Source: Pseudooceanicola sp. HF7 (lineage in GTDB: Bacteria > Pseudomonadota > Alphaproteobacteria > Rhodobacterales > Rhodobacteraceae). Taken from it: 35,937 nucleotides of DNA. The position numbers were made by a program, and so were the translations under genes. The DNA is taken from positions 1 to 35,937 of the forward strand of contig NZ_JAATOW010000043.1 in NCBI RefSeq assembly GCF_011806405.1. The letters run 5' to 3'. The notes below the pieces were generated by a model. The model did not search any database, had not been told where the DNA came from, and saw only the letters and a program-made list of their open reading frames with translations. This document shows, piece after piece, positions 1-35,937 of this stretch (position 1 is its first letter; each line of letters starts with the position of its first letter).

Positions 1-77
1 AGGCCCTGTTCCAGCCGCGCGGGGCCTTCGGCGAACAGCCGGCGCAGGACGCGTTCGGCCCGCTCGGGCAGATCGGG
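1..77. repeat. 77-bp terminal direct repeat, left copy (circular join)
   Basis: The first 77 bases are identical to bases 35861-35937. A direct overlap of this length at both ends is what a short-read assembler leaves on a circular contig. Removing one copy gives a circle of 35,860 bp. The Fic reading frame continues in phase across the join, which supports circularity over a biological terminal repeat. Confidence 0.9.
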
Positions 78-950
78 GTGGCGGGTGAAAAAGGCGTTGC
101 GGCGTACCAGGAAGCGCGCCTCTGCCTCGGCCTCTGCCACGCCATCGCCGAGCCGTTCCAGCAGCCAGAGCACGAAGGACGTGGCATCCACGCAGCCGCC
201 GCTGACCTGCCGCCCGGCCTGAAGCGCCGCGTAATAGCCGCGCTTGTCGGCCTCGATCTGGCGGGAGAGCGAAAAGGGCAAGGCCCCCTGCCCCGCCGCG
301 AAGACATGTTCGATCAGCGCCCGCCCGATCCGCCCGTTGCCGTCGGAAAACGGGTGGATGGATTCAAACCACAGATGCGCGATGGCGGCCCGGATGGGCA
401 CCGGCCTGCGGTCCGCCGCGAGCCCCTCAAGGAAGCGCGCCATCTCTGCCGGCACGGCCTCTGGCGGCGGCGCGGTGTAAAGCACATCCTCCCGCCGGCC
501 GGTCACGCCGCGCACGATCTCCATGGGAAAGCTGCGCCAGCGCCCCTTGTCCTCGATCTCGATGCCGTGGAACAGCAGCTCATGCCAGTGGCACAGGCGC
601 TCCCCGGTCAGCGCGCCCTGCCCTTGCCGGGCTTCCAGCATCAGCTCCGCGATCGCATCGGAGCGCTTGCGCGGCGCCCCGTCGCCGGCCGCTCCGGCGC
701 GGTGCTTGAGAGAGGCCACGACAGAGGCCTCGATCTCTGCCGCCGCCAGGGTCACATCCTCGATCGCGAAACTGGCCAGCGCCTCGCCGGTCACGGCCCT
801 CAGGAAGACCTCCTGCCGCTCCTCGGGCGTGAGAGAGGCCTGCAGCCCCTCCACGGCGCCCAGCCGGGCCGAGAACCGCGCCAGGGGCGCCTCGGTCCGG
901 TCCGGATCATGCCGGAAGTCCGGCCATTCATCCCGTGTCCAGATATGCAT
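1..950 (-). CDS. Fic family protein (AMPylase-like), 5' part; gene continues across the circular join
   Basis: Fic-domain enzymes usually transfer AMP from ATP to a hydroxyl side chain of a target protein. The Fic core motif HPFSDGNGRIGR begins at residue 199 with the catalytic His and matches HPFx(D/E)GNGRxxR. Residues 60-65 read SFAIED, resembling the N-terminal inhibitory helix (S/T)xxxE(G/N) of self-inhibited Fic proteins, with Glu64 in place and Asp where Gly/Asn is usual. The N-terminus (IWTRDEWPDF) resembles the DUF4172 region of Fic proteins. Joined to 35722-35860, the whole protein is 362 residues and ends in a winged-helix-like region (residues about 310-350, PATATRDLTDLESRGIL). The start at 950 is chosen because the inhibitory segment follows in frame and an 11-bp repeat array lies just upstream. 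The gene sits beside parB. Whether it acts as a plasmid-stabilising toxin or a host-signalling enzyme cannot be told; no small antitoxin gene is seen. Confidence 0.85.
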   Translation of the reverse strand, partial: MHIWTRDEWPDFRHDPDRTEAPLARFSARLGAVEGLQASLTPEERQEVFLRAVTGEALASFAIEDVTLAAAEIEASVVASLKHRAGAAGDGAPRKRSDAIAELMLEARQGQGALTGERLCHWHELLFHGIEIEDKGRWRSFPMEIVRGVTGRREDVLYTAPPPEAVPAEMARFLEGLAADRRPVPIRAAIAHLWFESIHPFSDGNGRIGRALIEHVFAAGQGALPFSLSRQIEADKRGYYAALQAGRQVSGGCVDATSFVLWLLERLGDGVAEAEAEARFLVRRNAFFTRHPDLPERAERVLRRLFAEGPARLEQG

Positions 951-967
951 GAGGGGTTTCCTGCGCG

Positions 968-1022
968 CTTTCCCCTCAAAAATCAACAGAAAATGAGGGG
1001 AAAGCGACATGCTTTCCCCTCA
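968..1022. promoter_or_regulatory. Three 11-bp repeats (CTTTCCCCTCA) upstream of fic, candidate operator
   Basis: CTTTCCCCTCA occurs at 968-978, in inverted orientation at 994-1004, and again in direct orientation at 1012-1022. All three copies are exact. The first and third starts are 44 bp apart, about four helical turns. The array begins 18 bp upstream of the fic start codon. The winged-helix-like C-terminus of Fic makes autoregulation through these repeats a reasonable inference. Confidence 0.6.
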
Positions 1023-1143
1023 CCCTCTTGCTGCAATGCGGCAAGTGTTTGATTTTGCGGTGTCTTGCCAGTTGTCCATTCCCCGCCCCGGCTTCGCAGC
1101 GGGCGACGCGGCCCTCTTCCTGAAGATCGGCCAGGCCCCTGCC

Positions 1144-2232
1144 CTAGCGGTCCAGCAACCGCTCCAGCTCTGCCACGGCCTGTTCGACGAGGTCCCGGGG
1201 CAACGGCTTGCCCTTCAGGCGGATGGTCCAGCCCTGGCGGTCCTCGCCATACTCCAGCGTCACTCCACTGTTCAGCGCCACCTCGCGCGAGGGCGGCGGG
1301 GTCTTGCGGGGGCGCCCGCCCTTGCTGCGGTCCGGCGCGGCCGGCTCCACGCGGGCCATCGCCTCGGCGATCATCTCGGCTTCCTCCTCCGGCGTCTCCG
1401 CGACCCGCGTTGCTAAGGCCTCGCGCATCTGGGCCTCGCCGCCGTTGCGCAGCACCGTGGCCAGCTTCAGCCCGTCGCGCTCCTTGATCGTGTCCGGGAA
1501 GGCAAGCATGTCGCCAAGCTCTTCAAAAACCAGGGCAAAACTGCGGATCTTGGAGCGTTTCGCCTTCGACGCCATCGGGAACAACGCCTCGACCGCCGCC
1601 TCCACGTTGACAAAGGCGCCCTGCTGGCTGGCAATGACGGCGATCCTGCCCCGCTCGAAATGGCTGAGGCCCGAGCGGATCTCGTTCTCTTCGACCATGG
1701 CGGCAAAGGTGCCCCCCATGGCCGCCGGATCCCGCACCACGGCCTTGATGGTCTCGTACTGGCCATCCTTCGCGTTCAGCCCCCGCAGCGCCTGGAAAGC
1801 CCGCAAGCGGCGGTAGCCCGACAGCAGCCCGTAGCGGTAGCCGCGCCCCTCCTCCTCCAGCGGGAAGACCTCCACCGGCAGGCGCAGGCCGTTGGCCGCG
1901 ATGGACAGCTGAAGCTCCTGCATGTCCTCGGCGTCAAGCGCAACGCGGTCCCGCACCAGGGCCTCCGCATCGATCTGGTCAAGCGGTATCTCCGCCATCA
2001 CCAACCCGCTGCTCTCGGCCGCGCGCAGGCGCTCGGCGTCGCTGTGGTCGCGCGCGATCCGGGCGCGCTCCTCGGCCGGGCGGGCCTCGTAGGCGCTGGC
2101 CGAATCCGCCGCCACCTGGGCGATCGGTGCGGTCAGGGGCGACCGCCCTGCCCCGGTTTCGCGGCGAAACTCCTCTTCGATCTGGCTCAGCGCCTCGACC
2201 GAGGGGGTCTCAAGCTTGCGTCTCTTGGCCAT
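1144..2232 (-). CDS. parB: ParB-type plasmid partition protein
   Basis: This is the centromere-binding protein of a ParAB partition system. It is 362 residues long. The ParB N-terminal (ParB/Srx) fold spans about residues 80-185, with SGYRRLRAFQAL at 138-149 in the position of the GxRRxxA nucleotide-binding motif, followed by ENEIRSGLSHFERG at 182-195. A helix-turn-helix region follows at about 200-235 (SQQGAFVNVEAAVEALF), and a C-terminal segment rich in acidic and hydrophobic residues probably dimerises. It starts 3 bp after the parA stop, so the two are co-transcribed. One of three parS-like palindromes (2156-2170) lies within its own N-terminal coding sequence. The partner gene and position next to rep make the assignment firm. 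Confidence 0.9.
   Translation of the reverse strand: MAKRRKLETPSVEALSQIEEEFRRETGAGRSPLTAPIAQVAADSASAYEARPAEERARIARDHSDAERLRAAESSGLVMAEIPLDQIDAEALVRDRVALDAEDMQELQLSIAANGLRLPVEVFPLEEEGRGYRYGLLSGYRRLRAFQALRGLNAKDGQYETIKAVVRDPAAMGGTFAAMVEENEIRSGLSHFERGRIAVIASQQGAFVNVEAAVEALFPMASKAKRSKIRSFALVFEELGDMLAFPDTIKERDGLKLATVLRNGGEAQMREALATRVAETPEEEAEMIAEAMARVEPAAPDRSKGGRPRKTPPPSREVALNSGVTLEYGEDRQGWTIRLKGKPLPRDLVEQAVAELERLLDR
2156..2170. other. parS: parS-like palindrome, copy 1 (inside parB)
   Basis: GTTTCGCGGCGAAAC is a perfect inverted repeat of 7-bp arms around one base. It resembles the classical parS core GTTTC-ACGT-GAAAC, with the arms GTTTC/GAAAC kept. Exact copies or reverse complements occur at 2944-2958 and 5213-5227 and were not seen elsewhere in the window. 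Confidence 0.65.
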
Positions 2233-2235
2233 GGA

Positions 2236-3660
2236 TCAACCCTCCTCTGGCTGTGGTTCGTCTTGCCGGGCCTCTGCCTCGGCCATTTGCTGATCGCGCC
2301 ACCAGGTGCCCAGGATCACCTGCTTCACCTCGGCCCAGGTCCGGTCGAAGGTCTCGCGCCCGCGGACATAGGTATCGCGGTTGAAGTCACGATAGTCGGT
2401 CTCGTAGATGCCGGAAACCTGCTCTCCGGCCTGGCCGACCATGGCGGTGACTTCCTGCCTGTAGGTGGTCATGAAATCCCCGAAATAGGCCTGGATGACA
2501 TTGGCCAGATCCGTCTGCTGGGCGGAATCAAAGCGGGTGATCAGCGCCCGCACGGCGTCCCATTCAAAGCGCATCTCCGGCAGGCCATCCTGCCGCCGGA
2601 TGCGGTTCTCGCCCTCCTCGATGGAGGCGAAGGTCGAATAGATCATGTCGAAGAACCGCCCCGTGGAATCGAACTCTAGGAAGCTTGCCCCCAAGGGTAC
2701 CAGCAGGATGTCCGCCGCCGACAGAGCGTTGATCGTCAGGTAGCCAAGTGCCGGGGGCGTGTCGAGGAAGACCACGTCGTAGTCGTCCAGCAGCCCGCCG
2801 TCCTCAAGCGCGTTCTGGAGCGCATCCCAAAGCGGCCAGCTGCGCGCCTGCATGCGCCAGACCGGCACCTGGAACTCGGACCAGTAAAGGTTCAGCTGCG
2901 CCCCGATCAGGTCGATATTCGGCCAGTGCGTCTTCTGGATCAGGTTTCGCGGCGAAACCGTCAGGGCTTCTGTCAGGGTTTCGTCGAAGGGGATCGGGGC
3001 CTGTCCAGCGGCCTCGCGCACGCTGTTTTCCTGTTGCAGGTGCTTGGCATAGTCGCGCGCCAGCAGCGGGAAGGCGGTCTGCCATTCGTCTTCGACCTTG
3101 CCGCCCATGATCGAGGTCATCGACCCTTGGGAATCCAGGTCGATCACCAGCACCTTGTAGCCATCGAGGGCGGCGGACATCGCCAGGTGCGCCGCGGTCG
3201 AGGTCTTGCCCACGCCGCCCTTGAAGTTCGCCACGGCCACGACCTTGGCCGGCAGGCCTTCGGGGCGCCAGGCGCGGTATTCGCGGTTGGGATCGCCCTC
3301 GGCGGCGAAGTGATCGCGCAGGCGCAGGACCTCATCCAGGGTGAACCATTTGGAATTGCCGTCGCCCGTGCCCTGCGGCAGATCGGGGTTTGCCTTGAGC
3401 ACCCGGCGCATATGCGCGGGCGCGACGGGGATCAGGTACTTGCAGACCTCCCAGGTGGAGAACTTGCGCAGGCGCTTCTTGCCGTCGGGCGCATAGCCGC
3501 GACGGGCCAGGTCATCCCGGCCGCGGGCCGCAAAGTTCGCCGCCTTGGCAAAGCGGGTTGTATTGATCGGATCGGACAACTGGCTTGCCGCCTCGGCCGG
3601 GTCTATGTTGAAGTAGGGCGGGACCTCTGGTCGGGTGCCGTTGCCGGATTTCGTGGCCAT
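2236..3660 (-). CDS. parA: ParA-type plasmid partition ATPase
   Basis: This Walker-type ATPase drives plasmid segregation with ParB. It is 474 residues long, in the size range of ParA proteins that carry an N-terminal DNA-binding domain. The deviant Walker A motif KGGVGKTS is at 147-154 and is followed by VLVIDLDSQGS (170-180, the A' motif). The Walker B-like VVFLDTPPALGY lies further on. Residues 67-95 (FSTWEVCKYLIPVAPAHMRR) look like the MerR/HTH-type domain by which such ParA proteins repress their own promoter. It is transcribed divergently from rep, with a GGGAG ribosome-binding site before the ATG at 3660. A parS-like palindrome lies inside the gene at 2944-2958. Confidence 0.93.
   Translation of the reverse strand: MATKSGNGTRPEVPPYFNIDPAEAASQLSDPINTTRFAKAANFAARGRDDLARRGYAPDGKKRLRKFSTWEVCKYLIPVAPAHMRRVLKANPDLPQGTGDGNSKWFTLDEVLRLRDHFAAEGDPNREYRAWRPEGLPAKVVAVANFKGGVGKTSTAAHLAMSAALDGYKVLVIDLDSQGSMTSIMGGKVEDEWQTAFPLLARDYAKHLQQENSVREAAGQAPIPFDETLTEALTVSPRNLIQKTHWPNIDLIGAQLNLYWSEFQVPVWRMQARSWPLWDALQNALEDGGLLDDYDVVFLDTPPALGYLTINALSAADILLVPLGASFLEFDSTGRFFDMIYSTFASIEEGENRIRRQDGLPEMRFEWDAVRALITRFDSAQQTDLANVIQAYFGDFMTTYRQEVTAMVGQAGEQVSGIYETDYRDFNRDTYVRGRETFDRTWAEVKQVILGTWWRDQQMAEAEARQDEPQPEEG
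2944..2958. other. parS: parS-like palindrome, copy 2 (inside parA)
   Basis: This is the same 15-bp palindrome as at 2156-2170. Here it is flanked by G and C so that the symmetry extends to 17 bp (2943-2959). Confidence 0.65.
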
Positions 3661-3728
3661 AGAAACTCCCCATGTCCGCAGTTTTCCAAGATATCCGGGA
3701 AACTATCGCACATGCCGGGATCAAAGTG

Positions 3729-3749
3729 AATCGGGATGCGTCCCAGATT
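3729..3749. promoter_or_regulatory. Imperfect palindrome upstream of parA, possible ParA operator
   Basis: AATCGGGA (3729-3736) and TCCCAGATT (3741-3749) form an inverted repeat with one unpaired base. It lies 69 bp upstream of the parA start codon, where a ParA autoregulatory operator would be expected. The role is inferred from position only. Confidence 0.35.
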
Positions 3750-3867
3750 CCCAAAAATCCACATATCCAAAGCAACGAACAGTCTGTTTAGTCTCTTTGA
3801 GAATCTTTTAAGAATCTTTACGGTCAAATTTCATCAATTATCCCAGATAGTTAGCCATAATCGGGTG

Positions 3868-3880
3868 CCCGGATACGGGA
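3868..3880 (+). repeat. Iteron-like repeat 1
   Basis: CCCGGATACGGGA, preceded by TG. The unit itself has CCCG/CGGG dyad symmetry. Confidence 0.6.
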
Positions 3881-3911
3881 GCAACGGGGGCTTGATGCGG
3901 GGCGAAGGGGA

Positions 3912-3924
3912 CCCGGATACGGGA
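3912..3924 (+). repeat. Iteron-like repeat 2
   Basis: Identical 13-bp core CCCGGATACGGGA, 44 bp (about four helical turns) after repeat 1. Confidence 0.6.
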
Positions 3925-4034
3925 TCAGGGGCTCCGATTCGCGGGAAACCGGGGCCGGGGGACTCCTTTTGCGCCTGAAACAGGCGGTTGGACCGGGGAT
4001 TGCCCCGGTGCCGAGTCGGCCCGTGGAACCCCGA

Positions 4035-4047
4035 TCCCGTAATCGGG
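4035..4047 (-). repeat. Iteron-like repeat 3 (inverted, one variant centre)
   Basis: Read on the minus strand this is CCCGATTACGGGA, differing from the other copies only in the centre. Confidence 0.5.
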
Positions 4048-4079
4048 TACCTTTCGCCAGAGGCTGTTCCCCATAGGTG

Positions 4080-4092
4080 CCCGGATACGGGA
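4080..4092 (+). repeat. Iteron-like repeat 4
   Basis: Identical 13-bp core CCCGGATACGGGA, preceded by GGTG as in repeat 1. Confidence 0.6.
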
Positions 4093-4100
4093 TGGCCGCA

Positions 4101-4135
4101 AAGGTGCCAAAAGGAAACTTGCTTGCGGGCACCTT
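4101..4135. promoter_or_regulatory. Inverted repeat in the rep leader
   Basis: AAGGTGCC (4101-4108) and GGCACCTT (4128-4135) are perfect 8-bp arms around 19 nt. The site is about 120 bp upstream of the rep start. It could be a Rep operator or a leader hairpin controlling rep expression; the sequence does not decide. Confidence 0.4.
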
Positions 4136-4252
4136 ATCCTGAATACTCCTCTCCAAAAGCGGGACACCCCGGCGCGCCCGGGGATTCGCGATCCCGCAGG
4201 CGCGCAGCAGGACCCGGGTCACGCCCGGCGACAGGCAGGAGAGACCAAGGGC

Positions 4253-5458
4253 ATGAGCGACATTCCCCGCGAAAGGCTGACCGGCAGCCTGCGCCGTGGC
4301 GCGGTCAAGAAACACGTGGCGGCGGTGCATGTGTCGGGCAAGCTGACGCTGCTGCAGCGCAAGCTGAGCAACGTGCTGCTGCTGAACGCCTATGACACGC
4401 TGATCAGCCAGCCGGTGCATCGCATCGACGCCCGCACCCTGTGCCTGATGATCGGCTACAACTCGAACGACCAGGACACGCTGAAAGCCTCCTTGCGCGG
4501 GCTGGCCGAGACGACGGCGGAATGGGACATGCTGGACGAGCAGGGCCAGCAGGAATGGGGCGTCTCGTCCTTGCTGTCCTATGCCAAGCTGAAGGGCGGG
4601 ATCTGCGAATATGCCTATTCCCCGGCGCTGGCGGAGAAGATGCACGACCCCAAGGTCTTTGCGCTGATCAACCTGAACATCCAGCGGCGGTTCACGAGCG
4701 GCCACGCGCTGGCGCTTTACGAGAACTGCTATCGTTTCGTGCGCACGGGCAGCACCGGCTGGTGGGACCTGGACCTGTTCCGCCGCCTGATGGGCGTGTC
4801 GGACAGCGCCTATTACGACACCTACAAGCACCTCAACGCCAAGATCATCAAGCCCGCCGTGGCCGAGGTCAACAAGACCTCGAACATCGTGGTGACGCCG
4901 GAGACGCGCAAGATGGGGCGCACGGTAACGGATATCCGGTTCAGGATTGCAGAGAACCCGCAGCTGGCGATTCTGGACCTGGATGACGGCGAAGGCATGC
5001 GCAATTCCGAGGTATACGCGCGCATCCGTGCCCTTGGCGTCAGCGACCGGCTGGCGCGGCAGTGGATCGGCGAACATGGCGATGCCTACGTGCGCGAAAA
5101 GCTGGATTACATCGCGGGGCAGGGCGGTGTGAAGAACGCCGTCGGCTACCTGACCGCCGCGCTGAAGCAGGATTTCCGGGCAGAGAGCGGCGGGGCCTCG
5201 CGCTCTTCAGAGGTTTCGCCGCGAAACCAGCCGACCTCGCCCCGCGCGCAACGGCTGGGCCGGATCCAGGAGCTGGCGCGGGCACGCACGCCCACGCAGC
5301 GGGACGCCGACAAGCGGTTGTTCCTGTCCCAGCTGGAGGGCGCCGCGCGCGACGATTTCGAGCGCTACGGATGGATGTCGGCCCTGAACGCCCGCGCGAT
5401 CATCGCCTTCTGGGAAGAGCTGTCGCCGGGGGCCTTCGACGGAGTCGCCCCGGAATAG
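4253..5458 (+). CDS. rep: Plasmid replication initiator, Rep_3 family
   Basis: This protein starts plasmid replication by binding iterons. It is 401 residues long. The N-terminal half has the two winged-helix layout of the Rep_3 (PF01051) family. LTLLQRKLSNVLLLNAY (31-47) and ALYENCYRFVRTGSTGWWDL are typical of the first domain. FRRLMGVSDSAYYDTYKHLN and KPAVAEVNKTSNIVV, followed by a GRTVTDIRFRI strand, are typical of the second. The C-terminal 150 residues are basic and less conserved. The ATG at 4253 has AGGAGAG about 12 nt upstream. It is transcribed away from parA across the iteron region. In Rhodobacterales such replicons with adjacent parAB are common. A parS-like palindrome lies in its C-terminal coding part (5213-5227). 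Confidence 0.9.
   Translation: MSDIPRERLTGSLRRGAVKKHVAAVHVSGKLTLLQRKLSNVLLLNAYDTLISQPVHRIDARTLCLMIGYNSNDQDTLKASLRGLAETTAEWDMLDEQGQQEWGVSSLLSYAKLKGGICEYAYSPALAEKMHDPKVFALINLNIQRRFTSGHALALYENCYRFVRTGSTGWWDLDLFRRLMGVSDSAYYDTYKHLNAKIIKPAVAEVNKTSNIVVTPETRKMGRTVTDIRFRIAENPQLAILDLDDGEGMRNSEVYARIRALGVSDRLARQWIGEHGDAYVREKLDYIAGQGGVKNAVGYLTAALKQDFRAESGGASRSSEVSPRNQPTSPRAQRLGRIQELARARTPTQRDADKRLFLSQLEGAARDDFERYGWMSALNARAIIAFWEELSPGAFDGVAPE
5213..5227. other. parS: parS-like palindrome, copy 3 (inside rep)
   Basis: GTTTCGCCGCGAAAC is the reverse complement of copies 1 and 2. With flanking G/C the symmetry is 17 bp (5212-5228). Confidence 0.65.
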
Positions 5459-5470
5459 CAGACGGGCAAG

Positions 5471-5490
5471 GGGGCGGATGACGGCGCCCC
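5471..5490. terminator. Weak hairpin between convergent rep and gli
   Basis: GGGGCG (5471-5476) pairs with CGCCCC (5485-5490) around 8 nt. There is no T-run on either side, so it is only a candidate bidirectional terminator. Confidence 0.3.
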
Positions 5491-5496
5491 GGTGTG

Positions 5497-6360
5497 TCAG
5501 GCAATCGGTTTCAGGCCGAAGAATTCCTGCGGGTTGGTGACGAGCGCCCTGGTCCGGGTGTCCTCGTCCAGCCAGCCCAGGACGGTGTCCAGAAGGGCCC
5601 GGTCGTCGGGGTATTCCGCTTCGGTCTTGGCCAGGTTGTGCGGCCAGTTCGTACCCCAGATCAGCCGTTCGGGCGCATGGGCGGCGAGGGTCTGCGCCAC
5701 GGCGGCGACATCGGAATACTCCGGGCCACCCTCGCGGGAGCTTTCGTAGCAGCCCGCCAGCTTGAACCAGCATTTGCCGCCGTCGATCAGCCGCTTGGTG
5801 GCGGCGACCTCGGGGCCGTCGGGCAGGGCGCCGTCGAAGAACTTGCCGTGATGGTCAAAGCACCACTTGCTGCGCAGGGCGGCCAGGCGGGGCTCAAGCT
5901 CCACCACGCGGTTGCCGTGGAACTGCACGCCCAGCACCCAGCCCATGTCAAAGGCGATGGCATCCAGCGCCTCCAGCGCTTCAAGTCCCACGGCCCCGCC
6001 GGGCAGGTCCATGATGCGCAACCCGATGATCCCGCCATCGGCCAGCCGGGCCAACTCGGCCCCGCCGACCTCCGGTTTCACCGCCGCGATGCCCCGCGCG
6101 ACGTCCCCCATCTCGGCCAGGCAGACCAGCAGGTTCTCGTTGTCGTCCTGCTGCGCGTTTCCTTGCGTGACGATGGTGCGCTCGATCCCAAGCCATCCCA
6201 TCAGCTCGCGGTACATCGCCGGGGTGGGGAGCGGTTCAGCCGGGTTCGGCGGGCCGCCGGGCAGGGCAGGGTAGCCCGGCAGGTACATGTGGCACTGGCT
6301 GTCCACCGCACCGCGGGGCAGGGTGATCGCGGGCCTGGGGCCGGAAACGGGGCGATGCAT
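5497..6360 (-). CDS. gli: Amidohydrolase, probable D-galactarolactone isomerase (GLI)
   Basis: This 287-residue protein is a COG3618-type member of the amidohydrolase superfamily, related to 2-pyrone-4,6-dicarboxylate lactonase. The usual HxH metal motif is QCH (residues 22-24, in DSQCHMYLPGYP), and the C-terminal motif is WGTNWPHN, with Asn where a hydrolase has Asp. These changes fit the lactone isomerase of Agrobacterium (Atu3138 type), which converts galactaro-1,4-lactone and 1,5-lactone. It lies 4 bp after gci, the same neighbourhood as in Agrobacterium, and is last in a kdgD-gci-gli unit. GGAG precedes the ATG at 6360. The name rests on family features plus context; a related sugar-lactone hydrolase is the alternative. 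Confidence 0.8.
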   Translation of the reverse strand: MHRPVSGPRPAITLPRGAVDSQCHMYLPGYPALPGGPPNPAEPLPTPAMYRELMGWLGIERTIVTQGNAQQDDNENLLVCLAEMGDVARGIAAVKPEVGGAELARLADGGIIGLRIMDLPGGAVGLEALEALDAIAFDMGWVLGVQFHGNRVVELEPRLAALRSKWCFDHHGKFFDGALPDGPEVAATKRLIDGGKCWFKLAGCYESSREGGPEYSDVAAVAQTLAAHAPERLIWGTNWPHNLAKTEAEYPDDRALLDTVLGWLDEDTRTRALVTNPQEFFGLKPIA

Positions 6361-6364
6361 GGGG

Positions 6365-7498
6365 CTACTCCTTCGGCGCGAATTCCTTGAGCGCCGCGCG
6401 GTTGATCTCCACCCCGATCCCGGGGGCAGAGGGGATGTGCACCACGCCGTTCTCGTGCTCGATGGGGGTGCTCAGCACCGCCTGCCGGAAGGGGTTGTGG
6501 GTGCGGTCGAATTCCAGGATCGGCTCAACCGGATTCACGCGCACGGGGTTCGGGATCATCGCGGCCATGAACTGCAGGCTGGCGGCGATCTGCACGCCGG
6601 TGCCCCAGACGTGCGGGACGACCCGCACGTTGTGCAGCGCGGCCATATCCGCGATCCGCTTCATCTCCGTAAAGCCGCCGCAGCCGCATAGATCGGGTTG
6701 CAGGATATCGACGCAGCGCGTCTCGATCGGCTCTTTCATACCCCATCTTGCGTGCCAGGTCTCTCCACCCGCTATGGGTAGGGGTTGCTGGCGGCGCAGC
6801 TCACGGTAGGCGGACAGGTGCTCCGGCGTCACCGGCTCTTCGAACCAATCCACGCCAAGATCCGCGGCGGCGCGGCCAATGCGGATCGCCTCCACCGTGT
6901 CGTAGCCGTGGTTGCCGTCGATCATCAGCCGCATGTCCGGGCCCATGGCCTCGCGCACGGCGCGGATGACGGCCATGTCCTCCTGGAAATCGAAGCCGAT
7001 CTTGATCTTCATGGCGTGGAACCCGGCGGCGCGGTGACGCGCGGCTTCCTCGGCATTGTCGGTCACCCGGTCGACGCCATCGCGCTTGAAGGCGCCGGTG
7101 GCATAGGCCTTCACGCTCTCGCGGAAGCGCCCGCCCAGCAGGGTAGAGACCGGCACGCCGAAGTGCTTGCCCTTGATGTCCCAGAGCGCGATGTCGATGC
7201 CCGACAGGGCCGTCACGGTCAGCCCGCGCTGCCCCTGGTCGCGCAGCGCATTATAGAGCGTCGCCCAGATCTTCTCCGTTTCCAGCGGGTCCATGCCCAC
7301 CAGCCAGTTGGCATAGGCCTTGACCACGGCGGCATTCGGGCCCGCCGGGCCAAGGCATTCGCCCCAGCCCACCGTGCCATCATCGCAGATCACCTCCACC
7401 AGGATGTGCTGGCGGCGGTCGAACCGCATGGAGGCGCTTTGGAAGGGTGTCTCCAGCCGGTGTTCCAGCAGGTGCGTGTGGACAGCTTCGATCTTCAT
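6365..7498 (-). CDS. gci: D-galactarolactone cycloisomerase (enolase superfamily)
   Basis: It opens D-galactaro-1,4-lactone to 3-deoxy-2-keto-L-threo-hexarate in the oxidative uronate pathway. The 377-residue protein is a mandelate racemase/muconate lactonising enzyme relative. Metal ligands are Asp194 (LMIDGNHGY), Glu220 (WFEEP) and Glu246 (GGETW). The KIK base motif is at 164-166 and the second base is His296 (VPHVWGTG). From memory, the Agrobacterium enzyme Atu3139 is close over nearly the whole length and has the same ligand numbering. The start codon lies 4 bp after the kdgD stop, so the genes are translationally close, with the ribosome-binding site (GGTGAAGAG) inside the end of kdgD. 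Confidence 0.92.
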   Translation of the reverse strand: MKIEAVHTHLLEHRLETPFQSASMRFDRRQHILVEVICDDGTVGWGECLGPAGPNAAVVKAYANWLVGMDPLETEKIWATLYNALRDQGQRGLTVTALSGIDIALWDIKGKHFGVPVSTLLGGRFRESVKAYATGAFKRDGVDRVTDNAEEAARHRAAGFHAMKIKIGFDFQEDMAVIRAVREAMGPDMRLMIDGNHGYDTVEAIRIGRAAADLGVDWFEEPVTPEHLSAYRELRRQQPLPIAGGETWHARWGMKEPIETRCVDILQPDLCGCGGFTEMKRIADMAALHNVRVVPHVWGTGVQIAASLQFMAAMIPNPVRVNPVEPILEFDRTHNPFRQAVLSTPIEHENGVVHIPSAPGIGVEINRAALKEFAPKE

Positions 7499-7502
7499 CT
7501 CT

Positions 7503-8478
<976 letters not shown>

Positions 8479-8486
8479 GATCTATT

Positions 8487-9212
8487 TTAGCCACCCCGCA
8501 GAAGCCGCCGATACCGCGCTTGGCTGCCCTGCAGGTGGCGCCGCATCGCGTCACGCGCGGCATTGGCATCCGCGGCGGCGATGGCATCGGCAATGGCGCG
8601 ATGTTCCTCTGAAATCATGGAGATATAGCTGTCCGAACTGCGCTCTGCGCCTTCGCGCGGCAGGGTGGCGCGCGGAATGACCGCCAGGCCCATGACCTCA
8701 AGGAACTCCCGGAAGCGGGGATTGTTGGTGGCATCGGCCACCGCCAGGTGAAAGCGCAGGTCGGCGGCGGTGGTCGGCTTGCCCTCTTCGGCAAGCTGGC
8801 GCACCTCGGCTTCCGCTTCGTAGATCTGCTCTTCCTGCGCGGGGGAACGGCGGGCGGCGGCAAGCGCTGCGGCCTCCATTTCAACGGCGATCCGCAGCTC
8901 CAGCATCTCGACGATAGAGGAAATCCGCGCGGTATCGACGATCTGGAAGGGGCGGGGGGCAATGGGTGCGGGCTCCAGCACGAAGACGCCAGCGCCCTGG
9001 CGCGGCTGCACCAGCCCGTCGGCGCGCAGGGCGGCGATGGCTTCCCGAATCACCGTGCGAGAGACCGAGAATTCCTCGGTCAGCTTGGCCTCTGAGGGCA
9101 GGCGATCGCCTGGCGAGAACTCGTCGCTTTCGATCCGGCTGCGCAGCGTGTCGACCACATCGGCCACCAGATTGCCCCGCGGCGCTGCTCTGCTCTTTAT
9201 ATCATTTGCCAT
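8487..9212 (-). CDS. GntR/FadR-family (FCD) transcriptional regulator of the uronate genes
   Basis: This 241-residue regulator has an N-terminal GntR winged helix (residues about 15-80; PGDRLPSEAKLTEEFSVSR at 34-52, then VIREAIAAL). An FCD ligand-binding domain follows at about 100-230. The usual FCD metal ligands are visible: Asp151 and His155 (DLRFH), His204 (EEHRAI) and His226 (MRRHL). Metal-containing FCD domains commonly sense sugar acids or other carboxylates. It lies between the divergent dctPQM-udh and kdgD-gci-gli units, so it probably represses both and is released by a uronate or aldarate. It may be co-transcribed with kdgD or separated by the internal promoter at 8440-8478. Confidence 0.9.
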   Translation of the reverse strand: MANDIKSRAAPRGNLVADVVDTLRSRIESDEFSPGDRLPSEAKLTEEFSVSRTVIREAIAALRADGLVQPRQGAGVFVLEPAPIAPRPFQIVDTARISSIVEMLELRIAVEMEAAALAAARRSPAQEEQIYEAEAEVRQLAEEGKPTTAADLRFHLAVADATNNPRFREFLEVMGLAVIPRATLPREGAERSSDSYISMISEEHRAIADAIAAADANAARDAMRRHLQGSQARYRRLLRGG

Positions 9213-9289
9213 GGGCTGCTCCTGTGCTCAGAATAGATAAGAGGAATTTCAGCGCGATTGTCAAATCTGCCCCGAAGATATCAGACATG

Positions 9290-9319
9290 TTGACAAGTGA
9301 TAAGATGAATCCTCATAAG
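9290..9319 (+). promoter_or_regulatory. dctPQM promoter with regulator half-site
   Basis: A consensus -35 TTGACA (9290-9295) is followed after 18 bp by CATAAG (9314-9319) as a -10. ACAAGTGAT (9293-9301) is the same 9-mer found in the kdgD operator (ATCACTTGT on the plus strand at 8468-8476) and overlaps the -35 in both. A partial dyad ACATGT/ACAAGT surrounds it. Shared control by the adjacent GntR protein is inferred. Confidence 0.6.
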
Positions 9320-9367
9320 TGAGCCCGATGGCGGTGCAAATCGCCTCGGTTTCAAGGGAGGAACACC

Positions 9368-10342
9368 ATGAACTACAAACATACCGCAGTAACGGGCCTG
9401 CTGGCGGCGATGGTTGCAATGCCGGCGCTGGCAGAGGACTGGCGCGGCTGGAACATCCATCCGGAAGACTACCCGAACTCCATCGCGCTTGAGATGTTCG
9501 CAGAGCAGGTCGCCGAAGCCACCGAGGGCCGCGTGACCCCGCAGGTCTATCACAACGCCGTCCTGGGCGCGCAGCCCGACGCCATCGAACAGGTCCGCAA
9601 CGGCGGCCTGGATTTCGCGAACTTCAACATGGGCCCCATGGGCCAGATCGTGCCCGCCACGAACGTGCTGTCGCTGCCCTTCATCTTCAAGGACGTGGAC
9701 CACATGCACCGCGTCATGGACAACGAGATCGGCGAGCGCTTCTCCAAGGCGCTGTCCGAAGAGGGCCTGGTGGCGCTCAGCTGGTTCGACAGCGGCTCGC
9801 GCAGCTTCTACAACACCAAGAAGCCGATCATGTCCCCGGCCGATGTCGATGGCATGAAGTTCCGCGTCATGAACAACGACCTCTATGTCGACATGGTTGA
9901 CCAGCTGGGCGGCAACGCCACCCCGATGGCCTATTCCGAGGTGTACCAGTCGCTGAAAACCGGCGTCATCGACGGGGCAGAGAACAACTACCCCTCCTAT
10001 GACAGCTCGAACCACTTCGAGGTGGCGCCCTATTACTCCATCACCAACCACCTGATCATTCCCGAATGCATCTGCATCTCCACCGCAAGCTGGGAAGCGC
10101 TGAGCGCGGAAGACCAGGAAATGGTGAAACAGGCCGCCGTGGACGCCGCCGAAACCCAGCGTGAGCTTTGGGCAGAGCGCGAGATGGCCAGCCTGGAAAA
10201 GGTCAAGGCAGCCGGGTCCAAGATCAACGAGGTCGATGATCCCAAGGCCTTCCAGGATGCCATGGGCCCGGTCTACGCAGGCTTCCTTGCCGAAAACCCG
10301 GACCTGGAAGCGCTTGTCAAAGACATCCAGGCCACCGACTGA
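9368..10342 (+). CDS. dctP: TRAP transporter solute-binding protein DctP, probably for uronates
   Basis: This periplasmic binding protein delivers a sugar acid to the DctQM permease. It is 324 residues long with a signal peptide ending at about residue 22 (MPALA-ED). DctP-family signatures are present, including the carboxylate-binding Arg166 in GMKFRVMNN and the SEVYQSLKTGVIDGAENN segment near 189-206. The start has a strong GGGAGGA site. Its place in one transcription unit with udh and opposite kdgD/gci/gli points to D-galacturonate or D-glucuronate as ligand. A strong hairpin follows the gene, which would leave more dctP than dctQM message. Confidence 0.92.
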   Translation: MNYKHTAVTGLLAAMVAMPALAEDWRGWNIHPEDYPNSIALEMFAEQVAEATEGRVTPQVYHNAVLGAQPDAIEQVRNGGLDFANFNMGPMGQIVPATNVLSLPFIFKDVDHMHRVMDNEIGERFSKALSEEGLVALSWFDSGSRSFYNTKKPIMSPADVDGMKFRVMNNDLYVDMVDQLGGNATPMAYSEVYQSLKTGVIDGAENNYPSYDSSNHFEVAPYYSITNHLIIPECICISTASWEALSAEDQEMVKQAAVDAAETQRELWAEREMASLEKVKAAGSKINEVDDPKAFQDAMGPVYAGFLAENPDLEALVKDIQATD

Positions 10343-10358
10343 CCGGTAAGCTGACACC

Positions 10359-10391
10359 AAGCCCCGGCCCTCAAAAGGGGCCGGGGCTTTT
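10359..10391 (+). terminator. Intercistronic hairpin between dctP and dctQ
   Basis: A perfect 12-bp stem (10359-10370 with 10378-10389) with a 7-nt loop ends in TTTT. It reads as a partial intrinsic terminator or mRNA-stabilising hairpin, letting the binding protein be made in excess over the permease. Confidence 0.8.
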
Positions 10392-10437
10392 CATGCCGGG
10401 ACACCCGCGACGGACGACCGCGGAGAGGGATTTGAAG

Positions 10438-10947
10438 ATGACGGAAGAGACAGAGGACAAGGGGCAGGTCTACCGCGTTCTCGACCTGCTCTCGCGGGCG
10501 TGCATGATCGTCGCGGGGGTGCAACTTGTCGGCCTGATCGCGATCTTCGGCTGGCTGGTCTTCGGCCGCTACGTGCTGAACGACACGCCCACCTGGGTGG
10601 AACAGGCAGCCCTGCTGCTGGTGGTCTGGGTGACCTTCCTGGGCGGCGCGGCCGGGGTCTGGAACAAGGCCCACCTGTCCATGGATTTCGTGAGAGAGAT
10701 GATGCCGCCCCGGATCCGCATCCCGCTGCGCTGGCTGGCGGTGATCGGGGTGATCATCTTCGGCGGCTTCCTGGCCTGGCAGGGCTGGGAACTGGCGGAC
10801 AAGACCTGGCGGCGGCAAATCCCGATGTTGGGCATCGCAGAGGGCTGGCGTGCCATCCCCATGGCGATCTGCGGGGCGCTTTCCGTGCTCTTTTCCCTCT
10901 ACCACCTTGCCGCGCTTGCCCGTGGCGAAGACCCGATGGAGCGTTAA
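10438..10947 (+). CDS. dctQ: TRAP transporter small permease DctQ
   Basis: This is the small membrane subunit of the uronate TRAP transporter, 169 residues from the ATG at 10438, which has GAGAGGGA upstream. An in-frame ATG at 10393 lies just after the hairpin and lacks a ribosome-binding site. Four membrane segments are visible at roughly residues 17-38, 48-68, 90-110 and 135-155, with the family-typical WVEQAALLLVVWVTFLGGA stretch. It is followed directly by dctM with no gap. Confidence 0.9.
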   Translation: MTEETEDKGQVYRVLDLLSRACMIVAGVQLVGLIAIFGWLVFGRYVLNDTPTWVEQAALLLVVWVTFLGGAAGVWNKAHLSMDFVREMMPPRIRIPLRWLAVIGVIIFGGFLAWQGWELADKTWRRQIPMLGIAEGWRAIPMAICGALSVLFSLYHLAALARGEDPMER

Positions 10948-12225
10948 ATGGGCCTCGCAATTCTTTTCGGCCTCTTCTTCCTGGGCCTCCTGGCCGGCAT
11001 GCCGGTGGCCTTTGCCCTGGGCCTGGCGACGGTGGGCGGCTTCCTTTACGAAGGCCTGCCGCTTTTCATCGGGTTCCAGCGCATCCTGTCGGGGATCTCC
11101 GTCTTTTCGCTGCTGGCCATTCCCTTCTTCATCTTCGCCGGCGACCTGATGATGCAGGGCGGCATCGCGGCGCGGCTGGTGCGCCTGGCCGCCTCTGCGG
11201 TGGGGCGCTCGCGCGGCGGGCTGGGCGTGGTCAACGTGGCCTCTTCCATGCTCTTCGGCGGCATCTCCGGATCCGCCGTGGCCGATACCTCGGCGCTTGG
11301 CTCCATCCTGATGCCGGTGATGAAGGAAAAGGGCTATGACGCGGATTACGCCGTCAACGTGACCGTGACTTCCTCCGTGGCCGGGGTGGTGATCCCGCCC
11401 AGCCACAACATGATCCTCTACGCGGTGGCCGCCGGTGGCGTCTCGGTCTCGCAATTGTTCATCGCCGGGATCGTGCCGGGGCTGCTGATGTGCCTCTGCC
11501 TGGGCGTGGTCGCCTGGTACATCGCCGTGCGCCGCGGCTACCCGGCCGAGGAATTCCCCGGCTGGTCCGCCCTGATGGTCAGCTTCATCGTCGCCCTGCC
11601 GGGGCTGATGACGGCGGTGATCATCGTCGGCGGCGTGCTTTCCGGAGTGATGACGGTGACGGAATCCGGCGCCTTCGGGGCGATCTGGGCCCTTGTGGTG
11701 ACGATCTTCGTCTACCGCGAACTGTCCTGGCCGGGCTTCAAGCGCGCGGTCTTCGGCGCGGTGCGCACCACGGCGCTGGTCATGACGCTGGTGGCGACGG
11801 CTTCGGCCTTTGCCTATCTGCTGGCGCTTTACCGGGTGCCGGACAACCTGGCGACCTTCGTCACCACTATCTCGGACAATCCCATCGTCATCCTGCTGCT
11901 GCTGAACCTGACCCTGCTGATCCTGGGCATGATCATGGACATGGCCGCGCTGATCCTGATCTGCACGCCGATCTTCCTGCCGGTCGTCACCGGGCTGGGG
12001 ATGGACCCGGTGCAGTTCGGCGTGATCCTGATGATGAACCTGGGCCTTGGCCTGTGCACCCCGCCGGTGGGCGCCTGCCTGTTCGTGGGCTGTGTCGTCG
12101 GCGGTATCCGCATCGACCAGGCAGTCCGCACGATCTGGCCCTTTTACGGCGCCATCGTCGTGGCGCTGATGCTGGTGACCTACGTGCCGGCCTTCTCGAT
12201 GTACCTGCCGTCGCTGCTGCAGTAA
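10948..12225 (+). CDS. dctM: TRAP transporter large permease DctM
   Basis: This is the sodium-coupled transport subunit, 425 residues and the usual size, with about 12 hydrophobic segments. Family signatures include GMPVAFALG near the N-terminus, PFFIFAGDLM, the SSMLFGGISGSAVADTSALG loop, VVIPPSHNMILYAV and the C-terminal MNLGLGLCTPPVGACLFVG. The ATG follows the dctQ stop codon directly. It works with DctP and DctQ to import uronates. Confidence 0.93.
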   Translation: MGLAILFGLFFLGLLAGMPVAFALGLATVGGFLYEGLPLFIGFQRILSGISVFSLLAIPFFIFAGDLMMQGGIAARLVRLAASAVGRSRGGLGVVNVASSMLFGGISGSAVADTSALGSILMPVMKEKGYDADYAVNVTVTSSVAGVVIPPSHNMILYAVAAGGVSVSQLFIAGIVPGLLMCLCLGVVAWYIAVRRGYPAEEFPGWSALMVSFIVALPGLMTAVIIVGGVLSGVMTVTESGAFGAIWALVVTIFVYRELSWPGFKRAVFGAVRTTALVMTLVATASAFAYLLALYRVPDNLATFVTTISDNPIVILLLLNLTLLILGMIMDMAALILICTPIFLPVVTGLGMDPVQFGVILMMNLGLGLCTPPVGACLFVGCVVGGIRIDQAVRTIWPFYGAIVVALMLVTYVPAFSMYLPSLLQ

Positions 12226-12261
12226 CGCCAGCGGCGCACGATCCGAAGAATAGGAGTACCC

Positions 12262-13056
12262 ATGAAACGCTTGCTGATCACCGGCGCCGGCGGAAACCTT
12301 GGCAAACTGGCCCGCGCCCGGCTGGGCCACATGGCCGATATCCTGCGCCTCTCCGACATCGGAGAGATGGCCCCCGCCGCCGGCCCGCATGAGGAAGTCG
12401 TGCCCTGCGACCTGGGCGACGAAGCCGCGGTGATGGAGCTGGTCGCGGATTGCGATGCCATCCTGCACCTTGGCGGCGTCTCGGTGGAACGTCCCTGGAA
12501 GGACATCCAGAACGCCAATATCACCGGGGTCTACAACCTTTACGAAGCCGCGCGCGCCCATGGGATGCCGCGGATCTTCTTCGCCACCTCAAACCATACC
12601 ATCGGCTATTACACCCAGGACAAGGTCCTGACCGTGCAGGACCCGGTGAAACCGGATGGGCTTTACGGCGTGTCCAAGTGCTTCGGCGAAGCCATGGCCT
12701 CGCTCTACCATTCGAAATTCGGGCAGGAGACGGCGCTGATCCGTATCGGCTCCTGCTTCGAAAAGCCTGTGGACCGGCGCATGATGGCCACCTGGCTGAG
12801 CCCGGATGACTTCATCCGCCTGGTCGAATGCGTCTTCCGCGCGCCGATGCTGGGCTGCCCGGTGATCTGGGGTGTGTCGAACAACGACGAAGGCTGGTGG
12901 GATACCTCCACGGCGCGGCTGATCGGCTGGCGCCCGCAGGACAATTCGGAAACCTACCGGGCAGAGATCGAGGCGGCCCAGCCCTGTCCCCCCGCCGATG
13001 CGCCCGAAAGCCGCTACCAGGGCGGCAAGTTCACCGCCGAACCGATCCACAAGTAA
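12262..13056 (+). CDS. udh: NAD-dependent uronate dehydrogenase
   Basis: It oxidises D-galacturonate or D-glucuronate to the aldarolactone, the entry step to the pathway completed by gli, gci and kdgD. It is a 264-residue short-chain dehydrogenase. The NAD-binding GAGGNLG is at 8-14, followed by SSN-like ATSNHTIGYY (108-117) and the catalytic Tyr135/Lys139 in LYGVSK. From memory it is very similar along its length to Agrobacterium Atu3143 (including KFGQETALIRIGSC). AGGAG lies before the ATG, 36 bp after dctM, so it shares the transporter transcript. A long hairpin follows at 13082-13116. Confidence 0.93.
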   Translation: MKRLLITGAGGNLGKLARARLGHMADILRLSDIGEMAPAAGPHEEVVPCDLGDEAAVMELVADCDAILHLGGVSVERPWKDIQNANITGVYNLYEAARAHGMPRIFFATSNHTIGYYTQDKVLTVQDPVKPDGLYGVSKCFGEAMASLYHSKFGQETALIRIGSCFEKPVDRRMMATWLSPDDFIRLVECVFRAPMLGCPVIWGVSNNDEGWWDTSTARLIGWRPQDNSETYRAEIEAAQPCPPADAPESRYQGGKFTAEPIHK

Positions 13057-13081
13057 ACCAGCCGGCCCGATGACCGGGGAA

Positions 13082-13116
13082 ACGGGCGCGCCCTCCATCG
13101 AGAAGGGCGCGCCCGT
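13082..13116 (+). terminator. Long hairpin after udh
   Basis: A perfect 13-bp GC-rich stem (13082-13094 with 13104-13116) has a 9-nt loop, 26 bp past the udh stop. There is no T-run, so this may be a terminator or an RNA 3'-end stabiliser. Confidence 0.55.
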
Positions 13117-13621
13117 CTCCGTGCCTGCGGCACGTCGGCGGACGGCCCTGTGCGTTCTGACGGGGCGGGCCTGATGACGGGTTGGCCTGATGACGGGGAA
13201 GGGCGCGCGTAAAGGGGCCGCGCATTTTCTCACCAAGGTCTTAACGCTTTGCCCCGCGACCGTGCGGAGCGCACCGACGTAATACCGACGCGATACCGAC
13301 AGGATACAGACGCCGCACCGGCGCCGTTTTCAGCGCCCCGCCGCGCCCTGTCCCGGGCTTCGCAAAGGGCCCGGAGCGGCGGCGTTGGCCCGGCGCGCGC
13401 GCCCAATAAACAGGCAACCGCACGATCGCAGGGCGACAAACACTCCCTTGCCCCGTGACATGTATCTGAAAGCCCTCTTAGCCTCTGTGTCGAGTAGAAG
13501 CGGATCGGCCAGGCTGGATCATTGCTCATCCCAAACCTGAAGGTACGCCCGATCCGGGTGGCGATGGAGAGAGATGAGACACCTGAATCCCAAGGCCAGC
13601 CAGACGGCAATTGCCGCCCCT
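13117..13621. other. 505-bp gap: repeat element plus a possible gene remnant
   Basis: No full gene was recognised. The gap holds the ATACCGAC repeat element (13251-13320). GGAGAGAG then precedes an ATG at 13574 that begins a plausible N-terminus (MRHLNPKASQTAIAAP), but after about 16 codons the frame runs into the antisense of ridA. This could be the 5' end of a gene cut off when the ridA-ABC cassette arrived. The sequence alone does not prove it. Confidence 0.4.
13251..13320 (+). repeat. Dispersed ATACCGAC element, copy A
   Basis: The order of parts is GTGCG-n-GCGCAC dyad, CACCGACGT, then ATACCGAC, ATACCGAC and ATACAGAC at exact 11-bp steps, then CACCG. A TTAACG lies about 10 bp upstream. 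About 90% of positions match copy B at 24729-24797, which is on the opposite strand. Confidence 0.75.
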
Positions 13622-14014
13622 TCAGGGCAGGGCAGCCATCACTTCGACCTCCACCACGAATTCCTCCCGCGTGAAGCCGGAGACGATCATCAGGGTCGAT
13701 GCCGGCAGGTGCGACACCTGCGCCAGCCAGGCATCCCGCGCCGCCATGTAGCCGGCCATATGCGCGCGGCCCGTGACGAAGGCATTGATTCGCAAGACGT
13801 TTTCGCGGCTCGTCCCGGCCTCTTCCAGGATCGCGTCGACATTGGCGAAACACAGCGCCGCCTGGGCTTCGGCGCCCTCGGGCACCGTGCCATCGCTGGC
13901 AAGGGCCAGCTGGCCAGAGGTCAGCACGATGCCGTTTCCGCCCTCAAGCGCGACGCCATGGGCGTAACGGGCAAAGGGCGGGGCGATGGTCTGCGGGACA
14001 AGGCTGCGGATCAT
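13622..14014 (-). CDS. RidA/YjgF/RutC-family protein lacking the usual active-site Arg
   Basis: This 130-residue protein has the RidA length and fold markers (LTSGQLALASDGTVPEGAEAQ; NVDAILEEAGTSRENVLRINAFVT). RidA hydrolyses reactive enamines/imines and needs an Arg in a PAR(S/T) motif. Here the site reads LPASTLMIVSGF, with Ser in place of Arg, so imine deaminase activity is doubtful. The ATG at 14014 is chosen because AAGGA is 6 nt upstream; the ATG at 14020 would touch it. It is divergent from the ABC operon across 219 bp. RutC-like members also occur in pyrimidine catabolism, so it probably serves the neighbouring degradation genes. Confidence 0.85.
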   Translation of the reverse strand: MIRSLVPQTIAPPFARYAHGVALEGGNGIVLTSGQLALASDGTVPEGAEAQAALCFANVDAILEEAGTSRENVLRINAFVTGRAHMAGYMAARDAWLAQVSHLPASTLMIVSGFTREEFVVEVEVMAALP

Positions 14015-14233
14015 GATCATTCCTTTCTTCTGCTGTCTCTCTTTCGCAGGACAGCAGCACAGGGCCAAGCACGGCGCGCTGGCCCGGGGCGAAAAACGCC
14101 TGAAATCGGGCAGCAGGGCAGGGGGAATGCCCATTCCCTCACCGCTGCGGACCCTGGCGCTGCAACGGAGAAGAAGGGGCCTTGAACCCCCCGTTAAATC
14201 ATTCAAAAGACTAAAAAATCCAACCGGGAGACT

Positions 14234-15229
14234 ATGATGAAATCCTTGAAACTTACCGTCACCGCTGTGGCCCTGCTCTCTGCCGGGGCCGTCCAGGCCC
14301 AGGATCTGACCAAGGTCAGCTTCGGCACCAACTGGCTGGCCCAGGCCGAACACGGCGGCTTCTACCAGTCCGTCGCCGATGGCACCTATGCCGATTGCGG
14401 CCTGGACGTGACCATTGTTCCCGGCGGCCCGCAGGTGAACAACCGCGCGCTGATGCTGGCCGGCCGGATCGACTACCACATGGGGGGCGACCTGCTGCAG
14501 GCCTTCAACGCCGTGAAGGAAGGCGTGCCCGTCGTCTCTGTCGCCGCGACCTTCCAGAAGCACCCCCAGGTGATCATCGCCCACCCCGGCAAGGCCGAAA
14601 CCTTCGAGGATCTCAAGAACCTGACCCTGCTGATCGGCGACAACGGCTACCAGTCCTACTACCAGTGGATGATCCAGGCCTATGGCTTCACCGCCGAGCA
14701 GCGCGAGCCCTATACCTTCAACCCCGCCCCCTTCCTGGCGGATGACACCATGGGCATGCAAGGCTACCTGTCCTCTGAGCCCTATCTCATTGAAAAAGAA
14801 GGCGGCTTTGTCCCCGATGCCTTCCTGATCGCGGATGCGGGCTATTCCACCTACGCCACCACGATCGAGACAATGGCAGACACGATCGCCGAGAAGCCCG
14901 AGCAGGTGCAATGCTTCGTCGATGGCTCCATCAAGGGCTGGTACAACTTCCTGTACGGTGACAGCGCCGCCGCGCGCGAGATGATCATCGCCGACAACCC
15001 CGAGATGACCGAAGACAAGATCGACTTCGCGATCGAGAAGATGATCGCCGAGGGGATTGTCGATTCCGGTGACGCGGAAACCATGGGCATCGGCGCAATG
15101 ACCGAAGAGAAGGTCAGCGACTTCTACACCAAGATGGTGGATGCCGGCGTGATCGAGGACGACATCGACTGGAAGGCTGCCTTCACGACCCAGTTCGTGA
15201 ACCAGAAAGTCGGCATGGACCTGAAATAA
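14234..15229 (+). CDS. ABC transporter substrate-binding protein, NMT1/THI5 type
   Basis: This 331-residue protein has a signal peptide cleaved near residue 22 (AVQAQ). The family-typical start (VSFGTNWLAQAEHGGFYQSVADG) follows, then GLDVTIVPGGPQVNNRALMLAGRID and YLSSEPYLIEKEGG. Relatives bind thiamine-pyrimidine precursors, other N-heterocycles, or sulfonates and nitriles. The pocket cannot be read from sequence. GGGAG precedes the overlapping ATGATG start (14234 or 14237). It is the first gene of the operon, and a hairpin separates it from the ATPase gene. The deaminase and creatininase homologues downstream suggest a cyclic nitrogen compound as ligand. Confidence 0.88.
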   Translation: MMKSLKLTVTAVALLSAGAVQAQDLTKVSFGTNWLAQAEHGGFYQSVADGTYADCGLDVTIVPGGPQVNNRALMLAGRIDYHMGGDLLQAFNAVKEGVPVVSVAATFQKHPQVIIAHPGKAETFEDLKNLTLLIGDNGYQSYYQWMIQAYGFTAEQREPYTFNPAPFLADDTMGMQGYLSSEPYLIEKEGGFVPDAFLIADAGYSTYATTIETMADTIAEKPEQVQCFVDGSIKGWYNFLYGDSAAAREMIIADNPEMTEDKIDFAIEKMIAEGIVDSGDAETMGIGAMTEEKVSDFYTKMVDAGVIEDDIDWKAAFTTQFVNQKVGMDLK

Positions 15230-15242
15230 CTTAGTAAAATCG

Positions 15243-15262
15243 GGTGGGGGCTCCCCCCCACC
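15243..15262 (+). terminator. Intercistronic hairpin between binding protein and ATPase genes
   Basis: GGTGGGGG (15243-15250) pairs with CCCCCACC (15255-15262) around 4 nt. It sits just past the binding-protein stop, the same arrangement as after dctP, and probably sets a higher level for the binding protein. Confidence 0.6.
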
Positions 15263-15277
15263 TGATCGGAGACCGCT

Positions 15278-16063
15278 ATGTCACTCTCTCGCCCGCCGCT
15301 CGGCGAACGCTCGACGCTGCTACAGATGAACCACGTGGAAAAGACGTTTCGCGGGAACATCGTTGCGCTGAAGGATATGAACCTGACCGTGAACGAAGGG
15401 GATTTCATCTCTCTTCTCGGTCCCTCCGGCTGCGGCAAATCCACTGCGCTGCGCATCATTTCCGGGCTGATGCAGCCCACGGCCGGCCAGATCCGCTGGA
15501 CCGGCGGCCAGTCCAAGGACGACCTTGGCGTGGTCTTCCAGGAGCCCACGCTGATGCCCTGGGCGCGCGTGGTGGACAACGTCTGGCTGCCCTTCCGTCT
15601 GCGCGGGATCAGCTACAACGAGGTCAAGGACGAGGTGCTTCAGGCGCTCAAGCTGGTGGGCCTTGAGAAGTTCCAGCGCGCCTTCCCGCGTGAGCTTTCC
15701 GGCGGCATGAAGATGCGCGTCGCCATCGCCCGCGCCATGGTCACCAAACCGCGGCTTATCCTGATGGACGAACCCTTTGCCGCGCTGGATGAAATCACCC
15801 GCCACAAGCTGAACCAGGACCTGCTGGCCCTGCGCGAAGCCATTGGCTGCACAGTGATTTTCGTTACCCACTCGGTCTTCGAATCCGTCTTCCTGTCCGA
15901 TCGCATCGTGGTCATGGCTGCGCGCCCCGGCCGCGTGATCCGCCAGCTGGAAGTGGATGCGGCCTATCCCCGGACAGAGGAATTCCGCACCTCTGCCGAA
16001 TATGCCGCCCATTGCCGCGAAGCCTCGGACGCCCTGCATCAAGCCATCGGAGAAGCGGCATGA
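15278..16063 (+). CDS. ABC transporter ATPase, nitrate/sulfonate/pyrimidine class
   Basis: This cytoplasmic energy subunit is 261 residues long. Walker A GPSGCGKST begins at 48, the Q-loop is VVFQEPTLMPW (Gln88), the signature is LSGGMKMRVAIARA at 140, Walker B LILMDEP is at 160-166, and the H-loop is VTHS. The MPW after the Q-loop is typical of the SsuB/TauB/ThiZ class. Its last codon overlaps the permease start (ATGA at 16060), indicating translational coupling. Confidence 0.93.
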   Translation: MSLSRPPLGERSTLLQMNHVEKTFRGNIVALKDMNLTVNEGDFISLLGPSGCGKSTALRIISGLMQPTAGQIRWTGGQSKDDLGVVFQEPTLMPWARVVDNVWLPFRLRGISYNEVKDEVLQALKLVGLEKFQRAFPRELSGGMKMRVAIARAMVTKPRLILMDEPFAALDEITRHKLNQDLLALREAIGCTVIFVTHSVFESVFLSDRIVVMAARPGRVIRQLEVDAAYPRTEEFRTSAEYAAHCREASDALHQAIGEAA

Positions 16064-16914
16064 GCATCACGGACACAGGTACCGAAACCCCGCTTGTCGA
16101 CCAGGAGGAACTGGATCGCGCCCGGCGCGAGAAGATCATGCGCATGGCGCGCTGGCTGCTGCCGTCGCTGGTGCTGATCCTGTCGGTCCTGGCCTGGCAT
16201 CTTTACGTGACCATCGCGGAAGTGCCCCATTACATCCTGCCCGGGCCCGGCCTTGTGGCGCAGAAGATGGTAGAGGATTGGCCGCTGCTCTGGCCGGCCA
16301 TGGTGATCACCGGACGGCTGACCCTTCTGGCCCTGCTGATGGCGGTCGCCGGGGGCGTCGTGCTGGCCGTGGCCTTCACCCAGTCGAAATGGGCAGAGAT
16401 GTCCTTCTTCCCCTATGCGGTCATCCTTCAGGTGACGCCGGTCGTGGCCATCGCGCCGCTGCTGCAGATCTACATCGACAACGCCTTCATGGCCGCGCTG
16501 CTCTGTGCCTGGATCGTGGCCTTCTTCCCGATCCTGTCCAACACGACCATCGGGCTGAAATCGGCGGACCATAACCTTGAGGATCTCTTCTCCATCTACG
16601 GGGCGACGCGCTGGCAGAAGCTGCGTTACCTCTATGCGCCGACCGCGCTGCCCTTTTTCCTGGGCGGTCTCAAGATCGCCGGCGGGCTGGCGCTGATCGG
16701 CGCCGTGGTGGCCGAGTTCGTCATCGGCCGTGCCGGCACCGGCCTTGGCCTTGCCTCGACCCTGCTCGAGGCCTCCTATCGCTTCAACTTCGGGCGTCTC
16801 TATGCGGCGCTCATCCTGATCTCTGTCATGGGCGTGGTGATCTTCGCGCTCATGTCCACGATCAGCTACCTCGCGCTCTTCCGCTGGCATGAAAGCGCGC
16901 TCAAACGGGAATGA
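16060..16914 (+). CDS. ABC transporter permease
   Basis: This 284-residue inner-membrane subunit has about six hydrophobic segments and the SsuC/TauC-type EAA loop (SADHNLEDLFSIYGATRWQKL, near residues 167-187). The start at 16060 is chosen for its ATGA overlap with the ATPase stop; an in-frame ATG at 16012 would overlap the ATPase gene by about 50 bp. Its stop overlaps the next gene by the same ATGA device. Confidence 0.92.
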   Translation: MSITDTGTETPLVDQEELDRARREKIMRMARWLLPSLVLILSVLAWHLYVTIAEVPHYILPGPGLVAQKMVEDWPLLWPAMVITGRLTLLALLMAVAGGVVLAVAFTQSKWAEMSFFPYAVILQVTPVVAIAPLLQIYIDNAFMAALLCAWIVAFFPILSNTTIGLKSADHNLEDLFSIYGATRWQKLRYLYAPTALPFFLGGLKIAGGLALIGAVVAEFVIGRAGTGLGLASTLLEASYRFNFGRLYAALILISVMGVVIFALMSTISYLALFRWHESALKRE

Positions 16915-18179
16915 CCATGGACTTCAAGACCTTGCCGGAGGGGGACTTCACCCTTCGGAACGTGACCGTGCCTGCCTGCCTGCTGGGGCAGGAGGGCGGC
17001 CTTATCCGCAAAGACATCGGGATCGCCGGGGGCCGCATTGCCGCGCCGGCGGGCCAGGACGTGGAGATGGGCGGCGCGATGCTGCTGCCGCTCTTCACCG
17101 ACATGCACACGCACCTCGACAAGGGGCATATCTGGCCGCGCGCTTCCAACCCGGACGGTACGTTCGACGGGGCGCTCAGAACCGTGCGCGCCGATCACGC
17201 CAACTGGGAACCCGAGGACGTGCGCGCCCGCATGTCCTTTGCCATCCGCAGCGCCTATGCCCATGGCACCGCACGGATCCGCACCCATGTCGATTCCGTC
17301 GACGGGCAATACCTGCGCACCTTCCCGGTCTTCCAGGAGCTGCGCGAGGAATGGGCCGGCCGCGTGGATCTTCAGGCTTCCAGCCTGATTTCCTGCGACC
17401 GGATCGACCCGAACGGAGAGTTCGGCGATGTCGTCCGCGTGGTGACAGAGGCCGGCGCGACACTGGGCATGGTCACCTACCCGATCCCGGAGCTGAAGCA
17501 GGCCCTGCTGACCTTCTTCGAGATGGCCGGCAAGGCCGGACTGAACGTGGATTTCCATACGGACGAGACGATGGATCCCACCTCGGAAACGCTGCGGATG
17601 ATCGCGGAAACGGTGCTGGAAACCGGGTTCGAGGGCTCCGTCGTGGTGGGGCACTGCTGCTCTGTCTCGACGCAATCTGTCGACCGGGCGATGGACACGC
17701 TGGACCTGGTGGCCAAGGCTGGGTTGAACCCCGTGTCGCTGCCCATGTGCAACCTCTTCCTGCAGGATCGCCACGCCGGGCGCACCCCGCGCAACCGCGG
17801 CGTCACGCTGGTGCATGAGATGAAGGCGCGCGGCATCAACGTCAGCTTCGCGTCGGACAACACCCGCGATCCCTTCTATGCCTACGGCGATCTCGACATG
17901 GTCGAGGTCCTGCGAGAGGCGACCCGGATCGCACACCTGGACCATTCGGACCCGGACTGGATCCGGTCCTTCATCACCAACCCGGCCACGGCCTGCGGCT
18001 GGGAGGCCCCCTCCCTTGCCACGGGCGCGCCCGCCGATCTTCTTCTGTTCCGCGCTCGCGAATGGACCGAGTTCTTCGCCCGTCCGCAAGCGGACCGCAT
18101 CGTTCTGCGCCAGGGGCGTGCCATCGACCGCACGCTGCCCGATTACGCGGAACTTGACCACCTGATGAGGCTCTCATGA
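16911..18179 (+). CDS. CodA-like amidohydrolase/deaminase
   Basis: This 422-residue cytosine-deaminase-like amidohydrolase is probably cytosolic, as there is no signal peptide. The metal and catalytic residues of the CodA group can be placed: His66 and His68 (MHTHLDKGH), His216 and Glu219 (DFHTDE), His248 (VVVGHC) and Asp316 (FASDNTRDPF). Relatives deaminate cytosine, isoguanine, creatinine and similar rings, or open cyclic amides. The substrate cannot be set from sequence alone. It overlaps both neighbours by ATGA (16911 and 18176), so it is produced with the permease and the FAD oxidase. Being the first enzyme after the transporter, it probably carries out an early step on the imported compound. 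Confidence 0.87.
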   Translation: MTMDFKTLPEGDFTLRNVTVPACLLGQEGGLIRKDIGIAGGRIAAPAGQDVEMGGAMLLPLFTDMHTHLDKGHIWPRASNPDGTFDGALRTVRADHANWEPEDVRARMSFAIRSAYAHGTARIRTHVDSVDGQYLRTFPVFQELREEWAGRVDLQASSLISCDRIDPNGEFGDVVRVVTEAGATLGMVTYPIPELKQALLTFFEMAGKAGLNVDFHTDETMDPTSETLRMIAETVLETGFEGSVVVGHCCSVSTQSVDRAMDTLDLVAKAGLNPVSLPMCNLFLQDRHAGRTPRNRGVTLVHEMKARGINVSFASDNTRDPFYAYGDLDMVEVLREATRIAHLDHSDPDWIRSFITNPATACGWEAPSLATGAPADLLLFRAREWTEFFARPQADRIVLRQGRAIDRTLPDYAELDHLMRLS

Positions 18180-19579
18180 CTGCCAATATCGAGGCCGCAA
18201 AGGCCGCCCTTTCCCACCTGGATCTCGAAACCCGCGACCAGGGCATCAAGGCTGCCAGCCGCGATTTCTTCTGGTACTCGCCGGTGCTCAAGGATCGCCT
18301 GGAAGGGGTCAGCGCCGATTTCGTCGTCCGCCCCCGCTCGGAAGCCGAGGTGATCGAGATCCTCAAGACCTGTTTCGAGCATGACGTGCCGGTCACCACC
18401 CGCGGCGCGGGCACCGGCAACTACGGCCAGGCCATGCCGCTTGCCGGCGGCTGCGTCATGCATCTGCGCAACATGGACAAGGTGAAAGAGGTTACACCGG
18501 GCCGCGTCGTGGTTGAGCCGGGCTGCGTGCTCAAGGACCTGGACGCCCACTGCAAGGAGCATTCGGGCCAGGAGCTGCGCATGTTCTCCTCCACCTGGGA
18601 AACCGCGACCATCGGCGGCTTCGTCGCCGGGGGCTCGGGCGGCGTCGGCTCCGTCACTTGGGGCGCGCTGCGCGACCTGGGCAACATCATCCGCCTGCGC
18701 GTCGTCACCATGGAGGCAGAGCCCCGCGTGCTGGAGTTCCGTGGCGAGGAGCTGGCCCGTGTCAGCCACGCCTATGGCACCAACGGCATCATCACGGAGA
18801 TCGAGATGCCGCTGGCCCCGGCCTATGACTGGACCGATGTCTTCGTCGCCATGGATGACTTCAAGGAGGCCATGGAATTCGCCGATGAGCTGGCCAATGA
18901 AGACGGCATCCTGATCAAGCTGGCCTCTGTCTACGAAGCGCCCATCGCCCACAGCTACTTCCAGCGGGTGAAACCCTTCGTCAGCGAAGACAGCAACTTG
19001 ATCGGCCTGATGGTTGCGCCCCATTCGATGGAAGGCTTCCTGACCTTCCTCGCGCGGCGTCCGAAGGCCAAGATGATCTACCGCAGTGATGATCACGACT
19101 GGCCCCGCCGCCCGGGCAAGATCTTTGAATATGGCTGGAACCACACCACGCTGCGGGCGCTCAAGGTCGATCCGGAGATCACCTACCTGCAGGTGCGCTA
19201 CGCCTTCCCCGACCATATCGAACTGGTCGAGAAGATCCGCGCCATGTTCCCCACGGAAGAGGTCATGCAGCACCTCGAAGTGCTGAAGAACGGCGGCAAG
19301 GTGGGCTTTGCCGGGCTGACCCTGGTGCGCTTCACCACCGAAGAGCGGCTGGATGAGATCGTGCGCCTGCACGAGGAAGCCGGCGCGCTGATCTTCAACC
19401 CGCATCGCTACACGCTGGAAGAAGGCGGGCGGCAGATGACCGATGCCACCCAGCTGAACTTCAAGCGCGAAGCCGATCCCAAGGGGCTGCTCAACCCGGG
19501 CAAGATGATCTCCTGGGATGATCCGGATTACGCCTACGACAAGATGTATGCCTATCCCGGTCTCAAGGCAGAGGCATGA
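18176..19579 (+). CDS. FAD-linked oxidase (VAO/PCMH family)
   Basis: This 467-residue flavoenzyme resembles glycolate/D-lactate dehydrogenases (GlcD). The PCMH FAD-binding domain spans about residues 45-225 and includes DFVVRPRSEAEVIEIL, the TRGAGTGNYGQ pyrophosphate loop and TIGGFVAGGSGGVGSVTWG. The substrate-binding cap follows, and the C-terminus ends in the usual DPKGLLNPGKM. No signal peptide or iron-sulfur motif is seen. It probably oxidises a hydroxy acid or another C-H/C-N bond in an intermediate of this pathway. The electron acceptor may involve the two flavodoxin-fold proteins encoded next. The start overlaps the amidohydrolase stop. Confidence 0.88.
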   Translation: MTANIEAAKAALSHLDLETRDQGIKAASRDFFWYSPVLKDRLEGVSADFVVRPRSEAEVIEILKTCFEHDVPVTTRGAGTGNYGQAMPLAGGCVMHLRNMDKVKEVTPGRVVVEPGCVLKDLDAHCKEHSGQELRMFSSTWETATIGGFVAGGSGGVGSVTWGALRDLGNIIRLRVVTMEAEPRVLEFRGEELARVSHAYGTNGIITEIEMPLAPAYDWTDVFVAMDDFKEAMEFADELANEDGILIKLASVYEAPIAHSYFQRVKPFVSEDSNLIGLMVAPHSMEGFLTFLARRPKAKMIYRSDDHDWPRRPGKIFEYGWNHTTLRALKVDPEITYLQVRYAFPDHIELVEKIRAMFPTEEVMQHLEVLKNGGKVGFAGLTLVRFTTEERLDEIVRLHEEAGALIFNPHRYTLEEGGRQMTDATQLNFKREADPKGLLNPGKMISWDDPDYAYDKMYAYPGLKAEA

Positions 19580-19583
19580 GCGC

Positions 19584-20162
19584 ATGAAAGCCCTGGTTAT
19601 CTTTGCCCACCCGGTCCCGGAAAGCTATTCGGCGTCGCTTCACAAGAAGGTCGTCGAAACGCTGGAAGGGCGCGGCTGGGAGGTCGACGATTGGGACCTG
19701 AACGCCGAAGGCTTCGACCCGGTGCTGAGCTGCGAGGAACGCCGCAACTACCACGAGGACGGCCCGCACCGCGATCCGCTGCAACCCTATATCGACCGGA
19801 TCATGAAGGCCGAGGCGCTGGTGCTGGTCTTCCCGGTCTGGAACTTCGGCTTCCCGGCGATCCTGAAGGGCGTCTTCGACCGGATCTTCCTGCCCGGCGT
19901 CTCCTTCCGGATCGAGGACGGCTTCGTGAAGCCGAACCTGACCCACATCAAGAAGCTGGCGGCGGTCACCACCTACGGCGGCACCCGCTGGCGGGCCCTT
20001 GGCGCGGGCGATCCGCCCCGCAAGATCGTCAAGCGCGCGGTCTGGCACGTGACCCGGCCCGACACGATGAAGTACCTTGCGCTCTATGACATGAACCGCA
20101 ACAGCCCCGAGACGCTCAAGGCCTTCATCGACAAGGTCGGCCGCGAGATGGAGAGCTTCTGA
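19584..20162 (+). CDS. NAD(P)H:quinone reductase-like flavodoxin-fold protein 1
   Basis: This 192-residue Flavodoxin_2 (MdaB/KefF-like) protein begins KALVIFAHPVPESYSASLH, the FMN/FAD-binding start of the family. VLVFPVWNFGFPAILKGVFDRIF and AAVTTYGG follow, the other two flavin-contacting loops. It probably transfers two electrons from NAD(P)H to a quinone or redox partner. The ATG at 19584 lies 4 bp after the FAD-oxidase stop. A paralogue follows directly, so the pair may form a heterodimer; the family is usually dimeric. Confidence 0.87.
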   Translation: MKALVIFAHPVPESYSASLHKKVVETLEGRGWEVDDWDLNAEGFDPVLSCEERRNYHEDGPHRDPLQPYIDRIMKAEALVLVFPVWNFGFPAILKGVFDRIFLPGVSFRIEDGFVKPNLTHIKKLAAVTTYGGTRWRALGAGDPPRKIVKRAVWHVTRPDTMKYLALYDMNRNSPETLKAFIDKVGREMESF

Positions 20163-20789
20163 ATGCGGGCCCTCGTCGTCTATTGCCATCCGCGTCCTGA
20201 CAGCTTCACCGGCGCGATCCGCGATCTGGTCATGTCCCGGCTGGCAGGGGCGGGGGCAGAGCTGCGCCAGATCGACCTTTACGCCGAAGGCTTCGACCCG
20301 GTGATGTCGGGGGCTGAGAACGCCGCCTACCTGGACTGCTCCATCGGTACCGATCACATGGCCGCGCATGTCGACGCCCTTGGCTGGTGCGATACGCTGA
20401 TCTTCATCTACCCGACCTGGTGGTACGGGCTTCCGGCCATGCTGAAGGGCTGGCTGGACCGGGCGCTACTGCCCGGCTCCGCCTTCCTCATGCCAGAGGA
20501 GGAGGGCGGCGACATCAATCCCGGCCTGACCCATATCCGGCGGCTCGCGGTCTTCACGACCTGCGGCGCCAGCTGGTGGCTGACCCGCCTGGTCGGCGCG
20601 CCCGGCCGCCGCACGATCCTGCGGGGCCTGCGCATCCTTTGCGCCAAGCGCTGCCGGACCGCCTATGCTGCCCATTACCTGATGGACAGCTCCACCCCCG
20701 AAAGCCGCGCGAAACACCTGTCACGGGTGAACCGCAAGCTTGACCGTTTCCTTGGCCGCCGCGCCAAGCCCCGGCAGGCCCAGGCCTGA
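20163..20789 (+). CDS. NAD(P)H:quinone reductase-like flavodoxin-fold protein 2
   Basis: This 208-residue protein is a paralogue of the preceding one. It shares RALVVYCHPRPDSFTGAI, LYAEGFDPVMS, IFIYPTWWYGLPAMLKGWLDR and the AVFTTCGAS loop. It is longer and ends in a basic tail. The ATG directly follows the stop of the first copy with no gap. Divergence between the two is considerable, arguing against a recent duplication and for separate subunits or substrates. Confidence 0.87.
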   Translation: MRALVVYCHPRPDSFTGAIRDLVMSRLAGAGAELRQIDLYAEGFDPVMSGAENAAYLDCSIGTDHMAAHVDALGWCDTLIFIYPTWWYGLPAMLKGWLDRALLPGSAFLMPEEEGGDINPGLTHIRRLAVFTTCGASWWLTRLVGAPGRRTILRGLRILCAKRCRTAYAAHYLMDSSTPESRAKHLSRVNRKLDRFLGRRAKPRQAQA

Positions 20790-20810
20790 CCGCAATCCCC
20801 GGAGAAGACC

Positions 20811-21599
20811 ATGACTCGCCGTAACTGGTACGAATACCGCGCCCCTGAATTCAAGGCCGTGGACCCCGAACGCGCCATCGCCATCCTGCCCACGGCAGCA
20901 GTGGAACAGCACGGGCCGCACCTGCCCGTGGGCACCGACACGATGATCGCCGAAGGCATGCTGAACGTGCTGCAGGAGACCTGCCCCGATGACCTGGATA
21001 TCCGGGTGCTGCCGATCATGGCCGTGGGCAAGTCGAACGAACACCTCTGGGCAGAGGGCACGCTGACGCTGACCGCCGAAACCGCCCTGCGCGCCTGGAC
21101 GGAAATCGGCCTGTCCGCCGCCCGAGCCGGCTACCGCAAGATCGTCATCGCCAACAGCCATGGCGGCAACCTGGATCTGATCTCCATCCTGTCGCGCGAG
21201 CTGCGGGTAGAGGCCGGGATGCTGGCGGTGAAATGCCAGTGGGGCAACTTCGGCTACCCAGAAGGCATGTACACCGATCACGAGCGCAAGTACGGCATCC
21301 ACGGCGGGGATGTCGAAACCTCTCTCATGCTGGCCTTCCGGCCCGATTGCGTGGACATGAGCCAGGCGCAGAACTTCGTCTCAAGTGCCGAAACCGCGCC
21401 GATCCCGCCGGTGGGGCCGATCAGCCAGGCCTGGATCGCGGCGGATCTGTCCGATGACGGGACCGTGGGCGATGCCTCCATCGCCACCGTGGAAAAGGGC
21501 CGCGCCACGGCCGATCACCAGGTGGCCGGCTTCATCGAGATGCTGCGCACCATCCGCGACCTGCCGCTGCCCACCAAGAAGGCCAAGATCGAGCTCTAG
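20811..21599 (+). CDS. Creatininase-family amidohydrolase
   Basis: This 262-residue protein has the length of creatininase (PF02633). Metal ligands are visible as Glu32 and His34 (VEQHGPHLPVGTD, with Asp43), His117 (ANSHGGN) and Glu169 (GIHGGDVETS). Family members hydrolyse cyclic or linear amides such as creatinine or formamidopyrimidine intermediates. Together with a CodA-like deaminase this would allow stepwise opening of a nitrogen heterocycle. It is the last gene of the operon, 21 bp after the second flavodoxin gene, with GGAGAAG upstream. Its stop codon is part of a terminator-like hairpin shared with the convergent gene. Confidence 0.88.
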   Translation: MTRRNWYEYRAPEFKAVDPERAIAILPTAAVEQHGPHLPVGTDTMIAEGMLNVLQETCPDDLDIRVLPIMAVGKSNEHLWAEGTLTLTAETALRAWTEIGLSAARAGYRKIVIANSHGGNLDLISILSRELRVEAGMLAVKCQWGNFGYPEGMYTDHERKYGIHGGDVETSLMLAFRPDCVDMSQAQNFVSSAETAPIPPVGPISQAWIAADLSDDGTVGDASIATVEKGRATADHQVAGFIEMLRTIRDLPLPTKKAKIEL

Positions 21600-21612
21600 G
21601 GCCAGACCCTAG
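21596..21612. terminator. Hairpin built from the stop codons of two convergent genes
   Basis: CTAGGG (21596-21601) and CCCTAG (21607-21612) flank 5 nt. The plus-strand TAG at 21597-21599 and the minus-strand TAG at 21609-21611 both lie in the arms. It is short and lacks T-runs, so termination is possible but unproven. Confidence 0.45.
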
Positions 21613-22541
21613 GGTTCCAGGAAGGTCAGGTCCATCTGGCTGCGGATCTTCAGGATGTCCTTTTCGTAGGTCCGCACCAGGTGGTCCCGCTCGTCCGCGG
21701 TCCAGGGATCATAGCCGGGATAGAGCGGGCTGCGCGGAAAGGCATCCTGGATTTCAACACGTTGCGCGATGGCGGCCTCTCCGCCGATGCGCTCGGCGCG
21801 GGCCAGGATCTCCTGCACGGCACGATGCGAGGCAGAGGGGCGGTCGTTCGTGGCCTTGGGCGAGGACAGCTTGGCCGCGTCCAGCCCCGGCCCGATCAGG
21901 TTGCCGATCACGGTAGAGGACAGCGCCCGGAACTGTTCGTGCCGCCAGATCACCAGCCGGGCCTTGGGAAAGCTCTTCTGCAGCAGCTGCAGGTAGGGCA
22001 GCCAGCTGGGCAGCGATGACAGGACGGCCCGCTTCATCACCGTATCGGACATGATGTGCTCGCCACTGGCCGAGCGCAGGAACTCCACATAGGCCGAGGC
22101 GAAGAAATCCGCGTAGTTGCGGATGGCGATATGCACCTCCGTGACCGGGTAGATGATGTGATTGGCAAAGATCGGCACCAGCATCTCGCGGCGGTTATAG
22201 AGCTCTCCTGAACGGACGCATTGCCCGCAGTGCCCCGGCAGGTTCTCATCCGACAGGATGATGCGCTCGCCCGGCTTCGCCTTGATCTTGTTGAAGAATT
22301 TCTTCGCGACCTTTTCCAGTTCCTTGTCGGAAACCTTGGTGCGGTACTTCAGGCCCAGCTTCTGGTAGCCGTTCAGCTGGCAGGGATAGGTGTAATCCTT
22401 GCGCGTGTCGCGGTGGTGGATGTAGTGCACCCCCTGCTTGCGCATCTTGTTGGCGTTGCGTTGCAGGATCGACTGCACGTAGCTTGTCGCGGTCTTGTGG
22501 ACGCCGCCGTGAACGATGACGTAGGGGGGCTCTTTCGCCAT
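21609..22541 (-). CDS. Sulfotransferase-like P-loop protein
   Basis: This 310-residue protein has the PAPS 5'-phosphosulfate loop of sulfotransferases near the N-terminus (VIVHGGVHKTATSYVQ, with His15-Lys16-Thr17). VIWRHEQFR further on may provide the 3'-phosphate site. No signal or membrane segment is seen, so it probably acts in the cytoplasm on a glycan or lipid precursor. It follows the glycosyltransferase fusion gene by 3 bp on the same strand, which points to glycan sulfation. It could also be a non-catalytic relative; many bacterial members of this group are uncharacterised. Confidence 0.75.
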   Translation of the reverse strand: MAKEPPYVIVHGGVHKTATSYVQSILQRNANKMRKQGVHYIHHRDTRKDYTYPCQLNGYQKLGLKYRTKVSDKELEKVAKKFFNKIKAKPGERIILSDENLPGHCGQCVRSGELYNRREMLVPIFANHIIYPVTEVHIAIRNYADFFASAYVEFLRSASGEHIMSDTVMKRAVLSSLPSWLPYLQLLQKSFPKARLVIWRHEQFRALSSTVIGNLIGPGLDAAKLSSPKATNDRPSASHRAVQEILARAERIGGEAAIAQRVEIQDAFPRSPLYPGYDPWTADERDHLVRTYEKDILKIRSQMDLTFLEP

Positions 22542-22544
22542 GGA

Positions 22545-24551
22545 TCAGCCCCTGGCCAACGCCGGGTCTTCCTCCGTTTCGGGGGCGGCGTTGATCGTGG
22601 CGATACGCTCCCTGAACTCCGCCCAGCCCTCGCGTTGCTTGAGCGCATCGATCTTGCCGCGGTGCCAGTCGCAGGCGGCGGCATGCAGGCGGGCCAGCTC
22701 CGGATCCTCCATCAGGCGGGCGAATTCGGCGCGCAACTCCGGCAGGCGAGCGTGGATGGAGGTATCCTGTTCCGTGTTGAAATTCATGTTGGACCAGTAA
22801 TCGATGCCCTGGTCATCGCCCACGTGATTGGTCCGGCCCCGGTCCCGCTTGACCAGGAAACTGTCGACAGAGCGCACGGCATAATGGTGCAAGCGCGCGA
22901 AATCATGGGAAAATCCGCCATGTGCCTTCCAGCCGCCGGTCAGGTAGGCATCGGGCATGGGCTTGCCCCCGGCATCCACCCACTTCACGTCGCCCTGGTC
23001 CAGAAGGAAGGCCGGGCGGTGGATGCGCAGGCGCTTGAACCGCTCGGTATTGCGCACCAGCGTCTTCATCCCGAGCGCGCGGTAATTGGGGAACTCCAGC
23101 TCTGCGGTGCTGCGGTCAAAGCGCTCGGTGATGAAATCCTCGGTATAGGTCAGGTGGCCGGAGTTGCCGAACAGTTTCCAGCAGACCGAGATCGCATCGG
23201 CATCGGTCCCGACGGCGGCAAAGAGGTCATCAAGCCGCCCCGCGCCGGTGCGGATGTTCAGGAACTCGTCGCAATCGGCACAGATGAGCCAGTCTGCCTC
23301 CTGGCAGAGCGGTTCGCGCATGGCGGCCTTCAGCGCGGTACGCTGCGGGCTGCCGCCCTTGCCGAAGGTGTTGATGCGGTGCTGGGCCATGCCAAGCTCT
23401 TGCAAACGTTCGGCAATCTTGTCAGTGCCGTCGTCGCAGTCATTGGTGTAGATCAGGAAATCCGTGAAGCCGATCACCCGGTTGTAGGCGATCCATTCCA
23501 GCATGAAGGGGGCTTCGTTCTTCATCGTGGTGACGATGACGCGGCGGGTCTGGTCCTGGGGCGGGATCACCTTGGGGGCGGTGCCGCCGGCCTGTTCGGG
23601 CGCGATGATCCGGGTGGTGATTTCCGGTGCAGGTTCAGTGACTTGCGGAGTCGCGCCAGGCAAGGCGCCCTCGGCCTTGAGGCGGCGCAAGCGGGTGCGG
23701 AAGGTCTGGTCGAAACGGGTCGCCATCTCTTCCCGGCCGGTTTCGCGGAAATAGGCAGAGACGGAGCCGCGGAACCAGGGCAGTTCCCGGCGGGCGCGAT
23801 AGAGGCGATAGAACTCCGCCTCGGTCAGCTCATCGAAGATGCAGTGTTCCATCACCGGCTTCAGCGCACCGATTTTTCGCAGGAAAACCGCGGACTTGTG
23901 GACGGAATAGCGGCAATTGAAGACCCGCACGTTATCGCCCGAGAAACGCTCCACATGGGCGCGGTCCAGGTCGTGGCGGGGATCGTAGAAGATGCTCACC
24001 TGCCCCAGTTCAGACGTCAGCGCGGCGGCATCCGACAGCGGCAGGGTCCAGTCCTGGCGGCGGCCGGTTTCAAAGCGGGTTTCCCAAGGCACCAGCTCTG
24101 GATCAAGGGTGCTTTGCGGGTTGATCGCCACCACATGGGCATCGGGAACGAGCGAGCCAAAGGCGATCGCCGCGAAGCCGCCCATGGAGACCCCGGCAAA
24201 GATCACGCGATCGTAGTCTTCAAAAAACCCTTCGCTTACAAGGGCCTGGAAGCGGCGGATCAGATCCGCGTCACGATACCAATCGCTGACATGGGCCATG
24301 ATTCCAAGGTGGCACAGGCCATTGTCCTGGGCGAACTTGAATGCCCAGGGCTCGCGGTCGCGGGCGGTGTCGCCGACGTTGGAAAGATTGTCGAAAGTGA
24401 CCAGAAGCCGGGTGCCGGGGCGGCGGACGAACATCAGGCTATGGCGCAGGTTCTTTTCCAGGAAGCCTTCGCCTTCGGCGCCCGGACGCAGCTCATCCAG
24501 CCACAACGGGCCGAGGGCCTGGTCGTCGAAATCCTGGTCCTGATCACTCAT
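22545..24551 (-). CDS. Alpha/beta-hydrolase-like domain fused to a GT2 glycosyltransferase
   Basis: This 668-residue protein has two parts. Residues about 45-225 look like an alpha/beta hydrolase: FAGVSMGGFAAIA gives a nucleophile Ser122, and Asp190 or Asp194 with His218 (YSVHKS) could complete a triad. Residues about 335-600 are a family-2-like (Glyco_tranf_2_4) glycosyltransferase with VTTMKNEAPFMLEWIAYNR at about 340 and a DxD motif (ADCDEF, Asp426/Asp428). A Pro/Ala-rich linker (295-335) joins them. There is no signal peptide. It is probably involved in capsule or surface polysaccharide assembly with the sulfotransferase-like gene that follows. A repeat element oriented toward this gene lies about 180 bp upstream. 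Confidence 0.8.
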   Translation of the reverse strand: MSDQDQDFDDQALGPLWLDELRPGAEGEGFLEKNLRHSLMFVRRPGTRLLVTFDNLSNVGDTARDREPWAFKFAQDNGLCHLGIMAHVSDWYRDADLIRRFQALVSEGFFEDYDRVIFAGVSMGGFAAIAFGSLVPDAHVVAINPQSTLDPELVPWETRFETGRRQDWTLPLSDAAALTSELGQVSIFYDPRHDLDRAHVERFSGDNVRVFNCRYSVHKSAVFLRKIGALKPVMEHCIFDELTEAEFYRLYRARRELPWFRGSVSAYFRETGREEMATRFDQTFRTRLRRLKAEGALPGATPQVTEPAPEITTRIIAPEQAGGTAPKVIPPQDQTRRVIVTTMKNEAPFMLEWIAYNRVIGFTDFLIYTNDCDDGTDKIAERLQELGMAQHRINTFGKGGSPQRTALKAAMREPLCQEADWLICADCDEFLNIRTGAGRLDDLFAAVGTDADAISVCWKLFGNSGHLTYTEDFITERFDRSTAELEFPNYRALGMKTLVRNTERFKRLRIHRPAFLLDQGDVKWVDAGGKPMPDAYLTGGWKAHGGFSHDFARLHHYAVRSVDSFLVKRDRGRTNHVGDDQGIDYWSNMNFNTEQDTSIHARLPELRAEFARLMEDPELARLHAAACDWHRGKIDALKQREGWAEFRERIATINAAPETEEDPALARG

Positions 24552-24728
24552 AGGGACGTCTTCTCAATCGGTTAGGAGCATAATATCCTGTGCGGCGGCG
24601 CAGGTCGCTGCCCCTTTCATATTACAGGGCGGGCATAGGTTCATCCACAAGAATGCATGATGCGTCAAAAGCACCGGGGCGGGCGACATTGATGTGACAG
24701 GGCGCCCGAAATGGGGGCGCAAAGGGGC

Positions 24729-24797
24729 TGTCGGTGGCACGTCTGTATCGTGTCGGTATCACGTCGGTATGACGTCGGTGCGCAGCGCACGGTGGGG
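24729..24797 (-). repeat. Dispersed ATACCGAC element, copy B
   Basis: Read on the minus strand it has the perfect dyad GTGCGCTGCGCAC, CACCGACGTC, then ATACCGAC, ATACCGAC and ATACAGAC at 11-bp steps, then CACCG. GTTAACG lies upstream. It points at the glycosyltransferase gene start (24551). It is a near copy of 13251-13320 in inverted orientation. Confidence 0.75.
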
Positions 24798-24876
24798 CGG
24801 CAGGTCGTTAACGCCGCTGTGACAGGCTGTTCAGGCAATGACCCCCGAAAACAACATAACCCTGATTACAAGCGCG

Positions 24877-24899
24877 TTCGGCCGGTCCGGCCGGCCGAA
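24877..24899. promoter_or_regulatory. Palindrome upstream of the TonB-receptor promoter
   Basis: TTCGGCCGG (24877-24885) and CCGGCCGAA (24891-24899) are perfect 9-bp arms around 5 nt. The palindrome is about 45 bp upstream of a TATAAT (24945-24950), a possible activator or repressor site. It does not match a Fur or RirA box that I know. Confidence 0.45.
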
Positions 24900-25011
24900 A
24901 TCTGCTTCCGGCCCAACGAAGAAGGTGACAAAAAATTTCCTGACTATAATAATCGGAATTGACCTTCTCTCCCGGGCAGCCCTATAAGGCGACCCAGGCC
25001 AGAAACCCGTG

Positions 25012-25078
25012 TCGGTATCCAGCACTCCCCCCAGAACGAAGACGGGAGTGCCCCCTGTGGCAACTTCCGCGATACCGA
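25012..25078 (+). promoter_or_regulatory. Nested hairpins in the TonB-receptor mRNA leader
   Basis: The outer arms TCGGTATC (25012-25019) and GATACCGA (25071-25078) enclose an inner hairpin GCACTCCC (25022-25029)/GGGAGTGC (25044-25051). The outer right arm abuts the AGGA ribosome-binding site (near 25079-25083), so opening or closing could control translation. Confidence 0.45.
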
Positions 25079-25090
25079 TAGGACAGTCAG

Positions 25091-27040
25091 ATGGCATCTC
25101 CCGCCCGGCTGCGCAGGCTGCTTTTGGGCAGCGTGGCGTTGGCCATTCCCCATACCGCTTTCGCACAATCTCAAGAAACGACCCTTGCGCCGATCCTCAT
25201 TGAATCCGACCGCGAGGTGCAGACGCAGACCGCGGTCCCGGTGACCGTGATCGATCAGGAAGAAATCGACGCGCGGCAGGCGACCACCACCGCAGAGCTG
25301 CTGGATTCCGTGCCCGGCGTGACGCTGGTCAATGGCACCACCCCCGGCGGATCCGCGATCAACATCCGCGGCATGGGCGCCCAGTCCGGGACCTACGGCA
25401 GCGACCAGACCGTGCAGATCCTGGTCGACGGCGCCAGCACCGGCGCAGAGGAACTGTACCGGATCGGCACCCAGCTTTACACCGACCCGGCGCTTTACAA
25501 GCAGGCGGAAGTGATCCGCGGCTCTGTCGGGACCTTCGAATATGGCTCTGGCGTGATTGGCGGCATGGTCCGCTTCGAGACCAAGGATGCCTCTGACTTC
25601 ACCGGCGGAGAGAACGGTTTCGCGGGCCGCCAGTACCTTGGCTTCAATTCCAACGGGAACGGCTTCGTCTCTTCCTCTTCCCTTGCCTGGCAGCCGAACG
25701 AAGCCTTTGAACTGCTGTTCAACTACACCTGGCGGACGCAGGACGAATACAAGGACGGCAACGGCGAGACGGTGGAAAACACCAATTTCACGACGCCCTC
25801 CTACCTTGCCAAGGGCAAGCTGTATTTCGGCGAAGATCAGCAGCATTCCCTCTCCCTGAGCTACGCGGATACGCAGAGCTCTGAAAAGGACGTGCCCTAC
25901 GACCAGTTCGGCACGACGAACATCGGCAACGTGGACCGGGACATTCATTCCCGCACCGCCGTGCTGTCCTACAAGTTCGACTCGCTGGACAATGACCTGG
26001 TCAATGTCGACGTGACGCTGAGCCGGGCCCAGCAGAAGATCGATCAGCAAAGCTCTACCGGGAATCCGATGGCGCTGCTGAACGCGGATCAGGATTACGT
26101 CACCACCAAGCTGACCGCCAAGAACACGATGGAATTCATGACCGGCGGGGTGGATCACAACCTGCGTGCGGGCGTGGAATACATGCTGCGCGACCGGCTG
26201 GATGCCTCTTCCGCGCCGGGCGGGGATGACAAGCGCTACGCCATCTTCCTTGTCGATGACATGCGCCTGGGCGGTTTCACCTTCTCTCCGGCGCTGCGGT
26301 ACGAAGACCAGAATATCGACGGCACGGAATACGGCTACGGGACCTATCACAACGACGCGCTGATGGGCGGTGCCTCGCTTCGGTACCAGTGGGCCAGCGG
26401 TTTCGCGGTCTTCGGGTCCTGGTCCTACACGGAGGGTCTGCCGATCCTGGATGACCTGACCAACGCGGCCTACATGACCCTGTCCCAGAAGGCAAAAACC
26501 TGGGAGCTGGGCCTGTCCTACGGTTCGCGCGATGTCTTCGCCGCCGGGGACCGCCTTGCGCTGAAGGTGAACGCCTACCACACGGATATCTGGGACGTGA
26601 CCGCCTATAGCAGAGTCACCGATGTCACGACCGAGGGCGTGGAGATCGAGGGATCCTACTCCGCCGCGTCCGGCCATTACGTCGACCTGAACGCCAGCTT
26701 CGCCAAAGGCTATAACCGCACGCCCGGGGCCGCCAACGACTTCTGGGAACAGCAGCCTGCCAACCAGGTGCGGCTGGGCCTTGGCCAGCGCATGGACAAC
26801 GGGCTGGACGTGAAGTGGGAAAGCGTCTGGAACGCCGAGATGGACCGCAGCACCAACCCGACGCCGGGGACCCTGCTGCACAATGTCTCCGTCGGCTACG
26901 CCCCCCGGAGTGGTGTCCTGGAAGGGGTCGAGACGCGCTTTTCCGTCGAGAACCTGATGGACGAATTCTACGAGCCCCACCTGGCCACGCGGCCCGCGCC
27001 GGGCCGGACCTTCAAGGTCTCCCTCGCCAAGTCCTTCTGA
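25091..27040 (+). CDS. TonB-dependent outer-membrane receptor
   Basis: This 649-residue gated beta-barrel has a signal peptide of about 25 residues (AFAQ). A plug domain spans about 45-165 (VTVIDQEEIDARQATTTAELLDS; AINIRGMGAQSG; VIRGSVGTFEYGSGVIGG). A TonB-dependent barrel follows and ends in the assembly signal VSLAKSF with terminal Phe. Barrel features such as the RFSVENLMDEFYEPHLATRPAPGR stretch near the end resemble haem/siderophore receptors, but the ligand is not set. It heads a cluster of redox proteins, so it probably takes up a metal or metal chelate reduced in the periplasm. AGGA is 7 nt before the ATG. Confidence 0.9.
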   Translation: MASPARLRRLLLGSVALAIPHTAFAQSQETTLAPILIESDREVQTQTAVPVTVIDQEEIDARQATTTAELLDSVPGVTLVNGTTPGGSAINIRGMGAQSGTYGSDQTVQILVDGASTGAEELYRIGTQLYTDPALYKQAEVIRGSVGTFEYGSGVIGGMVRFETKDASDFTGGENGFAGRQYLGFNSNGNGFVSSSSLAWQPNEAFELLFNYTWRTQDEYKDGNGETVENTNFTTPSYLAKGKLYFGEDQQHSLSLSYADTQSSEKDVPYDQFGTTNIGNVDRDIHSRTAVLSYKFDSLDNDLVNVDVTLSRAQQKIDQQSSTGNPMALLNADQDYVTTKLTAKNTMEFMTGGVDHNLRAGVEYMLRDRLDASSAPGGDDKRYAIFLVDDMRLGGFTFSPALRYEDQNIDGTEYGYGTYHNDALMGGASLRYQWASGFAVFGSWSYTEGLPILDDLTNAAYMTLSQKAKTWELGLSYGSRDVFAAGDRLALKVNAYHTDIWDVTAYSRVTDVTTEGVEIEGSYSAASGHYVDLNASFAKGYNRTPGAANDFWEQQPANQVRLGLGQRMDNGLDVKWESVWNAEMDRSTNPTPGTLLHNVSVGYAPRSGVLEGVETRFSVENLMDEFYEPHLATRPAPGRTFKVSLAKSF

Positions 27041-27112
27041 GACCGACGACCCCAAGGCGGGGCCCGGTGGTCCCGCCCTTACCCCTGAACCCTGACGCAG
27101 AGAGATGACGCC

Positions 27113-27670
27113 ATGCGCAACAGATTGATCCCGCTCGCCCTTGTTCCTCTGGCCCTTGCCGGGCTTGCACCGCTGCCCGCCCTGGCCCAGCAGGCCGAGA
27201 CCGAAACCGAGGAGTCCCGCCCGGCGCCCGGCGTGGCCGGGGGGCACCGCAAGGATGCCTTCATCGCCGCCCATGACACCGATGGCGACGGCCAGGTCAC
27301 CCGCGCGGAATACGACGCCATCCGCAAGGCGCGCTTCGAGGGCGCCGACCTGGACGGGGACGGCGTGCTGAACGAAGAGGAATACGTGGCCGAGTTCAAG
27401 GGCCGCCTGGACCAGCAATATGCCGACCAGGGTCTTGAGCCGGACGAGCGCTACGAGGGCTCCATGGAACAGGCCCATGTCCGTTTCGCCATCGTCGACC
27501 GCAGCCGCGACGGGAAACTGACCTGGGAAGAGCAGCAGGCCGTGGCGGATTCGACCTTCAAGGGCCATGACACGGACGAGAACGATATCGTCAACGCCGA
27601 TGATCCCCTTCCCGTGGAGGAAGACGAGGAGGAGGGGTCCGAGGATGCCTCCGGGGATGAGCAGGGCTGA
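27113..27670 (+). CDS. Secreted EF-hand protein
   Basis: This 185-residue protein has a signal peptide (about 1-25, ALAQ). It carries four EF-hand-like loops: DTDGDGQVTRAE (55-66) and DLDGDGVLNEEE (79-90) are canonical, DRSRDGKLTWEE (129-140) is acceptable, and DTDENDIVNADD (153-164) is degenerate, lacking the position-6 Gly and final Glu. The C-terminus is highly acidic. It probably binds Ca2+ or another hard metal ion in the periplasm. The loops lack the Pro at position 2 typical of lanmodulin. It lies 72 bp after the TonB receptor in the same direction. Confidence 0.85.
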   Translation: MRNRLIPLALVPLALAGLAPLPALAQQAETETEESRPAPGVAGGHRKDAFIAAHDTDGDGQVTRAEYDAIRKARFEGADLDGDGVLNEEEYVAEFKGRLDQQYADQGLEPDERYEGSMEQAHVRFAIVDRSRDGKLTWEEQQAVADSTFKGHDTDENDIVNADDPLPVEEDEEEGSEDASGDEQG

Positions 27671-27674
27671 TCCG

Positions 27675-28208
27675 ATGAGCCTGTCGCGCAACCTTCTGCC
27701 GGCCCTCGGGGGCGGGCTTCTGGTCACGGGGGGCCTGGCCTCCGGGGCCGGCGCGGGCGAGGTCCGGGTCAGCGTGACGCTGCCCCGGATCGATGCCGCG
27801 CCCTATTACCGCCCCTACCTGGCCGCCTGGGTCGAGACGCCAGAGGGCGATCCGGCGGCTACGCTGGCCGTCTGGTACGACACCCGGCTGCGCGACAACA
27901 TCGGCACCGGCTTCCTGCGCAACCTGCGCAGCTGGTGGCGCGCGACCGGAGAAGAGATGACCCTGCCCGCCGATGGCGTCAGCGGTCCGACCCGCGGCCC
28001 GGGCACCTATGATCTGGCTTTCGATACCGAGACCGGCCCGCTGGCCGGACTGGCCCCGGGCCCCTACCGCCTGGCCGTCGAAGTCGCCCGCGAGGATGGC
28101 GGGCGGGACCTGGTGCGCCTGCCGCTGGATCTGACCGGGGACGCCTCGGAAGAAACGGGCGAGGGCGCGGAAGAGCTGGGCCGCGTCACCCTGGCCGTGG
28201 AGCCCTGA
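27675..28208 (+). CDS. DUF2271 periplasmic protein
   Basis: This 177-residue protein has an N-terminal signal-like segment (about 1-27, GAGAGE). A DUF2271-type domain follows: VSVTLPRIDAAPYYRPYLAAWVE, AVWYDTRLRDNIGTGFLRNLRSWWR and LVRLPLDL near the end. DUF2271 genes occur with PepSY and ApbE genes in predicted envelope flavin-dependent redox systems; their molecular role is not established. The start at 27675 is 4 bp after the EF-hand stop, so the genes are co-transcribed. Confidence 0.8.
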   Translation: MSLSRNLLPALGGGLLVTGGLASGAGAGEVRVSVTLPRIDAAPYYRPYLAAWVETPEGDPAATLAVWYDTRLRDNIGTGFLRNLRSWWRATGEEMTLPADGVSGPTRGPGTYDLAFDTETGPLAGLAPGPYRLAVEVAREDGGRDLVRLPLDLTGDASEETGEGAEELGRVTLAVEP

Positions 28209-28209
28209 G

Positions 28210-28845
28210 ATGTCCGCCGCGCCGATACCGTCCACCGGGCGCAGCTGGTGGCTGCGCCAGCTGACCCTCTGGCACCGGATCACCGGCGCGGCGAGCCTGT
28301 CCATCCTGGTGTTCTTCGCAGTCACGGGGTTCCTGCTGAACCACCCCGGGCTGATCCCCTCGCGCGGGGACACCGAGTACCGCGAACTGGTGCTGCCCGA
28401 GAACCTGATGCCCGCGCTGGCCGATGCGCCCGACGGCGGGACAGGCCCCCTGCCCGCGCCGCTGGCCGACTGGCTGGGCGCGGAGCTGGGCCTGCCGATG
28501 GGCCATGTGGAAGCCGATTACGACAGCGCCGAGGTCTGGATCGACCTCCCCCGCCCGGGCGGCGAGGGGCTGGTCATCCTGGACCGGGAGAGCGGCAGCG
28601 CGGAGGTGGAGATCATCCGGCGCGGCTGGCTGGCCGTGGCCGCCGACCTGCACAAGGGGCGCGACAGCGGGCTGGCCTGGCCGCTGGTCATCGACGCCCT
28701 GGCCCTCGGCACGCTGCTTTTCGCGCTGAGCGGCTTCGCCATCCTCTTCATCCAGGCACGCGCAAGGCCCGCGACCTGGCCGGTGACCGCCGGGGGGCTG
28801 GTCTTCCCCGCGATCCTCTTCCTTCTTTTCGTGCACGGTGGCTGA
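28210..28845 (+). CDS. PepSY-associated transmembrane protein
   Basis: This 211-residue inner-membrane protein has an N-terminal helix with WHRITGAASLSILVFFAVTGFLLNHP (about 21-46), where His22 and His45 are in the positions of haem or quinone ligands of PepSY_TM proteins. A periplasmic region (about 50-150, PepSY-like VWIDLPRPGGEGLVILD) follows. Two further membrane helices (about 157-180 and 188-208) follow a DLHKGRDSG segment. It probably moves electrons across the membrane to a periplasmic partner. It starts 1 bp after the DUF2271 stop. Confidence 0.8.
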   Translation: MSAAPIPSTGRSWWLRQLTLWHRITGAASLSILVFFAVTGFLLNHPGLIPSRGDTEYRELVLPENLMPALADAPDGGTGPLPAPLADWLGAELGLPMGHVEADYDSAEVWIDLPRPGGEGLVILDRESGSAEVEIIRRGWLAVAADLHKGRDSGLAWPLVIDALALGTLLFALSGFAILFIQARARPATWPVTAGGLVFPAILFLLFVHGG

Positions 28846-28847
28846 GC

Positions 28848-29834
28848 ATGACCGGCAGACCGCTTATCCTGATCGAACCCGGCGCGCCGGAGCACATGGC
28901 CGGCCCCGGCTGGATCCGGCGCCGGGCCGAGGGGCGCAGCATGGGCACCGGCTGGCGGCTGGCGATCTGGTCGCCGCCAGGGACGGAGGGGCTTTTGCCC
29001 GATCCGCAGGCAGAGGTCCGCGCGGCCTGCGAAGAGACCATCGCGATCTTCAGCCCCTGGAAGGCCGACAGCGCCCTGACGCGCTTCAACCATGCCGCGC
29101 CGGGCTGGCACGATCTGCCCCCTGCCCTGATGGATTTGCTGAAAGCCGCCCTGCACCTGTCTGATCAGACCGGCGGCGCAGTGGATCCCTGCCTTGGCCG
29201 CCTGTCGGACCTCTGGGGCTTCGGCCCGTCCGGCCCGGTGCAGGCGGCGCCCAATACCGCCGCGCTTGAGGCCGCCCGCGCGGCCTCTGGCCGGGAACGG
29301 CTGAAGCTGCGGGGCGCACAGGCCTACCAACCCGGGGGCCTCTGGCTGGATTTCGGCGGGATCGCCAAGGGCTGGGCGGTGGACCGGGCCTCTGCCCGGC
29401 TGAGCGCTGCGGGACACGGCGTGCACATGATCGAGATCGGCGGCGAGGTGGCGGCGCGGGGCCTTTCGCCCGAGGGCCAGCCCTGGTGGGTGGCGCTGGA
29501 CGGGCCGCCGGGCCTTGCCCTGCCCGCAGCCCGGGCCGCGCTGCATCGCGGGGCGCTGGCGGGATCGGGCCACTGGGCGCGGCGCTGCGGGCCGGGCGCG
29601 GGCTGGAGCCATACGATCGACCCCGTTTCGGGCCGTACCTTCGCCGGAGAGGTCCTGGGCGTGCATGTCTTCCATGACAGCGCCGCCCTCGCGGATGCCT
29701 GGGCCAGCGCGCTGATGCTGCTGCCCGAAGCGCGTGGGCTGGCGCTGGCCCGCCATCACGGCATCCGGGCGCTTCTGACCCTGCAGGGGGGGCGCCGCGC
29801 CGGCACCCTGCCGGACCTGGCGGAGGCCGCATGA
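28848..29834 (+). CDS. apbE: ApbE-type FAD:protein FMN transferase, apparently without a signal peptide
   Basis: ApbE attaches FMN covalently to threonine in target proteins from FAD. This 328-residue protein has the family core: MGTGWRL (32-38), WLDFGGIAKGWAVDRA (166-181), IEIGGE (195-200) and SHTIDPVSGR (254-263). No signal peptide or lipobox is visible before the catalytic domain, whereas ApbE is usually a periplasmic lipoprotein. It either acts in the cytoplasm or uses a start I have missed. It begins 2 bp after the PepSY gene stop, and the next gene overlaps its end by 4 bp. Confidence 0.87.
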   Translation: MTGRPLILIEPGAPEHMAGPGWIRRRAEGRSMGTGWRLAIWSPPGTEGLLPDPQAEVRAACEETIAIFSPWKADSALTRFNHAAPGWHDLPPALMDLLKAALHLSDQTGGAVDPCLGRLSDLWGFGPSGPVQAAPNTAALEAARAASGRERLKLRGAQAYQPGGLWLDFGGIAKGWAVDRASARLSAAGHGVHMIEIGGEVAARGLSPEGQPWWVALDGPPGLALPAARAALHRGALAGSGHWARRCGPGAGWSHTIDPVSGRTFAGEVLGVHVFHDSAALADAWASALMLLPEARGLALARHHGIRALLTLQGGRRAGTLPDLAEAA

Positions 29835-31108
29835 TCGCGCTTGCCACCAATGATCCCCTCCGCATCGCCACGGCCGTGGCGCTGGCGCTGGCCTGGCTGG
29901 CCCTGCTGGCCTGGCGGCGCGGCGGGCGACAGCAAGACGCGCCTACCGGGGGGCCGCTGGTTCTTTATGCCTCCCAGACCGGGATGGCCGAGGAGCTGGC
30001 CCGCGCGCAGGCGCGGCGCATGGGCACGCGGGCCATGGCCCTGGGCGAGGTCTCTGCCCGGCAGTTGGCCCGCGCGGGCGAGGCGTTTTTCCTGCTTTCC
30101 TCCACCGGCGATGGCGAGGCCCCGGACAATGCGCGCGGCTTCACCCTGCCCGAGGGCGCGGACCTGAGCGGGCTGCGCTACGGGCTGATGTCGCTGGGCG
30201 ACCGGCGCTATCCCTCCTTCTGCGGCTTCGGGCGGCAGGTGGATGGCTGGCTGCGCCAGGGCGGCGCGCGGCCCCTTTTCGATCCGCTGGAAGTGGACCG
30301 CGCGGCCCCTTCGGCGCTGGCGGCAGAGCTGGCCCGCTGGGAGGGGCTGACGGGACAGGGCGGCGCGCCCGACCTCTGGCACCTGACCGAGCGCGCGCAG
30401 ATCACGCCGGCTGAGGAAGCCGAGCCGGTCTATCGCCTGGCCCTGACCCCCTCTGCGCCCGTGGATTGGGCCCCGGGCGCCATCGCGGAAATCCAGCTGA
30501 GCGCGCCCGACGGGCAAGTGCAGCGGCGCAGCTATTCCGTGGCCTCCCTGCCCGAAAGCGGCGCGGTGGAGCTGGTGCTGCGCCGGCGCTGCGGGGCAGA
30601 GGGCGTGCCCGGTCTGGGCTCTGCCTGGCTGACCGGGGGGCTGGGCCTGGGCGGCGCGGTGCGGATGCGCCTGCGGGACAATCCCAACCTGGCCGCGCTT
30701 GAAGCCGCCCAGGCGGAGGATCGCCCGCTTCTGATGATCGCCACGGGCACCGGGCTGGCGGCGGTGCTGGGCCCGCTGCGGGCGCGGCTTGCGCAAGGCA
30801 AGGCCCCGCTCTGGCTGATCCACGGTGCGCGCTACGCCGATTTCCCCCAGATCGCCGCGCTGCGTGACGACCCCCGGCTGCGTGTCGATGCCCTGCTGTC
30901 GCGCGGCCCCGATCCGCGCCGCGTGCCCGAATTCCTGACGACAGAGGCCGAGGCCCTGCGCGCCTTTCTTTCCGACGAGGCGCTGGTGCTGATCTGCGGC
31001 AGCCGTGCCCCCGGAACCGCCGTGCTGGTGGCGCTCTCCGCAACCCTTCCCGAGACGACCTTCACGGCCCTGCGCCGCGATGGCCGCCTTCTGACCGACC
31101 TTTACTGA
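29831..31108 (+). CDS. Membrane-anchored flavodoxin/FNR reductase (sulfite-reductase-flavoprotein type)
   Basis: This 425-residue diflavin reductase has one N-terminal membrane helix (about 10-28) followed by basic residues. An FMN-binding flavodoxin domain (LYASQTGMAEE, 45-55; STGDGEAPDNA, 91-101) is followed by a ferredoxin-NADP reductase module with the FAD motif RRSYSVAS (232-239), the nucleotide loop GTGLAAVLG (306-314) and CGS near the end. It would pass electrons from NADPH to the membrane PepSY protein. The start codon overlaps the ApbE stop (ATGA at 29831), so the two are coupled. Confidence 0.85.
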   Translation: MIALATNDPLRIATAVALALAWLALLAWRRGGRQQDAPTGGPLVLYASQTGMAEELARAQARRMGTRAMALGEVSARQLARAGEAFFLLSSTGDGEAPDNARGFTLPEGADLSGLRYGLMSLGDRRYPSFCGFGRQVDGWLRQGGARPLFDPLEVDRAAPSALAAELARWEGLTGQGGAPDLWHLTERAQITPAEEAEPVYRLALTPSAPVDWAPGAIAEIQLSAPDGQVQRRSYSVASLPESGAVELVLRRRCGAEGVPGLGSAWLTGGLGLGGAVRMRLRDNPNLAALEAAQAEDRPLLMIATGTGLAAVLGPLRARLAQGKAPLWLIHGARYADFPQIAALRDDPRLRVDALLSRGPDPRRVPEFLTTEAEALRAFLSDEALVLICGSRAPGTAVLVALSATLPETTFTALRRDGRLLTDLY

Positions 31109-31129
31109 CGTTCCCGAAAGGAGCCCTTC

Positions 31130-32548
31130 ATGTCCCTGAAACCTGTCCTTCTGCGCGGTGCCGCGGTGCTGGCCCTGGGCCTTGCCACCCTGCCCGCCGT
31201 GACCTTGCCGGCCCTGGCGCAATCCTTCCCCGAGCCTGTCGCCCAGACCGGTCGCTTCCGCGTCGCAGCCGAGGATCCGCAAAAGCCGATCTTCCCCGGC
31301 AGCACCGTGACGCTCACCGGCGACGGCTTTGTCCCGGGCCAGGAAATCACCCTGCAGCGCGGCACAGAGGCCCTGACCGGCGCGGCCCCCCTTGTGGCCG
31401 ATGACGAGGGCAGCCTGTCGTTCGAGATCACCCTGCCCGAGGATGCCGCCGTGGGCATGCATCCCATCGTGGTTCTGGGGGCAGAGCCCTCGACCACGGA
31501 GCTGCTGGATCTGAAGGTCTCTCCGCAGGTGCCGCTGTCCGGGCAGGAGGGGTTTGACGTCACCTCCGTCAAATCCCCCGCGCCGGGCCTCTACCAGGTG
31601 GTCTACAGCCCCGGGTCCGAGGCGCTGTTCGTCACCGCCGCCTCTTTCCGGCCGATGTCCGCGAAGATCCTGAAACTGGATCCGCAAACGCTTGAGGTCC
31701 TGGCCGAGGTCAGCCCGGCGCCCTATGCGCAAGAGGCGCTTTCGGGTGAGGGCGGGCAGTTCGCGGAGGGGCCGGCAGCGGCCTTCGGGATCGGTCTGGA
31801 CGAGGAAAACGGGCGGATCTGGGTCACCAACACCTCGACCAACAGCATCGCGGTGTATGACCAGGCGGACCTGTCGCTGGTGAAGCAATTCCCGCAAGGA
31901 CAGGTCTATCACAGCCGCGAGGTACTGGTGGATGCGGACCACGGGCGGGCCTATGTGACCTCTTCCGCCACGGCCAAGGTGCATGTCTTTGACACGCAGA
32001 CCCTGGAGCCGGTGGAGGTGATCGAGATCGACAGCTCCCTGCGGGGCGGAAATTTCTACGTGATGAACCTGGTGCCGGATGCGGAGGGCAAGCGGATCTT
32101 CGTCAGCTCCCGTGCCACGAGCGAGCTTGCGGTGATCGATGCGGAAAGCGGCGCGGTCACGGCGGTGCATGCGCTGCCGGGGATGATCCACGCCACGGGC
32201 CTGGCCTATGACGCGCAAAGCGGGATGGTCTGGGTGGCCGGCCAAGGATCGGATGACGTGATGGTGGTGGACCCGGAAAGCGGCGAGGTGCTGCACGAGG
32301 TCGCCGTGGGCGCGGGCGCGCTGAGCCTGGACAGCGATGGCGCGCGCGGCCTGGCCTGGGTCGCCAACCGCGGGGCAGGCACGCTGACGGCGGTAAGCGC
32401 GGAAGGGGAGATCCTGGCAAACCTGGAGATTGGCAGCTATCCCAACGATGTCACCGTGGCGCCCGACGGGACGGTCTATGCCGTCAACAAGAGCTTCGGC
32501 GCCGAGGACGAGGCGGGTGACCTGATCTGGGCGATCCGCCGCAAGTAA
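31130..32548 (+). CDS. YncE-like periplasmic beta-propeller protein
   Basis: This 472-residue protein has a signal peptide of about 30 residues (ALAQS). An Ig-like segment (about 40-130, IFPGSTVTLTGDGFVPGQEI) is followed by repeated beta-propeller blades such as GRIWVTNTSTNSIAVYD, GRAYVTSSATAKVHVFD, KRIFVSSRATSELAVID and GMVWVAGQGSDDVMVVD. It resembles E. coli YncE, which is encoded beside a TonB-dependent receptor. A role in binding a metal complex or cofactor is possible, not shown. It has a GAAAGGAG site and is 21 bp past the reductase stop. Confidence 0.83.
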   Translation: MSLKPVLLRGAAVLALGLATLPAVTLPALAQSFPEPVAQTGRFRVAAEDPQKPIFPGSTVTLTGDGFVPGQEITLQRGTEALTGAAPLVADDEGSLSFEITLPEDAAVGMHPIVVLGAEPSTTELLDLKVSPQVPLSGQEGFDVTSVKSPAPGLYQVVYSPGSEALFVTAASFRPMSAKILKLDPQTLEVLAEVSPAPYAQEALSGEGGQFAEGPAAAFGIGLDEENGRIWVTNTSTNSIAVYDQADLSLVKQFPQGQVYHSREVLVDADHGRAYVTSSATAKVHVFDTQTLEPVEVIEIDSSLRGGNFYVMNLVPDAEGKRIFVSSRATSELAVIDAESGAVTAVHALPGMIHATGLAYDAQSGMVWVAGQGSDDVMVVDPESGEVLHEVAVGAGALSLDSDGARGLAWVANRGAGTLTAVSAEGEILANLEIGSYPNDVTVAPDGTVYAVNKSFGAEDEAGDLIWAIRRK

Positions 32549-32556
32549 GGCCGGCG

Positions 32557-32574
32557 CCCCCGTTTCGGCGGGGG
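32557..32574 (+). terminator. Hairpin after the YncE-like gene
   Basis: CCCCCG (32557-32562) pairs with CGGGGG (32569-32574) around 6 nt, 8 bp past the stop. There is no clear T-run. Confidence 0.4.
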
Positions 32575-33043
32575 AGGCACCTGCCGCAGAATGTCGGGGC
32601 CTGGCTGTTTCCCTTGGTCCATTTCCCGGCAACTGCCCCCGTTGTGCATCGCCGCGTGACGGGGGCCTCATCGCGTCCGGGCGGGCGTTGCGCAAACTGC
32701 GGGCCGCGTGCCGTGAGTTTATTGGCAAGAAGAAGAGGGGCAGGTGGCGCCAGGGGCCCCGGCCTTGGTCCCGTTTGATCCGCAGGGCCATATCGCGCGG
32801 TACGCCCTCCGGGCCGGTGATCCCGGTCAGGTCCGGGCGCCGGGGGGCATGCCCCCCACGAGAGGCGGGGGCTCGATGCGCCCGGGGATCGTCCCCCGGA
32901 GGGGCGCGTGATGGCGGCGAGCCGGTGAACACTCCGCCGCCGTGGCATGGATTGCCTGTCCCTGGACGCTGCCGCCAAGATGAATGATTGCCTGCAAGGT
33001 CGCCCCCGTGGCATCTGGAAGAAAACCGGACGGGGGAAGACAG
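32575..33043. other. 469-bp gap before mprF, no gene seen
   Basis: No coding region was recognised. It contains a 16-bp perfect palindrome of GGGGGGCATGCCCCCC (32842-32857) and a GC-rich hairpin around 32875-32911. These could be a terminator or leader structure for mprF. An upstream ATG in frame with mprF (32984) lacks a ribosome-binding site. Confidence 0.5.
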
Positions 33044-35638
33044 GTGAAGACAAGCGGGATCGCAGAACGGCTGAAGGTCATCTTTCCCTTCCTGCTGACC
33101 GCCGTGCTTTTCGCCGCCGGCGGGCTGGCGCTTTACCACCTGCTGGAAGAGGTCTCCCTGAGGGAGGTGATGACCACCCTGCGCGCCACCCCGGCCAGTG
33201 CCATCGCCCTGGCGATCCTGTGCACGGTGGCGGGCTACGGCGCGCTGGTGGGCTTTGACTGGTCCGCCCTGCGCTACCTTGGCCGGCGCCTGCCCCTGCC
33301 CGTCGTCGCCACCGGCGGCTTCCTGGGCTACGCGATCGAGAACACCGTGGGCGCGGGACCGGTCACCGGGGGCGCGGTGCGCTATCGGATCTATTCCGCC
33401 CTTGGCCTGCCCCCGATCGAGATCGCGGCGATTTCCGTCTTCGGCTCCATCGCCTTCGGGGCGGGCACCGGCTTCATCGGCCTGGCCGCGCTGGCCTGGC
33501 ATCCCCATGTGCTGGGAGACATGCTGCCCCATGGGCTGGCCCTGTCGCACGGGGCGATCCGCCTGGGCGCGCTGGCCGCCCTGGCGGCGGGCAGCGTCGC
33601 GCTGGTGGTCCTGGCCCTGCGCGGAGGCGAGCTGACCTTTCGCGGCATGAAGCTGCGCGCGCCCTCGCCCGGGCTGCTGGCGGGGCAATTCCTGCTGACC
33701 GCGGCGGAAACTCTGTTTTCCGGCCTTGCGCTTTACCTGCTTCTGCCGACGGACGGGCTGGGCTTCGTGCCCTTCATGGCGGTTTTCGCGGCGGCGGTTC
33801 TGGCCGGCGTCGCCTCTCACGTGCCCGGCGGTGTCGGGGTCTTTGAAAGCGTGGTGATCGCGGGCCTGCCGCCCTCTGTTCCGGCCGGGCAGGCCGCCGC
33901 CGCCCTGTTGCTGTTCCGCCTGATCTACTACGTGCTGCCCTTCATCCTGGCGCTGCTGCTGATGGCGCTGGCAGAGCTGCGCATGACCGGGGGGCCGGTG
34001 CGCGCGCGGCTGTCACCGCTGTTCCGCGCCGTCAGCTCGCTTGTGCCGCTGGCCATGGCGGGCATGGTCTTTGTCGCCGGGGCGCTGATGATGCTGGGCA
34101 GCCTGCTGCCGGCCACCAGCGGCTGGTCGCAGGAGCTGGGCCAGCTTGTGCCGCTGGCCTTCCTGGAGGGCGGCGCGCTGATGTCGAGCGTGCTGGGTGC
34201 CCTGCTGCTGGTCATCGCCCATGGCCTGATGCGCCGGGTCGAGGGCGCCTGGTGGCTGGCCATGGCGGTGCTTCTGCTGGGCGCGGGCGCCAGCCTGGCC
34301 AATGGGCTGGATTACGACAGCGCGCTGGCCCTGGCGCTGGCCGCGCTGATCCTGCTGCCTACGCGGCGCGAGTTCTACCGCGCCACGCGGCTGACCCGCA
34401 ACGTGCTGAGCCTGCGCTGGAGCCTGCTGATGCTCTGCCTCGGGCTGACGCTGCTGGCGGTCTTCTTCTTCGCCCACAAGGCCACCCCCTACGACGCGGA
34501 GCTTTGGTGGCAATTCGCCTCTGACAGCGCGGCACCGCGGGCCCTGCGCGCGGCCCTGGTGGGGCTGGTGGTGATCGCGCTTCTACTGCTGCGTTTCGCC
34601 CTGCGCCCCGGCCGGCTGGAAGCCGCCCTGCCCGATGCCGATCAGCTGGCCCGCGCCGAGGCGATCCTGCGCGCCGGCCCCGCCCCCCAGGGCGTCCTGG
34701 CGCTGACCGGGGACAAGGCGCTGCTGTTCTCGCCCAGCGGGGAGAGCTTCCTGATGTATCGCACCCAGGGGCGCAGCTGGGTTGCCCTGCATGAGCCCAT
34801 CGGCCGGGAAGAGGAAATCGCCCCCCTGGCCTGGGCCTTTCACGATGCCGCCCATGCGGCCAATGCGCGGCCCGTCTTCTACGCTGTCTCAGGCGCCTCT
34901 GCCCCGATCTGGCTGGACATGGGCCTGGGCATCCAGAAACTGGGCGAGGAAGCCGTGGTGGAGCTGGAGGACTTCGGGCTGCAGGGCAGCGCGCGCAAGC
35001 GGCTGCGCACCAGTCACAACCGCGCCCTGCGCGACGGGCTGAGCTTTGAATACCTTGCCCCGCCTCATGCGCCGGCGCTGCTGGCAGAGCTGAAGGCGAT
35101 CTCCGATGGCTGGCTGCGGGCGCGCTCCACCGGGGAAAAGGGCTTTTCCGTGGGCGCCTTCACAGAGGATTACCTGCAAAGGACCCCGGTGGCGCTGGTG
35201 CGGCTTGAGGGCCGCGTGGTGGCCTTCGCCAACCTCTGGGAAACCGATCTGCGCCGCCGCGCCGCGCTGGACCTGATGCGCCACCCGGAGGATGCGCCCT
35301 CGGGCGTGATGGAGTTCCTCTTCACGGAGCTTCTGCTGCATTACCGCGATGCGGGTTTCCGCGAATTCAGCCTGGGCAATGCGCCCTTCTCCGGGCTGGA
35401 GGCGCGCCGGGGCGCGCGGCTGAGCACCCAGTTGGGGGCCTTCCTTTATCGCCACGGTGGCAGTTTCTACAACTTCGAGGGGCTGCGCGCCTTCAAGGAG
35501 AAATTCGATCCCCGCTGGGACCCGGTCTACGTGGCCCTGCCGCCCCGCGCCAACCTGGTGGCGGTGGTGACCGACCTGGTCGCGCTGATCGGCGGCGGGG
35601 TCACGCGCAGCCTTGGGGTCGGGGCCGGGCGGCGGTAG
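33044..35638 (+). CDS. mprF: MprF-type lysyl/alanyl-phosphatidylglycerol synthase and flippase
   Basis: It transfers an amino acid from tRNA to phosphatidylglycerol and flips the product outward, lowering negative surface charge and often cationic-peptide sensitivity. It has 864 residues from the GTG at 33044, which has GGGGGAAG 5-10 nt upstream; an ATG at 32984 would add 20 residues. The N-terminal ~520 residues form many membrane helices, including the flippase signatures ENTVGAGPVTGGAVRYRIYSALG and SHVPGGVGVFE. The C-terminal domain (about 550-850, DUF2156) is cytoplasmic and carries the synthase. It includes GESFLMYRTQGRSWVALHEP, GSARKRLRTSHNRA and FSLGNAPFSGLEAR. Which amino acid is used is not visible. 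The next gene (fic) is convergent, 83 bp away. Confidence 0.9.
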   Translation: MKTSGIAERLKVIFPFLLTAVLFAAGGLALYHLLEEVSLREVMTTLRATPASAIALAILCTVAGYGALVGFDWSALRYLGRRLPLPVVATGGFLGYAIENTVGAGPVTGGAVRYRIYSALGLPPIEIAAISVFGSIAFGAGTGFIGLAALAWHPHVLGDMLPHGLALSHGAIRLGALAALAAGSVALVVLALRGGELTFRGMKLRAPSPGLLAGQFLLTAAETLFSGLALYLLLPTDGLGFVPFMAVFAAAVLAGVASHVPGGVGVFESVVIAGLPPSVPAGQAAAALLLFRLIYYVLPFILALLLMALAELRMTGGPVRARLSPLFRAVSSLVPLAMAGMVFVAGALMMLGSLLPATSGWSQELGQLVPLAFLEGGALMSSVLGALLLVIAHGLMRRVEGAWWLAMAVLLLGAGASLANGLDYDSALALALAALILLPTRREFYRATRLTRNVLSLRWSLLMLCLGLTLLAVFFFAHKATPYDAELWWQFASDSAAPRALRAALVGLVVIALLLLRFALRPGRLEAALPDADQLARAEAILRAGPAPQGVLALTGDKALLFSPSGESFLMYRTQGRSWVALHEPIGREEEIAPLAWAFHDAAHAANARPVFYAVSGASAPIWLDMGLGIQKLGEEAVVELEDFGLQGSARKRLRTSHNRALRDGLSFEYLAPPHAPALLAELKAISDGWLRARSTGEKGFSVGAFTEDYLQRTPVALVRLEGRVVAFANLWETDLRRRAALDLMRHPEDAPSGVMEFLFTELLLHYRDAGFREFSLGNAPFSGLEARRGARLSTQLGAFLYRHGGSFYNFEGLRAFKEKFDPRWDPVYVALPPRANLVAVVTDLVALIGGGVTRSLGVGAGRR

Positions 35639-35721
35639 GAGACGGGTGGGCCGTTCTGAAGGGGCCTTACCGGCAGCGGGACATCGACACATAGAAATAT
35701 CCGAATTTATCGGCCGGTCCT

Positions 35722-35937
35722 TCAGTAGGTCAGGTAATAGCGCGTCGCGCGCCCGCCGCCGGGGCCCCGTCTGAGGATCCCGCGGCTTTCCAGGTCTGTC
35801 AGATCCCGGGTGGCCGTGGCGGGCGACACGCGGGCGATCTTGCCCCAGGGACCGGCAGACAGGCCCTGTTCCAGCCGCGCGGGGCCTTCGGCGAACAGCC
35901 GGCGCAGGACGCGTTCGGCCCGCTCGGGCAGATCGGG
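35722..35937 (-). CDS. Fic family protein, 3' end (continues at position 77 downward in the circle)
   Basis: This holds the last 71 codons and the stop of the Fic gene whose 5' part is at 1-950. It is in the same frame through the 77-bp repeat (35861-35937 equals 1-77). It encodes the C-terminal winged-helix-like segment (ATATRDLTDLESRGIL) and the end RATRYYLTY. See the entry at 1-950 for the full description. Confidence 0.85.
   Translation of the reverse strand, partial: PDLPERAERVLRRLFAEGPARLEQGLSAGPWGKIARVSPATATRDLTDLESRGILRRGPGGGRATRYYLTY
35861..35937. repeat. 77-bp terminal direct repeat, right copy
   Basis: Identical to 1-77; see there. Confidence 0.9.

Follow-up and report, generated by a model that had tools for sequence, protein, structure and literature searches.

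Nine genes of the window (the whole 35,937-nucleotide stretch of DNA analyzed here) probably form a catabolic operon for folate or related pteridines, carried on a ~35.9-kb plasmid. We favor this reading because the FAD enzyme of the cassette is 57% identical to the protein of PDB entry 6v42 and because the nearest relatives of 6v42 that we found lie in the same cassette.

The nine-gene cassette and its plasmid

The first-pass annotation had described a RidA-like gene divergent from an operon of transporter, deaminase, FAD, reductase and creatininase-family genes. All nine genes were found in this arrangement at 13622-21599, each confirmed at its position by open reading frame coordinates and Pfam domains:

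13622..14014, − strand: Rid-family gene, divergent from the operon (PF01042, E=1e-19)
14015..14233, no strand: spacer separating the Rid gene from the divergently oriented transporter operon, delimited by the gene boundaries; putative control region
14234..15229, + strand: substrate-binding protein of NMT1/THI5 type, encoded by the operon’s first gene (PF09084, E=8e-18)
15278..16063, + strand: ABC transporter ATPase (PF00005, E=4e-34)
16060..16914, + strand: ABC transporter permease (PF00528, E=6e-22), with a 4-bp overlap at each end
16911..18179, + strand: CodA-like amidohydrolase (PRK07583), proposed deaminase (NF005759, 571 bits, cut-off 403)
18176..19579, + strand: FAD_binding_4 flavoprotein (PF01565, E=7e-28), homologue of 6v42
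19584..20162, + strand: NAD(P)H-dependent flavodoxin-fold reductase 1 (Flavodoxin_2; PF02525, E=1e-29), proposed electron supplier of the oxygenase
20163..20789, + strand: NAD(P)H-dependent flavodoxin-fold reductase 2 (Flavodoxin_2; PF02525, E=3e-28)
20811..21599, + strand: creatininase-family metallohydrolase (PF02633, E=4e-66)

Three 4-bp overlaps (16060-16063, 16911-16914 and 18176-18179) join the ATPase gene to the permease gene, that to the deaminase gene, and the last to the FAD gene, exactly as had been noted before. A consensus scan for promoters in 14015..14233 gave no promoter-like match. For the substrate-binding protein encoded at 14234-15229, the sole PDB match at E<=0.001 was 4nmy (E=4e-5).

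Several features of the contig support its being a plasmid, and they agree with an earlier remark to that effect: its ends share a 77-bp exact terminal repeat, and it encodes ParA, a ParB-like protein scoring just below the Pfam cut-off, and a protein related to replication initiators.

Conservation of the cassette

The first-pass annotation had proposed a neighborhood search for co-occurrence of these genes, and the outcome bore out its expectation. Among 244 genomes of the window’s order, all 40 strong deaminase matches (E<=1e-100) lay within 200 bp of a FAD match; under uniform placement ~0.0007 such cases per genome would be expected, and the adjacency is therefore not due to chance. Creatininase-like matches (E<=1e-60) lay within 5 kb of the FAD gene in 38 of 40 cases, the other two lying elsewhere. 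At >=63% identity the FAD gene itself was present in at least 39 of the 244 genomes, window included, in a search that scored a limited number of first-look candidates per genome, and the same search gave 26 weaker FAD places, 21 of which were fetched.

Gene content and order were compared at 39 orthologous loci, a gene being counted when its match had >=40% identity and lay within 9 kb. Nine have a gene order identical to that of the window, and 13 others differ by one inserted gene only. The Rid gene is missing from nine of the 39 and the creatininase-like gene from six, and at one place (L078) an ATPase match alone adjoins the FAD gene. An extra 2OG-Fe(II) oxygenase is present in 21/39 loci and absent from the window; its best match elsewhere in the window’s genome is 47% identical. 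Beyond this order, FAD homologues occur in 109 Rhizobium plasmid records, with the neighborhood inspected in three rhizobial plasmids, and a Comamonadaceae plasmid carries a single-reductase cassette built from these gene families. We confirm that the nine-gene cassette is real and is kept together across marine and soil bacteria. Unbiased clustering of neighbors returned, in the 30 largest groups listed, mostly synteny within genera and reading frames that overlap, and no folate-specific enzyme was recognized by inspection among those 30 groups.

Homology of the FAD enzyme to PDB 6v42

The FAD enzyme of the window is a homologue of a flavin oxygenase labelled folate-catabolic in its PDB entry, and oxygenation of a folate-derived substrate is its putative function. 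Its homology to 6v42 is full-length, covering residues 4-465 of both proteins (E=1e-170, 57% identity). The folate link comes from one depositor-written title, “flavin oxygenase ... involved in folate catabolism”, read for 6v42 only of the paired entries 6v42/6v43. This relationship was taken from sequence and not from the structure predicted for the FAD enzyme, which is poor (mean pLDDT 46, with 4 sequences in the alignment).

The neighborhoods around 6v42’s own relatives carry the argument further. In a search that scored a limited number of first-look candidates per genome, its eight closest relatives found, at 73-75% identity, all lie in cassettes like that of the window; together with one locus at 67% they make up nine loci (L112-L118, L136 and L137) with all nine families in a window-like layout. 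These belong to 17 places at >=64% identity to 6v42, of which one (L122, 64-67%) has all nine families rearranged, plus a second FAD gene, and seven (L119, L120, L121, L123, L124, L125 and L138, 64-67%) are missing one family or more. The first-pass annotation could not match the full set to a described route, and these relationships do not support the view that it matches nothing described. Its word “undescribed” proved only partly right: the flavoenzyme is of a known kind, with a solved relative that bears a folate-degrading oxygenase label, while we infer the remaining steps and found no paper on the nine-gene cluster in the open-licence PMC literature.

Identity of 57% would also allow another pteridine or another heterocycle as substrate. 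We consider it unlikely, but worth keeping in view, that the cassette serves a different N-heterocycle (e.g. a cyclic guanidine, a hydantoin, a modified pyrimidine or a purine oxidation product) and that the related 6v42 acts on a different compound. That degree of identity leaves space for a change of substrate, and on the atrazine plasmid pADP-1 a relative of the deaminase has a transporter as its neighbor. Where FAD identity falls to 34-50%, the cassettes use different transporters and oxygenases, and the substrates of the wider family therefore probably differ. Against this reading, the window and the loci nearest 6v42 hold the same nine families, and the partner proteins diverge in parallel. 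Across 42 loci and the window, the distance matrix of the FAD enzyme is followed by those of seven partner proteins (r 0.60-0.87, reached by 0/1000 permutations). Shared species descent alone could give part of this parallel, and the test does not tell such descent apart from joint inheritance of the cassette. Electron partners vary between distant cassettes (flavodoxin-fold proteins, PDR/VanB with Fer2, or a separate Fer2 protein), as expected for an oxygenase fed by a reductase. One binding protein in the compared cassettes belongs to SBP_bac_5 (Pfam).

We take EncM and the window’s FAD enzyme to belong to the same flavoprotein superfamily, and flavin N5 chemistry in the latter would be a guess. 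EncM-type FAD oxygenases, which use a flavin N5-oxide, are likened here by description, as FAD-containing enzymes of oxygenation such as we propose for the window (PMC7662398). The words folate and pterin are absent from this review of flavin N5 chemistry (PMC7662398).

Active-site residues of the deaminase, creatininase-like and Rid proteins

Residues were counted in 46 roseobacter-type, 20 rhizobial-type and 22 distant loci, from which loci without the gene in question drop out; 17 mapped loci were left out of the counts (L042, L046, L088-L090, L093, L094, L097, L099, L101, L104, L126, L127, L129, L132, L134 and L135), and the four commonest residues were listed per group. The CodA residues H61, H63, H214, E217, H246 and D313, which we take to be the metal and catalytic residues, are retained in 87/87 aligned cassette deaminases. 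Those that we presume to contact substrate, Q156, D314 and W319, are S161, N317 and F322 in the window deaminase; the changes of D314 to N and W319 to F are found in all 87, and position 156 is never Q among the 83 proteins listed. A similar pattern was seen for the creatininase-like proteins, where E34, H36, D45, H120 and H178 are retained in 76/76 (D45 in 75/76), E122 is G in all 76, and W174 is never W among the 72 proteins listed; the window protein has G119 and Y161 at these two positions. In the Rid proteins the catalytic arginine is replaced by serine in 73/73 aligned sequences, the window’s being S98 in the stretch translated from 13990. This arginine is conserved in the imine deaminases from RidA to Rid3 (PMC4433059), from which the window’s Rid protein departs at this position. 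Taken together, these residues speak against reading the names cytosine deaminase, creatininase and RidA literally.

These residues also bear on two known routes. A Rut-like or cytosine-feeding pyrimidine pathway is very improbable, even though the NCBIfam name of the deaminase is ‘cytosine deaminase’ and the logic of Rut is shared: both systems combine an oxygenase, a flavin reductase, a Rid protein, an amide hydrolase and a transporter. The window differs from Rut in the families of its oxygenase and hydrolase, in its added deaminase and in its arginine-less Rid protein. Among the nine genes Pfam finds neither a luciferase-like RutA nor an isochorismatase-like RutB, the RutC model gives the window’s Rid protein 20 bits (cut-off 169), and the CodA residues D314, W319 and Q156 are replaced. 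A creatinine or N-methylhydantoin pathway, suggested by the creatininase-family gene, is hardly credible given the loss of E122 and W174 and a score of 80.7 bits against the cut-off of 235 of the NCBIfam creatininase equivalog model. The literal cytosine/Rut and creatinine readings were rejected on these residue, model and gene-content tests, and the first-pass annotation’s failure to match the cassette to them stands.

A proposed route for pteridine breakdown

The gene identities, the conservation of the cassette as a unit and the homology of the FAD enzyme to 6v42 are read from the sequences themselves; around them we infer the substrates of the other enzymes, the order of steps and the products. 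In the folate/pteridine reading, the NMT1-type ABC transporter would import a folate-derived pteridine, from which the CodA-like enzyme would strip the 2-amino group, turning a pterin type into a lumazine type. With electrons from the two NAD(P)H reductases, the FAD enzyme would oxygenate the deaminated pteridine. The arginine-less Rid protein may then hydrolyze the resulting imine or enamine, one without an amino-acid carboxylate, and the creatininase-like metallohydrolase may open the ring lactam. The gene families fit the earlier suggestion of uptake, deamination, flavin-dependent oxidation and amide or ring opening of an N-heterocycle.

Environmental degradation of folic acid is not fully worked out, and the further breakdown of pteroate or deaminated pteroate was left open in the one relevant paper that we found on folate or pterin in the open-licence PMC literature (PMC9513972). 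It is quite possible, though slightly less likely than not, that the cassette supplies the genetic basis so far missing for the breakdown of pteridine rings in the environment, its deaminase, FAD oxygenase, arginine-less Rid protein and creatininase-fold lactam opener giving roseobacters, rhizobia and other proteobacteria one route to use folate debris as a source of nitrogen and carbon. If so, a compact cassette would supply candidate genes for each step, including the arginine-less Rid and creatininase-like enzymes, and genes of this kind that now carry automatic labels such as ‘cytosine deaminase’ and ‘creatininase’ would need to be relabelled.

A known system close in subject is that of Variovorax sp. 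F1, which degrades folic acid by means of carboxypeptidase G and a pterin deaminase; neither oxygenase nor creatinin occurs as a term in the text that describes it (PMC9513972). Folate-specific genes such as those for carboxypeptidase G and aminobenzoyl-glutamate hydrolase are absent from the nine genes of the window, and the lack of carboxypeptidase G sets these apart from the Variovorax system. The two are alike, by description, in featuring a deaminase, of 399 aa in Variovorax sp. F1, where it acts on folate and pteroate, and of 422 aa in the window; in V. paradoxus an ‘endoribonuclease’ gene, of the Rid type, lies downstream of such deaminase genes (PMC9513972). Compared likewise by description only, the deaminase-Rid pair of a Pantoea cassette matches both the Variovorax layout and the length of its deaminase.

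Layout of the cassette and its relation to a deposited flavin oxygenase

All nine genes of the cassette (13622..21599) were present where the first-pass annotation had placed them, and the families that it had assigned were borne out by Pfam. The enzyme genes of the operon are:

16911-18179, (+) strand, CodA-like amidohydrolase (deaminase)
18176-19579, (+) strand, FAD_binding_4 protein (FAD enzyme)
19584-20162, (+) strand, Flavodoxin_2 protein (reductase 1)
20163-20789, (+) strand, Flavodoxin_2 protein (reductase 2)
20811-21599, (+) strand, creatininase-like protein

The 4-bp overlaps claimed to link the ATPase, permease, deaminase and FAD genes were also confirmed (three overlaps), and gaps of 4, 0 and 21 bp after the FAD gene lead in turn to reductase 1, reductase 2 and the creatininase-like gene. 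The Rid-like gene is divergent and lies 219 bp from the transporter operon, and there is no regulator gene within the window cassette.

The best PDB match of the FAD enzyme was 6v42 (E=1e-170, residues 4-465, 57% identical), which is titled ‘Crystal structure of the flavin oxygenase with cofactor bound involved in folate catabolism’. A structure search led to this title; the model behind it was poor and served for look-up only. When the 6v42 sequence was searched against 398 genomes of the phylum, the eight best places (73–75% identity) fell in two genera of one family, and these eight, together with a ninth at 67%, held all nine window families (loci L112-L118, L136 and L137). Among eight more places at 64–67% identity, one had all nine families in a rearranged order, and seven were without one or more families, mostly one reductase. 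Because the nine families are common to the window and the places nearest to 6v42, the window cassette matches in kind the one found with the closest relatives of this folate-catabolic oxygenase. It is not a new kind, since a deposition already covers the flavin enzyme and assigns it to folate catabolism; a description of the whole cassette was not found in the open-licence PMC literature, which omits most subscription journals.

Conservation of the cassette within the Rhodobacterales

In a sample of 244 genomes from the Rhodobacterales, the order to which the window belongs, the FAD protein occurred at at least 63% identity in 40 places in 39 genomes, the window counted. The neighbourhood search suggested earlier for the deaminase, FAD and creatininase-like genes found that they travel together: each of the 40 deaminase matches (E≤1e-100) had an FAD gene no more than 200 bp away, and 38 of the 40 creatininase-like matches (E≤1e-60) had one within 5 kb. 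Conversely, the deaminase adjoined 39 of the 40 FAD places and the creatininase-like gene accompanied 34. The 39 non-window loci carried the SBP (38), ATPase (39), permease (38), deaminase (38), reductase 1 (36), reductase 2 (38), creatininase-like (33) and Rid (30) genes; all nine families were together in 25, and 21 had an additional 2OG-Fe(II) oxygenase gene. Over 42 loci and the window, pairwise distances of seven partner proteins paralleled those of the FAD enzyme (r 0.60–0.87; 0 of 1000 permutations as high), a parallel in which species descent could share.

The cassette was also found on named plasmids of Pseudooceanicola, Palleronia, Paroceanicella, Sulfitobacter and Rhizobium, the Rhizobium form having one reductase and a LysR gene. 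Xanthine-dehydrogenase-type genes adjoin the cassette on Rhizobium pRL12 (L011 1893-5689) and are present in a distant cassette, L093; enzymes of this type are able to hydroxylate pteridines. Rhizobial loci (L112-L118, L136, L137) and one roseobacter locus (L083) have a large FAD oxidoreductase close to the cassette, and its N-terminal part presumably resembles dimethylglycine and sarcosine dehydrogenases, a folate-linked class.

Proposed pathway and residues of its enzymes

We consider it fairly likely that the cassette serves catabolism of a folate-derived pteridine. The transporter would import the pteridine, the 2-amino group would be removed, flavin oxygenation would follow with electrons from the reductases, the Rid protein may hydrolyse an imine-type intermediate, and the creatininase-like enzyme would open a lactam. 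By analogy, a possible model for the oxygenase is flavin-N5-oxygen chemistry, which a published account describes for RutA (FMN) and EncM (FAD) (PMC7662398).

Cytosine deaminase, creatininase and RidA should not be read as literal names here, because residues expected of these enzymes are changed in all three proteins. All 87 aligned deaminases retain the metal and catalytic residues of E. coli CodA but have N in place of D314 and F in place of W319; Q was found at the Q156 position in none of the 83 rows printed. Creatininase E34, H36, H120 and H178 are kept in 76 of 76 creatininase-like proteins and D45 in 75, while E122 is G in all 76 and the W174 position is W in 0 of 72 rows printed. The catalytic arginine is S in 73 of 73 Rid proteins. 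According to one study of these subfamilies, changing this arginine in RidA almost abolished imine hydrolysis, RidA and Rid1 to Rid3 keep it, and Rid4 to Rid7 apparently do not hydrolyse imines (PMC4433059). The serine also weakens the imine-hydrolysis step suggested for the Rid protein.

Distant cassettes

In 21 fetched loci (L088-L108) whose FAD protein is 34–50% identical to the window's, a core was retained (deaminase 20/21, creatininase-like 19/21, Rid 16/21) and the remaining genes vary. Some have an SBP_bac_5 protein and a TauD-like 2OG-Fe(II) oxygenase beside the core; in others, PDR/VanB-type or Fer2 proteins are the electron carriers instead. Cassettes of this wider kind occur on plasmids of Pantoea, Rahnella, Klebsiella and Comamonadaceae. 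A Haematobacter plasmid has transporter, FAD, deaminase and Fer2 genes, and its cassette gave no match to the creatininase-like or Rid gene. An amidohydrolase of the atrazine plasmid pADP-1 (L140 6491-7822), clustered with a BMP-type ABC transporter, shares 44% identity with the deaminase of the Pantoea cassette.

A published report documents that Variovorax sp. F1 has a 399-aa deaminase of folate and pteroate, and that in V. paradoxus the corresponding genes are followed downstream by an ‘endoribonuclease’ gene (PMC9513972). The Pantoea cassette has the same layout, a 399-aa deaminase and then a Rid gene, a likeness of length and gene order.

Probable plasmid setting and neighbouring genes

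The features that bear on the replicon are:

1-77 and 35861-35937, exact terminal repeat of 77 bp at the contig ends
1144-5077, ParB-like, ParA and a replication-initiator relative

Given the end repeat, the ParA/ParB-like genes and the initiator relative, the contig probably represents an entire circular plasmid of ~35.86 kb. The initiator relative shares 58% identity with part of Pseudooceanicola algae p202 that bears the annotation replication initiation protein. The closest DNA match among the collected plasmids is also p202 (82.7% over 90% of 8.2 kb).

A sugar-acid gene set occupies 5497-13056 (Amidohydro_2, enolase-superfamily, DHDPS-family, GntR/FCD regulator, DctP-DctQ-DctM transporter and NAD epimerase-family dehydrogenase); the p202 cassette has a comparable set at its side, with no DctPQM genes in the segment viewed. 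Consecutive genes at 25091-31105 encode a TonB plug-domain receptor, a DUF2271 protein, an ApbE flavinyltransferase and a flavodoxin-type reductase, and look like a flavin-based iron or electron-transfer set. At 32984-35638 the plasmid also encodes a membrane protein of the lysylphosphatidylglycerol synthase type, in which both Pfam parts are present.
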